Assembly (NCBI RefSeq): GCF_017163755.1
Contig: NZ_JAFIWC010000005.1
Location: forward strand, 62,001-126,000
Direction of reading: 5' to 3'
Length of the DNA: 64,000 nucleotides
DNA from: Xanthomonas sp.
GTDB lineage: Bacteria; Pseudomonadota; Gammaproteobacteria; Xanthomonadales; Xanthomonadaceae
This document shows, piece after piece, positions 1 through 64,000 of this stretch. Within the stretch, counting starts at the first letter, position 1, and each line of letters begins with the position of its first letter. The notes below the pieces were generated by a model. That model saw only the letters and a list, made by a program, of their open reading frames with translations. It had not been told where the DNA came from and searched no databases. A program made the translations under genes and the position numbers.

Positions 1-711
1 GAGTCCGGCGGACCGAGCGTGCAGGCGGCGCTGCAGGCGGCGCTGTCGTCGGTGGCCGACGCGCCGATCGGCGTGGTCTGCGCCGGGCGCACCGACGCCG
101 GGGTGCATGGCGAGTGCCAGGTCGTGCACTTCGACAGCGCCGCGCCGCGTGCGCCGCGTGGCTGGATGCTCGGCGCCACCGCGCGGCTGCCGGCGTCGGT
201 ATGCGTGCGCTGGTGCGTGCCGGTGGCCGACGATTTCCATGCCCGCTTCTCCGCCCGCGCGCGGCGCTACCGCTACCGGCTGCTCAACCGCCAGGTGCGC
301 CCGGCGCTGTACCGGCAGACGCTGAGCTGGGAGCGGCGGCCGCTGCAGGCCGAGACGATGCACGCCGCGGCGCAGGCGCTGCTGGGCGAGCAGGACTTCA
401 GCGCCTTTCGCAGCATCCAGTGCCAGGCGCTGCACGCGCGCCGCGAACTGCAGGCGATCTCGGTGACCCGGCTGGGCGAGGTGGTCGAGGTCCAGGTGCA
501 GGCCAATGCATTCCTTCATCACATGGTGCGCAATATCGTAGGCTCCCTAATCATGGTGGGGACCGGCGAAAAACCCGTCTCCTGGATCGGCGAGCTGCTC
601 GCCGGGCGCGACCGCACCGTCGCCGGCCCGACCGCGCCGCCCCAGGGGCTGGTGTTCGTCGGCCCGCTCTACCCCGACAACTGGCAGCTGCCTGCCGAGG
701 TCACTCAATGA
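1..711 (+). CDS. truA: tRNA pseudouridine(38-40) synthase TruA, 3' part (5' end outside window)
   Basis: TruA converts uridines 38-40 in the anticodon arm of many tRNAs to pseudouridine. The reading frame is open from base 1 and begins in mid-protein with [11 protein letters not shown], so the true start lies upstream. The catalytic aspartate motif [10 protein letters not shown] is at about residues 27-36 of the visible part. The C-terminal half carries the family pattern [17 protein letters not shown]. The stop codon TGA overlaps the ATG of trpF by four bases, so the two are probably translationally coupled. The truA-trpF pairing is common in gammaproteobacteria. Identification is firm; only the N-terminus is missing. 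Confidence 0.97.
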
Positions 712-1370
712 ATCGAACCCTGTATCGCACCCGGATCAAGTTCTGTGGCATGACCCGCGCCGGCGACATCCGCCTGGCCGGGGAGCTGGGGGTGGATTCG
801 ATCGGGTTCGTGTTCGCCCACGGCAGCTCGCGCCGGGTGGCGCCGGCCGAGGCGCGCGCGATGCGCCAGGCGGCCGCGCCGATGGTGGACGTGGTCGCGC
901 TGTTCCGCGACAACCCCAAGGACGAAGTGCGCGAAGTGCTTCGCACCGTGCGCCCGACCGTGCTGCAGTTCCATGGCGAAGAGGACGACGGCTTCTGCCG
1001 CAGCTTCAACCTGCCGTACCTGAAGGCGGTGCCGATGGGCGGCGGCGAGATCAACGCGCGCACCTTGCAGCTGCAGTATCCGAATGCGGCCGGCTTCCTG
1101 TTCGACAGCCACGCGCCGGGCGAGAGCGGCGGCTCCGGCAGGACCTTCGACTGGACCCGGCTGCCGACCGGCCTGCACCGGCCGTTCCTGCTCGCCGGCG
1201 GCATCACCTCCGACAACGTGTTCGACGCGATCGTCGCGACGCTGCCGTGGGGCGTGGACGTCTCCAGCGGCATCGAGAGCGAGCCGGGGGTCAAGGACGG
1301 GCACAAGATGCGCAAGTTCGTCGAGGAAGTGCGCCGCGCCGATTGCCACGAGCTCGCCAACGGCTGCTGA
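708..1370 (+). CDS. trpF: phosphoribosylanthranilate isomerase
   Basis: TrpF catalyses the Amadori rearrangement of phosphoribosylanthranilate to CdRP in tryptophan synthesis. The 220-residue protein is a single TIM barrel of normal length. It starts [17 protein letters not shown] with the catalytic cysteine at residue 13 in the CGMTR motif. Later blocks typical of the family are LQFHGEE, the aspartate of FLFDSH and the phosphate-binding segment LAGGI, followed by DVSSGIE. The ATG overlaps the truA stop (ATGA). It is separated from trpBA by a regulator on the opposite strand, so it is probably read from the truA side. Confidence 0.97.
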
Positions 1371-1926
1371 GCCCTCGCTGCCGGCGCCCGCGCCGCGCTC
1401 GTTCTTCGCTTCACGTCGCGCGGTCGCTGCGTTCGCCTTGGATGGTCGCGCCGCTGATTCGTGATGCATCCCGGTGCTAGCGGGTTGCTCGATGTTGCCA
1501 GCAGCCAACCAGGGCGTGCAGAACGTGCCCATGCATTGGGTTGATCCACACGGCCGTGCGATCGCGTTGCGCGGTCGGAATGCGCAACGCGTCGCAATCG
1601 CCGTCCCTGCAGAACTTGAGATGTCTACCGTGGGAGCGGCTCCGGTGGCCTCGGGCCATCGGTCGCGACGCGTTGCCGACAACGCCATCGGCGCGGGTGG
1701 CCGCGAGCCGGCTCGTGATCGCTTCCGCGTGCATGTGTTTACGCTGAGAATCCTCGTGTGCCGCTGCAGCCGCTGCCCGTGGCGAGCGCAGCAGCGATGC
1801 ATCTGTCGACGCCGGTACCACGACTGCGGAGCCATTTCGGGTCCGAAACCAGTCATGCCTGGCACTGGCCGGCGCCTTTTCGTGCCGCCGCGGTCCGTGC
1901 GGCGCCAGTGCGCATGGATCGCGCGA
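1371..1926. other. intergenic region without a recognisable gene
   Basis: This 556-base stretch lies between the convergent 3' ends of trpF and the trpI regulator. Open frames across it have the skewed composition of high-GC shadow frames and none resembles a known protein. Around 1628-1668 the sequence GTGGGAGCGGCTCCGG followed by GGTCGCGAC looks like a decayed REP element of the type found intact at 36.8-37.1 kb, but the inverted arms are no longer complementary. I see no clear intrinsic terminator. Confidence 0.4.
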
Positions 1927-2820
1927 TCAGCTCAGCTGCCCGCGCAGCCATGCGGCCAGCGCGGCGATGCGGCCGTCGTCGTGGCGATCGGCGGGCGCGC
2001 ACAGCGCCCATTGCCCGCCGGTGTCGGCGAAGCCCCATGGCGCCAGCAGGCGCCCGCTGGCCAGGTCGTCGGCGACCAGCGGCTGCGGCGCGATCGCCAC
2101 GCCGATCCCGGCCAGCGCGGCTTCGAGCAGGTAGTACAGGTGTTCGAAGCCGGCGCCGTAGCGCAGCGCGGCCGGGTCCAGCGCATGCGCCTGCGCCCAG
2201 GCCGGCCACGCCTGCGGGCGCGATGCGGTATGCAGCAATGCCTGTTCCAGCAACGCGCTTGCCGGGCGCTGCAGCAGCGCCTGCGCCTGCGCCAGCGCCG
2301 GGCTCAGCACCGGGCCGATCCGCTCCGGCGCCAGCACGTGCACCCGCCAGCCACCGGGCCAGGGCGCCTGGCCGAGCAGCAGCGCCGCGTCCAGCCCGTC
2401 CAGGTCGGGCGCGAATTCGCCCTCGTGCGCGGACAGGTGCAGGGTCAGCTGCGGCAGGTCGCGCTGCAGCGCCTGCAGCCGCGGGATCATCCAGCGCGCC
2501 AGGATGCTGCCCGGGCAGCCGAGTACCAGTGCGCTGGCGCGTGGCGGGCGGCGCAGGTCGGCGACCGTGTCCTGCAAGCGGGCGAAGGCGGCGCCGGCCG
2601 CCTCGCGCAGGCGCTCGCCGGCGGCGGTCGGGCGGATGCCGCGGCCCTCGCGCCGCAGCAGCGCCACGCCCAGTTCCTCCTCCAGCAAGCGGATCTGGCG
2701 GCTGACCGCGCCATGGGTGACATGCAGCTCGGCCGCCGCGCCGCCGACGCTGCGCAGCCTGGCGGCGGCCTCGAAGGCGCGCAGCGCGTTCAGCGAGGGC
2801 AGGCGCGAGGCGGGCGACAT
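1927..2820 (-). CDS. trpI: LysR-family activator of trpBA (TrpI-like)
   Basis: This is a 297-residue LysR-type transcription factor with an N-terminal winged helix (LNALRAFEAAARLRSVGGAA, then HVTHGAVSRQIRLLEEELGV) and a C-terminal effector domain. In Pseudomonas, TrpI senses indoleglycerol phosphate and activates trpBA from the divergent promoter. Segments such as LLHTASRPQAWPAWA and the GFEHLYYLLEAALAG block match what I remember of TrpI rather than GcvA, its nearest relative. It faces trpB across 96 bases holding an 8+8 inverted repeat. The TrpI assignment rests on this position and sequence; the inducer is inferred from the family. Confidence 0.85.
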   Translation of the reverse strand: MSPASRLPSLNALRAFEAAARLRSVGGAAAELHVTHGAVSRQIRLLEEELGVALLRREGRGIRPTAAGERLREAAGAAFARLQDTVADLRRPPRASALVLGCPGSILARWMIPRLQALQRDLPQLTLHLSAHEGEFAPDLDGLDAALLLGQAPWPGGWRVHVLAPERIGPVLSPALAQAQALLQRPASALLEQALLHTASRPQAWPAWAQAHALDPAALRYGAGFEHLYYLLEAALAGIGVAIAPQPLVADDLASGRLLAPWGFADTGGQWALCAPADRHDDGRIAALAAWLRGQLS

Positions 2821-2834
2821 GTGAGATTTCCTGA

Positions 2835-2856
2835 CGATAAAGGTCAGACTTTATCG
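2835..2856. promoter_or_regulatory. candidate TrpI operator (8-bp inverted repeat)
   Basis: CGATAAAG, six bases, then CTTTATCG form a perfect inverted repeat 15 bases from the trpI start and about 60 bases from the trpB ATG. It is A+T-rich within a very G+C-rich region and contains the T-N11-A pattern that LysR proteins bind. Its place between the divergent genes suggests trpBA activation and trpI autoregulation. A likely trpB -10 (TAAAGT) lies at 2881-2886 with no good -35 box, as expected for an activator-dependent promoter. Confidence 0.65.
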
Positions 2857-2916
2857 ATTTTTATGCGCGCACGCGTGCGCTAAAGTGCAGCCCTGTCCGC
2901 TGCCGTGCCTTTCGCC

Positions 2917-4134
<1,218 letters not shown>

Positions 4135-4137
4135 ACG

Positions 4138-4371
4138 ATGCGCTGGGCGCGCGCGACGCTGACCGCCGAGACCGACGCGCCGGGCGAGCAGGACCTGCTG
4201 CTCGACTGGCTGGATCGCTGGCGCGGCGAACTGCGCGCCTGTTCCGAGAACGCCGGCTGCGGCTGCTGCGTGGACAGCTTCCAGGTGGAGGCGCCCGAGC
4301 ACGCGCTGGCGGAACTGCCGCCGCACATGGTGGGCTCCCGCGCCTGGGCCGATCCGCCTTCGACCGATTGA
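4138..4371 (+). CDS. small cysteine-rich protein between trpB and trpA, function unknown
   Basis: This 77-residue frame starts three bases after the trpB stop and ends 29 bases before trpA, so it lies inside the trpBA unit. Codon third positions are overwhelmingly G or C, as in real genes here. The middle holds a cysteine cluster, CSENAGCGCCVDSFQ (four Cys in 10 residues), preceded by an acidic, Trp-rich stretch LLLDWLDRWRGEL. There is no signal peptide or membrane segment. The cluster could bind metal or be redox-active, but I do not recognise the family. A role linked to tryptophan synthase is inferred from position only. Confidence 0.75.
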   Translation: MRWARATLTAETDAPGEQDLLLDWLDRWRGELRACSENAGCGCCVDSFQVEAPEHALAELPPHMVGSRAWADPPSTD

Positions 4372-4400
4372 TCCCCATCCCCACCCCGCCTGGACCCGAC

Positions 4401-5204
4401 ATGCGTCGTATCGACGAAACCTTTGCCCGCCTGCGCACGCAATCGCGCAAGGCCCTGATCCCCTTCCTCACCGCCGGCGATCCTTCGTTGCAGGCGACGG
4501 TGCCGGCGATGCACGCGCTGGTCGAGGCCGGCGCCGACGTGATCGAGCTCGGCGTGCCGTTCTCCGACCCGATGGCCGACGGCCCGACCATCCAGCGCAG
4601 TTCCGAGCGCGCGCTGGCGCGCGGCGCCGGCCTGGCCTACGTGCTGGAGACGGTCAGTGCGTTCCGCCACGACGACGCGACCACGCCGGTGGTGCTGATG
4701 GGCTACCTCAACCCGGTCGAGATCCACGGCACCGCGCGCTTCGCCGAAGAGGCCGTCGCCGCCGGCGTGGACGGGGTGCTGCTGGTCGACCTGCCGCCGG
4801 AGGAATCGGCCGAGACCCTGGAGATCTTCACCGCGGCCGGCCTGGACCTGATCGTGCTGGCGTCGCCGACCACCAGCGACGAACGCATCGGCCTGCTGTG
4901 CGACGCCGCGCGCGGCTACCTGTACTACGTCAGCTTCGCCGGCGTCACCGGCGCCGACCATCTCGACACCCGTGCCGCCGGCGAGCGCCTGCGCCAGCTG
5001 CGCGCGCGCTCGACGGTGCCGGTGGTGGCCGGTTTCGGCATCAAGGACGCGGCCAGCGCCAAGGCCATGGCCGCCGATGCCGACGGCGTGGTGGTCGGCA
5101 GCGCGCTGGTCGCGGCACTGGCCGGGGCCGACGGCACGCAGGCGGTACGCGAACGCGCGATCGCGTTCCTGGCGCCGCTGCGCGCGGCACTGGACCAGGC
5201 CTGA
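4401..5204 (+). CDS. trpA: tryptophan synthase alpha subunit
   Basis: TrpA cleaves indoleglycerol phosphate to indole and glyceraldehyde 3-phosphate and passes indole through a tunnel to TrpB. The 267-residue TIM barrel has both catalytic acids in their canonical positions: E49 in ELGVPFSDP and D60 in MADGPTIQ. The phosphate-binding part GFGIKDA is near residue 214. The ATG at 4401 gives the normal N-terminus MRRIDETFARL. It is the last gene of the trpB-orf-trpA unit. No strong terminator follows. Confidence 0.97.
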   Translation: MRRIDETFARLRTQSRKALIPFLTAGDPSLQATVPAMHALVEAGADVIELGVPFSDPMADGPTIQRSSERALARGAGLAYVLETVSAFRHDDATTPVVLMGYLNPVEIHGTARFAEEAVAAGVDGVLLVDLPPEESAETLEIFTAAGLDLIVLASPTTSDERIGLLCDAARGYLYYVSFAGVTGADHLDTRAAGERLRQLRARSTVPVVAGFGIKDAASAKAMAADADGVVVGSALVAALAGADGTQAVRERAIAFLAPLRAALDQA

Positions 5205-5670
5205 CAAGCGCGGCGGATACGGCCAGTGCGCGGCGGCGCGGAGCCGCGGCCGTCGTGAGGCGGTTCATGGGCGCGACTGCGGCCCGGCGTGCTCAAATGG
5301 CGAGGCGCGGCGCCAGCAGGACGTAGCCCCCTGTGAATATGCTCGGCGCGAGGTTCCGCACGCCCCAGCCGGGAAGGGGCCTCAGCCCCGACGCTTCTCT
5401 TGTCTCGGGTCGCAGCCGGCGGCGAGGGCGCCACTCTGCGATGCAGCTCGCTTCCGCAGGTGAGGGATCCGCTCGCTGCGGCGTCTCGAAACGGCGAAGC
5501 GGCCGTGCCCGGCGCGCGTGCGGCCGCCTCCGGATTGCTGCGGCGCAACGTGTGGCGGCCGCGCCCGCTGCGTCGGCATCCGGGCCTGCCTGCGGCGCCG
5601 TTTGCCGCGGCGCGCTAGACTGTCGCCCCTTGGCGGCCCGGTGGGCCGCGCGACTGGATCGTCATTCCGC
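5205..5670. other. intergenic region trpA-accD, nothing recognised
   Basis: There are 466 bases without a convincing gene, tRNA or terminator. A short GC-rich hairpin (GCGGC, five bases, GCCGC) follows trpA at about 5230 but has no T-tract. The frame of accD stays open upstream of its ATG, but that extension has no resemblance to AccD and an arginine-rich, random-looking composition. The accD promoter is presumably here, but I could not pick out a good -35/-10 pair. Confidence 0.4.
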
Positions 5671-6561
<891 letters not shown>

Positions 6562-6566
6562 GGGCC

Positions 6567-6733
6567 GGGACTCGGGACTCGGGACTCGGGACTCGGAAAG
6601 CCGGGATCCGGGACTCGGGACTCGGGACTCGTGGTCCGGCGCGACGGATGTATTGCGTGGCAAGTGCGCGTTTTTCGGGATCCCTGGGTGTCTCCGGCTT
6701 TGACCGGGTCCCGAGTCCCGAGTCCCGAGTCCC
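6567..6733. repeat. GGGACTC heptamer inverted-repeat element, copy A
   Basis: The left side holds four tandem GGGACTC units (6567-6594) and then three more (6610-6630). The right side holds a variant GGGTCCC plus three GAGTCCC units (6706-6733). The arms are complementary and could fold into a long G+C hairpin with a spacer of about 75 bases. Copy A fills almost the whole accD-glmM gap; glmM starts six bases after it. This copy has a duplicated left arm, unlike the others. Confidence 0.9.
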
Positions 6734-6739
6734 GCAGCG

Positions 6740-8083
6740 ATGAGCGCGCGCAAGTATTTCGGCACCGACGGCATCCGCGGCCGGGTCGGGCAGGGCGTGA
6801 TTTCCGCCGACTTCGTGATGCGCCTGGGCAATGCGCTCGGCCGCGTGCTTGGCGCCGGCGGCGCCGCGCGGCCGACGGTGGTGATCGGCAAGGACACGCG
6901 CATCTCCGGCTACATGTTCGAGTCGGCGCTGGAGGCCGGGCTGGTCGCCGCCGGCGCCAACGTGCAGTTGCTGGGGCCGATGCCGACCCCGGCGGTGGCG
7001 TTCCTGACCCGCACCCTGGGCGCCGATGCCGGCATCGTGATCAGCGCCTCGCACAACCCGCACTACGACAATGGCATCAAGTTCTTCTCCGCCGAGGGCG
7101 AGAAGCTCGACGACGCCACCGAGAGCGCGATCGAGGCCGCGCTCGACGAACCCTTCGCCACGGTGGAATCCGAGCGCCTGGGCAAGGCGATGCGCGCGCG
7201 CGACGCGATCGGTCGCTACATCGAATTCTGCAAGGCCAGCGTGCCGCGCGGCTTCGACCTGCGCGGGCTGAAGGTGGTGCTGGATTGCGCGCACGGCGCG
7301 ACCTACCACATCGCACCGTTGCTGTTCCGCGAGCTCGGTGCCGAGGTGGTCGCCATAGGCGCCGCCCCGGACGGGCTGAACATCAACGCCGGGGTCGGCT
7401 CGATGCATATCGACAACCTCGCCGCCAACGTGCGCAGCCACGGCGCGCAGCTGGGCATCGCCTTCGACGGCGACGGCGACCGCGTGCTGATGGCCGACGA
7501 CCAGGGCGATCCGGTCGATGGCGACGACCTGCTGTACGTGCTGGCGCGCGGCTGGCAGGCCAGCGGCCGGCTGAAGGGCACGGTGGTGGGCACGCTGATG
7601 ACCAACTACGGCCTGGAAAAGGCGCTGGCCGCGCTGCAGGTGCCGTTCGTGCGGGTCAAGGTCGGCGACCGCTACGTGCACCAGGCGCTGGTCGAGAACG
7701 GCGGCGTGCTCGGCGGCGAGGCCTCCGGGCACCTGCTGTGCCTGGACCGCGCCACCACCGGCGATGCCATCGTCAGCGCGCTGCAGGTGCTGGAAGTGCT
7801 CAAGCGCTCCGGGCAGACCCTGCGGCAGGCGCTGCAGGGCCTGAACAAGGTCCCGCAGCAGACCGTCAACGTGCGCCTGCACGAAGGCGCGCGCCCGGCC
7901 GAGGCGGCCAGCGTGCAGGCCGCGCTGGCCGCGGCGCAGGCGGCGGTGCAGGGGCGCGGCCGCGCGTTCCTGCGTCCGTCCGGCACCGAGCCGGTGGTGC
8001 GGGTCACGGTCGAGGCCGACGACGCCGCGCTGATGCAGGCGACCCTGGAAAAGCTCGCCGGGGCGGTGCGTGACGCGGCGTGA
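6740..8083 (+). CDS. glmM: phosphoglucosamine mutase
   Basis: GlmM interconverts glucosamine 6-phosphate and glucosamine 1-phosphate on the way to UDP-GlcNAc for peptidoglycan and LPS. The 447-residue protein has the four-domain phosphohexomutase layout. It starts [14 protein letters not shown], with the phosphoserine at S104 in [16 protein letters not shown] and the magnesium loop DGDGDRV near residue 246. The sugar-binding GGEASGH and the phosphate-binding RPSGTEP near the C-terminus are also present. The pattern is GlmM rather than phosphomannomutase (AlgC). Its ATG directly follows heptamer element A, so the ribosome site borders the repeat. Confidence 0.97.
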
Positions 8084-8159
8084 GCCGGTGCTGATCGGCA
8101 TCGCGGTGGTCGCCGCCAAGGCGGCCTCCTTGTATCTGTTGTACCGCCTGCTGGCCTGA
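8070..8159 (+). CDS. possible 29-residue single-membrane-span peptide overlapping glmM end
   Basis: A GTG inside the last codons of glmM opens a 29-codon frame reading [20 protein letters not shown] and ending LYLLYRLLA. Charged residues at the N-terminus (TRRE) are followed by a continuous hydrophobic stretch long enough for one membrane helix, which is the usual shape of bacterial small membrane proteins. It overlaps glmM by 14 bases, which would allow coupled translation. Against it, it is short, starts with GTG and could arise by chance in GC-rich sequence. No function is proposed. Confidence 0.3.
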
Positions 8160-8199
8160 GCCGCGGCGTTTCCCTCCATCGAACTTCCGGTTCCAGCCC

Positions 8200-9138
8200 A
8201 TGACTGCGCGCATCCCGACCCTCGACATCACCCGTTTCGACAGCGACCGCGACGCCTTCGTCGCCGAGCTCGGCGCGGCCTACCGCGAATGGGGCTTCGC
8301 CGGCATCCGCAACCACGGCATCGCCCAGGCGCAGATCGACGCGGCCTACGCGGTGTTCAAGGACTTCTTCGCGCTGCCCGAGCCGGTCAAGCGCAAGTAC
8401 CTGGTGCCGGGCAGCGGCGGCGCGCGCGGCTATACCGCCTTCGGCGTGGAGACCGCCAAGGACTCCAAGCATTTCGACCTGAAGGAGTTCTGGCACATCG
8501 GCCGCGAGATCGCGGACGATTCCAAGTACCGCCCGGTGATGCCGCCGAACCTGTGGCCGAGCGAAGTGCCCGGCTTCCGCGAGCACGGCTACGGCCTGTA
8601 CCAGGCGCTGGACAAGCTCGGCGCGCGCGTGCTGGCCGCGTTGGCGCTGCACATCGGCCTGCCCGAGCACTACTTCGCCGACAAGACCGACTCGGGCAAT
8701 TCGATCCTGCGCCCGATCCACTACCCGCCGATCACCGCCGACGACATCCCCAACGTGCGCGCCGGCGCGCACGAGGACATCAACCTGATCACCCTGCTGG
8801 TCGGCGCCAGCGCCGCCGGGCTGGAGGTGAAGTCCAAGCAGGGCGAGTGGGTGCCGTTCACTTCCGACGCCGACACCATCGTGGTCAACATCGGCGACAT
8901 GCTGCAGCGCCTGACCAACCACGTGTACCCGTCGACCACGCACCGGGTGACCAACCCGCCGGGCGAGCAGGCGCGGCAGCCGCGCTACTCGGTGCCGTTC
9001 TTCCTGCATCCGAACCCGGACTTCCTGATCGACGTGCTGCCCTCGTGCGTCAGCGCCGACAACCCCAGCCGCTATCCCGAGCCGATCACCGCGCAGGGCT
9101 ACCTGGAAGAGCGGTTGCGCGAGATCAAGCTGAAATAA
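8200..9138 (+). CDS. 2-oxoglutarate/Fe(II)-dependent dioxygenase, isopenicillin-N-synthase family
   Basis: A 312-residue soluble oxygenase of the DIOX_N plus 2OG-FeII_Oxy type. The N-terminal part has WGFAGIRNHGI, typical of this family. The iron ligands are the His and Asp of AHEDINLITLL and the His of STTHRVTNP. The 2-oxoglutarate-binding Arg and Ser are in RYSVPFF. Such enzymes hydroxylate, desaturate or cyclise small molecules; the substrate here cannot be told. Similar genes are annotated in many proteobacteria outside natural-product clusters. It stands alone between glmM and a convergent SDR gene, with heptamer element B separating the two 3' ends. Confidence 0.9.
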   Translation: MTARIPTLDITRFDSDRDAFVAELGAAYREWGFAGIRNHGIAQAQIDAAYAVFKDFFALPEPVKRKYLVPGSGGARGYTAFGVETAKDSKHFDLKEFWHIGREIADDSKYRPVMPPNLWPSEVPGFREHGYGLYQALDKLGARVLAALALHIGLPEHYFADKTDSGNSILRPIHYPPITADDIPNVRAGAHEDINLITLLVGASAAGLEVKSKQGEWVPFTSDADTIVVNIGDMLQRLTNHVYPSTTHRVTNPPGEQARQPRYSVPFFLHPNPDFLIDVLPSCVSADNPSRYPEPITAQGYLEERLREIKLK

Positions 9139-9140
9139 TC

Positions 9141-9246
9141 GGGACTCGGGACCCGGGACTCGGGACTCGGAAAAGCAAACTCTTCGCAGCCGACCTGGCT
9201 TCAGCTCGAGTGATCCTCGGGTCCCGAGTCCCGAGTCCCGAGTCCC
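9141..9246. repeat. GGGACTC heptamer inverted-repeat element, copy B
   Basis: The left arm has four heptamers (9141-9168, the second being GGGACCC). The right arm has GGGTCCC plus three GAGTCCC (9219-9246). The 50-base spacer starts GGAAAAGCAAA, shared with copy E. It lies between the convergent dioxygenase and SDR genes, two bases after the dioxygenase stop. Its right arm and part of the spacer are inside the SDR reading frame, coding the last residues [14 protein letters not shown] and the stop. Confidence 0.9.
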
Positions 9247-10046
9247 GGCTCCACAGGCCTGATCCGCCGCGAGCCGCGCCGCATCACTGCTAGCAGCAGG
9301 GCGTTGGGCAGCAGCGCGACCAGGCCCAGTAGGGCGCGGTAGAACAGCCCCGGTACCACCCGTACCCGGCCGCGTTCGGCGCCGTCGATGCCGGCGCGGG
9401 CCACCGCGTCGGCGTGCAGCCAGGCCCAGCGCGGCAGCCTGTCCATCTGCGCGCGGGTGCCGGTGACGTCGTGGAACTCGGACCAGGTGAAGCCCGGGCA
9501 CAGCGCGGTGACGTGGACGCCGCGGTCCGCGTTCTCCAGCGCCAGCGATTCGCTCAGCCGCAGCATGAAGCCCTTCGCCGCCGCGTACAGGGTCTGCCCG
9601 TCCGCGCCCGGCACCAGCGCGGCGAACGAGGCCACGTTGAGGATGCGGCCGTGGCCGCTGGCGCGGATCGACGGCAGCAGCCGCCAGGTCAGCTCACACA
9701 CCGCGCCGACCATCACCTGCAGGAACGCGGCATGGGTCGCCCAGTCGCTGCCCAGGTAGCGGCCGGGCACGCCGTAGCCGGCGTTGTTGACCAGGATCCG
9801 CACCGCCAGGCCGCGGCGCTCGATCTCGGCGGCCAGCGCGGCGGGCGCGCCCGGCTCGGCCAGATCGGCGACCAGCACCTGCACCGGTACCTGCGCGCGC
9901 AGTTCGTCGGCCAGGCCGTGCAGCAGCGCCTCGCGTCGCGCGCTGAGGATCAGCGGCACCCCGCGGCGCGCGTACTCGCGCGCGATCTCGCGGCCGATGC
10001 CGCTGGAGGCGCCGGTGATCAGGGCGTAGCCGGGCGGATCGGACAT
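9201..10046 (-). CDS. short-chain dehydrogenase/reductase with repeat-derived C-terminus
   Basis: A classical SDR of 281 residues. The NAD(P)-binding motif TGASSGIG is at residues 11-18, followed by NNAG and the catalytic Ser-Tyr-Lys (VASFAAL, then YAAAKGF). An Arg-rich stretch after TGASSGIG suggests NADP preference, which is inference. A hydrophobic segment near the C-terminus (LLGLVALLPNALLLAVM) may anchor it to the membrane. The last 14 residues ([14 protein letters not shown]) are translated from heptamer element B, and the stop lies in that element's spacer. The native protein probably ended near RRIRPVEP. Substrate unknown. Confidence 0.92.
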   Translation of the reverse strand: MSDPPGYALITGASSGIGREIAREYARRGVPLILSARREALLHGLADELRAQVPVQVLVADLAEPGAPAALAAEIERRGLAVRILVNNAGYGVPGRYLGSDWATHAAFLQVMVGAVCELTWRLLPSIRASGHGRILNVASFAALVPGADGQTLYAAAKGFMLRLSESLALENADRGVHVTALCPGFTWSEFHDVTGTRAQMDRLPRWAWLHADAVARAGIDGAERGRVRVVPGLFYRALLGLVALLPNALLLAVMRRGSRRIRPVEPGLGTRDSGPEDHSS

Positions 10047-10154
10047 GGGGCCTCGCGGTCGCTGGGGAACAGGGTGCGGCGCCGGCGGCGGCAGACCCGG
10101 CGGCGACGGCCCATCGGCTATCCTTCCGGCTCTTTACAGCCGGAGAACGCGCCG

Positions 10155-10907
10155 ATGCGTCGCAAGATCGTAGCCGGAAACTGGAAGCTGCACGGCAGCC
10201 GCCACTTCGCCACCGGGCTGGTGCAGGAAGTAGCGTCGGGCCTGCCGGCGGGCGTGGAGGTGGTGATCCTGCCGCCGTTGCCGTACCTGGGCGACCTGAT
10301 CGAGGACTTCGAGGAGCACGCGCTGCATTTCGGCGCCCAGGACGTCAGCAGCAACGAGAAGGGCGCCTATACCGGCGAGGTGTCGGCGGCGATGCTGGTG
10401 GACGTCGGCGCCCACTATGGCCTGGTCGGGCACTCGGAGCGGCGTCAGTACCACCACGAGAGCAGCGAGCTGGTCGCGCGCAAGGTCGCCGCCGCGGTGC
10501 ATGCCGGGCTCAGGCCGATCCTGTGCGTGGGCGAGACCCTGGAGCAGCGCGAGGCCGGGCAGACCGAATCGGTCATCGCCGCGCAGCTGCGGCCGGTGCT
10601 GGCGACGGTGGGGGTGCAGGGCCTGGCCACCGCGGTGGTGGCCTACGAGCCGGTCTGGGCGATCGGTACCGGGCGCAACGCCACCCCGGCCCAGGCACAG
10701 GCGGTGCACGCCTTCATTCGTGGCGAAGTGGCCGCGCACGATGCTAGAATTGCTGATTCGCTGCCGATCCTGTACGGCGGCAGCGTCAAGCCCGACAACG
10801 CCGCGGAACTGTTCGCTCAGCCGGACGTCGATGGAGGGCTGGTAGGCGGCGCCTCGCTGGTCGCCGAAGACTTTCTGGCCATCGCGCGAGCGGCGGCCGC
10901 CCGTTAA
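10155..10907 (+). CDS. tpiA: triosephosphate isomerase
   Basis: TpiA interconverts dihydroxyacetone phosphate and glyceraldehyde 3-phosphate in glycolysis and gluconeogenesis. The 250-residue TIM barrel starts MRRKIVAGNWKLHGS with the catalytic Lys in GNWK. It has the catalytic His in GHSERR, the catalytic Glu in AYEPVWAIGTG, and the phosphate loops YGGSVKP and LVGGASL. The ATG at 10155 is the canonical start. A small inverted repeat (CCGGCT, six bases, AGCCGG; 10126-10143) sits just upstream and might influence ribosome access. secG follows 66 bases later, as in other gammaproteobacteria. Confidence 0.97.
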   Translation: MRRKIVAGNWKLHGSRHFATGLVQEVASGLPAGVEVVILPPLPYLGDLIEDFEEHALHFGAQDVSSNEKGAYTGEVSAAMLVDVGAHYGLVGHSERRQYHHESSELVARKVAAAVHAGLRPILCVGETLEQREAGQTESVIAAQLRPVLATVGVQGLATAVVAYEPVWAIGTGRNATPAQAQAVHAFIRGEVAAHDARIADSLPILYGGSVKPDNAAELFAQPDVDGGLVGGASLVAEDFLAIARAAAAR

Positions 10908-10973
10908 CCGAACGGCCGCCACGCAGGCGGTGCGCTCGCTAAATCAAGCAGTACTGTCCGGACGGATTTCGAA

Positions 10974-11420
10974 ATGCTGATGGTCATCCTCAATGTGGTG
11001 TACGTGCTGGTCGCGATCGGAATGATCGCGCTGATCCTGATGCAGCGCGGTTCCGGCGCGGCGGCGGGTTCGGGCTTCGGCGCGGGCGCGTCGGGCACCG
11101 TGTTCGGTTCGCGCGGCGCGTCCAACTTCCTGTCCAAGTCCACCAAGTGGCTGGCGGTGGTGTTCTTCGGCATCAGCCTGTTCATGGCCTGGTACGCGGC
11201 GCACAACGCGCGTCCGACCGCCGAGGCCGGCCTGGGCGTGATGTCGCAGGCCGCCACCCCGACGCCGACCGCGCCGGCCGGCGAGATGCGGGTACCGCAG
11301 GCGCCGTCGGCGACCACGCCGGCCGCGACCGTGCCCGCCGCCGCTCCGGCGGCGACGCAGCCGGTGGAAACGCCGGACGAGGCGCAACAAAAGTCGCCGG
11401 TGCCGTCGCAGAAAGACTGA
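10974..11420 (+). CDS. secG: preprotein translocase subunit SecG
   Basis: SecG is the small auxiliary subunit of the SecYEG export channel. The 148-residue protein has two membrane helices (about residues 2-22 and 59-77) joined by the conserved glycine-rich loop (GSGAAAGSGFGAGASGTVFG). Beyond the E. coli length of about 110 residues it carries a Pro/Ala/Thr-rich tail of some 65 residues ending SPVPSQKD. This looks like an unstructured extension. The ATG at 10974 is used; a second Met two codons on is also possible. tRNA-Leu and the nuo operon follow. Confidence 0.95.
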   Translation: MLMVILNVVYVLVAIGMIALILMQRGSGAAAGSGFGAGASGTVFGSRGASNFLSKSTKWLAVVFFGISLFMAWYAAHNARPTAEAGLGVMSQAATPTPTAPAGEMRVPQAPSATTPAATVPAAAPAATQPVETPDEAQQKSPVPSQKD

Positions 11421-11468
11421 AGACGGTTACAATATGCTGCGCAGCGGGATGCCGCGCACGTAACGCAA

Positions 11469-11553
11469 GCCCAGGTGGCGGAATTGGTAGACGCACTACC
11501 TTGAGGTGGTAGCGACGAGAGTCGTAGGGGTTCGAGTCCCCTCTTGGGCACCA
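11469..11553 (+). tRNA. tRNA-Leu (anticodon GAG)
   Basis: An 85-base class II tRNA with encoded CCA. The acceptor stem GCCCAGG pairs with CTTGGGC. The anticodon stem-loop is CTACC-TTGAGGT-GGTAG with anticodon GAG at 11503-11505, reading CUC and CUU. A long variable arm and the T-arm GGGG-TTCGAGT-CCCC follow. It sits between secG and nuoA, a common arrangement. A TACAAT box at 11428-11433 could be its -10, but no -35 is evident. Confidence 0.98.
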
Positions 11554-11666
11554 TTATTGTTTGGCTGCGGTTTCCCTCACACAGGCGTCTCGCCTGGGTC
11601 CGGAAAATCGCCTATCCCATGCCCCCGCCGCGATGGCGCGCGGGCAGAGGCAAGAGAGAATCGCTA

Positions 11667-12023
11667 GTGCTGGCCGAATATTTGCCGACCCTGCTGTTTC
11701 TGATCGTGGCCACCGGTATCGGCATCACGCTGATGCTGGTGGGACGGTTCCTCGGTCCCCGTCGTCCCGACCTGAAGAAGCTCTCGCCTTACGAGTGCGG
11801 CTTCGAGGCATTCGAGGACGCGCGCATGAAGTTCGACGTGCGCTACTACCTGATCGCGATCCAGTTCATCGTCTTCGATCTGGAAATCATCTTCATCGTG
11901 CCGTGGACGCAGGTGTTCATGGACCTGGGCGCCCGCTCCCTGGTCACCATGGGCCTGTTCGTCGGCATGCTGTTCCTCGGTTTTATCTACGTGTGGAAGA
12001 AGGGAGCGCTGGAATGGGAGTGA
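11667..12023 (+). CDS. nuoA: NADH-quinone oxidoreductase subunit A
   Basis: NuoA is a small membrane subunit at the junction of the hydrophilic and membrane arms of respiratory complex I. From the GTG at 11667 the protein is 118 residues with three membrane helices. It contains the conserved loop [24 protein letters not shown] (quoted here as [12 protein letters not shown] and RMKFDVRYY), whose Cys lies near the quinone channel. The GTG is preferred because it gives the family N-terminus [10 protein letters not shown] and is preceded by AAGAGAGAA. Frame upstream of it crosses the tRNA and is not coding. It overlaps nuoB by ten bases. Confidence 0.95.
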
Positions 12024-12568
12024 TTCAGACCCTGGATCGCCTGATGACCAACCCGATCCCGGAAGGGCGGGTCGACGACATCCTGCGTCCCGAAGGCGAG
12101 AACCCGCTGCTCGACAAGGGCTACGTGACCACCAGCGTCGATGCGCTGCTGAACTGGGCGCGCACCGGCTCGATGTGGCCGATGACCTTCGGCCTGGCCT
12201 GCTGCGCGGTGGAGATGATGCACGCCGGTGCCGCGCGCCTGGATCTGGACCGCTACGGCGTGGTGTTCCGCCCGTCGCCGCGCCAGTCCGACGTGATGAT
12301 CGTCGCCGGCACCCTGGTCAACAAGATGGCCCCGGCGCTGCGCAAGGTCTACGACCAGATGCCCGACCCGAAGTGGGTGATCTCGATGGGCAGCTGCGCC
12401 AACGGCGGCGGCTACTACCACTATTCGTATTCGGTGGTGCGCGGCTGCGACCGCATCGTGCCGGTGGACATCTACGTCCCGGGCTGCCCGCCGACCGCCG
12501 AGGCGCTGGTCTACGGCATCCTGCAGCTGCAGAAGAAGATCTGGCGAACCCAGACCATCGCGCGCTGA
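12014..12568 (+). CDS. nuoB: NADH-quinone oxidoreductase subunit B
   Basis: NuoB carries cluster N2, the last iron-sulfur centre before quinone. The 184-residue protein has the paired cysteines of [10 protein letters not shown], then [10 protein letters not shown] and [11 protein letters not shown], which together ligate the [4Fe-4S] cluster. Start ATG lies inside the last codons of nuoA, a ten-base overlap consistent with coupled translation. Length and motifs are entirely normal. Confidence 0.98.
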
Positions 12569-12600
12569 TTCCTCATCTTTTCGAGAGCAGCCAAGCCCCC

Positions 12601-13350
12601 ATGGCAGAGCAAGCATCTTCCTTTAGCGATCGACTCGGCGCCCGCTTTGCCGGCGCCCAGGTGTTCGTGGCCTTTCCGCGCGGCGAAGTGACGCTGGAAG
12701 TGCCGGCCGACGCCTGGCATGCCACGTGCCTGGCGCTGCGCGACGAGTTCGGTTTCGAACAGTTGTCCGACCTGTGCGGCGTGGACTACCTCGGCTACGG
12801 CAGCGACGAGTGGGACACCGACGACGTGTCCTCGCAGGGCTTCAGCCGCGGCGTCGAAGGCAAGGGCATGGGCCGCTTCGGCTGGGGCGAATTTCCCAGC
12901 TCCGAGGCGAGCACCCGCACCCAGCCGATGCCGATACCGCTGCAGCGCTACGCGGTGGTGGCCAATCTGATTTCCTACCGGCACAACCAGCGCCTGCGCG
13001 TGCGCTGCTATGCGCCCAACGAAGACCTGCCGGTGGTGGCCTCGGTCACCGACATCTGGCCGGGCGCGAACTGGTTCGAGCGCGAGGCGTTCGACCTGTT
13101 CGGCGTGGTCTTCGCCGGCCATCCGGACCTGCGCCGCATCCTCACCGACTACGGTTTCGTCGGCCATCCGTTCCGCAAGGATTTCCCGCTGATCGGCAAC
13201 GTCGAAGTGCGCTACGACGAAGAAAAGCAGCGCGTGATCTACGAGCCGGTGACCTCGGTCGAGCCGCGCGTCAGCGTGCCGCGCGTGATCCGCGACGATG
13301 CGCGCTACCAGACCGCCGCGGGCGAAGCACAGAAGGAACCCGCCAAGTGA
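12601..13350 (+). CDS. nuoC: NADH-quinone oxidoreductase subunit C
   Basis: NuoC is a 30-kDa hydrophilic-arm subunit near the quinone site and is separate from NuoD here, whereas E. coli has a NuoCD fusion. The 249-residue protein contains the family signature region [18 protein letters not shown] and the [15 protein letters not shown] block. Between about residues 65 and 115 there is a Gly/Ser/Asp-rich insertion (for example [16 protein letters not shown]) that E. coli lacks; I recall similar inserts in beta- and xanthomonad sequences. Its stop overlaps the GTG start of nuoD. Confidence 0.97.
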
Positions 13351-14657
13351 GCACCCAGTTCCACCAGGCCCATGACGGCTTCGCCAGCGACCTGGCCGAA
13401 AGCAAGCAGGAAATCCGCAACTACACGATGAATTTCGGCCCCCAGCATCCGGCCGCGCATGGCGTGTTGCGCCTGATCCTGGAGATGGACGGCGAGACCG
13501 TGGTCCGCGCCGATCCGCACATCGGCCTGCTGCATCGCGGCACCGAGAAGCTGGCCGAATCCAAGCCGTTCAACCAGTCGATCGGCTACATGGACCGCCT
13601 GGACTACGTGTCGATGATGTGCAACGAGCACGCCTACGTGCGCGCGATCGAGACCTTGATGGGGATCGAGGCGCCGGAGCGCGCGCAGTACATCCGCACG
13701 ATGTTCGACGAGATCACCCGCATCCTGAACCACCTGATGTGGGTCGGTTCCAACGGCCTGGATCTGGGCGCGATGGCGGTGATGCTGTACGCGTTCCGCG
13801 AGCGCGAAGAGCTGATGGACTGCTACGAGGCGGTCTCCGGCGCGCGCATGCATGCCACCTACTACCGTCCCGGCGGCGTGTACCGCGATCTGCCCGACCG
13901 CATGCCCAAGTACAAGGAGTCGCGCTGGCACAAGGGCGCGGCGCTGAAGCGCCTGAACGCGGCGCGCGAAGGCTCGCTGCTCGACTTCCTGGAAGACTTC
14001 ACCAACACCTTCCCGAGCCGCGTCGACGAGTACGAGACGCTGCTCACCGACAACCGCATCTGGAAGCAGCGCACCGTCGGCATCGGCGTGGTCACGCCGG
14101 AGCAGGCCTACGCCTGGAGCATGACCGGGGTGATGCTGCGCGGTTCGGGCATCGAGTGGGACCTGCGCAAGAAGCAGCCCTATGCCCGGTACGACGCGGT
14201 CGATTTCGACATCCCGGTCGGCACCAACGGCGACTGCTACGACCGTTACCTGGTGCGCATGGCCGAGATGCGCGAATCCAACCGCATCATCCAGCAGTGC
14301 GTGAAGTGGCTCAAGGCCAATCCGGGCCCGGTGATGGTCGAGAACTTCAAGGTCGCGCCGCCCAAGCGCGCGGACATGAAGGACGACATGGAAGCGCTGA
14401 TCCACCACTTCAAGCTGTTCAGCGAAGGCTACTGCGTCCCCGCCGGGGAGACCTACTGCGCGGTCGAAGCGCCGAAGGGCGAGTTCGGCTGCTACCTGGC
14501 GTCCGACGGTGCCAACAAGCCGTTCCGCGTGCACCTGCGCGCGCCGGGCTTCGCGCATCTGTCCTCGATGGACGCGATCGTGCGCGGCCACATGCTGGCC
14601 GACGTGGTGGCGATGATCGGTACCTACGACCTGGTGTTCGGCGAGGTGGATCGATGA
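13347..14657 (+). CDS. nuoD: NADH-quinone oxidoreductase subunit D
   Basis: NuoD is the 49-kDa subunit that forms much of the quinone-binding pocket; it descends from the large subunit of NiFe hydrogenases. The protein has 436 residues with [13 protein letters not shown] near the N-terminus, [12 protein letters not shown], and the C-terminal FGEVDR. The GTG start overlaps the nuoC stop (GTGA). No iron-sulfur cysteines are expected. Four bases after the stop, heptamer element C begins, breaking the otherwise tight nuo spacing. Confidence 0.97.
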
Positions 14658-14661
14658 AGCC

Positions 14662-14802
14662 GGGACTGGGGACTCGGGACTCGGGACTCGCCAACAGCGG
14701 GTGCGCGGCTTCCTTTTCGGTAAACACGGTTGTTCTTTTCCACGGTCCGGGAATTGGCGGACGCGGGCTTTTTCGAGTCCCGAGTCCCGAGTCCCGAGTC
14801 CC
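14662..14802. repeat. GGGACTC heptamer inverted-repeat element, copy C (nuoD-nuoE)
   Basis: The left arm is GGGACTG plus three GGGACTC (14662-14689) and the right arm is four GAGTCCC (14775-14802), with an 85-base spacer. The spacer itself is T-rich on its right side (GGGCTTTTT). The element fills nearly the whole 157-base nuoD-nuoE gap, ending 12 bases before the nuoE ATG. It must be transcribed with the operon unless there is internal initiation. Confidence 0.9.
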
Positions 14803-14814
14803 GGAGTTCCACGC

Positions 14815-15342
14815 ATGAAAGCGACAGGTAATTTCGAAGCGGCGCGCGACGTCGATCCGATGGTGGTGCTGAGCGACAAGACGCGCGCCCATATCGAGCA
14901 TTGGCTGGCCAAGTTCCCGCCGGACCGCAAGCGGTCGGCGGTGCTGCAGGGCCTGCACGCGGCACAGGAGCAGAACGGCGGCTGGCTGACCGACGAGCTG
15001 ATCGCCGGTGTCGCCAAGTACCTGGACCTGCCGCCGGTGTGGGCCTACGAGGTCGCCAGCTTCTATTCGATGTTCGAGACCGAGAAGGTCGGCCGCCACA
15101 ACGTGGCGATCTGCACCAACATCAGCTGCTGGCTCAACGGCGCCGAGGACATCGTCGCGCACGCGGAGAAGAAGCTCGGCTGCAAGCTGGGCCAGTCCAC
15201 CGCGGACGGGCGCGTGTACCTCAAGCGCGAAGAAGAATGCCTGGCCGCGTGCTCGGCGGCGCCGATGATGGTCATCAACGGTCATTACCACGAGCACCTG
15301 ACCTTGGAAAAGGTCGACGAGCTGCTGGACGGGCTGGAGTAA
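14815..15342 (+). CDS. nuoE: NADH-quinone oxidoreductase subunit E
   Basis: NuoE is the 24-kDa thioredoxin-like subunit holding the [2Fe-2S] cluster N1a next to the NADH site. The 175-residue protein has the four ligands in [14 protein letters not shown] and [13 protein letters not shown]. The N-terminal helical part (ALQ-type [15 protein letters not shown]) is typical. The ATG at 14815 gives the normal length. It is tightly followed by nuoF, with eight bases between. Confidence 0.97.
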
Positions 15343-15350
15343 TAACGGCA

Positions 15351-16688
<1,338 letters not shown>

Positions 16689-16701
16689 GTGTGTTCAGCG
16701 C

Positions 16702-16839
16702 GGGACTCGGGACTCGGGACTCGGGACTCGAAAACTCGTTCTTGCCGCAGGCGGCGATCATCGCGGTTTATCCCATCATCAACACGGGAAGCGTGCGCAC
16801 CTTTGTCGCCCGAGTCCCGAGTCCCGAGTCCCGAGTCCC
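16702..16839. repeat. GGGACTC heptamer inverted-repeat element, copy D (nuoF-nuoG)
   Basis: Four perfect GGGACTC (16702-16729) and four perfect GAGTCCC (16812-16839) flank an 82-base spacer beginning GAAAACTCG. This is the most regular copy in the window. It occupies the 166-base gap between nuoF and nuoG; the nuoG ATG is 15 bases beyond, preceded by GGGAGCAG as a ribosome site. Confidence 0.92.
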
Positions 16840-16854
16840 GGCGGGAGCAGCCGC

Positions 16855-19089
16855 ATGAGCGCCCAACCAGTCAATCCCAACGTCCCGCCCGACCACGTCA
16901 CCGTCGAGATCGACGGCCAGAATCTGGTCGTGCCGAAGGGCTCGATGATCATCCAGGCCGCCGACCGGGCCGGTATTCCGATTCCGCGCTTCTGCTACCA
17001 CGAGAAGCTGCCGATCGCGGCCAACTGCCGCATGTGCCTGGTGGACGTGGAGAAGTCGCCCAAGCCGGCGCCGGCCTGCGCCACGCCGGTGATGGACGGC
17101 ATGAAGGTCACCACGCGCAGCGAGAAGGCGCTGAAGTACCAGCGCAGCGTGATGGAATTCCTGCTGATCAACCACCCGCTGGACTGCCCGATCTGCGACC
17201 AGGGCGGCGAATGCGAGCTGCAGGACGTGTCGCTGGGCTACGGCCGCTCGGTCAGCCGCTTCAACGAGCGCAAGCGCGTGGTGGCGGACGAGGACATCGG
17301 TCCGCTGGTCGCCACCGAGATGACCCGCTGCATCCAGTGCACGCGCTGCGTGCGCTTCACCGCGGACATCGCCGGCACCTACGAGCTGGGCGGCATGTAC
17401 CGCGGCGAGAACCTGCAGATCGGCACCTACGACGGCAAGCCGCTGACCACCGAGCTGTCCGGCAACGTGGTCGACGTGTGCCCGGTCGGCGCGCTGACCA
17501 ACAAGGTGTTCCAGTTCCGCGCCCGCCCGTGGGAGCTGGTGGCGCGCGAGTCGGTGGGCTACCACGACGCGATGGGCTCGAACCTGTTCCTGCACGTGCG
17601 CCGCGGCGAAGTGCTTCGCACCGTGCCGCGCGAGAACGATGCGGTGAACGAGTGCTGGCTGTCCGATCGCGACCGCTACTCGCACCAGGGCCTGTATGCC
17701 GAGGACCGTGCGCTGCGTCCGCTGCGCAAGGTCGACGGGCAATGGCGCGAGGTGCCGTGGGCCGAGGCGCTCGGCGCCGCCGCGGAGATCCTCAAGTCCA
17801 ATGGCGGCGACGCGCTCGGCGTGCTCGCGCACCCGGCGACCTCGAACGAGGAGGGTGCGCTGCTGGCGCGCCTGGCCGGCGGGCTGGGCAGCGGCAACAT
17901 CGACCACCGCGTGTACAACCGAGATTTCTCCGACGCCGCGCCGGCCGAGCCGTTCGCCCTGCCGCTGGCCGAGATCGAGCAGGCCGACGTGGTGGTGATC
18001 CTGGGCAGCAACCTGCGCCATGAGCTGCCGCTGCTGCATGCGCGCATCCGCAAGGCGCAGCTGCACAAGCGGACCCGGGTGTATTCGATCAACCCGGTCG
18101 ACTTCGACTTCGCCTTCGACCAGGTCGCGCGCCACACCGTGGCCCCGTCCCGGTTCGCCGAGGCGCTGGCCGACGGCGCGCTGCGCGAAGCGGTGCAGGG
18201 CGGCGGACGTGCGGTGCTGATCGTCGGCGCGCTGGTCGAGAACCATCCGCAGGCCGCCACGCTGCGTGCGGCCGCGCGCGAGTTCGCCGCGGCCACCGGC
18301 GCGGCGCTGTGCCGCATCCCGCAGGGCGCCAACGCGCTGGGCCTGTCGCGCTACGGCGTGCTGCCGAGCGCGCGCAACGCCTCGGCGATGCTGGCCGAGC
18401 CGCGCAGCGCCTATGTGCTGTACGGCCTGGAACCGGGACTGGACTTCGCCGATGCCGCGGCGGCGCGTACCGCGCTGGCCGGCGCCAAGGTGGTGGCGTT
18501 CAGCCATTTCGCCTGCGCGTCCACCCGCGAGGTGGCCGACGTGATCCTGCCGATCGGCGCGCTGCCGGAAATCGAGGCGACGCTGACCAACCTGGGCGGC
18601 GACGACCAGACCACGCGTCCGGGCGGCAAGCTGCCCGGCGAGGCGCGCGAGGGTTGGCGCGTGCTGCGCGCGCTGGGCGGCGAACTGGGCCTGGCCGGTT
18701 TCGAGTTCACCGACCTGGCCGGGCTGCGCGCCAGCCTGCAGCCGAGCGACGTCGCCGCCGCGGCGTCGGCGCAGCCTGCGCGGCAGGACGAGGGCCTGGA
18801 ACTGGCGGCGAGCCCGGCGATCTACCGCACCGATGCGGTCGTGCGCCGCGCGCAGGCGCTGCAGGCGCATCCGCTGAACCAGGCGCCGAGCCTGGCGCTG
18901 CATCCGGACGAAGCCGCGCGGCTCGGCCTGGGCGCGGGGCAGATGGTCAAGGTCGGCACCGCCGCGGGCAGCGCCACGCTGCCGCTGGTGCTGGACAAGC
19001 GGGTCGCGCCGGGCGCGGCCTGGGTTGAAACGGGCCACGGTGCGACCGCACCGCTGGGCGCTGGCCGGGTGACGGTGGTGGCGGCATGA
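16855..19089 (+). CDS. nuoG: NADH-quinone oxidoreductase subunit G
   Basis: NuoG is the large iron-sulfur subunit linking NADH oxidation to the quinone arm. The 744-residue protein starts with a [2Fe-2S] ferredoxin domain ([21 protein letters not shown]). Next comes the His-Cys3 motif of [19 protein letters not shown], then a [4Fe-4S] site ([10 protein letters not shown] and CPVGAL), and a molybdopterin-oxidoreductase-like domain that has lost the cofactor in this family. The C-terminal third has the weak conservation usual for NuoG. The ATG at 16855 is canonical; frame before it is derived from the repeat. The stop overlaps nuoH. Confidence 0.97.
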
Positions 19090-20177
19090 ACGAGATGTTG
19101 TTGAACGCGGTGGACCCGTTGCACCAGTGGCTGGCCGGGCTGGGCGCGATCGGCGTGATCCTGTGGATCGTGCTCAAGATCCTGGTGATCGCGGTGCCGG
19201 TGATCGTCGCGGTGGCGTTCTACGTGGTCTGGGAACGCAAGCTGATCGGCTGGATGCACGTGCGCCACGGGCCGATGTACGTGGGCATGGGCATCTTCCA
19301 GGCCTTCGCCGACGTGTTCAAGCTGCTGTTCAAGGAGATCATCCAGCCCAGCAGCGCGCACAAGGCGATGTTCGTGATCGCCCCGCTGATCACCCTGGCG
19401 CCGGCGTTCGCCGCCTGGGCGGTGGTGCCGTTCGACGCCAGGCTGGTGCTGTCCAACGCCAACGCCGGCCTGCTGTATCTGCTGGCGATGACTTCGCTGG
19501 GCGTGTACGGCATCATCCTGGCCGGCTGGGCGTCCAACTCCAAGTACGCGTTCCTGGGCGCGATGCGCTCGGCCGCGCAGGTGGTCAGCTACGAGATCGC
19601 GATGGGCTTCGCGCTGGTCGGGGTGATGATCGCCGCCGGCAGCCTGAACCTGAGCAGCATCGTGATGGCCCAGGCCGGCAGCTCCGGTTTCTTGGACTGG
19701 TTCCTGGTCCCGCTGTTCCCGTTGTTCATCGTGTACTGGGTGTCCGGCGTGGCCGAGACCAATCGCGCGCCGTTCGACGTGGTGGAAGGCGAATCGGAAA
19801 TCGTCGCCGGGCACATGGTCGAGTATTCGGGCGGCGCGTTCGCGCTGTTCTTCCTGGCCGAATACGCCAACATGATCCTGGTCAGCTTCCTGGTCTCGAT
19901 CTTCTTCCTCGGCGGCTGGCTGAGCCCGATCCAGGGCTGGGTCACGGCGGACATCTCGCCGTGGGTCAACTGGATCTGGACCGGCGGCTGGCCGTGGCTG
20001 CTGATGAAGGTGCTGTTCTTCGCCAGCGCCTACATCTGGTTCCGCGCCAGCTTCCCGCGCTACCGCTACGACCAGATCATGCGCCTGGGCTGGAAGGTGT
20101 TCATTCCGCTGACGATCGTGTGGATCGCGGTGACTGCGTTGATGGTGTTCTACGGCGTGATCCAGAAGGGCGTGTAA
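19086..20177 (+). CDS. nuoH: NADH-quinone oxidoreductase subunit H
   Basis: NuoH is the multi-span membrane subunit that docks the hydrophilic arm and forms the quinone tunnel. The 363-residue protein has about eight membrane helices. The conserved loops [57 protein letters not shown] (family signature, quoted in part) and [12 protein letters not shown] are all present. Its ATG overlaps the nuoG stop by four bases. Confidence 0.97.
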
Positions 20178-20180
20178 GCG

Positions 20181-20669
20181 ATGAATAAAGTCACCCATTA
20201 CTTCAAGAGCCTGCTGCTGCTCGAGCTGCTCGGCGGCCTGTGGCTGACCCTGAAGTACACGTTCCGTCCCAAGTACACCGTGATGTACCCGATGGAGAAG
20301 TTCCCGCAGTCGCCGCGCTTCCGCGGCCTGCACGCGCTGCGCCGCTATCCCAACGGCGAGGAGCGCTGCATCGCCTGCAAGCTGTGCGAAGCGGTGTGCC
20401 CGGCGCTGGCGATCACCATCGACTCGACCAAGCGCGAGGACGGCACCCGCCGCACCACGCGCTACGACATCGACCTGTTCAAGTGCATCTACTGCGGTTT
20501 CTGCGAGGAAAGCTGCCCGGTGGATTCGATCGTGGAGACCCACGTGCTGGAGTACCACTTCGAAAAACGCGGCGAGAACATCGTCACCAAGCCGCAGCTG
20601 CTGGCGATCGGCGACCGGCTCGAGGCCGAGATCGCCGAGCGCCGCAGCGCCGACGCCGCCTTCCGCTGA
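20181..20669 (+). CDS. nuoI: NADH-quinone oxidoreductase subunit I
   Basis: NuoI carries two [4Fe-4S] clusters, N6a and N6b. The 162-residue protein has an amphipathic N-terminal segment followed by two ferredoxin motifs, [12 protein letters not shown] and [12 protein letters not shown], each with the fourth Cys feeding the other cluster. It starts three bases after nuoH and ends eight bases before nuoJ. Confidence 0.98.
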
Positions 20670-20677
20670 GGTCCGAG

Positions 20678-21334
20678 ATGGATTGGGTAAATATCGCTTT
20701 CTGGATTTTCGCCACCATCGCCGCGGTCTCCGCCGGCGCGGTGATCAGCGTGCGCAACCCGGTGTACGCCGTGCTGTGCCTGATCCTGACCTTCTTCTCG
20801 ATCGCCTGCGTGTGGCTGCTGGTGGGCGCCGAGTTCCTCGGCGTGACCCTGGTGCTGGTCTACGTCGGCGCGGTGATGGTGCTGTTCCTGTTCGTGGTGA
20901 TGATGCTCGACATCGACACCTCGCGGCTGCGCGAGGGTTGGGTGCGCTACCTGCCGGTGGGGCTGGTGGTCGCGGTGGCGATGCTGGTGCAGATGGTCAC
21001 CCTGATCGGGGTCAAGGCCCGCACCGCCACGCCGCTGCCGGCCGACAACGCCGCCGCGCTGGCCGCCGACACCTCCAACATCACCTGGCTGGCCAAGACC
21101 CTGTTCACCGAGTTCCTGCTGCCGTTCGAGTTCGCCGCAGTGATCCTGACCGTGGCGGTGGTGGCCGCGGTGATGCTGACGCTGCGCAAGCGCACCGGCA
21201 TCAAGACCCAGAACCCGGGCGAGCAGTCGCGGGTCAAGGCCGGCGACCGCCTGCGCATCGTCAAGATGGACGCCGAGCAGCCCACGATCCACACCCAGAC
21301 CCAGGCGCCGACCTCGCAGGAGGGCCAGCCATGA
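20678..21334 (+). CDS. nuoJ: NADH-quinone oxidoreductase subunit J
   Basis: NuoJ is a membrane-arm subunit with five helices. The 218-residue protein has the conserved [16 protein letters not shown] in helix 1-2 and [18 protein letters not shown] in helix 3, whose pi-bulge takes part in coupling. A hydrophilic tail of about 35 residues (rich in Gln and Thr, ending TSQEGQP) follows the last helix. Start ATG at 20678 is preceded by GAGGTCCGAG. The stop overlaps nuoK. Confidence 0.96.
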
Positions 21335-21636
21335 TCACCCTAGGCCACCTGCTGGCGCTCGGCGCGGTGCTGTTCTGCGTCAGCCTCGCCGGGATCTTCC
21401 TCAACCGCAAGAACGTCATCGTGCTGCTGATGTCGATCGAGCTGATGCTGCTGTCGGTGAACATCAACTTCGTCGCCTTCTCGCGCGAGCTCGGCGATCC
21501 GGCCGGCCAGCTGTTCGTGTTCTTCATCCTGACCGTGGCCGCGGCCGAGGCCGCCATCGGCCTCGCGATCCTGGTGACGCTGTTCCGTACCCGCCACACG
21601 ATCAACGTGGCCGAAGTCGATTCGCTGAAGGGCTGA
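21331..21636 (+). CDS. nuoK: NADH-quinone oxidoreductase subunit K
   Basis: NuoK is the smallest antiporter-related subunit. The 101-residue protein has three membrane helices with the two buried glutamates needed for proton transfer, in [10 protein letters not shown] and [11 protein letters not shown]. Its start overlaps the nuoJ stop (ATGA). Length and sequence are normal. Confidence 0.97.
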
Positions 21637-21643
21637 CCCGCAG

Positions 21644-23815
21644 ATGGAAATCACTCTCTCCAAGGGTCTGCTGATCGCGGTGGTGCTCGCACCACTGGTC
21701 GGCAGCATCATCGCCGGCCTGTTCGGCCGCCAGGTCGGGCGCGTGGGCGCGCAGCTGGCCACCATCCTCGGCGTCGCGGTCAGCTGCGCGCTGTCGTGCT
21801 GGGTCTTGTACCAGCTGGTCGGGCAGGGCGCGGCGCCGTTCAACCAGAACCTGTACACCTTCTTCGAGGTCGGCCAGTACTCGGCCCACGTCGGCTTCAT
21901 GGTCGACCGGCTGACCGCGATGATGATGGTGGTGGTGACCTTCGTGTCGCTGCTGGTGCACGTGTACACCATCGGCTACATGGCCGACGACCCGGGCTAC
22001 CAGCGCTTCTTCAGCTACATCTCGCTGTTCACCTTCTCGATGCTGAGCCTGGTGATGAGCAACAACTTCCTGCAGCTGTTCTTCGGCTGGGAAGCGGTGG
22101 GCCTGGTGTCGTACCTGCTGATCGGGTTCTGGTTCAAGCGCCCGACCGCGGTGTTCGCCAACATGAAGGCGTTCCTGGTCAACCGCGTCGGCGACTTCGG
22201 CTTCCTGCTCGGCATCGCGCTGGTGCTGTACGTGTTCGGCAGCCTGGACTACTCGCTGGTGTTCGCCAACGCCACCGGCATGGTCGGCGGCAGCATCACC
22301 GTGTGGACCGGCACCATCACCATCCCGGTGATCGACTACGCGATCCACCTGAGCCAGCCGTGGGTCTGGTCGGTGCCGACGATGATCTGCATCTGCCTGT
22401 TCATCGGCGCGATGGGCAAGTCGGCGCAGGTACCGCTGCACGTGTGGCTGCCCGACTCGATGGAGGGCCCGACCCCGATCTCGGCGCTGATCCACGCCGC
22501 CACGATGGTCACCGCCGGCATCTTCATGGTCGCGCGCATGTCGCCGCTGTTCGAGCTGTCCGAGACGGCGCTGAACTTCGTGCTGTTCATCGGCGCCACC
22601 ACCGCGTTCTTCACCGGCCTGATCGGCATCGTGCAGAACGACATCAAGCGCGTGGTCGCGTACTCGACCCTGTCGCAGCTGGGCTACATGACCGTCGCGC
22701 TCGGCGTGTCGGCGTACTCGGCGGCGGTGTTCCACCTGATGACCCACGCCTTCTTCAAGGCGCTGCTGTTCCTGGCCGCCGGTTCGGTGATCATCGGCAT
22801 GCACCACGAGCAGGACATGCGCAAGATGGGCGGCCTGCGCAAGTACATGCCGGTCACCTACTGGACCAGCGTGATCGGCACCCTGGCGCTGGTCGGCACG
22901 CCGTTCTTCTCCGGCTTCTATTCCAAGGACAGCATCATCGAGGCGGCCGCGCACCACGCGCACGCCTCGCACAGCTGGATCGCCACCTACGGCTACTGGG
23001 CGGTGCTCGGCGGCGTGCTGGTCACCAGCTTCTACAGCTTCCGCCTGCTGTTCCTGACCTTCCACGGCAAGGAGCGCTTCCGCGACGCCCACGCCCACGA
23101 CGCCCATTCGCACCACGACAGCGCGCATACCGACGCCGAAGCGCAGGTGCATGCGCACGACGACCACCACGGCCACGGCGCGCACGAGCCGCACGAGTCG
23201 CCGTGGGTGGTCACCGTGCCGCTGGTGCTGCTGGCGATCCCGTCGATCGCGATCGGCTTCTTCACCATCGGCCCGATGCTGTTCGGCACCGACTGGGCCG
23301 GCCACCACGCCGCCACCGCGATCAAGGGCCAGGCGCTGACCTTCTTCACCGGCATCGTGGACTTCTACGACCCGGCGCGCGACACCGTCGCCGCGCTGGC
23401 CGAGGAGTTCCACGGCCCGGTCGCCTTCGCGCTGCACGGCCTGACCGCCGCGCCGTTCTGGCTGACCGTGGGTGGCTTCGCCCTGGCCTGGGTCCTGTAC
23501 CTGTGGAAGCCCGAGCTGGCGGCAAAGGCGCGCAGGACGTTCGCGTGGCCGGTGTCCATCCTCGAGAACAAGTACGGTTTCGACAAGCTCTGGATCGACG
23601 GCTTCGCCGGCGGCGGCGTCGGCCTGGGCAAGGTGTCGCGTGCGCTGGACACGCATGTCGTGGACGGCGTCATGGTCAACGGCACCGCGCGCGTGATCGA
23701 CCTGGCGGCCAACCTGCTGCGTCGCACGCAATCCGGTTTCCTCTATCACTACGCCTTCGCGATGATCATCGGTCTCATTGCCCTGTTGGGCGTGCTGATG
23801 CATTTCTGGCGTTGA
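21644..23815 (+). CDS. nuoL: NADH-quinone oxidoreductase subunit L
   Basis: NuoL is the distal antiporter-like subunit of the membrane arm and carries the long lateral helix. The 723-residue protein has the key Glu in FFGWEAVGL, the Lys in GAMGKSAQVPLHVWLPDSMEGP (quoted in part as GKSAQVPLHVWLPD) and the His-rich HAATMVTAGIF/ LMTHAFFKALLFLAAG blocks. Between helices, residues 481-518 form an extramembrane loop with 13 histidines and many Asp residues, longer than in E. coli. The C-terminal helix is present. It starts seven bases after nuoK. Confidence 0.97.
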   Translation: MEITLSKGLLIAVVLAPLVGSIIAGLFGRQVGRVGAQLATILGVAVSCALSCWVLYQLVGQGAAPFNQNLYTFFEVGQYSAHVGFMVDRLTAMMMVVVTFVSLLVHVYTIGYMADDPGYQRFFSYISLFTFSMLSLVMSNNFLQLFFGWEAVGLVSYLLIGFWFKRPTAVFANMKAFLVNRVGDFGFLLGIALVLYVFGSLDYSLVFANATGMVGGSITVWTGTITIPVIDYAIHLSQPWVWSVPTMICICLFIGAMGKSAQVPLHVWLPDSMEGPTPISALIHAATMVTAGIFMVARMSPLFELSETALNFVLFIGATTAFFTGLIGIVQNDIKRVVAYSTLSQLGYMTVALGVSAYSAAVFHLMTHAFFKALLFLAAGSVIIGMHHEQDMRKMGGLRKYMPVTYWTSVIGTLALVGTPFFSGFYSKDSIIEAAAHHAHASHSWIATYGYWAVLGGVLVTSFYSFRLLFLTFHGKERFRDAHAHDAHSHHDSAHTDAEAQVHAHDDHHGHGAHEPHESPWVVTVPLVLLAIPSIAIGFFTIGPMLFGTDWAGHHAATAIKGQALTFFTGIVDFYDPARDTVAALAEEFHGPVAFALHGLTAAPFWLTVGGFALAWVLYLWKPELAAKARRTFAWPVSILENKYGFDKLWIDGFAGGGVGLGKVSRALDTHVVDGVMVNGTARVIDLAANLLRRTQSGFLYHYAFAMIIGLIALLGVLMHFWR

Positions 23816-23835
23816 CCTGTACGGAATAAGAAGAC

Positions 23836-25338
23836 GTGTCGAACTGGCCTCTACTAAGTATCCTGATCTGGCTGCCGATCGTCGGCGGCGCGCTGATCCT
23901 CGCGCTGCGCGACGCACGGGCGGCGCGCTGGGCGTCGCTGCTGGTCGCGTTGCTGACCTTCGTGCTCAGCGTGCCGCTGCTCACCGGCTTCGACTACGCC
24001 AGCGACGCGCTGCAGTTCGTCGAGACCCATGCGTGGATCCCGGCCTACGACATCGGCTACAACCTCGGCGTGGACGGCATCGCGATCGCGCTGATCGTGT
24101 TGACCACGCTGGTCACGGTGCTGGCGCTGATCGGGGCCTGGAGCTCGATCGAAAAACGCGTCAACCAGTACGTGGCCGCGTTCCTGATCCTGGAAGGCGT
24201 CACCGTCGGCATCTTCGCCGCCACCGACGCGATGCTGTTCTACGTGTTCTTCGAGGCGATGCTGATCCCGATGTTCCTGATCATCGGCATCTGGGGCGGC
24301 CCGCGCCGCATCTACGCCGCGGTCAAGTTCTTCCTGTACACCTTCCTCGGCTCGGTGCTGATGCTGGTCGGGCTGATCTACCTGTACCTGAAGGGCGGCA
24401 GCTTCCAGCTCGCCGACCTGTACCAGCTGTCGCTGACCGCCAAGGAGCAGACCTGGCTGTTCTTCGCGTTCCTGATCGCGTTCGCGGTCAAGGTGCCGAT
24501 GTTCCCGGTGCACACCTGGCTGCCCGACGCGCACGTGGAGGCGCCGACCGCCGGTTCGGTGATCCTGGCGGCGATCGCGCTGAAGATCGGCGGCTACGGC
24601 TTCCTGCGCTTCAACCTGCCGATCCTGCCGGACGCCAGCAACCAGCTGGCCTGGCTGGTGATCGCGCTGTCGCTGATCGCGGTGGTCTACGTCGGCCTGG
24701 TGGCGCTGGTGCAGGACGACATGAAGAAGCTGATCGCCTATTCGTCGGTCGCGCACATGGGCTTCGTCACCCTGGGCGCCTTCGTCGCCTTCGCCCTGGT
24801 CGGTTCCGGCAGCGGCGACGCCGCGCGGCTGGCGCTGCAGGGTTCGATGGTGCAGATGATCTCGCACGGCTTCGTGTCCGGCGCGATGTTCTCCTGCGTC
24901 GGCGTGCTGTACGACCGCATGCACACCCGCCGCATCGCCGACTACGGCGGCGTGGCCAACGTGATGCCGTGGTTCGCCGCGTTCGCGATGCTGTTCTTCA
25001 TGGCCAACGCCGGCCTGCCCGGCACCAGCGGCTTCGTCGGCGAGTTCATGGTGATCCTGGCCAGCTTCCAGTCGCATCCGCTGCAGGCCTTCGCCGCGGC
25101 GACCACGCTGGTGATCGGCGCCGCGTACACCCTGTGGCTGTACAAGCGCGTGTTCTTCGGCGAAGTGGCCAACGCGCATGTCGCCGAACTGAAGGACATC
25201 AACGGCCGCGAGGCGCTGGTGCTGGGCGTGTTCGCGGTAGGCGTGCTGGCCCTGGGCCTGTACCCGAAACCGCTGACCGACCTGATGGAACCCTCGATCG
25301 CAAAGCTGGCGGCGCAGATCGCCACCAGCAAGCTGTAA
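23836..25338 (+). CDS. nuoM: NADH-quinone oxidoreductase subunit M
   Basis: NuoM is the middle antiporter-like proton-pumping subunit. The 500-residue protein has about 14 helices with the conserved Glu in FYVFFEAMLIPMF, Lys in AFAVKVPMFPVHTWLPDAHVEAP (quoted here as KVPMFPVHTWLPDAH) and Lys in QDDMKKLIAYSSVAHMG. The start is a GTG at 23836, 20 bases after nuoL, preceded by AATAAGAAGAC; no ATG nearby gives the usual N-terminus. Confidence 0.97.
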   Translation: MSNWPLLSILIWLPIVGGALILALRDARAARWASLLVALLTFVLSVPLLTGFDYASDALQFVETHAWIPAYDIGYNLGVDGIAIALIVLTTLVTVLALIGAWSSIEKRVNQYVAAFLILEGVTVGIFAATDAMLFYVFFEAMLIPMFLIIGIWGGPRRIYAAVKFFLYTFLGSVLMLVGLIYLYLKGGSFQLADLYQLSLTAKEQTWLFFAFLIAFAVKVPMFPVHTWLPDAHVEAPTAGSVILAAIALKIGGYGFLRFNLPILPDASNQLAWLVIALSLIAVVYVGLVALVQDDMKKLIAYSSVAHMGFVTLGAFVAFALVGSGSGDAARLALQGSMVQMISHGFVSGAMFSCVGVLYDRMHTRRIADYGGVANVMPWFAAFAMLFFMANAGLPGTSGFVGEFMVILASFQSHPLQAFAAATTLVIGAAYTLWLYKRVFFGEVANAHVAELKDINGREALVLGVFAVGVLALGLYPKPLTDLMEPSIAKLAAQIATSKL

Positions 25339-25372
25339 TCGGGCCGTCGAGCGTATTGATTCCAGAGATTTG

Positions 25373-26851
25373 ATGATGACCACCCCTGCGCTGCTGCCCC
25401 TGACCGCCGTCGACCTGCCGCCCCTGCTTCCCGAGCTGGTGCTGACCGCAGGCGCCTTCGCCCTGTTGATGCTCGATCTGTTCGTCAGCGAGCGCAACAA
25501 GGTGTGGACCCACATCGTCTCGGTGGCGATCCTGGTCGCGGTGTTCGCGATGCTGCTCGCCGGCGTGGGCGGGCAGGGCGAGGTGTTCAACGGCATGTTC
25601 GTGCGCGACGCCGCCGCCGACGTGATGAAGACGGTGATCGTCGGCCTCAGCGCGTTGACCCTGATCTACGGCTGGAGCTACCTGCGCGAACGCAAGCTGT
25701 ACCAGGGCGAGATCCCGGTGCTGGTGCTGTTCGCCACCGTCGGCATGATGATCCTGGTCTCGGCCGGCAGCCTGCTGATGGTCTACCTGGGCCTGGAGCT
25801 GCTGGCGCTGTGCTCCTACGCGCTGGTCGCCTCCAACCGCGACAACGGCCTGGCCACCGAGGCGGCGATGAAGTACATCGTGCTCGGCTCGCTGGCCTCG
25901 GGCCTGCTGCTGTACGGCATGTCGCTGATCTACGGCGCCACCGGCACGCTGAGCCTGAGCGGCATCCACGAGGCGATCGGCTCCAGCCAGGAACGCACGC
26001 TGCTGCTGACCGGCACCATCTTCATGATCGCCGGCGTGGCGTTCAAGCTGGGCGCGGCGCCGTTCCACATGTGGCTGCCCGACGTGTACCAGGGCGCGCC
26101 GGCGCCGATCGCGCTGTTCATCAGTTCGGCGTCGAAACTAGCCGCCTTCGGCATGGCCTACCGGCTGCTGGAGATCGGCGTCGGTCCGCTGGCCGAGCAG
26201 TGGCATTGGGTGATCGGCGGGCTGGCCGCGTTGTCGCTGGTGATCGGCAACCTGATGGCGGTGGCGCAGAGCAACCTCAAGCGCATGCTGGCGTACTCGA
26301 CCGTCTCGCACATCGGCTTCCTGCTGCTGGGCGTGGCCGGCGGCGGCGAGCGCGGCTACGCGGCGGCGCTGTTCTATGCGATCTGCTACGCGGTGATGTC
26401 CACCGCCTCGTTCGGCGCGATCATCGCGATGTCGCGCAAGGGCTTCGAGGCCGAGCACATCGACGACTTCAAGGGCCTGAACGCGCGCAATCCGTGGATG
26501 GCGCTGTTGGTGCTGTGCATCATGGCCTCGCTGGCCGGCGTGCCGCCGTTCCTGGGCTTCTGGGCCAAGCTGGCGGTGCTCGGCGCGGTGGTCGCGGTGC
26601 CGACCGACAACGTATGGTGGACCGGCCTGGCGATCCTGTCGGTGCTGTGCGCGGTGATCGGCGCGTTCTACTACCTGCGCGTGATCAAGGTGATGTACTT
26701 CGACGAGCCGGTCGGCGAGCCGTTGCCGGCCAACGACGATCGCGTGCTCGGCGTGGTGCTGGGCGTCAACTCGATCGGCTTGCTGGCGCTGGGCCTGGCC
26801 TGGAGCCCGCTGATGGCATGGTGCCAGCGCGCGTTCGCGCACCTGGCCTGA
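25373..26851 (+). CDS. nuoN: NADH-quinone oxidoreductase subunit N
   Basis: NuoN is the proximal antiporter-like subunit and closes the operon. From the first ATG (25373) the protein has 492 residues; the next codon is also ATG and the choice between them is open. The conserved YLGLELLALCSYALVA, the Lys region AFKLGAAPFHMWLPDVYQGAP (quoted in part as FKLGAAPFHMWLPD) and SNLKRMLAYSTVSHIGF are present. A GC-rich hairpin follows its stop. Confidence 0.96.
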   Translation: MMTTPALLPLTAVDLPPLLPELVLTAGAFALLMLDLFVSERNKVWTHIVSVAILVAVFAMLLAGVGGQGEVFNGMFVRDAAADVMKTVIVGLSALTLIYGWSYLRERKLYQGEIPVLVLFATVGMMILVSAGSLLMVYLGLELLALCSYALVASNRDNGLATEAAMKYIVLGSLASGLLLYGMSLIYGATGTLSLSGIHEAIGSSQERTLLLTGTIFMIAGVAFKLGAAPFHMWLPDVYQGAPAPIALFISSASKLAAFGMAYRLLEIGVGPLAEQWHWVIGGLAALSLVIGNLMAVAQSNLKRMLAYSTVSHIGFLLLGVAGGGERGYAAALFYAICYAVMSTASFGAIIAMSRKGFEAEHIDDFKGLNARNPWMALLVLCIMASLAGVPPFLGFWAKLAVLGAVVAVPTDNVWWTGLAILSVLCAVIGAFYYLRVIKVMYFDEPVGEPLPANDDRVLGVVLGVNSIGLLALGLAWSPLMAWCQRAFAHLA

Positions 26852-26872
26852 CACGCTCGCGCACGGTTTCCC

Positions 26873-26905
26873 GCAACGCCGCCCGGCAGCGCGGCGTTGC
26901 CGTTT
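26873..26905 (+). terminator. candidate terminator of the nuo operon
   Basis: GCAACGCCGC, eight bases, GCGGCGTTGC form a perfect ten-pair stem starting 22 bases after the nuoN stop. It is followed by CGTTTCG, only a weak T-tract. A second GC-rich hairpin without T-tract (CCGGTGGC-CTC-GCCACCGG) lies at 26970-26988, before the tRNA promoter. Confidence 0.5.
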
Positions 26906-27008
26906 CGAATCGATCGCCCCTATCGGTATTCCGCAAACCCTCGCTTGCGGTTATCATGTCGCTCGAAGACCGGTGGCCTCGCCACCGGGTCGGATGAAAA
27001 ATCAGGGC

Positions 27009-27037
27009 TTGCAATAATCGCACTGGTTCTTCATAAT
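27009..27037 (+). promoter_or_regulatory. sigma-70 promoter of the initiator tRNA operon
   Basis: TTGCAA (27009-27014), a 17-base spacer and CATAAT (27032-27037) match the sigma-70 consensus with ideal spacing. Initiation would fall around 27044, about five bases before the mature tRNA. It probably drives the tRNA and, by read-through, rimP-nusA-infB. Confidence 0.75.
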
Positions 27038-27048
27038 TCCGCTTCTGC

Positions 27049-27125
27049 TGCGGGGTGGAGCAGTCTGGCAGCTCGTCGGGCTCATAACCCGAAGGTCGCA
27101 GGTTCAAATCCTGCCCCCGCTACCA
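27049..27125 (+). tRNA. initiator tRNA-fMet (anticodon CAT)
   Basis: A 77-base tRNA with encoded CCA. It has the three consecutive G-C pairs of the initiator anticodon stem (GGG-CTCATAA-CCC) and a mismatch at 1:72, here T and T instead of the C and A of E. coli. Both features mark an initiator rather than an elongator Met tRNA. It heads rimP-nusA-infB-rbfA-truB-rpsO-pnp, as metY does in E. coli. Confidence 0.97.
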
Positions 27126-27242
27126 CATTTGTCTACAGCGGCAACCAGTTCAGCGGTTGCCTGCGGTAGGGAAATTTGGGCTTCGCGAAGACGCATGTTC
27201 CCGTCTTTGCAACCGGAATCCAGCTTTACCGGAGTCGTACCG

Positions 27243-27269
27243 GACAAGGGGCCCAACGGGCCCTTTGTC
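27243..27269 (+). terminator. strong hairpin between tRNA-fMet and rimP (attenuator or processing site)
   Basis: GACAAGGGGCCC, loop AAC, GGGCCCTTTGTC make a 12-pair stem with one G-T pair, followed by GTTTCC. The T-tract is short, so it may be a partial terminator that lets some transcripts continue into rimP-nusA, or an RNA processing signal. The E. coli metY operon also has regulatory structures in this interval. Confidence 0.6.
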
Positions 27270-27332
27270 GTTTCCGGGGTCCGGGAAACCGCAGAACGGA
27301 TTTCTTCATTTCATTCAAATGCAAGGCAGGCT

Positions 27333-27980
27333 GTGAGCGACAAGGCAAACGAAATCGCGAATCTGCTGGGCCCGACCGTGGACGCGTTGGGGCTGGAACT
27401 GCTGGGGGCGGAGTATCTGCCGGCCTCGGGCGGCGCCACCTTGCGCCTGTACATCGACGTGCCGCTGGCCGAACAGCCCGAGCGCATCGTCAACATCGAC
27501 GACTGCGAGCGGGTCAGCCGCGAGGTGTCGGCGCAGCTGGACGTGGAGGACCCGATCAGCGGCAACTACACGCTGGAAGTGTCCTCGCCCGGCGTGGACC
27601 GCCCGCTGTTCACCGCGGCCCAGTTCGCCCGCCACCAGGGCGAGTCGGCCAAGGTGGTGCTGAAGTTGCCGCAGCAGGGCCGTCGGCGGCTGCAGGGCCG
27701 TATCCTGCGGGTCGAGGACGCCGAAGGCCGCATCTTTTTCGAGGTCGACGGCGCCGAACTGGCAGTGGAGTTCGACAACATCGACAAGGCGCGGATCCTG
27801 CCCGACTGGGCGGCCCTGGGCCTGGCCCCGACCAAGCCGGGCAAGAGTCCCAAGCAGTCGGGCATCACCCCCAAGTCGCCGGCCAAGCGCCCCAAGCCGG
27901 CCGGCAAGACCGCAAAATCCAATAAGAAACCATCCAACGAACCGGCGGCCGGCAAGGCTGCGCGCGGAGTGAAAGAATGA
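27333..27980 (+). CDS. rimP: ribosome maturation factor RimP
   Basis: RimP assists assembly of the 30S subunit. The 215-residue protein has the N-terminal alpha/beta domain ([29 protein letters not shown]) and the signature [14 protein letters not shown], then an Sm-like C-terminal domain. The final 55 residues are a Lys/Pro/Ser-rich tail ([22 protein letters not shown]) absent from E. coli RimP and probably unstructured. The start is a GTG at 27333, chosen because it gives the family N-terminus [11 protein letters not shown]; the open frame upstream overlaps the leader hairpin. The stop overlaps nusA. Confidence 0.95.
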
Positions 27981-29488
27981 GCAAGGAACTGTTGCTGGTA
28001 GTCGACGCGGTGGCCAACGAGAAGGGCGTGCCGCGCGAAGTGATCTTCGATGCGATCGAGGCCGCGCTGGCGTCGGCGGCGAAGAAGCGCTACCCCGATC
28101 AGGACGTGCTGACGCGCGTCACCATCGACCACAAGGACGGCAACTACGAAACCTACCGCCGCTGGGAAGTGGTGGCCGACGACGTGGTGATGGAATCGCC
28201 GGACCGGCAGATCCGCCTGATGGACGCGATCGACGAAGCCGAAGGCGTGGACGTCGGCGACTACATCGAAGAGCAGATCGAGAATCCGGACTTCGGCCGC
28301 ATCGCCGCGCAAGCCGCCAAGCAGGTGATCGTGCAGCGTGTGCGCGAGGCCGAGCGCCAGCAGGTGGTGGACGCGTGGAAGGACCGGGTCGGCGAACTGA
28401 TCACCGGCGTGGTCAAGCGCGCCGAGCGCGGCAACATCTACGTCGACCTGGGCGGCAACGCCGAAGCCTTCATCCCCAAGGACAAGGGCATCCCGCGCGA
28501 CGTGCTGCGCGCCGGCGACCGCGTCCGCGGCTACCTGGCCGAGGTGCGTTCGGAGCCGCGCGGTCCGCAGCTGTTCATCAGCCGCGCCGCGCCGGAATTC
28601 ATGATCGAGCTGTTCAAGCTGGAAGTGCCGGAAGTGGGCCAGGGCCTGGTCGAGATCAAGGCCTGCGCGCGCGATCCCGGCGACCGCGCCAAGATCGCGG
28701 TGCTGGCGCACGACACCCGCACCGATCCGATCGGCGCGTGCATCGGCATGCGCGGCTCGCGCGTGCAGGCGGTGTCCAACGAGCTCAACGGCGAGCGCGT
28801 GGACATCGTGCTGTGGAACGACAACCCGGCCAACTTCGTCATCAACGCGATGGCCCCGGCCGAGGTGCAGTCGATCATCGTCGACGAAGAGAAGCATTCG
28901 ATGGACCTGGCGGTGGCCGAGGACCGGCTGGCGCAGGCGATCGGCAAGGGCGGCCAGAACGTGCGCCTGGCCAGCCGCCTGACCGGCTGGCAGCTCAACG
29001 TGATGACCGCCGACCAGGTGGCCGCCAAGTCCGAGGCCGAGCAGGGCGTGGCCCGCCAGCTGTTCATGGACAAGCTGGAAGTGGACGAGGAAATCGCCAC
29101 CATCCTGGTGTCCGAGGGCTTCAACACGGTCGAGGAGATCGCCTACGTGCCGGTCGGCGAGCTGCTGGCGGTGGAAGGCTTCGACGAGGACATCGTGGAA
29201 GAGCTGCGCGCCCGCGCCCGCGACGCGCTGCTCAACGAGGCGCTGGCCGCCGAGGAGGGCGCCGACGACAGCGTGCCCGCCGCGGACCTGCTGGCGCTGG
29301 AAGGCATGGACGAAGCCACCGCGTACGCGCTGGCCAGCCATGGCGTGCGTACCAGCGAGGACCTGTCGGATCTGGCCGCCGACGAAATCCTCGAGTTCGG
29401 CATCGAGGACATGGATCAGGAGCGCGCCGCTGCGCTCATCCTGGCCGCCCGTGCCGAGGAGATCGCCCGCTTGGAGCGCGGCGAATGA
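27977..29488 (+). CDS. nusA: transcription termination/antitermination factor NusA
   Basis: NusA binds RNA polymerase and promotes pausing, termination or antitermination. The 503-residue protein has the N-terminal polymerase-binding domain and the S1 domain ([22 protein letters not shown] is the start, quoted in part as [14 protein letters not shown]). Two KH domains follow ([18 protein letters not shown] and [15 protein letters not shown]). Two acidic C-terminal helix-hairpin-helix repeats end the protein, as in E. coli. Start ATG overlaps the rimP stop by four bases. Translation is probably coupled with rimP. Confidence 0.98.
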
Positions 29489-29580
29489 GTCAGCGATGAA
29501 TGCCGCCCTGAACCGATCAGGGCTTAGAATCCGCGCTACCTTCGCACGCGAGGGGGCGCCAACCAGATCATAGGATCCGA

Positions 29581-32271
29581 ATGTCGCAGCAAACCACCAT
29601 CCGCAAGCTGGCCGAACTGGTGAACACGCCGGTCGATAAACTGCTGGTTCAACTGGCCGAGGCCGGGATGAAGTTCAGCGGTCCCGACCAGGTCGTGACC
29701 AGCACCGAAAAGATGAAGCTGCTCGGCTTCCTGCGCCGTACCCACGGCAAGACCGAGAAGCCGGCCGAGGAAGCGCAGGCCGCGCCGAAGAAGATCACCC
29801 TGAACCGGCGCAAGCTGCAGGAAGTGACGGTCAGCGCCGGGCGCAGCAAGACCACGGTCAACGTCGAGGTCCGGCAGAAGCGCACCTACGTCAAGACGGC
29901 CGAGGACCTCGCCGCCGAGCGCGGCGGTGCGTCGTCGGGCGGGCGGGTGGATGACGAGCGCGCCGAGATCCTGCGCAAGCTGGAGGAATCCAAGCAGCGC
30001 AATCTGGCCGAACAGCAGAAGCTCGCCGAGCAGGACCGCGCGCGCGCCGAGGAAATCGAGCGCAAGCGCAAGGCCGAGCAGGACGCGCGCGACCGCGCCG
30101 AAGCCGAACGCCAGGCCGCCCAGGCCGTGGTCGCGACCGAAACGGCAGCGCCCGCCACGGCAGCGCCTGCGTCCGCCGGGGCCGCCGCGCCGTCCGGCGC
30201 CGCCGCGCCGCGCCCGGCACGCCCAGCTGCCGCGCCGCATCACGCGCCCAAGCCGGCCGCGCCGCGCAGCGACGACCGCAACGCCGGCAACAAGCACAAG
30301 ACCCGCGGCTCGCACGTGATGGTCGCCGGGGTCGAGGACGACGACAGCACCAGCCGCTTCGCCGGCCAGCTGCACCTGTCCGCGGCCGATCGCGCGCGCC
30401 GTTCCAACGTGCGCGGCAAGCCGCGCGGCGGCAACAGCGGCGGCCGCCGCCAGGCCGAGCCTGCGCGCAGCGGCGGCGGCTCGCACGGCTTCGAACGCCC
30501 GACCGCGCCGGTGGTGCGCGAAGTGGCGATCGGCGACACGATCACCGTGGCCGACCTGGCGCAGAAGCTCGCGCTGAAGGGCGGCGACGTGGTCAAGGCG
30601 CTGTTCAAGATGGGCGTGATGGCCACCATCACCCAGTCCATCGACCACGACACCGCGGCGCTGATCACCGAGGAGCTGGGCCACAAGCCGGTTCGCGCGG
30701 GCAGCGCCGACGCCGAGGACGCGCTGCTGGCGCACACCGAGGACATGCAGGGCGAAAGGCGCCCGCGTCCGCCGGTGGTCACCATCATGGGCCACGTCGA
30801 CCACGGCAAGACCTCGCTGCTGGACTACATCCGCCGCACCAAGGTCGCCTCCGGCGAAGCCGGCGGCATCACCCAGCACATCGGCGCCTACCACGTCGAG
30901 ACCGACCGTGGCGTCATCAGCTTCCTGGACACCCCGGGCCATGCGGCCTTCACCTCGATGCGCGCGCGCGGCGCCAAGCTGACCGACATCGTGGTGCTGG
31001 TGGTGGCGGCCGACGACGGCGTGATGCCGCAGACGATCGAGGCGGTCAAGCACGCCAAGGCGGCCGGCGTGCCGCTGATCGTGGCGGTCAACAAGGTCGA
31101 CAAGTCCGGCGCCGATCCGCTGCGGGTCAAGAACGAGCTGCTCTCGCAGGACGTGGTCGCCGAGGAATTCGGCGGCGACACCCAGTTCGTCGAGGTCTCG
31201 GCCAAGACCGGCCAGGGCATCGACACGCTGCTGGACGCGATCTCGCTGCAGGCCGAAGTGCTGGAGCTGAAGGCGGTGTTCGATGGCCGCGCCAGCGGCG
31301 TGGTGATCGAATCCTCGCTGGACAAGGGCCGCGGCCCGGTGGCCACGGTGCTGGTGCAGCAGGGCAGCCTGAAGAAGGGCGACTACCTGGTGTGCGGCGT
31401 GCAGTACGGCCGCGTGCGCGCACTGTTCGACGAGACCGGCGGCCAGCCGGCCGAGGCGGGTCCGTCGATCCCGGTGCAGGTGCTCGGCCTGTCCGGCGTG
31501 CCGGATGCCGGCGACGACTTCGTCGTGGTCGACGACGAGCGCCTGGCCAAGGACGTGGCGCAGCAGCGCGAGACCAAGCGCCGCGAATCGCGCCTGGTGT
31601 CCTCGGCGGGCAGCCGCATGGAAGACATCATGTCTCAGCTTGGCAAGGGCGAGGGCCAGCTGTCGCTGAACCTGGTGATCAAGGCCGACGTGCAGGGTTC
31701 GGTGGAAGCGCTGAAGCAGTCGTTGGTGGCGCTGTCCAACGAGCAGATCCGCATCAACGTGATCCACTCCGGCGTGGGCGGCATCACCGAGTCCGATGCG
31801 AACTCGGCGCTGGCCTCCAAGGCCACGGTGATCGGCTTCAACGTGCGTGCGGACGCCTCGGCGCGTCGCATCATCGAGACCAACGGCATCGACCTGCGCT
31901 ACTTCTCGATCATCTATGACGTGATCGACCAGGTGAAGCAGGTGGCGTCCGGTCTGCTCGGCGTGGAGATCCGCGAAGAGATCATCGGTACCGCCCAGGT
32001 GCGCGACGTGTTCCGCAGCTCCAAGTTCGGCGCCGTGGCCGGCTGCATGGTCGTGGAGGGCGTGGTCAAGCGCAACAAGCCGATCCGCGTGCTGCGCGAC
32101 AACACCGTGGTGTTCGAAGGCGAGCTGGAATCGCTGCGTCGCTTCAAGGAGAACGTCGACGAGGTGCGCAACGGCACCGAGTGCGGCATCGGCGTGAAGG
32201 CGTACAACGACGTCAAGCCGGGCGACCAGATCGAGTGCTTCGAGCGCATCGAAGTGCAGCGCACGCTGTGA
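29581..32271 (+). CDS. infB: translation initiation factor IF-2
   Basis: IF-2 is the GTPase that places initiator tRNA on the 30S subunit and promotes subunit joining. The 896-residue protein begins with an IF2_N domain ([17 protein letters not shown]). A highly charged linker (residues about 115-200, rich in Arg, Glu, Ala) and an Ala/Pro-rich low-complexity stretch follow. A second IF2_N lies before the G domain, which has GHVDHGKTS (near residue 404), DTPGHAAF and NKVDKSG. Domains II to IV end in the fMet-tRNA-binding C-terminus ([16 protein letters not shown]). Only seven bases separate its stop from heptamer element E. Confidence 0.98.
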
Positions 32272-32278
32272 TGTAGCC

Positions 32279-32364
32279 GGGACTCGGGTTCCGGGACGCG
32301 GGACTCGGAAAAGCAAAGCGACAGCTCTTGCTTTCCGAGTCCCGAGTCCCGAGTCCCGAGTCCC
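32279..32364. repeat. GGGACTC heptamer inverted-repeat element, copy E (infB-rbfA)
   Basis: The left arm has four units, two degenerate (GGGACTC, GGGTTCC, GGGACGC, GGGACTC; 32279-32306). The right arm is four perfect GAGTCCC (32337-32364). The spacer is only 30 bases, and its ends are complementary too (GGAAAAGCAA with TTGCTTTCC), so the hairpin extends inward to a tight loop. It is the most compact copy. rbfA starts 22 bases after. Confidence 0.9.
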
Positions 32365-32386
32365 GCATCAAAGAGATTCCGGACCC

Positions 32387-32794
32387 ATGGCAACAAAATC
32401 CTTCCACCGTACCGATCGCGTGTCCGCGCAGATCCGTCGCGACCTGGGCACGATCGTGCACTCGGCCGTGCGCGATCACGGTCTGCCGTCGGTCAGCGTT
32501 TCCGATGTCGAGGTCACCCGCGACCTGGCCCATGCCAAGGTGTTCGTCACCGCACTGCTGCCGGAGCGCTCGGCCGAGGCGGTCAAGGGCCTGAAGGAGC
32601 TGGCGCCGCAGCTGCGCAGCGAACTGGCGCGGGCGATGAAGCTGCGCCACGTACCCGAGCTGCATTTCCACTACGACGATTCGGTCGATCGCGGCGAGCG
32701 CATCGACAACCTGCTGCGCGACATGCCCGAGCTGCAGCAGTCCGAAGACGGCGACAGCGACAGCGATAGCGAGCCGGCTCCGTCCAAGGAGTGA
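32387..32794 (+). CDS. rbfA: 30S ribosome-binding factor RbfA
   Basis: RbfA binds 30S precursors and aids 16S rRNA 5' end maturation and cold adaptation. The 135-residue protein has the KH-like fold with family blocks RVSAQIRRDLGTIVH, VSDVEVTRDLAHAKVFVT and LRHVPELHFHYDDSVDRGERI (quoted in part). The acidic, Asp/Ser-rich tail (SEDGDSDSDSE) is an extension. It follows infB across heptamer element E and precedes truB by a 244-base gap, which is wider than usual. Confidence 0.97.
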   Translation: MATKSFHRTDRVSAQIRRDLGTIVHSAVRDHGLPSVSVSDVEVTRDLAHAKVFVTALLPERSAEAVKGLKELAPQLRSELARAMKLRHVPELHFHYDDSVDRGERIDNLLRDMPELQQSEDGDSDSDSEPAPSKE

Positions 32795-33000
32795 ACGGGC
32801 GCACGATGCGCAAGCATCGATGTCGTACGCAAGCCGCATTGGCGAACGGCAAGCAGGTTTTTGCATCGATAGACGTGCTTTTCCAGCGTCGTAGCCTGCG
32901 ATAGTCGTATCCGCTGTCCGCTAACCATTCGGCAGCTATTACCAAGTCTGGCCTGCACCATCGCAGGCTTTCACCGTCCGACTCCCGACTGCGCCTTTCC

Positions 33001-33029
33001 GAGTCCCGAGTCCCGAGTCCCCGGTCCCG
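33001..33029. repeat. solo GAGTCCC heptamer arm, copy F (rbfA-truB)
   Basis: Three perfect GAGTCCC heptamers plus a degenerate CGGTCCC are preceded by CTTTCC, exactly as in the right arm of copy E. No matching GGGACTC left arm exists upstream in the rbfA-truB gap. It looks like a half element left by deletion, or a precursor form. The truB ATG is nine bases downstream. Confidence 0.85.
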
Positions 33030-33038
33030 ATTGCCCCC

Positions 33039-33965
33039 ATGCCCGTCTTCGGCCCCCGCCTGCCCCGCATCTCCTTCCGCCGCCTCGACGGCATCGTGCT
33101 GCTGGACAAGCCGGCCGGCATGAGTTCCAACGCGGCGCTGCAGGCGGCGCGGCGGCTGTTCCGCGCCGAGAAGGGCGGGCATACCGGCAGCCTGGACCCG
33201 CTGGCCACCGGCCTGCTGCCGCTGTGCTTCGGCGAGGCGACCAAGCTGGCCGGGCTGCTGCTCGGCTCGGCCAAGGCCTACGAGGCCGAGGTGGTGCTCG
33301 GCACCAGCACCGATACCGACGATGCCGACGGCACGGTGCTGCGCACCCGGCCGGTGCCGCCGATCGATGCGGCGGCGCTGCAGGCGGCGCTGGCGCCGCT
33401 GCGCGGGCGCATCCGCCAGCGCGCGCCGATCTATTCGGCGCTCAAGCAGGGCGGCGAGCCGCTGTACGCGAAGGCGCGGCGCGGCGAGGCGATCGAGGCG
33501 CCGGAGCGCGAGGTCGAGGTGCACGCCATCGATGTGCTGGCCCACGAGGGCGCGCACCTGCGCCTGCGCGTGGCCTGCGGTTCGGGCACCTATATCCGCA
33601 GCCTGGCGCGCGACCTGGGCGAGGCCCTGGGCTGCGGCGCGCATATCGCCGGGCTGCGGCGGCTGTGGGTGGAACCGTTCCGCAGCCCGCGGATGCTGAC
33701 CCTGGAGCAGTTGCAGGCGCTGGCGCAGGACGACCCGGCCGCGCTCGAGGCGCAGGTACTGCCGCTGGCCGCCGGCCTGGCCGGGTTCCCGTCGCTTCGC
33801 CTGGACGAGCCGGCGGCGCGGCGGTTCCGCATGGGCCAGCGCCTGCGCGACCCGGCTTGGCCGTCCGGCCTGGCGGCGGTGTTCGATGCGCAGGCGCAGC
33901 CGCTGGGCCTGGGCCAGGTCGATGCCGGCGGGCTGCTGTCGCCGCAGCGGCTGTTCAACCTCTAG
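33039..33965 (+). CDS. truB: tRNA pseudouridine(55) synthase TruB
   Basis: TruB makes pseudouridine 55 in the T-loop of tRNAs. The 308-residue protein has [14 protein letters not shown], the catalytic Asp at residue 53 in [29 protein letters not shown], and the [24 protein letters not shown] segment (quoted here as [10 protein letters not shown] and LYAKAR). A PUA-like C-terminal domain ends in SPQRLFNL. It belongs to the nusA-infB-rbfA-truB-rpsO-pnp group. The ATG at 33039 is the first plausible start after solo arm F. Confidence 0.97.
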
Positions 33966-34049
33966 CGCCAGGGCCGCGTGGCGCGGGGCTCCTGGCCACG
34001 TCTCGCGCCTGGGTCCGGGTGCCGTTGGTCGTGACGCGGCGTTAACGCC

Positions 34050-34078
34050 TTGTCCGCCAGGGCCTGGGCCGGTACAAT
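34050..34078 (+). promoter_or_regulatory. sigma-70 promoter of rpsO
   Basis: TTGTCC (34050-34055), a 17-base spacer and TACAAT (34073-34078) lie between truB and rpsO. Initiation near 34085 would give a leader of about 105 bases. rpsO also has its own promoter inside this operon in E. coli. Confidence 0.7.
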
Positions 34079-34190
34079 TCCGCGGCCTTTCAGGCATCCC
34101 TGCGCTCCGGCGCAATCCTTCGCAATCGGCGAGCCAGGCGGTGCGTCATCAGCACGTTCCTGCCGGCCCCGCATCTTTAGAGAAACCACC

Positions 34191-34451
34191 ATGTCCATCG
34201 ACACCCAGAAAGTCATCGAAGAAAACAAGCGCGGCGCCGCCGACACCGGCTCCCCGGAAGTCCAGGTCGCGCTGCTGACCGCCCGCATCGAGATGCTGAC
34301 CGGCCACTTCAAGACCCACAAGAAGGACCACCACAGCCGCCGCGGCCTGCTGCAGATGGTCAACCGCCGCCGCAGCCTGCTCGACTACCTGAAGAAGAAG
34401 GACGGCGAGCGTTACAAGGCGTTGATCGAGAAACTCGGCCTGCGTCGCTGA
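34191..34451 (+). CDS. rpsO: 30S ribosomal protein S15
   Basis: S15 binds the central domain of 16S rRNA early in 30S assembly. The 86-residue protein has the universally conserved [15 protein letters not shown] and [27 protein letters not shown] (quoted in part) and ends IEKLGLRR. The ATG at 34191 is canonical. It has its own promoter at 34050 and its own terminator at 34465, so it can be expressed apart from pnp. S15 autoregulation through a leader fold is known in E. coli, but I cannot confirm a similar structure. Confidence 0.98.
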
Positions 34452-34464
34452 GCCAACGAACCCC

Positions 34465-34498
34465 ACCGCGGCGCAGGAATGCGCCGCGGTTTTGTTTT
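34465..34498 (+). terminator. intrinsic terminator after rpsO
   Basis: ACCGCGGCGC, loop AGGAAT, GCGCCGCGGT form a perfect ten-pair stem followed by TTTGTTTT. It lies 14 bases after the rpsO stop and should separate most rpsO transcription from pnp. Confidence 0.9.
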
Positions 34499-34615
34499 GG
34501 GTAACACCGTGGTCCGGGGAATGCTCCGCGCCACCGGCCGGATCCTCCCGGCCACCCGCCAGCGGCATGGGCCGTCAGCGGTCCATTCGAAGACAGCATC
34601 ATCCAAGGAAACCCC

Positions 34616-36724
<2,109 letters not shown>

Positions 36725-36746
36725 GCCGTCGGCGCACAGCGCACCA

Positions 36747-36774
36747 AAAAAAGCGGGCTTCGGCCCGCTTTTTT
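36747..36774 (+). terminator. intrinsic terminator after pnp
   Basis: AAAAAAGCGGGC, loop TTCG, GCCCGCTTTTTT is a perfect 12-pair hairpin with an A-tract and a T-tract, 22 bases after the pnp stop. The symmetric A and T runs could also stop transcription arriving from the minus-strand genes. Confidence 0.96.
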
Positions 36775-36842
36775 CTTGCGCGCGGGGTCGGCGCGGAGCG
36801 CGCTTCGTGGGAGGTCGGGACGCGGCAGGCACGATCGATTCC

Positions 36843-36914
36843 TGTAGAAGCGGCTTCAGCCGCGACCGAGGCCTTCCCGGGGAATGCCCGGTCGCGGCTG
36901 AAGCCGCTCCTACA
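36843..36914. repeat. REP element 1 (AGCGGCTTCAGCCGC type)
   Basis: An imperfect inverted repeat with arms of about 26 bases (TGTAGAAGCGGCTTCAGCC to the left, GGCTGAAGCCGCTCCTACA to the right) around a 20-base centre; one mismatch. Each arm holds the nested palindrome GCGGCTTCAGCCGC. This is the REP form widespread in Xanthomonas, Stenotrophomonas and Pseudomonas that is mobilised by RAYT proteins. It lies between the convergent ends of pnp and the GAF-EAL gene, a typical REP position. Confidence 0.9.
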
Positions 36915-37015
36915 CACCGCTCCAGATGTTCTGGCGAGGTTGCTGCGCTTGGGTCTTATGAGCGGAGTGGTGCGCATGTTGGCTCGGCGATCGAGGCGAC
37001 AAGAGGCGATGAGCA

Positions 37016-37084
37016 TTGTGGGAGCGACTTCAGTCGCGACGGGCATTACCGGTACAGCCCGTGCGACTGAAGTCGCTCCCACAA
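37016..37084. repeat. REP element 2 (AGCGACTTCAGTCGC type)
   Basis: A second inverted repeat with arms of about 28 bases, TTGTGGGAGCGACTTCAGTC on the left and its complement on the right, with one extra base in the left arm. Compared with REP 1 the nested palindrome reads GCGACTTCAGTCGC, so a G-C pair has become A-T on both sides. It stands 101 bases from REP 1 and 56 bases from the stop of the GAF-EAL gene. Confidence 0.9.
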
Positions 37085-37140
37085 CGCCGTGCCAGCTGCA
37101 ACGTCTTGGCCGACTACCCTGCGAGGCGTTGCAGCGGATT

Positions 37141-38511
37141 TCAGCCCGGCTCGTCGCCGATCGCCGGATACCGCGCCAGGTGCACCGACAGCGGGCCCGG
37201 GTGGGCCAGCTGGTAGCCCTGGCCATAGCGCGCGCCCAAGGCCTTCAGCGTCTCCAGTTCGGCCTCGGTCTCGATGCCTTCGATGGTCACGCTGGCATTG
37301 GTCTCCTCGGCGAACGACAGGATCGCCTGCGCCAGCCGTTGGCGCCGCGGTTCGGCGTCGATGCCGCGGGTCAGGGTCAGGTCGAGCTTGATGATGTCCG
37401 GCGACAGGTGCAGCAGATGGCGCAGGCTGGCGAAGCCGGTGCCGGCATCGTCGAGCGCGATGCGCAGGCCCTGCCGCTGCAGCGCGAGGATGTGCTCGGA
37501 CAGCCGCGGGTAGTCGAACGCCTGCACCTGCTCGGTGATCTCCAGCACGATCCGCGAACCGTCGAACGGCTGCAGCAATGCCGCCAGCTGCGGATGCATC
37601 AGTGTCGCCGGCGACACGTTGATCGCCAGGTACAGCGGCGCCGGCAATTGGTCGAGCGTGGCCAGCGCCTTCCGCGCGGCGGCCAGTTCCAGCTCCAGCG
37701 ACAGCCCGACGGTGGTCGCGTCGGCGAACCAGCGCAACGGCGGCAGCGCAGGATTGGACGGGAAGCGCGACAGCGCCTCGACGCCGACGATGCGCTGCGT
37801 GCCCAGCGCCAGCACCGGCTGGAACACGATGTCCAGGCGCTGGGCCTCGATCACCTCGCGGATCCGCGTGGCGGTGGCGGCGCGTTCGCGGAACGCGTGT
37901 TTTTCCGCGTCCTGGCGCCGCGCGATGTCGGTCTTCAGCGCCACCCGGTCCATCGCCAGCGCCAGCGTCGCGCCGACCAGCGTCGCCAGCATCTCCAGCG
38001 TGCGTACGTCCTGCGGCTGGTAGCAGCAGCGGTACGGCGACATCACCTTGAGCACGCCGATGCCGCGGTCGGCATAGCGCAGCGGCACCACCAGCATCGA
38101 GCGCAGCCCGACCTTGCGGCACGCCTCGCGGTTGACCCGCGGGTCCTCCTCCGAATCGTCGCACTGCAGCACCTGGCCGGTACGCATGCACAGCCCGGAC
38201 AGGCTGTTGTGGCTCGGCAGGCGCAGGCCCAGGTGGTTCTCGGCGATGCCGCTGGCGGACCAGTACAGCATGTCGCCGCCGTCGCTCATTTCCACCACCG
38301 CACCGCTGGAGCGGGTCAGCTCCTGCGCGCGGCGGGTGACCACGTCGACCACCTGCAGCGGATCGCTTCCGGCGGCGGCGATCTCGCCCTGGGCGAGGAT
38401 GATCCGCGACAGCAGCACCGCGTCTTCGCTCAATGGCGCCGGCGCGGCGTCGCGGCCTTGCGCCGGCGTCGCTGCGTCGGCGCGTTCCGAAACGTCCGGC
38501 TCCCTGATCAT
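37141..38511 (-). CDS. GAF-EAL protein, probable cyclic-di-GMP phosphodiesterase
   Basis: A 456-residue soluble protein. The N-terminal half is a GAF domain (about residues 40-185: SLSGLCMRTGQVLQCDD, VGLRSMLVVPLRY). The C-terminal half is an EAL domain with EALSRF (residues 245-250), NVSP, EITEQ, DDAGTG, KLD and EGIETEAE, followed by GQGYQLAHPGP. The acidic residues for metal and cyclic-di-GMP binding appear intact; DDAGTG replaces the commoner DDFGTG. No GGDEF domain is present. It would hydrolyse cyclic-di-GMP under control of a GAF ligand; the ligand is unknown. The ATG at 38511 is preferred over an upstream TTG. Confidence 0.88.
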   Translation of the reverse strand: MIREPDVSERADAATPAQGRDAAPAPLSEDAVLLSRIILAQGEIAAAGSDPLQVVDVVTRRAQELTRSSGAVVEMSDGGDMLYWSASGIAENHLGLRLPSHNSLSGLCMRTGQVLQCDDSEEDPRVNREACRKVGLRSMLVVPLRYADRGIGVLKVMSPYRCCYQPQDVRTLEMLATLVGATLALAMDRVALKTDIARRQDAEKHAFRERAATATRIREVIEAQRLDIVFQPVLALGTQRIVGVEALSRFPSNPALPPLRWFADATTVGLSLELELAAARKALATLDQLPAPLYLAINVSPATLMHPQLAALLQPFDGSRIVLEITEQVQAFDYPRLSEHILALQRQGLRIALDDAGTGFASLRHLLHLSPDIIKLDLTLTRGIDAEPRRQRLAQAILSFAEETNASVTIEGIETEAELETLKALGARYGQGYQLAHPGPLSVHLARYPAIGDEPG

Positions 38512-38619
38512 GGCTGGATCATGCGCCAGCCGTTCGGCGGCCGGCAACCGCAAATCGCCGCAGGCCAGCGCGAGCCGCCGAATCCGCCAGCGGCGTCACG
38601 CTTCCGCGGCCGGCGGGAC

Positions 38620-38949
38620 TCAGCCGATCGGCGGGTCCCTGCGCGGCTTGCCGTACAGCGCGCGCAGCTCGTCCTTGGCGCGCTCCAGCACCTGCCGCCG
38701 CTGCTCCGGGAGCTGCTTGCCGGCACGGTTGATGTAGAACGTGAGCATCGACATCGCCGAACGATAGGGGCCGGTACGGCGGCGTGCGCTCTGGTCGGCG
38801 GAATGCTTCAGCGAACGCGCGATGTCGACCGGGTCGTCGCGCTCGAACACACCGGGGGTGAGGTCGAGCGCGCTGCTGCTGTCGGCGACGTGGTGCGACC
38901 AGCGCGAAGGGGAAACGTTCGTGGAGTTGGTGTTGGTGTCGTGCGCCAT
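38620..38949 (-). CDS. DUF3175 family protein
   Basis: A 109-residue basic protein of a conserved family of unknown function. The recognisable core runs from RWSHHVADSSSALDLTPGVF through RSLKHSADQS to PYRSAMSMLTFYINRAGKQL and a final KDELRALYGK. There is no signal peptide or membrane helix. The ATG at 38949 has a good ribosome site (AAGGAG) eight bases before it. It is upstream of, and on the same strand as, the GAF-EAL gene, with 108 bases between, so co-transcription is possible. No function is proposed. Confidence 0.88.
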   Translation of the reverse strand: MAHDTNTNSTNVSPSRWSHHVADSSSALDLTPGVFERDDPVDIARSLKHSADQSARRRTGPYRSAMSMLTFYINRAGKQLPEQRRQVLERAKDELRALYGKPRRDPPIG

Positions 38950-39505
38950 TGCTGGTGCTCCTTGGCCAGGGTGGACAACGGAATTGGTGCGGTTTCCTGC
39001 TGCGTCTGCGCGAGGCAGGGTCGGAACGCGAGGGGTCAGGTGCCACGAGAAATCCGCCAGACCACCGCGTCGCTAGGTGGCGGAGCCGGCCCTCATTGCC
39101 GGCGGTGCGCGGGGACGTGGTCGCAGTCCTAGCTCTTGCTTCACCAGTGGACACGGTGTTCTTGAGCGAGACGGCGGCGTGCGTGTTGTGCGCGCATCCA
39201 TGCGGCGTGGATCGTGATGCGAGCGCTCCATCGTGATGTGGCTCTGACATGCAGTGGCTCCCGCGTGACATGTCCGCACCGGCTATCGAACCGAGCTGCC
39301 GGTGTGAACTCACCGCCAACATAACCGTGAGCGCGGGCACATGTGGTAGACAGTCGTCGCGCCGCCGCGGGCCATGAATCGTTTACGCCGAACGCGGGAG
39401 AAACCCGTATTCCTTCACGCGGGCTTGGCTACGCGGCGGTGCGACACCATGTAGTGCACAACCACACCACGTACCGGATAACCGCACCGGACCACCACGA
39501 TTGCG
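38950..39505. other. divergent intergenic region DUF3175-lhr, no gene recognised
   Basis: This 556-base region separates two divergent genes and is less G+C-rich than the coding parts. Frames crossing it are short and unlike known proteins. It should contain promoters for both genes, but I found no -35/-10 pair that stands out. A small inverted repeat, CGGTG-TGAACT-CACCG, lies at 39300-39315. Confidence 0.35.
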
Positions 39506-43897
<4,392 letters not shown>

Positions 43898-44430
43898 GCC
43901 AGCGCGATTTTTCGCGAGCCGGTGCGCAGTACCGCCGCGTGCTGCCGTCAATGGGGAAGAGATGAATGCGCGCCTCGGTTCTCTGCGAATGCCGGCGCAC
44001 GGTTTTGTCTACGAAGAAACGCAACTTCCATCTCACTAAGAAAGCGCGAACGGCGACAGGAATCGCCCCGGGCCGCACCCGCGCATGCGGATCGCGCTGG
44101 CCGCGCGCGCCCGTGCGCTCACTGCCAAACGCCTTGCGATCAATGCGTTGCGAGCGTGGCGCCGTCTTCGCGGCGTGCGCTACGTGGACGCGTTTGTGCC
44201 GAATTCGCCCGGTTAAAGCGCGATTGGCGCTTGCCGATAGCTTCCCCACTGCGGGCGGACGACAGCGATGGCTCAGGCCACCGACCAGTCCAGCGCCTTC
44301 GACGTCGGCAAAGGCGACAAGCGCCGCCGCCGCGGGCGGCCCATGCCCGACCAGGTGCTGGCAGCGGGAAAGACATCCGGTCGCGCCATACGCTGGCGTG
44401 TTCGTCATCAAACAAAATCAGGGAATCACT
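43898..44430. other. intergenic region lhr-chemoreceptor with long leader
   Basis: This 533-base gap holds no convincing gene, although the chemoreceptor frame stays open back to 43966. That extension lacks the typical N-terminal charge and hydrophobic start of a chemoreceptor. The useful content is the sigma-28 promoter at 44214-44240, giving a leader of about 180 bases. Composition is less G+C-rich than in the flanking genes. Confidence 0.5.
44214..44240 (+). promoter_or_regulatory. sigma-28 (FliA) promoter of the chemoreceptor operon
   Basis: TAAA (44214-44217), exactly 15 bases, then GCCGATAG (44233-44240) match the flagellar sigma-28 consensus TAAA-N15-GCCGATAA except for the last base. 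It is on the coding strand and upstream of a chemoreceptor and cheW, the class of genes FliA controls. Confidence 0.85.
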
Positions 44431-46098
44431 ATGTTCGGCAAAATGAAAATCGGCGTCAGGCTGACGTGCGCGTTCCTGTTCGTGGCCGCGATCGGCGCGT
44501 GCATCGGCTGGATCGGCATCCTCAACTCCGGAAAGATCAACCACTACGCGACGCTGCTCTACGAACGCGAACTGCTCGGCCTGTCGAACCTGAAGGAAGC
44601 CAACATCAACCTGATCTACGCCGGCCGCGCGCGCTCCAACCTGCAGCTGGCCACCACCCAGGAAGACCGCGCCAAGCACATGGCCAGCATCGACCGGTAC
44701 ACCGCCAGCATGGTCGAGTACATGGACAAGGCCAGGGCCACCTTCGACAGCCCCGAGGCCAAGACCAAGCTGGATCGCTTCGACCAGGTGTGGAAGGAAT
44801 ACCTGGCGCGGCGCAACCAGTTCATCGAGATGGCCACGCAGCAGTCGTTGCCGGAGGCCAATCCGGAACTCATGGAATTGTCCAAGTCGGTGCGCAGTTC
44901 GTCCGATGAACTGGATGAGCTGATGACCGAGCTGAGCACGCTGAAGGAAGCCAACGCGGCGGCGGCCAGCGAGCAGACCGATGCGATCTATGCCAACGGC
45001 AGCAAGACCCTGATCGCGATCATCATCGCCGGTGTGGCGATCGGCATCGGCCTGGGCTTCGTCATCAGCCGCAGCGTCACCCGCCCCATCGAGCGCGCGG
45101 TCGAAGTCGCCAACGGCCTGGCCGAAGGCGACCTGACCATGCAGATCGAGACCCGCGGCACGGACGAAACCGCACAGCTGCTGCAGGCGATGCAGCGCAT
45201 GCTGGAAAAGCTGCAGCAGGTGGTGGGCGAGGTCAACGCCAGCGCGCAGAATCTCGCCGGCGCCTCGGAGGAAGTCAGCGCCACCGCGCAGTCGCTGAGC
45301 CAGGCGGCGACCGAACAGGCCGCCGGCGTGGAGGAAACCAGCGCGTCGCTGGAGCAGATGACCGCCTCGATCGGGCAGAACACCGAGAACGCGCGCATCA
45401 CCGACGGCATGGCCACGCAGGCGGCCAAGGAAACCGTCGAGGGCGGCGAGGCGGTGGTGGCCACCACCCAGGCGATGAAGCAGATCGCGCAGAAGATCGG
45501 CATCATCGACGACATCGCCTACCAGACCAACCTGCTCGCGCTCAACGCGGCGATCGAGGCCGCGCGCGCCGGCGAGCACGGCAAGGGCTTCGCGGTGGTC
45601 GCCGCCGAGGTGCGCAAGTTGGCCGAGCGCAGCCAGGTCGCCGCGCAGGAGATCGGCGAGGTCGCCGACAGCAGCGTGGAACTGGCCGACAAGGCCGGGC
45701 GCCTGCTGGAGACCATCGTGCCGAGCATCAAGAAGACCTCCGACCTGGTGCAGGAGATCGCCGCGGCGTCGCAGGAGCAGTCCTCGGGCGTGGCGCAGAT
45801 CAACTCGGCGGTGGTGCAGCTGAGCCAGACCACGCAGCAGAACGCCACCGCGTCCGAAGAGCTGGCCGCCACCGCCGAAGAGATGAGCACGCAGGCCGAA
45901 TACCTGCAGCAGACGATGTCCTTCTTCCGCCTGTCCATGGCCCCTGGCGCGCCGCGTACGCCGCGCGGCACGGAGAAGCCGAGCCTGGCGGCGCCCAGGG
46001 GCGTGAAGCTCGAGCCCAAGCGGATCCGCGCGCGCACGCCGGCGCCGGCCTATGCGATGGCCGAAGGCCCGGACGAATCCCAGTTCGCCAGCTTCTAG
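44431..46098 (+). CDS. methyl-accepting chemotaxis protein
   Basis: A 555-residue transmembrane chemoreceptor. The first membrane helix is at about residues 8-30. A periplasmic four-helix-bundle sensor domain (to about residue 190, rich in Lys, Glu, Asp) and a second helix at about 193-212 ([18 protein letters not shown]) follow. A HAMP domain starting [20 protein letters not shown] and a cytoplasmic signalling domain complete it, with the highly conserved tip [45 protein letters not shown] (quoted in part: [20 protein letters not shown]). The tail ends in QFASF with no CheR-docking pentapeptide of the NWETF type. The ATG at 44431 is chosen. A FliA promoter precedes and cheW follows. Confidence 0.95.
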
Positions 46099-46108
46099 GA
46101 GAGGCATC

Positions 46109-46651
46109 ATGCGCGACAACACGTTGAGTGCGATGCCTTCGCCGGCGCCGGCCGGCGACGAAACGGCCGCGGCGGTTCCGTCGCAGTTCCTGACCTTCTA
46201 CCTCGGCCAGGAGCTGTTCGGCCTGAGCATCCTCGGCATCAAGGAGATCATCGAGTACCGTGCGCCGACGCCGGTGCCGTCGATGCCGGCCTGCGTGCGC
46301 GGGGTGATCAACCTGCGCGGCGCGGTGGTGCCGGTGATGGACCTGCAACTGCGGCTGGGACGCAGCGCCGGCGGCGTGACCCGGCGCAGCTGCATCGTGA
46401 TCGTGGCGCTGGAGCAGGAACACGGCGCGCAGGCGATCGGGGTGCTGGTGGATGCGGTCAGCGAGGTGCTGGACATCCCGCTGGAGCAGATCGAGCCGGC
46501 GCCTTCGTTCGGCGCCGGCATACGCCGCGAGCTGCTGCACGGCATGGGCAAGCTCGGCGAGCGGTTCGTGATCCTGCTGGACCGGACGCAGATGCTCCGT
46601 GTCGACGAGATCGCCGCGATGGCGCCGCACGAGCAGGCGGTGGCCGCGTAG
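46109..46651 (+). CDS. cheW: chemotaxis coupling protein CheW
   Basis: CheW links chemoreceptors to the CheA kinase. The 180-residue single-domain protein has the family pattern FLTFYLGQELFGLSILGIKEI, then PACVRGVINLRGAVVPVMDL and GVLVDAVSEVLDI (parts quoted). Its first 25 residues are a Pro/Ala-rich extension. Start ATG 46109 follows a good ribosome site (AGGAGAGG) and lies ten bases after the chemoreceptor stop, so both share one transcript. The pairing suggests a dedicated coupling protein. Confidence 0.95.
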   Translation: MRDNTLSAMPSPAPAGDETAAAVPSQFLTFYLGQELFGLSILGIKEIIEYRAPTPVPSMPACVRGVINLRGAVVPVMDLQLRLGRSAGGVTRRSCIVIVALEQEHGAQAIGVLVDAVSEVLDIPLEQIEPAPSFGAGIRRELLHGMGKLGERFVILLDRTQMLRVDEIAAMAPHEQAVAA

Positions 46652-46731
46652 GACGGCGCCCGTGCCGCCGCCGGTACCTGGCCGCGGCGCAGGAAGCAAT
46701 GCGCCGCATCGCTGCGGCGCACCGGCCCGGG

Positions 46732-48195
46732 TTAGTGCTGCAAGGTCTGGATCGCGTGCGCGGGAATGGTGACGACGGCCGAGCGGTCGCGCACGTAGAA
46801 GTTGTAGGTGACCGCGGCATCGGTGGGGTTCATCACCACCGCGACCAGGCGCTGGTCTTCGTTGACGAAGGCGGTGGCCAGCAGCGTGCTGCGGCTGCTG
46901 CTGACCCCGACGCGCCGCGCATTGGGGCGGATGAACTTGGAGAAGTGGCCGATGTAGTAGTAGCTCGGCGTATAGATCAGCTCGCCGGTGGCGGTGTCGG
47001 CGTGGATCGGCGCGAAGCACCAGTTGCCGACGTGGTTGGGGCCGCCGTTCTGGTCCAGCAGGATGTTCCAGTCGGTCCAGCCGACCGCGCCGTTGTTGAG
47101 GTCGTTGATCATCGCGCTGCCGTAGCGCTCGGCGTTGGGCCAGTACTGGTAGCGCGAACGGTCGAACTTCTCCACCGACGCCTCGGTCAGCAGCACCGGC
47201 CTGTCCGGATACGCTTGGCTCACCGCGGCGACGTTGCGGTACATCGGCTCGAAGCCGGCCCAGGTCTCGTACCAGTGGAAGCCCAGGCCCCAGGCGTACT
47301 TCGCCGCTTCCGGGTCGTCGAAGATGACCTGCGCGCGGTACGCCATCATGTCCCGGTTGTGGTCCCAGACGATGATCTTCTTGTCGGCATAGCCGGCCGC
47401 GTGCATCGTCGGGCCCAGGTGGTTCTTGAGGAAATCGCGTTCCTGCTCGGCGGTGAACAGCATCGACTCCCACTTCTGCACCGCCATCGGCTCGTTCTGC
47501 ACGGTGATGCCCCAGATCGGCACGCCTTCCCGCTCGTAGGCCTGGATGAAGCGGGTGAAGTACTTGGCCCACGCCGCGGCGAACTCCGGGCGCAGCGCGC
47601 CGCCGCGCAGCATGTCGTTGTTGGTCTTCATGAACGCCGGCGCGCTCCATGGGCTGGCGAACAGGGTCAGCCTGCCGCCGGCCTGCTGGATCGCGCGCTT
47701 GATCATCGGGATGCGCGCCTTGCGGTCGTGCGCGATGGAAAAGCTGGCCAGCGCGCTGTCGCCTTCGTCGATGTAGGTGTAGCTGGCGGAACTGAAGTCG
47801 GAGCTGTGGATGGTGGTGCGCGCGAGCGAGTAGCCGATCCCGCGCTCCTTGTCGTAGTACGCGCGCAGCAGTTCGCTCTGCTTGCGCGGCGACAGCCGCG
47901 CGAAGACCTCGGCGCTGGCGTCGGTGATCGCGCCGCCGATGCCGAGCAGCGTCTGGTAGCGGCTGTCCGGCGCGACGAACACCGAGGTCTCCGCTTCGCT
48001 GAGCGCGTGCCCGGCGCGCAGCTCGACGCTGCCGCTGCGGCTCAGGCGCTGCTCGCCGCCCTGCGCGGTGGTGAAGATGGTCACCGTGGCGTTCGCGGCG
48101 GCGCTGCGCGGCGCGCGGTCGGCGGCGGTGGCGCGCCCGGCGCCGGCAAGCAGCAGGCCCAGCGTGGCGGCGGCAAGAAGCGGGTGGTTGTTCAT
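46732..48195 (-). CDS. secreted GH30 family glycosidase (glucosylceramidase-like)
   Basis: A 487-residue exported enzyme with a signal peptide (MNNHPLLAAATLGLLLAGAG, cleavage likely after ATA). The catalytic domain shows GIGGAITDASAEV, the acid/base Glu at 235 in TVQNEP and the nucleophile Glu at 338 in LLTEAS, in the right order and spacing for GH30. It ends with a small beta domain (NPTDAAVTYNFYVRD). GH30 members cleave beta-glucosides such as glucosylceramide or beta-1,6-glucan; which applies is unknown. It is divergent from the TonB receptor operon. The ATG at 48195 starts a proper signal peptide; a longer open frame upstream crosses the promoter region. Confidence 0.92.
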   Translation of the reverse strand: MNNHPLLAAATLGLLLAGAGRATAADRAPRSAAANATVTIFTTAQGGEQRLSRSGSVELRAGHALSEAETSVFVAPDSRYQTLLGIGGAITDASAEVFARLSPRKQSELLRAYYDKERGIGYSLARTTIHSSDFSSASYTYIDEGDSALASFSIAHDRKARIPMIKRAIQQAGGRLTLFASPWSAPAFMKTNNDMLRGGALRPEFAAAWAKYFTRFIQAYEREGVPIWGITVQNEPMAVQKWESMLFTAEQERDFLKNHLGPTMHAAGYADKKIIVWDHNRDMMAYRAQVIFDDPEAAKYAWGLGFHWYETWAGFEPMYRNVAAVSQAYPDRPVLLTEASVEKFDRSRYQYWPNAERYGSAMINDLNNGAVGWTDWNILLDQNGGPNHVGNWCFAPIHADTATGELIYTPSYYYIGHFSKFIRPNARRVGVSSSRSTLLATAFVNEDQRLVAVVMNPTDAAVTYNFYVRDRSAVVTIPAHAIQTLQH

Positions 48196-48299
48196 CGACG
48201 GCCTCGGCGAAGACGTGCGGCGGATGGGCCAGCGGCCGCGGCGCGGCCTCGCATGGCCGGTGCGCTGCGCTGCGACGTCGTGGCGTGCGGTGCGTGGAT

Positions 48300-48333
48300 G
48301 ACGTTGTCTAACGTCGCCGCCTTGCGCTGTCAA
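48300..48333 (-). promoter_or_regulatory. promoter and overlapping palindrome for the GH30 gene
   Basis: Read on the minus strand, TTGACA (48333-48328), 17 bases, and TAGACA (48310-48305) form a sigma-70-type promoter with a perfect -35. The palindrome GACGTT-N4-AACGTC (48300-48315) covers the -10 box, the usual place for a repressor operator. The regulator is not encoded in the window. Expected leader is about 100 bases. Confidence 0.6.
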
Positions 48334-48561
48334 TGCGCCGCGTGATCGGGCCAGACTGCGCCGACATCGCGCGCCAGGCTCCCTCGATTGTCGCCGCACG
48401 GACCCATGCCGGCCGATCGCCGCGGCGCGGACGCCGCCTGCGGCGGACGCGGACGCGTCGATGGTCGCCGCGGGAGGCCGCTTGGGGTGGGGCGTGCGTT
48501 CCGGCAGCACGGCCCGGCGGCGCCGCCGCGGCTGCGCTACGCTGCGCTGCAGCAGCGTTTT

Positions 48562-48578
48562 CAGGCGAATTGCGCCTG
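48562..48578. promoter_or_regulatory. candidate operator palindrome upstream of the TonB receptor
   Basis: CAGGCG-AATTG-CGCCTG is a perfect inverted repeat of six-base arms, 35 bases upstream of the TonB receptor -35 box. Its position suits an activator or repressor. It differs from the palindrome at 48300, so two regulators may act. Chance occurrence is possible in this GC-rich DNA. Confidence 0.35.
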
Positions 48579-48613
48579 CTTTGTGCCGCTTTCTTGCCGC
48601 TGGCGCGCGAAGT

Positions 48614-48642
48614 TTGACAAGTCGTATCGGCGCAGGTCCAAT
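48614..48642 (+). promoter_or_regulatory. promoter of the TonB receptor-halogenase operon
   Basis: TTGACA (48614-48619), 17 bases, TCCAAT (48637-48642): a perfect -35 and a four-of-six -10. Initiation near 48649 would leave a 70-base leader ending in the ribosome site GGGGAGGG before the ATG at 48719. Confidence 0.65.
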
Positions 48643-48718
48643 GCCGCCGGAAGTGCCAGGGCGGCGTTGCGCCCACGACGATAGACGCGTTTCGTGAATT
48701 TCCGGGGAGGGAAAATCC

Positions 48719-51700
48719 ATGAAGCAGGTGCAGTCCGTTCCGAAGCAGGCCGCATTGGCGTCCGCATTGCTGCTGGCGCTGTACAGCCCGGCCTGGGCGC
48801 AACAGACCGCACCGGCGGCGGCCGCCGATGCCGATCCGACCACGCTCGATGCGATCACGGTTACCGGCATTCGCGGCAGCCTCACCTCGTCGATGAACCT
48901 CAAGCGCGACGCGCAGGGCATCGTCGACGGCATCGTCTCCGAGGACATCGGCAAGTTCCCCGACACCAATCTGGCCGAATCGCTGCAGCGCATCAGCGGC
49001 GTGTCGATCGACCGCTCCAACGGCGAAGGCTCCAAGGTCACGGTGCGCGGCGTCGGCCCGGACTTCAATCTGGTGCTGTTGAACGGGCGGCAGATGCCGA
49101 CCTCGAGCATCGCCGACACCGGCGCGTCCAGCTCGCGCGCGTTCGATTTCGCCAACCTGGCCTCCGAGTCGATCTCCGCGGTGGAGGTGTACAAGACCGC
49201 GCGCGCCAGCACGCCCACCGGCGGCATCGGCGCCACCATCAACATCAAGACCGCGCGCCCGCTCGACACCCCCGGACTGCGCGCCAACGTCGGCCTCAAG
49301 GGCGTGTGGGACACCTCCAACGACAACGTGCCCGATTCGCTGCAGGGCGACAGCGTCACCCCGGAAGTGTCGGGCATCTTCAGCAACACCTCGGCCGACG
49401 GCCGATTCGGCATCGCGGTCAGCGGCAGCTACCAGGAACGCGACTACGGCTTCAGCCAGGTCGCGGTGGGCAACGGCTGGAAGACCTTCCACGGCGACGA
49501 GAACAACTGGGGCACGATCCCGCAGCCGGGCCAGCCCGGCTCGGAGAACATCGTCAACCGTCCCGGCCCGGACGACATCTATTCGGTGCCGCAGAACCTC
49601 AACTACAACGTCAACGGGGTCAAGCGCGAGCGCACCAACGGCCAGCTGACGCTGCAATTCAAGCCGACCGACCGCGTCACCACGACGCTGGACTACACCT
49701 ATTCGGAAAACAAGATCCAGACCCAGCGCAACGAGATGTCGGTGTGGTTCAACTTCGGGCCTTCGTCCAGCGCCTGGACCGACGGCCCGGTCGCCGCGCC
49801 GGACCTGTACTCGGAAACCATCCCGTTCACCCAGGACGCGTCCGGGCAGTACTTCGGCAGCGACATGGCCTTCGGCGGCGGCAAGAGCGCCACCAAGAAC
49901 CAGAACAAGTCGCTCGGCTTCAACGTCGAGTGGGAAGTCACCGACAGCCTGAACATGGCGCTGGACTACCACGACTCCACCGCCACCTCCGGCGCCGACA
50001 GCCCGTACGGGTCCAGCGGCGTGCTCGGCACGGCGGGGTTCTTCCGCGGCACCACCAGCGCCGATTTCTCCGGCGATTTCCCGGTGCTCAACGTGCAGCT
50101 GCCGCCGGGCATGGACCAGATCGATCCGGCGTACATGCAGGTGACCGGGTCCTCGTTCCGCAACAGCTACATGAAGTCGGAGATCAAGCAGCTCCAGCTC
50201 AGCGGCGACTTCCAGTTCGAGAATTATTCCAAGCTGGACTTCGGCGTCGGCTCGACCGAGGTGCGCAACCGCTCGGCGTACTCGGTGGTGCAGCTGGACA
50301 CCTGGGGCGGCGCCACCAGCCCGGACGACTATCCGGACGAGGTCTGGCAGCTCGACAACATGGGCCGCTACTTCGACCAGTTCGGCGGCCACGACGATCC
50401 CGACTTCACCGACGCGTTCTTCGTGTGGGACTTCGACACCGTGCGCCAACTGGCCGAGGACGCCTGGGTGCGCAATGGCGGCGACCCGGCCGACTACCGC
50501 GCCTCCAACGTCTTCACCACCGACCGCCGCACCACCGAGAAGTCCAAGAGCGCCTACCTGCAGTGGAGCAACACCTGGGACCTGGCGCTGCCGGTCAGCC
50601 TGGCGCTGGGCGTGCGCTACGAGAAGACCGACGTCACCTCCGATGCGCTGGTGCCCAGCGCCACCGGCATCTCCTGGGGCTCGGCCAACGAGCTGTCGAT
50701 CATCGAGGGGCCGGCCGAGTTCACCCGCCTCACCGGGTCGTACCGCTACTGGTTGCCGAGCCTGGACTTCAGCGTGGACCTGAACGAGTCGATGAAGCTG
50801 CGCGCCAGCTACGGCAAGACCATCGGCCGCCCCGGCTGGGCCGACATCCAGGGCGGGCAGACGCTCGACACGCTGGTGCGCGTGGACGGCGGCACCGGCG
50901 CGCAGGGCAACCCGGGGCTGCGGCCGCTGCTGTCCAACAACTACGACGTGTCCTTCGAGTGGTACTACGGCGAAGGCAGCTACGTGTCGGCCGGCTATTT
51001 CCGCAAGGACATCGACAACTACATCGGCACCACGCAGGTGGTCGGCACGCCGTTCGACCTGCACACGCCGGTCGGCGGCGCGTACTGGAACGAGGCGATC
51101 GGCGCCGGCTGCGCCGGCAGCGACGTGGTCTGCATCCGCAACTACATCTTCGACAACCACAACGGCGAAGGCGGGGTCACCCAGACCGGCGTGGATTCCA
51201 CCGGCAACCGCACCGGCACCATCGTCGGACAGGCCGGCGATCCGCTGGCGCAGTTCCGCATCAACACCCCAGCCAACCAGAAGTCGGCCACGCTCGACGG
51301 CTGGGAGTTCAACATCCAGCACCTGTTCTGGGACAGCGGCTTCGGCCTGTCGGCCAACTACACCATCGTCGATTCCGGGCTGACCTACGACAACTACGTG
51401 ATCGGCGAGCAGTTCGCGCTGGAAGGGCTCAGCGACTCGGCCAACTTCGTCGCGTTCTACGACAAGGGGCCGTGGCAGGTGCGCGCGGCCTACAACTGGC
51501 GCGACGAGTTCCTGTCCGGCCGCTTCGACGGTTCCGGCCCCAACCCGAACTACGTCGAGGCCTACGGCCAGCTGGACATGAACGTGAGCTACGCGTTCAA
51601 CGAACGCCTGACGTTCTCGCTGGAGGGCATCAACCTGACCGACGAGACCCAGCGCATCCACGGACGCCACAGCAACCAGCTGCTGTTCGCGACCCAGACC

Positions 51701-51739
51701 GGGCCACGCTACATGTTCGGCGTGCGTTACAAGTTCTGA
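48719..51739 (+). CDS. TonB-dependent receptor (Xanthomonas/Caulobacter type)
   Basis: A 1006-residue outer-membrane active transporter. The signal peptide MKQVQSVPKQAALASALLLA ends near AWAQ. The TonB-box region TLDAITVTGIRGSL follows. The plug domain has DIGKFPDTNLAESLQRISGV, GSKVTVRGVGPDFNLVLLNGRQMP and VEVYKTARASTPTGGIGATINIKTARP (parts quoted). The 22-strand barrel ends in the typical aromatic terminus FGVRYKF. The plug signature is that of the large-receptor subfamily tied to carbohydrate uptake in Xanthomonas and Caulobacter. Divergent GH30 and downstream halogenase genes fit such a locus. Substrate unknown; a glycoside released by GH30 is a reasonable guess. Confidence 0.95.
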   Translation: MKQVQSVPKQAALASALLLALYSPAWAQQTAPAAAADADPTTLDAITVTGIRGSLTSSMNLKRDAQGIVDGIVSEDIGKFPDTNLAESLQRISGVSIDRSNGEGSKVTVRGVGPDFNLVLLNGRQMPTSSIADTGASSSRAFDFANLASESISAVEVYKTARASTPTGGIGATINIKTARPLDTPGLRANVGLKGVWDTSNDNVPDSLQGDSVTPEVSGIFSNTSADGRFGIAVSGSYQERDYGFSQVAVGNGWKTFHGDENNWGTIPQPGQPGSENIVNRPGPDDIYSVPQNLNYNVNGVKRERTNGQLTLQFKPTDRVTTTLDYTYSENKIQTQRNEMSVWFNFGPSSSAWTDGPVAAPDLYSETIPFTQDASGQYFGSDMAFGGGKSATKNQNKSLGFNVEWEVTDSLNMALDYHDSTATSGADSPYGSSGVLGTAGFFRGTTSADFSGDFPVLNVQLPPGMDQIDPAYMQVTGSSFRNSYMKSEIKQLQLSGDFQFENYSKLDFGVGSTEVRNRSAYSVVQLDTWGGATSPDDYPDEVWQLDNMGRYFDQFGGHDDPDFTDAFFVWDFDTVRQLAEDAWVRNGGDPADYRASNVFTTDRRTTEKSKSAYLQWSNTWDLALPVSLALGVRYEKTDVTSDALVPSATGISWGSANELSIIEGPAEFTRLTGSYRYWLPSLDFSVDLNESMKLRASYGKTIGRPGWADIQGGQTLDTLVRVDGGTGAQGNPGLRPLLSNNYDVSFEWYYGEGSYVSAGYFRKDIDNYIGTTQVVGTPFDLHTPVGGAYWNEAIGAGCAGSDVVCIRNYIFDNHNGEGGVTQTGVDSTGNRTGTIVGQAGDPLAQFRINTPANQKSATLDGWEFNIQHLFWDSGFGLSANYTIVDSGLTYDNYVIGEQFALEGLSDSANFVAFYDKGPWQVRAAYNWRDEFLSGRFDGSGPNPNYVEAYGQLDMNVSYAFNERLTFSLEGINLTDETQRIHGRHSNQLLFATQTGPRYMFGVRYKF

Positions 51740-51769
51740 GCAGCGGCCGCGCCGGGTCCCGGGACGCAG

Positions 51770-51795
51770 GCGCCGTGGGGGATCGCCCACGGCGC
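51770..51795 (+). terminator. intercistronic hairpin between receptor and halogenase
   Basis: GCGCCGTGGG, loop GGATCG, CCCACGGCGC: a perfect ten-pair stem 30 bases after the receptor stop, with no T-tract. It more likely protects the receptor mRNA 3' end or dampens read-through than terminates fully. The halogenase GTG starts 41 bases later. Confidence 0.45.
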
Positions 51796-51836
51796 GCCCG
51801 GCCCGGCCGCCTGGCGCGGCCCATGAAGGTGCACGG

Positions 51837-53390
51837 GTGAATCCTGCGATCAGGCACGTGGTCATCGTCGGCGGCGGCTCGGCCGGCTGGCTGACCGCGG
51901 CGGTCATCGCCGCCGAGCATTGCACCGCGCAACCGCACGGCCTGCGGGTGACCCTGCTCGAATCGCCCGAGGTCAGCACGGTCGGGGTAGGCGAGGGCAC
52001 CTGGCCGAGCATGCGCGACACGCTGCGCCGGGTCGGCGTGAGCGAGACCGCGTTCGTGCGCGAATGCGACGCGGCGTTCAAGCAGGGCTCCAAGTTCGTG
52101 CGCTGGAGCCAGGACGACGCGCAGGACCAGTACCACCATCCCTTCGTGCTGCCCGAGGGCTACCTGGACACCAACCTGGTCGCCGGCTGGCAGCGGCACC
52201 GGCACCTGCCGTTCGGCCGGCTGGTCAGCTTCCAGCCGCAGCTGTGCGAGGCGGGCAAGGCGCCCAAGCAGTTCGCCACGCCCGAATACGCCGCCGTGGC
52301 CAACTACGCCTACCACCTGGACGCGGCCAAGCTCGGCGCGTTCCTGCGCGAGCACTGCGTGGGTCGCCTGGGCGTGGCGCACGTGCGCGACCATGTGGAT
52401 GCGGTCAACGCCCACGAGAACGGCGACATCGCCTCGCTGCGCACGCGCGAGCACGGCGATATCGCCGGCGACCTGTTCGTCGACTGCAGCGGGATGCGCG
52501 CGCTGCTGCTGGGCAGGCACTACGGGATCGCGCTGGAGCCCATGCACGACATCCTGTTCAACGACCGTGCGATCGCGCTGCAGCTGCCGTACGCCGACGC
52601 GGATGCGCCGATCGCCTGCCAGACCGTGTCCACCGCCCAGCGCCATGGCTGGATCTGGGACATCGGCCTGCACAGCCGGCGCGGCGTGGGCTACGTGTAT
52701 TCCGCCGCGCATGCCAGCGACGAAGACGCCGAGCGCACGCTGCTGCGCTACGTCGAGGCCAGCGGCGCCCGCCCGGCCGACATCGCGCGCAGCAACCGGC
52801 TCGGCTTCCAGCCCGGCTACCGCCGCACCGCATGGCACCGCAACTGCGTGGCGATCGGCCTGTCCAGCGGCTTCGTCGAGCCGCTGGAAGCCTCGTCGCT
52901 GGTGCTGGTCGAGCTGGCCGCGGCGATGCTGCGCGACGAGATGCCGGCCACGCGCGAGGCGATGGAGATCGTCGCCCGGCGCTTCAACGACGCCTTCGCC
53001 TACCGCTGGGAGCGGGTGGTGGACTTCCTCAAGCTGCACTACGTGCTCAGCCGCCGCACCGATTCGGACTACTGGCACGAGCACCGCCGCGCGCAGAGCG
53101 TGCCCGAGCGCCTGCGCGAACTGCTCGCGCTGTGGCGGCAGCAGCCGCCGTCGCGCTACGACTTCCCGCGCAGCGAGGAGATCTTCCCGTCGGCGAGCTA
53201 CCAGTACATCCTGTACGGCATGGGCTTCGATCCCGAGCCGCGGCCGAACCCGCGGCGGATGGACGACGTGCGCCGCGCCGAGCAGTGCTTCGGCCAGGCC
53301 GATGCGCGCGCGCGGCAGATGCTTGCGGCGCTGCCCGGCCATCGCGAGCTGCTCGAGCACATCCGCCTGCGCGGCATGCCCACCCTCTAG
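51837..53390 (+). CDS. flavin-dependent halogenase-like protein 1 (tryptophan halogenase family)
   Basis: A 517-residue FAD enzyme of the tryptophan halogenase family. The FAD-binding GGGSAGW is at residues 12-18, then GVGEGTWPSM. The catalytic lysine equivalent is K82 in FKQGSKFVRW. The WxWxIP motif is altered to WIWDIG (W272, W274), and the chloride-site loop reads PLEASSL rather than PLESTG. These changes leave real halogenation uncertain. The start is GTG at 51837, whose G-T-G-A overlaps the stop of a five-codon frame (ATG at 51823); no other start gives the Rossmann motif. It precedes the SapC-like gene by 12 bases. Confidence 0.88.
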   Translation: MNPAIRHVVIVGGGSAGWLTAAVIAAEHCTAQPHGLRVTLLESPEVSTVGVGEGTWPSMRDTLRRVGVSETAFVRECDAAFKQGSKFVRWSQDDAQDQYHHPFVLPEGYLDTNLVAGWQRHRHLPFGRLVSFQPQLCEAGKAPKQFATPEYAAVANYAYHLDAAKLGAFLREHCVGRLGVAHVRDHVDAVNAHENGDIASLRTREHGDIAGDLFVDCSGMRALLLGRHYGIALEPMHDILFNDRAIALQLPYADADAPIACQTVSTAQRHGWIWDIGLHSRRGVGYVYSAAHASDEDAERTLLRYVEASGARPADIARSNRLGFQPGYRRTAWHRNCVAIGLSSGFVEPLEASSLVLVELAAAMLRDEMPATREAMEIVARRFNDAFAYRWERVVDFLKLHYVLSRRTDSDYWHEHRRAQSVPERLRELLALWRQQPPSRYDFPRSEEIFPSASYQYILYGMGFDPEPRPNPRRMDDVRRAEQCFGQADARARQMLAALPGHRELLEHIRLRGMPTL

Positions 53391-53402
53391 GACCCAGCGA
53401 CC

Positions 53403-54110
53403 ATGACCCGGCACGTGCAGTTGGACCATGCCCAGCACCGCGATCTGCGCATCGACACGCGGCGCAGCGCCGCGCTGGGCGATGCGGTGATGGCCGCGCT
53501 GACCTTCCCGGGCGAGTTCCGCAACCTGCAGGCGCATTACCCGATCGTGTTCCGCAAGAGCCGGCTCGGCGAGTTCCAGCCGGTGGCCCTGTTCGGCTTC
53601 GGCGAAGGACAGAACCTGTTCCTGGACGCGCGCGGCTGGGACGCGAGCTACGTGCCGCTGGCGATCGAGCGCCAGCCGTTCCTCGTCGGTGTCGCCGGCG
53701 ACGAGCGGGTGGTGCACCTGGATCTGGACAGCCCGCGGGTGTCGGCCAGCGGCGACCAGGCGCTGTTCCTGGAGTTCGGCGGCAACAGCGCCTACCTGGA
53801 CCGGATCACCTCGGTGCTGGCGACGCTGGACGAAGGCCTGCGCGCCACGCCGGCGTTCGTCGCGCTGCTGCTGCAGCACCAGTTGCTGGAGTCGTTCGTG
53901 CTGGACGTGGAACTGGACGACGGCTCGCGCAACCGCCTTGCCGGCTTCTACACCATCGACGAGGACCGCCTGCGCGCGCTCGACGCCCAGGCCCTGCACC
54001 AGCTGCACCAGGCCGGGCTGCTGGAGCCGGTCTACATGGCGCTGGCGTCGATGTCGAACTTCCGCGCGCTGATCGAGCGGATGAACCGCCACCATGCTGC
54101 CGATCGCTGA
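53403..54110 (+). CDS. SapC-like protein
   Basis: A 235-residue soluble protein of the SapC family, named after a Campylobacter S-layer locus protein. The family segments FRNLQAHYPIVFRKS, FQPVALFGFGEGQNLFLD, YVPLAIERQPFLV and LLQHQLLESFVLDVELDDGS are present (parts shown). No signal peptide is seen. The biochemical function of this family is not established. It is embedded between two halogenase genes and a cupin gene, as in related TonB-receptor loci. Its last 17 bases overlap the cupin gene, so translation is coupled. Confidence 0.88.
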   Translation: MTRHVQLDHAQHRDLRIDTRRSAALGDAVMAALTFPGEFRNLQAHYPIVFRKSRLGEFQPVALFGFGEGQNLFLDARGWDASYVPLAIERQPFLVGVAGDERVVHLDLDSPRVSASGDQALFLEFGGNSAYLDRITSVLATLDEGLRATPAFVALLLQHQLLESFVLDVELDDGSRNRLAGFYTIDEDRLRALDAQALHQLHQAGLLEPVYMALASMSNFRALIERMNRHHAADR

Positions 54111-55110
54111 GGCCGTGCGCGAAGTCCACGGCGCCGATGCGCAGGCGCTGCCGGACGCGTTGCTGTGCGCCACCCAGCCGCTGGTGCTGCGCGGCGTGGT
54201 GGCGCACTGGCCGCTGGTCCGCGCGGCGCTGGCGTCGCCGCAGGCGGCGGTGGACTACCTGCGGCGCTTCGCCCGCAGCGAAGCGCCGGTGGCGGTGATG
54301 GTCGCCGCGGCGTCGGCCGGCGGGCGCCTGTTCTATAACGAGGACCTGAGCGGCTTCAATTTCCACAGCGAACGCCCGCCGCTGGGCGCGGTGCTCGACG
54401 CGATGCTGCGGCACCTGGACGACGCGCAGGCGCCCACGCTGTACATGGGCTCCACCACGGTCGACACCTTCCTGCCCGGGCTGCGCGCCGAGAACGACAT
54501 CGCGCTCGGCCAGCGCCAGGCCTTGTTCAGCGTATGGCTCGGCAACCGCACCCGCATCGCCGCGCACCAGGACGTGCCGGACAACCTGGCCTGCGTGGCC
54601 GCCGGCCATCGCCGCTTCATCCTGTTCCCGCCGGAGCAATTGGCCAACCTGTACATCGGTCCGCTGGATTTCACCCCGGCGGGGCAGGCGGTCAGCCTGG
54701 TGGACTTCGCCGCGCCGGACCATGCCCGCTTCCCGCGCTTCGCCGAGGCGCTCAAGCAGGCGCAGGTCGCCGAGCTGGGGCCGGGCGATGCGATCTTCAT
54801 CCCCAGCATGTGGTGGCACCACATCGAGGCGCTGGACGGGTTGAACGTGCTGCTGAACTACTGGTGGCGGCAGTCGCCGCCACACATGGATTCGCCGATG
54901 AACGCGCTGATGCTGGCGCTGATGAGCGTGCGCGACCTGCCGCCGGCGCAGCGCGCCGCGTGGCAGGAGACGTTCCGCCACTACGTGTTCGACGCCGACG
55001 CGGCCACCGCCGAGCACGTTCCGCCGCAGGCGCGGCGCGTGCTGGCGCCGATGACCCCCGAGCTGTCGCGCGAGCTGCGCGCGCGCCTGCTCAAACGACT
55101 GAACCGCTGA
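54094..55110 (+). CDS. cupin_8 / JmjC-like protein (possible Fe(II) oxygenase)
   Basis: A 338-residue protein with a cupin_8 fold. The candidate iron ligands are H158 and D160 in AAHQDVPDN and a C-terminal His in WWHHIEAL (H242 or H243). Family segments AGHRRFILFPPEQLANLYIG and VAELGPGDAIFIPSMWWHH follow the usual order. Such proteins are often 2-oxoglutarate hydroxylases of proteins or small molecules; here neither substrate nor activity is known. It overlaps the SapC gene and ends 11 bases before halogenase 2, so the four genes are a tight unit. The ATG at 54094 gives the normal N-terminus. Confidence 0.88.
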   Translation: MLPIAEAVREVHGADAQALPDALLCATQPLVLRGVVAHWPLVRAALASPQAAVDYLRRFARSEAPVAVMVAAASAGGRLFYNEDLSGFNFHSERPPLGAVLDAMLRHLDDAQAPTLYMGSTTVDTFLPGLRAENDIALGQRQALFSVWLGNRTRIAAHQDVPDNLACVAAGHRRFILFPPEQLANLYIGPLDFTPAGQAVSLVDFAAPDHARFPRFAEALKQAQVAELGPGDAIFIPSMWWHHIEALDGLNVLLNYWWRQSPPHMDSPMNALMLALMSVRDLPPAQRAAWQETFRHYVFDADAATAEHVPPQARRVLAPMTPELSRELRARLLKRLNR

Positions 55111-55121
55111 AGGACGACGAG

Positions 55122-56633
55122 ATGAACCAGACCGATTCCACCCCCGTGCCGGAGCGCCCGGTCAGACGCGTGGTCATCGCCGGCGGCGGCACCGCGGGCT
55201 GGATGGCGGCGGCGGCGCTGTCGAAGGTGATGGGCAAGCTGCTGGACATCACCCTGGTCGAGTCCGAGGAGATCGGCACCATCGGCGTCGGCGAGGCCAC
55301 GATTCCCACCCTGGTGACCTTCCACCGCCTGCTGGAGATCAAGGAACAGGCGTTCATGGCCGCAACCCAGGCGACGATCAAGCTGGGCATCTCCTTCGAG
55401 CACTGGCGCGACCTGGACCAGCACTACATCCATTCCTTCGGCACCACCGGCAAGGACCACTGGACCGCCGGCTTCCAGCATTTCTGGCTCAAGGGCCAGG
55501 CGCGGCGGCTGGCCGGCGACTACAGCGAGTACTGCCTGGAGTCGCGCGCCGCGCAGCAGGGCCGTTTCGCGCACCTGCCCAACGGCGGCATGAACTACGC
55601 GTTCCATATGGACGCGGGCCTGTACGCGAAATACCTGCGCAGCTTCAGCGAAGGCTTCGGGGTCCGGCGCGTGGAGGGCAAGATCGCGCAGGTGCGTACC
55701 GATCCGGTGTCCGGCTACATCACCGCGCTGAAGCTGGAGTCCGGCGACGAGATCGAAGGCGAGCTGTTCATCGACTGCACCGGCTTTCGCGCGCTGCTGA
55801 TCGGGCAGGCGCTGGGCGTGGATTTCGAGGACTGGTCGCACTGGCTGTTCAACGACAGCGCGCTGGCGTTGCAGACCGCCTCGGTGCGCGAGGCGGTGCC
55901 GTACACGCGCGCGATCGCCGGCGCGTCCGGATGGCAATGGCGCATCCCGCTGCAGCACCGGGTCGGCAACGGCATCGTCTATTCCAGCCGCTACCTGGAC
56001 GACGACGCGGCGCTGCGCACGCTCCAGGCCAGCGTCGAGGGCGAGCCACTCACCACGCCGCGGCCGATCCGCTTCAAGCCCGGACGGCGGCTGAAGTGCT
56101 GGCACAAGAACTGCGTGGCGCTGGGCCTGGCCGGCGGCTTCATCGAGCCGCTGGAGTCGACCACCATCCACCTGATCCAGCGCGGCATCACCCGCTTGAT
56201 GCAGAGCTTTCCGCAGGTGGTGCGCCAGCCGGACATCGACGAATACAACGCGCAGATCGACGAGGAGATCCAGCACGTGCGCGACTTCGTGGTGCTGCAC
56301 TTCCACGTCACCCGGCGCCAGGACACGCCGTACTGGCGCGCCTGCCGCGAGATGTCTATTCCGGCGACGCTGCGCCACCGCATCGAGCTGTTCCGGCAGA
56401 CCGGCCGCGTGTTCCGGGTGCCGAACGAGTTGTTCGCCGAGAACTCGTGGATCCAGGTCATGCTCGGGCAGGGCATCGTGCCGCAGCAGCATCATCCGGT
56501 CGCCGACCTGATGGGCGATCGCGAACTGTCGCAGTTCCTCGACGGCATCCGCGCGCGGGTCGACAAGACCCTGCGCCAGCTGCCCAGCCACCAGGCCTAC
56601 CTGGAAAGCTACTGCCCGGGCGTGCGCGGCTGA
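55122..56633 (+). CDS. flavin-dependent halogenase-like protein 2 (tryptophan halogenase family)
   Basis: A 503-residue FAD enzyme with a fuller set of halogenase motifs than protein 1. It has GGGTAGW at residues 21-27, GVGEATIPT, the catalytic Lys K87 in TIKLGISFEHW, the complete WQWRIP motif (W271, W273) and PLESTTIHL at the halide loop. It belongs to the branch found beside TonB receptors in Xanthomonas and Caulobacter, some members of which have been described as brominating indole-type substrates; I recall this from Xanthomonas campestris enzymes. A reductase partner is not visible nearby. It is the last gene of the operon. Confidence 0.92.
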   Translation: MNQTDSTPVPERPVRRVVIAGGGTAGWMAAAALSKVMGKLLDITLVESEEIGTIGVGEATIPTLVTFHRLLEIKEQAFMAATQATIKLGISFEHWRDLDQHYIHSFGTTGKDHWTAGFQHFWLKGQARRLAGDYSEYCLESRAAQQGRFAHLPNGGMNYAFHMDAGLYAKYLRSFSEGFGVRRVEGKIAQVRTDPVSGYITALKLESGDEIEGELFIDCTGFRALLIGQALGVDFEDWSHWLFNDSALALQTASVREAVPYTRAIAGASGWQWRIPLQHRVGNGIVYSSRYLDDDAALRTLQASVEGEPLTTPRPIRFKPGRRLKCWHKNCVALGLAGGFIEPLESTTIHLIQRGITRLMQSFPQVVRQPDIDEYNAQIDEEIQHVRDFVVLHFHVTRRQDTPYWRACREMSIPATLRHRIELFRQTGRVFRVPNELFAENSWIQVMLGQGIVPQQHHPVADLMGDRELSQFLDGIRARVDKTLRQLPSHQAYLESYCPGVRG

Positions 56634-56799
56634 TGCGCGAATGGGCGGCGCGCGGCGGCGGGCATGGTGCGCCGCGTCGTGGCGCAGTCCGCCGGGGAAC
56701 GTCGTTGCGCGACGGCAGCCGCCGGCGCCGCCGCGCCATGGCGCGGGCACATCGGACACGCCGGAAACCAGCAAGGCGCAGATTGCCGCCTGAACGAGA

Positions 56800-56829
56800 A
56801 AGGGCCGGACGGTTTCCCGTCCAGCCCTT
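56800..56829 (-). terminator. terminator-like hairpin between halogenase 2 and tRNA-Ala
   Basis: A 13-pair stem (AAGGGCCGGACGG and CCGTCCAGCCCTT, loop TTTC) lies 22 bases beyond the tRNA-Ala 3' end as read on the minus strand. It is followed there by TCTCG, and on the plus strand by CGTTTTCTC. It may stop both the tRNA transcript and the halogenase operon. Confidence 0.55.
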
Positions 56830-56851
56830 CGTTTTCTCGCGCAAATCAAGA

Positions 56852-56927
<76 letters not shown>

Positions 56928-57210
56928 ACATCAGACGCGTATTCTAGCCGGCCGCGGGCGTCCGTGCCAAGAGGGCGCGGCGGACGATCGGGACGTCGCT
57001 GCGCTGGCCGTGGCGCCGCTGGCGCTCGCCGGCCGCGCACCGCCCGGATGCGGCGCCCGGGTACGGGCCAGGAAGCCGCGGATGGGCAGCCGGCCGGCCG
57101 ATCGGATATGCCGGGAACCCAGGCGGCTGTTCGGCCATGGTTCGACTACGACCACGGGCCGACGCCGATGCCCGACGCCGGGCGCGCCGGCAACGGCGAG
57201 AGGGAACCGA

Positions 57211-57216
57211 TATAAT
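57211..57216 (+). promoter_or_regulatory. TATAAT box of the H-NS-family gene
   Basis: A perfect TATAAT at 57211-57216, rare in DNA this rich in G+C, lies 90 bases upstream of the H-NS-like ATG. The -35 region at 57188-57193 (CGGCAA) is poor. It is the best candidate promoter for this gene. Confidence 0.5.
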
Positions 57217-57305
57217 CGCGCATCGAAACCGTCGATTGATGGTTCTCGTCGTTCCGGACGCATGTTCCGTCCGATCACACTAGTTTATTCACGGGTCTTC
57301 GAAAC

Positions 57306-57707
57306 ATGACGGAAGTTCGCAACTTGCAGCAAATCGCCGAAGCCAAGGCCAAGCTCCACGAGGAAATCCGCAAGCTCGAGGAGCAGGAGAAGCAGGCGCG
57401 CGAAGGCGAAACCAATGCCGCGCACGCCAACGTGCTGTCGCTGCTGGAGCAGTTCTCCGAGTATTTCAGCGCCAAGCAGCGCAGCGAGATCGCGGCCTAC
57501 GTGACCGCCGCCGCGCCGAAGGCGGCCAAGTCCGCCGCCGGCGGCCGCAGCGAGGTCAAGCCCAAGTACCAGCTGCCGCATACCGGCGAGACCTGGTCCG
57601 GCCGTGGCCGCACGCCCAAGTCGTTCGCGGCATGGGAAGGCACGGCGGCCTACAAGGAATGGAAGGCCCGGCATCCGGACCTGAAGTTCCCGCTGGTCAA
57701 ATACTGA
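57306..57707 (+). CDS. H-NS family nucleoid protein
   Basis: A 133-residue H-NS-like protein. The N-terminal half (residues 1-65) is a charged coiled coil for dimer formation (LQQIAEAKAKLHEEIRKLEEQE). The C-terminal domain carries the DNA-binding loop TWSGRGRTPKSF, after a PKYQLPHTGE linker, and ends KARHPDLKFPLVKY. Such proteins silence A+T-rich or acquired genes; xanthomonads have several copies, and some affect virulence. It has its own promoter-like TATAAT and a clear terminator, so it is monocistronic. Which of the several xanthomonad paralogues this is cannot be decided here. Confidence 0.92.
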   Translation: MTEVRNLQQIAEAKAKLHEEIRKLEEQEKQAREGETNAAHANVLSLLEQFSEYFSAKQRSEIAAYVTAAAPKAAKSAAGGRSEVKPKYQLPHTGETWSGRGRTPKSFAAWEGTAAYKEWKARHPDLKFPLVKY

Positions 57708-57736
57708 TCGGTCAGCGATCGGACAAAAACTTAAAG

Positions 57737-57761
57737 AGGCCGGGTTTTCCCGGCCTTTTTT
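57737..57761 (+). terminator. intrinsic terminator of the H-NS-family gene
   Basis: AGGCCGGG, loop TTTT, CCCGGCCT with a TTTTT tail, 30 bases after the stop codon; perfect eight-pair stem. Confidence 0.95.
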
Positions 57762-58074
57762 ATTGGCGATATTCCGTCGATCCGGCAGCAGCGGCGCATC
57801 TGCGGATGGCCGGTGAAGAACCTCGACGACGCACGCGCACGCATCGTCTTTGGGATGCAGCCGCGGATACGCAATCCTGACCCGGCCGCGCATCGGAACA
57901 ATGCTCGTCGAGCGGCTGCACCCGGACGCCGCTGTCCATCGAGGCGGCGACAGCCATCGTTGGTCCGGAGGCATGCGGCGAAGCGGCGCGGCGTGGCAGG
58001 TTGTTCGCTCCCGCCGAACGCGCGCATGGGCTGCACGCGGCGTGGCGCCAGGGGCGATGCCACCGGTCACACCG
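57762..58074. other. convergent intergenic region, nothing recognised
   Basis: This 313-base region lies between the terminator of the H-NS-family gene and the 3' end of rnd on the other strand. Open frames here are shadow-like and none resembles a known protein. I see no convincing terminator for rnd. Confidence 0.35.
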
Positions 58075-59187
58075 TCAGCCGCGTTGTGTGGCCCCTGCGG
58101 CCGCTGCGTCCGTCGCCAGCAGCGGCTGCAGCGTCGCTTCGAGCACGCCGCGCCGCCAGCCCGCCAGCGGCGCCGGCCACTGCCCGCTTTCCAGCAGCGC
58201 TTCCAGATGCTTGCGCGAGGCCAGCAGGCCGTCGGCCAGGCCCAGTTCGGCGCTGTGCGCCGCCACCGCGTCCTGCAGGCGCTTGAGCGCGGCCTTGTTG
58301 TCGTCGCTGGCGGCCAGCGCCAGCGGCGCCTGCGCCTCGTCGTGCAACGGCGTGGTCAGCGCCTGCCACAGCGCGTCGCCGAGCTTGCGCGGCGCCTTGG
58401 GATGGCGGTCCAGCTGGGCCTGCAGGGCCGCGCGGTCGGTCGGCGGAAAGCGCGCCAGCGCCGTCGCCAGTTCGTTGTCCAGGATCCAACTGCGCGGCTT
58501 GTCGCTCTGCCGCGCCTGCACGTCGCGCCAGCGCAGCAGGCGCAGCAGGCGCTGCTGCGCCGGCGGGTCCATGAACTGCGCCGCGCGCATGCCCAGGTGC
58601 GGCCAGCGTTCGCCGTCGTCGTGCTCGACGCTGCCGAGCAGGCGCTCGCCGTCCTCGCGCAGCCAGCCGCCGCGGTCCAGCGCCTCGAGCCTGGCGACCA
58701 GCGCGTCGTGGATCGCGAACAGATGGCGCACGTCGTCGGCGGCGTATTCCAGCTGCGCCGGCGACAGCGGGCGGCGCAGCCAGTCCGAGCGGGTCTCGCC
58801 CTTGGCCAGGTGCACGCCGGTGATCTCCAGCACCAGTTTCTGGTAGCCCATGCCGGCGCCGATGCCGGCCAGGCCGGCGCCGATCTGGGTGTCGAACAAC
58901 GGCCGCGGCAGGACGCCGCAGGCGCATTTGAACGCGACCAGGTCTTCGCTGGCGCTGTGCATCACCTTGAGGATGTCCGGGTCGGTCAGCCACGGCGCCA
59001 GCGCCTGCGGCATGCCGGGGATCAGCGGGTCGATCAGCAGGATCTCCTCGCCCACCGCCATCTGCACCAGCGCCAGCTGCGGCCAGTAGGTGCGTTCGCG
59101 GACGAATTCGGTATCCAGGCCGATCCTGGCCGGGCGCTGCGCCAGCCGTTCGGCCAGCTCGGCGGGTTGCTTGATCCAATAGGGCAC
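58075..59187 (-). CDS. rnd: ribonuclease D
   Basis: RNase D trims the 3' ends of tRNA and other stable RNA precursors. The 370-residue protein has the DEDDy exonuclease residues D25 and E27 in GLDTEFVRE, D82 in HSASEDL, and Y148 and D152 in YAADD. An HRDC domain follows (for example RLLRLLRWRDVQARQSDKPR), with a second one likely. The start is a GTG at 59187, giving MPYWIKQPAELAE; no ATG is available nearby. A same-length reading frame in another register is a shadow. It is divergent from the lipoprotein gene, 85 bases away. Confidence 0.96.
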   Translation of the reverse strand: MPYWIKQPAELAERLAQRPARIGLDTEFVRERTYWPQLALVQMAVGEEILLIDPLIPGMPQALAPWLTDPDILKVMHSASEDLVAFKCACGVLPRPLFDTQIGAGLAGIGAGMGYQKLVLEITGVHLAKGETRSDWLRRPLSPAQLEYAADDVRHLFAIHDALVARLEALDRGGWLREDGERLLGSVEHDDGERWPHLGMRAAQFMDPPAQQRLLRLLRWRDVQARQSDKPRSWILDNELATALARFPPTDRAALQAQLDRHPKAPRKLGDALWQALTTPLHDEAQAPLALAASDDNKAALKRLQDAVAAHSAELGLADGLLASRKHLEALLESGQWPAPLAGWRRGVLEATLQPLLATDAAAAGATQRG

Positions 59188-59272
59188 GTGGTTTCCGTCG
59201 AATGCAGGGTTTGCTCAGGCAGGCGAGAATAGCCTAACGTCGGCCCGCCGGCCGCAAGGCGGGTTGTTTCCA

Positions 59273-61168
59273 ATGTCGTTGGGAGGATGTTTGCGCGCGA
59301 CCGGCACTGCGATGCTCTGGACCCTGCTGGGCGTGGCGCTGGCCGGCTGCACGCCCGAGCCGCCTGCCGCGCCGGCGGCTCGTCCGGCGTCCGCGGCGGC
59401 GGGCGCAAAGGCGGGCGATGCCGGCAAGGCGCGCGCGCCGAGCGTGACCATCGGCGGACAGGACGCCGCCGAGACCGTGGCGCGCTGGCAGCCGCCGTTG
59501 CCCGAGGTGAGCCGCGCCGAGCTGCCGCAGGCGCACCGCGACGCGGCGCAGGCGCTCGCCGACGACCGCCTGTTCGAAGATGCGCAGTCTGCGATCCCGC
59601 TGTACCTGGCGATCCGCCAACTGGTTCCCGGCGACCGCCAGGCGCGCGTCGGCCTGGACAAGGCCCGGCGCCGGCTGCTGCAGCTCGGCGAGCGCCTGCT
59701 GCAGCAGACCGACCGCGACGACGAGGCCTTGCCGCGTGCGCAGCAACTGGCGATGGTGGCGCTGTCGCTGGATGCCGACGATCCGGCGGTGCGCCGGCTG
59801 CAGCGGCGGGTGGAGACCGCCTCGCGGGTGCTGGCCTACAACCGCGCCGGCGAAGAGGACCTGCGCGCCGGCCGGCTCGGCGAGGACGGCAACGGCGCGC
59901 TGCCCAGCTTTCGCGAGGCGCTGGCGCTGGATGCCGGCGACGCGCGCGCGGCGCAAGGGCTGGCGGCGGTGGAGAGCGCGCTGATCCGCCGCGCCGAAGC
60001 CGCCGCGCTCGCCTCGGATTTCGCCTCGGCCGGCAGCTGGCTGGCCCGGGCCGGCGGCATCCGCGACGACGCGGCCACGGTGCGCGATGCGCGCGAACGG
60101 GTGCAGGGCATCCGCAGCGCGCGCATCGCCGCACTGCGCGACGCGGCGCTGCGCGATCTGCGCACGCCGCAGGGGCTGAAGGCGGCGCGCGAAAAGCTCG
60201 GCGAAGTGCTGCGCATCGCCGACCCGGGCGACGCGGTGGCGGCGATGCTGCGCGAACGGATCGATCTGGCCACCTACTACGGCAGCTTCCGCCCCGGGCA
60301 GGTGTTCACCGACGGCATGCTCAACGGCGAACGCGGGCCGCAGATGATCGTGGTCCCGCATGGCGGCTTCCGCATGGGCGCCGGCGATGCCGAGCCCGGC
60401 GCGGCGGCGGCCGAGCAGCCGCTGCACTACGTGCGCTTCAATCGCGGTTTCGCGATGTCGATCACCGAGGTGACCGTGGCCGAGTTCCGCCGCTTCGTCG
60501 AGGCCAGCGGCGCGCGCCCGCGCGCGACCCGGCGCGGGCATTCGATCGTCTACGACGAGCGCAGCGGCAACTTCGTGCGCCGCAGCGGCACCGACTGGCA
60601 GTCCGACTACAACGGCGCGCGCGCGGCGCCGAACAGCCCGGTGATGCACGTCAGCGTGCGCGACGCCGAAGCCTACGCGGCGTGGCTGTCGCAGCAGACC
60701 GGGCGCCACTACCGGCTGCCGAGCGAGGCCGAATTCGAGTACGCGCTGCGCGCCGGCAGCCGCGGCCGCTATCCGTGGGGCAATGCCGGCACGCCGCCGC
60801 GCAACGCCGGCAACTTCACCGGCGGCGGCGACGTCTCGCCGAGCGGCCGGCACTGGAACAACGCCTTCGTCGGCTACAGCGACGGGTTCTGGGGTCCGGC
60901 GCCGGCCGGCAGCTTCACCGCCAACGCCTGGGGCCTGCACGACATGGGCGGCAACCTCAGCGAATGGGTGGCCGACTGCTGGCATTCCAGCTACCGGCGC
61001 GCGCCCGACGACGGCGCGGCCTGGTTCAACCCGGGCTGCCGCTCGCGGGTGGTGCGCGGCGGCAACTGGGCCAACGCCCCGGAGCAGACCCGCGCGGCGT
61101 GGCGGCTGATGCAGGACTCCGATACCACCAGCGCGCGCGTGGGCTTCCGCCTGGTGCGCGGAATTTGA
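59273..61168 (+). CDS. lipoprotein with formylglycine-generating-enzyme-like (SUMF1) domain
   Basis: A 631-residue predicted lipoprotein. The lipobox is LAGC with the acylated cysteine at 26. Residues 80-330 are Ala/Arg-rich helices resembling tetratricopeptide-type repeats (for example AIRQLVPGDRQARVGLDKARR). The C-terminal 270 residues are an FGE-sulfatase fold (PHGGFRMGAGD, SITEVTVAEFRRFVEASG, YRLPSEAEFEYALRAG, DMGGNLSEWVADCWH, RVVRGGNWANAPEQTR; parts quoted). Bacterial members of this domain often act in binding or assembly rather than sulfatase activation, and no sulfatase is nearby. A TTG at 59264 could add three residues. Function unknown. Confidence 0.88.
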   Translation: MSLGGCLRATGTAMLWTLLGVALAGCTPEPPAAPAARPASAAAGAKAGDAGKARAPSVTIGGQDAAETVARWQPPLPEVSRAELPQAHRDAAQALADDRLFEDAQSAIPLYLAIRQLVPGDRQARVGLDKARRRLLQLGERLLQQTDRDDEALPRAQQLAMVALSLDADDPAVRRLQRRVETASRVLAYNRAGEEDLRAGRLGEDGNGALPSFREALALDAGDARAAQGLAAVESALIRRAEAAALASDFASAGSWLARAGGIRDDAATVRDARERVQGIRSARIAALRDAALRDLRTPQGLKAAREKLGEVLRIADPGDAVAAMLRERIDLATYYGSFRPGQVFTDGMLNGERGPQMIVVPHGGFRMGAGDAEPGAAAAEQPLHYVRFNRGFAMSITEVTVAEFRRFVEASGARPRATRRGHSIVYDERSGNFVRRSGTDWQSDYNGARAAPNSPVMHVSVRDAEAYAAWLSQQTGRHYRLPSEAEFEYALRAGSRGRYPWGNAGTPPRNAGNFTGGGDVSPSGRHWNNAFVGYSDGFWGPAPAGSFTANAWGLHDMGGNLSEWVADCWHSSYRRAPDDGAAWFNPGCRSRVVRGGNWANAPEQTRAAWRLMQDSDTTSARVGFRLVRGI

Positions 61169-61250
61169 CGCCGGCGCGGCCAGGCGCAGGCTACAGTGCG
61201 CCAGCCGGACGCGTCGCCGGCGTTCTCGGCCAGCCAGGGGGAAATCCACG

Positions 61251-62162
61251 ATGAGCAACGTCTTCGGCCGCCAGCAGGGAGAGCGGGGCGGGCGCCGCCC
61301 CGGGCCGCTGGGCAACATCCGCTGGCTGGTGCTGCTGGGCTTCGCCGGCTATGCCGCGTTCTACTGGTTCTCCAACCGCAGCGAGGACCCGTACACCGGC
61401 GAGAAGGTGCTGATCGACAGCTCGCTCGGCGTGGAGGACGAGAAGGCGCTGGGCCTGCAGGCCTACCAGCAGATCCTGGCGCAGGAGCGCCCGGTGGACC
61501 CGCAGTCGCAGGTGGCGCAGCAGGTGCGCGGCATCGCGCAGCGGCTGATCGCCAAGGTGGACGTGGTCGAGGACGCGCTGGCGGCCGAGCACGGCATGAA
61601 GGCCAGCCATTTCGCGCGCCAGTTCGACTGGGACGTCAACGTCATCGAATCCGACCAGGCCAATGCGTTCTGCCTGCCCGGCGGCAAGATGGCGGTGTAC
61701 ACCGGGCTGATCCCGGTGGCCAAGAACGCCGATGCGATGGCGGTGGTGATGGGCCACGAGATCGCGCACGCGCTGCTGCGCCACGGCGCGCAGCGCATGG
61801 CGCAGCAGAAGCTGACCCAGATCGGGCAGATGGCCGGCGCCGCCAGCGGCATGGATCCGCAACAGCAGCAGATGGTGATGGCGGCGATGGGCTACGGCTA
61901 CCTGCTGCCGTACGCGCGCAACCACGAGACCCAGGCCGACGAGGTCGGACTGATGCTCGCCGCGGCGGCATGCTTCGATCCGCAGGAGGCGGTGCCGCTG
62001 TGGCAGCGCATGAGCGAAAGCAGCGGCGGCCAGGCGCCGCCGGAGTTCTCGTCCACCCATCCCAATCCGGGCACGCGCATCCAGAACCTGCAGGCGCTGA
62101 TGCCCAAGGCGCTGGAGTACCGGCAGCGCTTCTGCGAATCGGCGAAGACCGCGCAGCGCTGA
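61251..62162 (+). CDS. M48-family membrane zinc metalloprotease
   Basis: A 303-residue protease of the M48 (HtpX/Oma1-like) family. A basic N-terminus (NVFGRQQGERGGRR) leads into one membrane helix (about residues 24-40). The zinc motif HEIAH is at 169-173, with the third ligand Glu in HETQADEVG. Later family motifs ACFDPQEAVPLWQRM and STHPNPGTRIQNLQ are present. Homologues take part in envelope quality control. It follows the FGE-domain lipoprotein by 82 bases on the same strand, so the two may share a transcript. Confidence 0.92.
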   Translation: MSNVFGRQQGERGGRRPGPLGNIRWLVLLGFAGYAAFYWFSNRSEDPYTGEKVLIDSSLGVEDEKALGLQAYQQILAQERPVDPQSQVAQQVRGIAQRLIAKVDVVEDALAAEHGMKASHFARQFDWDVNVIESDQANAFCLPGGKMAVYTGLIPVAKNADAMAVVMGHEIAHALLRHGAQRMAQQKLTQIGQMAGAASGMDPQQQQMVMAAMGYGYLLPYARNHETQADEVGLMLAAAACFDPQEAVPLWQRMSESSGGQAPPEFSSTHPNPGTRIQNLQALMPKALEYRQRFCESAKTAQR

Positions 62163-62436
62163 TGCCCGCCGGTTGACGCGTCGCCGCCCAGCCGACGTTT
62201 GGCGCCGAGGCACCGATCGGCGCGACGATACCGAGCACGCCTATCGCAGGCCATGTCCCATGATGGCGATGTCGGCCGGACGATATGGCGCGCACCACGA
62301 TGCCGTCCTGCAGGCACTCCCCACGACCAAGGCTGCGGCAACTGCCGGTTCGCTCGCCGCTGAATCGCGCGGCCCGCGCACACGCCGGCGTGACGGCCCG
62401 CGCGCATCATGGGCGCCTGTCACCTGGAGCACCGCA

Positions 62437-62883
62437 ATGAAGCCACTGTTGCTCGCGTCGCTCGCGCTGGCCGTGCTGGCCGGCTGCGCCACCACCCGCC
62501 TCGGCGATGCGCAGCGCCTGGCGCTGTATCGCCAGAACGCCGGCGCGCCGGTCAAGGATTTCCAGTACTCCGGCGCGCTCAGCGGCTGGACGCCGCTGGG
62601 CGACACCGCGCTGGCGGTGTGGACGCGCCCGAACCAGGCCTATCTGCTCGAGTTCGGCGGCCCGTGCAACGACCTGGACTACGCGCCGGCGATCAGCCTC
62701 ACCCAGCGGCTCAGCCGGGTGTCGGCCAAGTTCGACGACGTGATCGTGCACGGCAGCCGCACCGCGATCCGCCTGCCGTGCCGCATCAGTTCGATCCGGC
62801 CGCTCGACGTGAAGGCCTTGCGCGCCTCGGAGAAGGAATTGCGCCAGGCGCAGCTGCAGGAACGGCAGGGGCCTGCGCCGTAG
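62437..62883 (+). CDS. DUF6491-like lipoprotein
   Basis: A 148-residue predicted lipoprotein with lipobox LAGC (cysteine at 17 in LALAVLAGCATT). The mature part has the pattern NAGAPVKDFQYSGALSGWTPLGDTALAVWT and ends SIRPLDVKALR. I place it in the small DUF6491 family common in xanthomonads; its function is not known. Two cysteines (PCNDLDY and PCRISSIRPL) could form a disulfide, which is inference. A 274-base region without a recognised gene separates it from the protease. Confidence 0.8.
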   Translation: MKPLLLASLALAVLAGCATTRLGDAQRLALYRQNAGAPVKDFQYSGALSGWTPLGDTALAVWTRPNQAYLLEFGGPCNDLDYAPAISLTQRLSRVSAKFDDVIVHGSRTAIRLPCRISSIRPLDVKALRASEKELRQAQLQERQGPAP

Positions 62884-62937
62884 CGCGCGCCGTGGCCGGC
62901 GGACGCGCTTCGGTGCCCCGGCGGGCGCCGGCGCCGC

Positions 62938-63216
62938 TCAGTTTTCCTGTTCCGGTTCCACGTAGCCTTCCGGCTTGGCCGCGCCGCCGCCGAACAGGAA
63001 CTTCTCCAGTTCCGCCTCGAGGAACGCGCGATGCTTGGGATCGCGCGGCGACAGCCGGTTCTCGTTGATCAGCATGGTCTGGTGCGCCAGCCACGCCTGC
63101 CAGCCCGCCTTGCCGATGTGCGCGAACACGCGCTGGCCGATATCGCCGGGGTAGGGCACGTAGTCGAGGCCTTCGCTCTCGCGTTGCTGGTACTGGCAGA
63201 AGACGGTACGGGACAT
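62938..63216 (-). CDS. yggX: iron-trafficking / oxidative damage protein YggX
   Basis: A 92-residue protein of the YggX family, which protects iron-sulfur enzymes from superoxide and may shuttle ferrous iron. The conserved Cys is at residue 7 in [16 protein letters not shown], followed by [33 protein letters not shown] (parts quoted) and [13 protein letters not shown]. It follows mutY by 32 bases on the same strand, as in E. coli, so it is probably cotranscribed with mutY. Confidence 0.96.
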
Positions 63217-63248
63217 GGCGGTTCCTGGTGGCGCCTGCGACGCGAAGG

Positions 63249-64000
63249 TCAGAGGGAGTCGAGCAGCTTGCGGATCGGCGCGGGCAGGCCGAGGGCGGAC
63301 GAGCCGGCGCGGGAGACCCAGCGCAGCGCGTCATTGTCGCGCACCGCGTCGCGCAAGGCGACCTTGCGCAGGCGCAGCGGCTGCAGGTGCAGGCGGTAAT
63401 GGCTGAAGGTGTGCACGATGACCGGCATCGGCTCGGCGGCGTCGTAGTCGCCGTCGATCTCGCGCGCGAACCATTCGCGCAGCGCCGCATCGGTGTCGGC
63501 CTGCGGCAGCGTCCACAGCGAGGCCCAGATGCCGGCCGGCGGGCGCCGGTTGAGCAGCAGTTCGCCGTGCGCGTTCTCCAGCAACAGCGCCATCGCCTCG
63601 CGTTCGGGCAGCGCCTTGCCCGGCTTGGGCGTCGGCAGCGCCTCGACCAGGCCCTCGCGCCGCGCCACGCAGTCGTGCTGCAGCGGGCACAGCACGCAGG
63701 CCGGGTTGGCGCGGGTGCACAGCGTGGCGCCAAAGTCCATCTGCGCCTGGGTGTAGTCGGCCAGGCGCTCGCCGGGCGGATGCTGCACGTGCTCGGCGGC
63801 GAGCGCCCACAGTCGCTTTTCGACCGCTGGCAGTCCGGGATAGCCGGCGATGCCGTGGTAGCGTGCCAGCACCCGCTTGACGTTGCCGTCCAGGATCGGG
63901 AAGCGTTCGTTCCAGGCCTGGCTGAGGATCGCGCCGGCGGTGCTGCGGCCGATGCCAGGCAGCGCGTGCAGCGCGTCGAAATCGCGCGGCAGCTCGCCGC
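63249..64000 (-). CDS. mutY: adenine DNA glycosylase MutY, C-terminal part (5' end outside window)
   Basis: MutY removes adenine mispaired with 8-oxoguanine. The visible 250 residues start in the helix-hairpin-helix region ([16 protein letters not shown] with the catalytic-domain [12 protein letters not shown]). They include the [4Fe-4S] motif [17 protein letters not shown] and the C-terminal NUDIX-like 8-oxoG recognition domain ([24 protein letters not shown], quoted in part, and [12 protein letters not shown]). The gene runs off the end of the window; on this strand the start codon is upstream of position 64000. The mutY-yggX pair is common in gammaproteobacteria. Confidence 0.97.

Follow-up and report, generated by a model that had tools for sequence, protein, structure and literature searches.

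A TonB receptor gene in a conserved row with halogenase, SapC and JmjC-type cupin genes in Xanthomonas: a possible receptor-linked maturation module beside a GH30 glycosidase

In a stretch of 64,000 nucleotides of Xanthomonas DNA (the window), a GH30 glycosidase gene lies next to a row of genes for a TonB receptor (TBDR), two proteins of the flavin-dependent halogenase family (FDH1 and FDH2), a SapC family protein and a Cupin_8 protein. The same gene order is kept in many relatives, which suggests that these bacteria may chemically modify their uptake receptor or some protein connected with it. As a reading of this arrangement, a modified receptor or surface protein would be the best.

Organisation of the locus

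The six genes make up a segment of about 10.2 kb between a CheW-like gene and a tRNA-Ala gene (Table 1). The first-pass annotation had described a glycosidase divergent from a tightly packed row of five genes with a hairpin behind the receptor gene, and this description stands. The five genes occupy 48719-56633 on the forward strand, and the successive gaps along TBDR, FDH1, SapC, Cupin_8 and FDH2 are 97, 12, -17 (an overlap) and 11 bases. The interval between TBDR and FDH1 has a folding energy of -71.2 kcal/mol, with a z-score of -3.74 relative to 200 dinucleotide shuffles; it contains no T run and is absent from the window's terminator list. Among 53 FDH1-bearing relatives, 36 have a strong fold (z < -2, with 40 approximate dinucleotide shuffles per sequence) in the corresponding position, and the hairpin is a possible processing or attenuation element.

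Table 1. Features of the segment and its boundaries (positions in the window)
Feature	Position	Strand	Remarks
CheW-like gene	46052..46651	+	Pfam CheW; left boundary, outside the system
GH30 glycoside hydrolase	46732..48195	-	487 aa; PF02055 267 bits (cut-off 23), PF17189 50 bits
TBDR, TonB-Xanth-Caul subfamily	48719..51739	+	1006 aa; TIGR01782 662 bits (cut-off 310)
Intergenic hairpin, TBDR/FDH1	51740..51836	+	RNA-fold calculation; no T run
FDH1, flavin-dependent halogenase family	51837..53390	+	GTG start; PF04820 390 bits (cut-off 21)
SapC family protein	53403..54110	+	PF07277 232 bits (cut-off 28.9)
Cupin_8 / JmjC-type protein	54094..55110	+	PF13621 233 bits
FDH2, flavin-dependent halogenase family	55122..56633	+	PF04820 641 bits (cut-off 21)
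Short ORF	56641-56793		Within the segment, <100 aa; from the ORF list
tRNA-Ala (CGC)	56852..56927	-	Right boundary, outside the system

The CheW and tRNA-Ala flanks lie less than 0.9 kb apart in 15 of 19 congeneric genomes, and congeneric matches to the left flank stop at about position 46645. Since a single segment is absent at this site in those 15 congeners, the GH30 gene probably belongs with the other five. FDH1 is missing from all 19 congeners, which favours a gain of the six-gene segment in the window's lineage rather than its loss elsewhere. GC content is 0.690 in the segment, compared with 0.706 and 0.716 in its two flanks. When 46550-46800 was compared with 56780-56960 for insertion repeats, neither a direct repeat of more than 8 bases nor an inverted repeat of at least 10 bases was found. 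No regulator or inner-membrane transporter is present among the six genes, while both are common in relatives.

Conservation and carbohydrate neighbourhood

Among 80 named SapC relatives, FDH2 is found in 80, the cupin in 78, the receptor in 76 and FDH1 in 61, in a survey that was drawn with the module's SapC as query and is thus biased toward module loci. The order TBDR-(FDH1)-SapC-Cup-FDH2 is kept across the 80 loci, and because it recurs in at least 17 named genera the arrangement cannot be put down to chance. In these 80 loci the module was never seen free of a receptor: each of the 76 loci whose contig reaches far enough has a TBDR, the contigs of the other four ending before the receptor position. 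Among the six families looked for in the 80 loci, no candidate substrate gene other than the receptor was seen to be constant. Four pairs of loci (L046/L162, L047/L164, L054/L204 and L058/L177) are apparently the same locus in two collections, and the class-survey SapC matches G420:C165, G333:C9, G137 and G204 were left out of the locus set.

The proposal that all these genes form one system is supported for the five genes, whose order is kept, and, as far as sequence comparison goes, fairly well for GH30. In 9 of the 80 relatives a GH30 gene is oriented divergently to the module, and in two more it lies on the + strand. Some orthologues of the module have no recognised glycosidase nearby: among FDH1-bearing loci of at least 18 kb, 23 of 70 have no GH3, GH16, GH1 or GH30 recognised within about 10 kb, a count partly inflated by under-calling in low-GC genomes, and none is annotated in the Sphingomonas parapaucimobilis module stretch.

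The genes that accompany the module differ from locus to locus and include GH3, GH16, GH30, GH1, glucokinase and LacI. Further neighbours are GH36 and GH18; agarase and beta-galactosidase; alpha-galactosidase; GH43, GH115 and xylanase; and GH95, while some loci carry an M19 dipeptidase or an amino-acid permease. By gene names, the sugars concerned are beta-glucan, agar, galactosides and xylan. The first-named group of neighbours rests in part on scans that covered 96 of the 255 ORFs picked downstream and 103 of the 276 picked upstream, with the 25 commonest families shown; the flank tally used an ORF picker biased toward high GC, by which low-GC loci appeared empty, and of 165 flanking ORFs from 22 loci, 62 ORFs, belonging to 12 of these loci, were scanned separately.

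Predicted activities of the proteins

FDH1 and FDH2 are halogenase-like enzymes by sequence, and halogenation is their predicted reaction. The closest solved relative of FDH1 is 2pyx (554 bits) and that of FDH2 is 6y1w (Xcc4156, 817 bits), with 6frl (BrvH) at 474 bits. Alignment with SttH (5hy5) places the Lys and Glu that we take to be the halogenase catalytic residues at K82 and E348 of FDH1, invariant in 62/62 aligned sequences, and at K87 and E342 of FDH2, invariant in 79/79. The glycines of the FAD motif GxGxxG are kept in 61/62 FDH1 sequences (one row is gapped) and in 79/79 of FDH2, the window proteins being included in all these counts. The final P of WxWxIP occurs in 78/79 FDH2 sequences, whereas 61/62 FDH1 sequences have WxWxIG. 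Against the QhpG family profile the two proteins reach 35.3 and 20.9 bits, respectively, below the curated cut-off of 240.

The Cupin_8 protein, by family and fold comparison, is predicted to be an Fe(II)/2-oxoglutarate oxygenase of the JMJD5/FIH type. It shares sequence, fold and the HxD...H iron ligands (79/79) with these residue hydroxylases and differs from them in being bacterial and in carrying Arg173 (79/79) where the alignment has a Lys of FIH, which presumably binds 2-oxoglutarate. SapC has a confident AlphaFold model (pLDDT 93), for which a comparison with the PDB found no matching solved fold; its family, presumably named for S-layer proteins of Campylobacter fetus, is widespread (53 of 369 class genomes). 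The glycosidase has the GH30 family fold and resembles an endo-1,6-beta-glucanase, with 243 bits for NF053856, short of the curated cut-off of 700; it is probably secreted, judging by eye from its signal peptide. Both plug and barrel domains were found in the receptor.

Linkage of halogenases and receptors

A match to PF04820 at E <= 1e-60 occurs in 63 of 398 sampled phylum genomes. From each genome the survey took the best listed match and so leans toward the FDH2 type; three of the 63 genomes had already been sampled, three lacked a listed position, 57 were chosen and 40 were analysed. In 37 of these 40 one-per-genome loci (32 of 34 without SapC, 5 of 6 with it), a TonB receptor lies within about 0.5 kb of the halogenase/SapC cluster, by distances read by eye from the locus listing. 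As for the other three, one has a receptor 2.0 kb off, one has none and one sits on a contig of just 6 kb. Two to four halogenases per receptor were seen in this survey. The window's own genome has four strong halogenases in three loci, each adjoined by a TonB-type receptor.

Lone SapC genes are frequent, a halogenase being absent from 59 of the 102 SapC loci. A TIGR01782-type TBDR accompanies 42/43 SapC loci with a halogenase against 1/59 without, and any receptor-like match is found in 43/43 against 6/59 (one of the 43 and eight of the 59 being shorter than 12 kb). Only two of the 23 receptors of the own genome above the TIGR01782 cut-off sit in SapC-halogenase loci, so such receptors manage without a linked halogenase. 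Distances between TBDRs and between FDH2s are strongly correlated (rho 0.90, 115 SapC-bearing pairs), which linkage alone could explain. Without SapC, co-divergence of TBDR and halogenase is weak (rho 0.165, 30 pairs), with ambiguous pairing owing to arrays of several halogenases per locus.

When receptor tryptophans were screened for a link to halogenases, clean support did not emerge. Seven tryptophans are near-invariant in module receptors, and six of the seven are also present in a pair of Pseudoalteromonas receptors whose examined stretches lack a halogenase. A tryptophan signature of halogenase linkage was therefore rejected, as the pattern mainly tracks the receptor subfamily. Trp343 is W in 13/13 halogenase-linked receptors against 2/9 unlinked ones in a control set and, in a larger set, in 107/108 module receptors against 25/46 with a halogenase but no SapC; this aligned position is kept as a lead only. 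The overall tryptophan content differs little: it is 1.63% in module receptors (108), 1.44% in those with a halogenase only (51) and 1.36% in those without halogenase (nine, mostly other receptor types).

Proposed mechanism and alternatives

The segment would serve the uptake of a glucan with probable beta-1,6/1,3 linkages, and would have been gained, or lost elsewhere, as one piece. GH30 would cut the extracellular polymer and the resulting oligosaccharides would cross the outer membrane via the TBDR. FDH1, SapC, the cupin and FDH2 would leave the sugar alone and act as a cytoplasmic maturation module, in which the task of FDH1 and FDH2 would be the halogenation (or oxygenation) of tryptophans or tyrosines, and that of the JmjC-type cupin the hydroxylation of a residue, in a polypeptide before its export. 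SapC may be the binding or presenting partner that delivers the substrate to the enzymes. The polypeptide would most likely be the receptor itself, and the benefit could, for example, lie in a change of stability or of ligand binding, or in protection from receptor-using phages and bacteriocins. We hold this scheme, a glucan-uptake unit with a receptor-linked maturation module acting on a polypeptide and most likely on the receptor, only tentatively and put its chances somewhat below even. Its narrower form, a receptor-maturation system in which paired halogenases and a JmjC hydroxylase modify SapC-presented residues of the cognate TonB receptor, is a possibility that we consider rather doubtful. 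We know of no halogenation or hydroxylation of outer-membrane proteins of this kind in bacteria.

The modified polypeptide might be a different one: TonB, for instance, or a secreted or surface-layer protein, or else a peptide that the receptor brings in. The name SapC comes from S-layer proteins, the 59 of 102 SapC loci devoid of halogenase mean that SapC may serve other envelope proteins, and some module loci carry the dipeptidase or permease mentioned above; however, the receptor is the only constant candidate substrate gene among the families looked for, and we regard another target as unlikely. It is distinctly unlikely that the enzymes produce a diffusible halogenated, possibly hydroxylated metabolite, derived for instance from indole or a peptide, as a signal or weapon made on meeting a polysaccharide, the receptor being co-regulated or retrieving the product. 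Free indole is indeed accepted by Xcc4156 and BrvH according to the accessible parts of the respective papers (PMC7336383, PMC5945002), but its low turnover made the authors of the latter doubt that indole is the natural substrate of BrvH; moreover, halogenase copies go together with TonB receptors and no other segment gene of at least 100 aa fits a scaffold or an exporter.

The first-pass annotation had also considered modification of an imported aromatic glycoside. The enzymes seem to be cytoplasmic, no signal peptide having been spotted by eye, and their genes adjoin that of an importer; they could act on the imported ligand or on an aromatic aglycone of it, and release of the aglycone by GH30 or GH3 is conceivable. 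However, the same module also stands beside agar, glucan, galactoside and xylan genes, and these sugars mostly lack an electron-rich aromatic ring; because the sugar varies while the module stays, an aromatic cargo is unlikely to be the halogenase substrate. Two to four halogenases per receptor would also be odd for sugar catabolism, and we disfavour ligand modification as the least probable of the alternatives. Highly unlikely as well is an ordinary carbohydrate locus whose flavoproteins, though similar to halogenases, work simply as monooxygenases or redox partners and do not halogenate. This would agree with the replacement of WxWxIP by WxWxIG in FDH1 and with the relative QhpG acting as an oxygenase (PMC7876137, as far as its accessible text goes), but the halogenase Lys and Glu are invariant in all aligned FDH1 and FDH2 sequences and Xcc4156, the nearest solved relative of FDH2, halogenates indole derivatives (accessible text of PMC7336383).

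Relation to known systems and significance

A literature search, with subscription journals mostly outside its reach, found no paper joining these genes. Papers on Xanthomonas xylan loci reportedly mention some of them. Carbohydrate utilisation loci with TonB receptors are termed CUT or PUL, and the locus in the window resembles them in its TIGR01782 TBDR and glycosidase, as do many relatives in their LacI, GH3, GH16 and glucokinase genes. It differs by the added four-gene module, which has no known role in sugar breakdown, and by the lack of a regulator or inner-membrane transporter among the called genes of the segment.

Action on a polypeptide has precedents, described here from the accessible parts of the cited papers. 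The flavoprotein QhpG, whose substrate channel resembles that of halogenases, introduces two hydroxyl groups into a tryptophan of a still cytoplasmic polypeptide that is exported afterwards (PMC7876137), and ChlH halogenates peptidic tryptophan (PMC12518702). Similarity of the module to QhpG/LodB shows in NCBIfam scores of just 35 and 23 bits, far under the cut-offs (240 and 400), and no quinoprotein gene is called in the segment. Xcc4156 and BrvH take indole and not free tryptophan, a peptide substrate having been proposed (PMC7336383, PMC5945002), and a second halogenase gene adjoins brvH (PMC5945002). FDH2 shares the catalytic residues and WxWxIP with both, but the accessible text on these enzymes calls the native substrate unknown and mentions no receptor, SapC or cupin, whereas FDH1 and FDH2 are part of a fixed receptor operon.

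Many genomes hold "tryptophan halogenase" genes without a known product, and relatives have been assayed on indole-type compounds since their native substrates are unknown (PMC7336383, PMC5945002, in the parts accessible). The present survey points the search for halogenase substrates to the adjoining TonB receptor and singles out SapC, for which no matching fold was found, as a likely partner. If the proposal is true, modification of the receptor would tune ligand uptake or mask the receptor from phages and bacteriocins.

Gene organization of the locus

In the first-pass annotation, a GH30 glycosidase gene had been placed divergently from an operon of five genes, and both ORF calls and family profiles confirm each of them at its coordinates. 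The operon encodes a TonB-dependent receptor of the TIGR01782 type (TBDR) followed by the module proper: SapC, a Cupin_8 protein and two members of the flavin-dependent halogenase family PF04820 (FDH1 and FDH2).

Features of the GH30, receptor and halogenase locus (window coordinates)
Feature	Coordinates	Strand	Remark
GH30	46732-48195	minus	
TBDR	48719-51739	plus	
FDH1	51837-53390	plus	start codon GTG
SapC	53403-54110	plus	
Cupin_8	54094-55110	plus	
FDH2	55122-56633	plus	
50-aa ORF	56641-56793	plus	between FDH2 and tRNA-Ala, from ORF listing

From TBDR to FDH2, successive genes are separated by 97, 12, -17 and 11 bases. The 97-base gap folds into a very stable hairpin that lacks a T run. Since the same gap is strongly folded in 36 of 53 relatives bearing FDH1, the hairpin may set the receptor to enzyme ratio.

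Halogenases accompany TonB receptors

Halogenase matches to PF04820 (E <= 1e-60) are present in 63 of the 398 genomes sampled from the phylum, in 97 of 200 from the order and in 6 of 143 from the class. When one locus per genome was followed in 40 of the 57 genomes chosen from the phylum survey, a TonB receptor lay within about 0.5 kb of the halogenase cluster in 37; among the remaining three, the receptor was at 2.0 kb in one, none was seen in another and the third was a 6-kb contig. SapC is missing from 34 of the 40 loci. Since 32 of these 34 are among those with a near receptor, the halogenases are associated with the receptor and not with SapC. At some loci (L238, L239, L257), four halogenases stand by a single TonB receptor without SapC, two of the divergent copies having been checked; Cupin_8 also occurs in the arrays of L239 and L257.

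SapC matches were found in 29 of 60 relatives (own genome counted) and in 53 of 369 genomes of the class. We analysed 102 SapC loci, 100 from the surveys and two from the own genome. Among the 43 with a halogenase, a TBDR of this type is present in 42 and some receptor-like match in all; for the 59 without halogenase, 8 of which are stretches shorter than 12 kb, the figures are 1 and 6. A further survey revealed a single gene order throughout 80 named loci. FDH2 is present at all 80 (truncated by a contig end at a few), the cupin at 78, TBDR at 76 (at the other four the contig ends first) and FDH1 at 61. The genera include Pseudoxanthomonas, Lysobacter, Luteimonas, Massilia, Duganella, Steroidobacter, Paucibacter, Aquabacterium and Oleiagrimonas.

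Several further loci were noted. The own genome has a second module copy lacking FDH1 (contig C19, L012 8390-15216). Next to it come genes for an M19 membrane dipeptidase, a further TonB receptor and an amino-acid permease, of which the dipeptidase gene also occurs at module loci of seven congeners. On contig C6 (L014 8962-11583), a solitary SapC gene is flanked by genes for a Porin_5 protein and a chemotaxis receptor; no halogenase was seen there. On C32 (L013 9041-13788), a halogenase adjoins a receptor of the OMP_b-brl_4 type that carries a carboxypeptidase-regulatory domain, and a long F5/8 C-type protein lies beyond this receptor. In Catenovulum (L272 10636-11352), a DUF6445 gene, for which a solved relative was not found, adjoins a receptor-halogenase pair. 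An Asticcacaulis sp. DW145 plasmid (L284 5875-11949) encodes a related TonB receptor without halogenase, then a sulfotransferase, an aspartyl/asparaginyl beta-hydroxylase and a TPR-sulfotransferase, possibly another receptor-linked group of residue-modifying enzymes. Finally, FDH2 relatives appear in 76 phage records, mainly of cyanophages; the two most similar, at 50% and 46% identity, come from unannotated contigs of human faecal samples.

Carbohydrate genes often surround a constant module

Among the flanking ORFs scanned at the named loci (96 of 255 downstream, 103 of 276 upstream), LacI was found 8 times downstream and 23 upstream, GH3 5 and 11 times, and glucokinase 3 and 7 times; GH16 (9) and GH30 (5) were found upstream, and sugar transporters were also present. 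GH3, GH16, GH1 or GH30 occur in at least 47 of the 70 FDH1-bearing loci of >=18 kb, and any carbohydrate marker in at least 52; for the 41 loci without FDH1, the counts are at least 19 and at least 21. Low-GC loci contribute further GH3, GH16, GH18 and GH36. On annotated plasmids, glycosidase genes lie in the stretch for 11 of 12 halogenase-linked receptors, with none annotated for the twelfth, and judged by gene names they address differing sugars. Five related receptors have no halogenase within the stretch, and one record carried no annotation. The GH30 of the window resembles endo-1,6-beta-glucanase, albeit with a score below the curated cut-off, which suggests beta-glucan as the likeliest cargo here.

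Presence or absence in the genus

Window DNA 44300-59190 was compared with 20 genus genomes, the own one among them. Fifteen of the other 19 (G003, G004, G005, G007-G015, G017-G019) have a left-flank match that stops near 46.6 kb and a right-flank match that starts only 495-867 bases after it, at window 56852 (the tRNA-Ala edge) in G013 and at 57.19-57.25 kb in the other 14, which leaves no space for a segment of about 10 kb. In G006 about 5 kb separates the flanks, and in G001 they are rearranged; for G002 and G016, the matches listed do not include the left flank. FDH1 occurs in 1 of the 20 genomes, matches elsewhere being at 35-39%, the level of other halogenases. Because the segment is missing between these flanks and FDH1 is so confined, the sequence comparison indicates that GH30 and the five genes were gained, or lost elsewhere, as a single unit of about 10.2 kb. 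A search of the segment edges found no flanking repeats.

What the module may modify

The catalytic residues of the module enzymes are invariant in alignments, which for the halogenases included solved halogenases. The best solved relative of FDH2 is Xcc4156 (817 bits; the halogenase at the other SapC locus of the own genome scores 527 bits to it). Xcc4156 is reported to accept indole and its derivatives and not to halogenate free Trp, and the authors who described it carry the notion of a peptide substrate over to this enzyme (PMC7336383). Cupin_8 is JMJD5/FIH-like both by sequence and by fold (model pLDDT 92). The SapC model is confident (pLDDT 93), and its fold matched nothing in the searches made against solved structures.

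As the module is constant while the cargo genes vary, its substrate should be constant too, and would be the receptor or another polypeptide. Both enzyme types argue for a polypeptide, since JmjC hydroxylases act on residues in polypeptides and so do relatives of the FDHs. The latter are QhpG (PMC7876137) and ChlH (PMC12518702). The module enzymes would act in the cytoplasm, ahead of export, for which QhpG offers a precedent (PMC7876137).

Receptor and FDH2 distances are correlated (rho 0.855 over 145 pairs, a value that none of 200 permutations reached), rho being 0.904 in the 115 pairs with SapC and 0.165 in the 30 without. Linkage alone could also give such a correlation, and a direct search for a residue signature in receptors tied to halogenases was unsupportive. 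Maturation of the receptor by the module is a tentative reading, which we consider somewhat less probable than not. A polypeptide other than the receptor could also be the constant substrate, and we regard its modification as unlikely.

Every gene family involved is known and the names already stand in database annotation; no paper joining halogenase, SapC, cupin and TonB receptor was found in the literature searched. We class the locus as a carbohydrate locus carrying an unexplained module.
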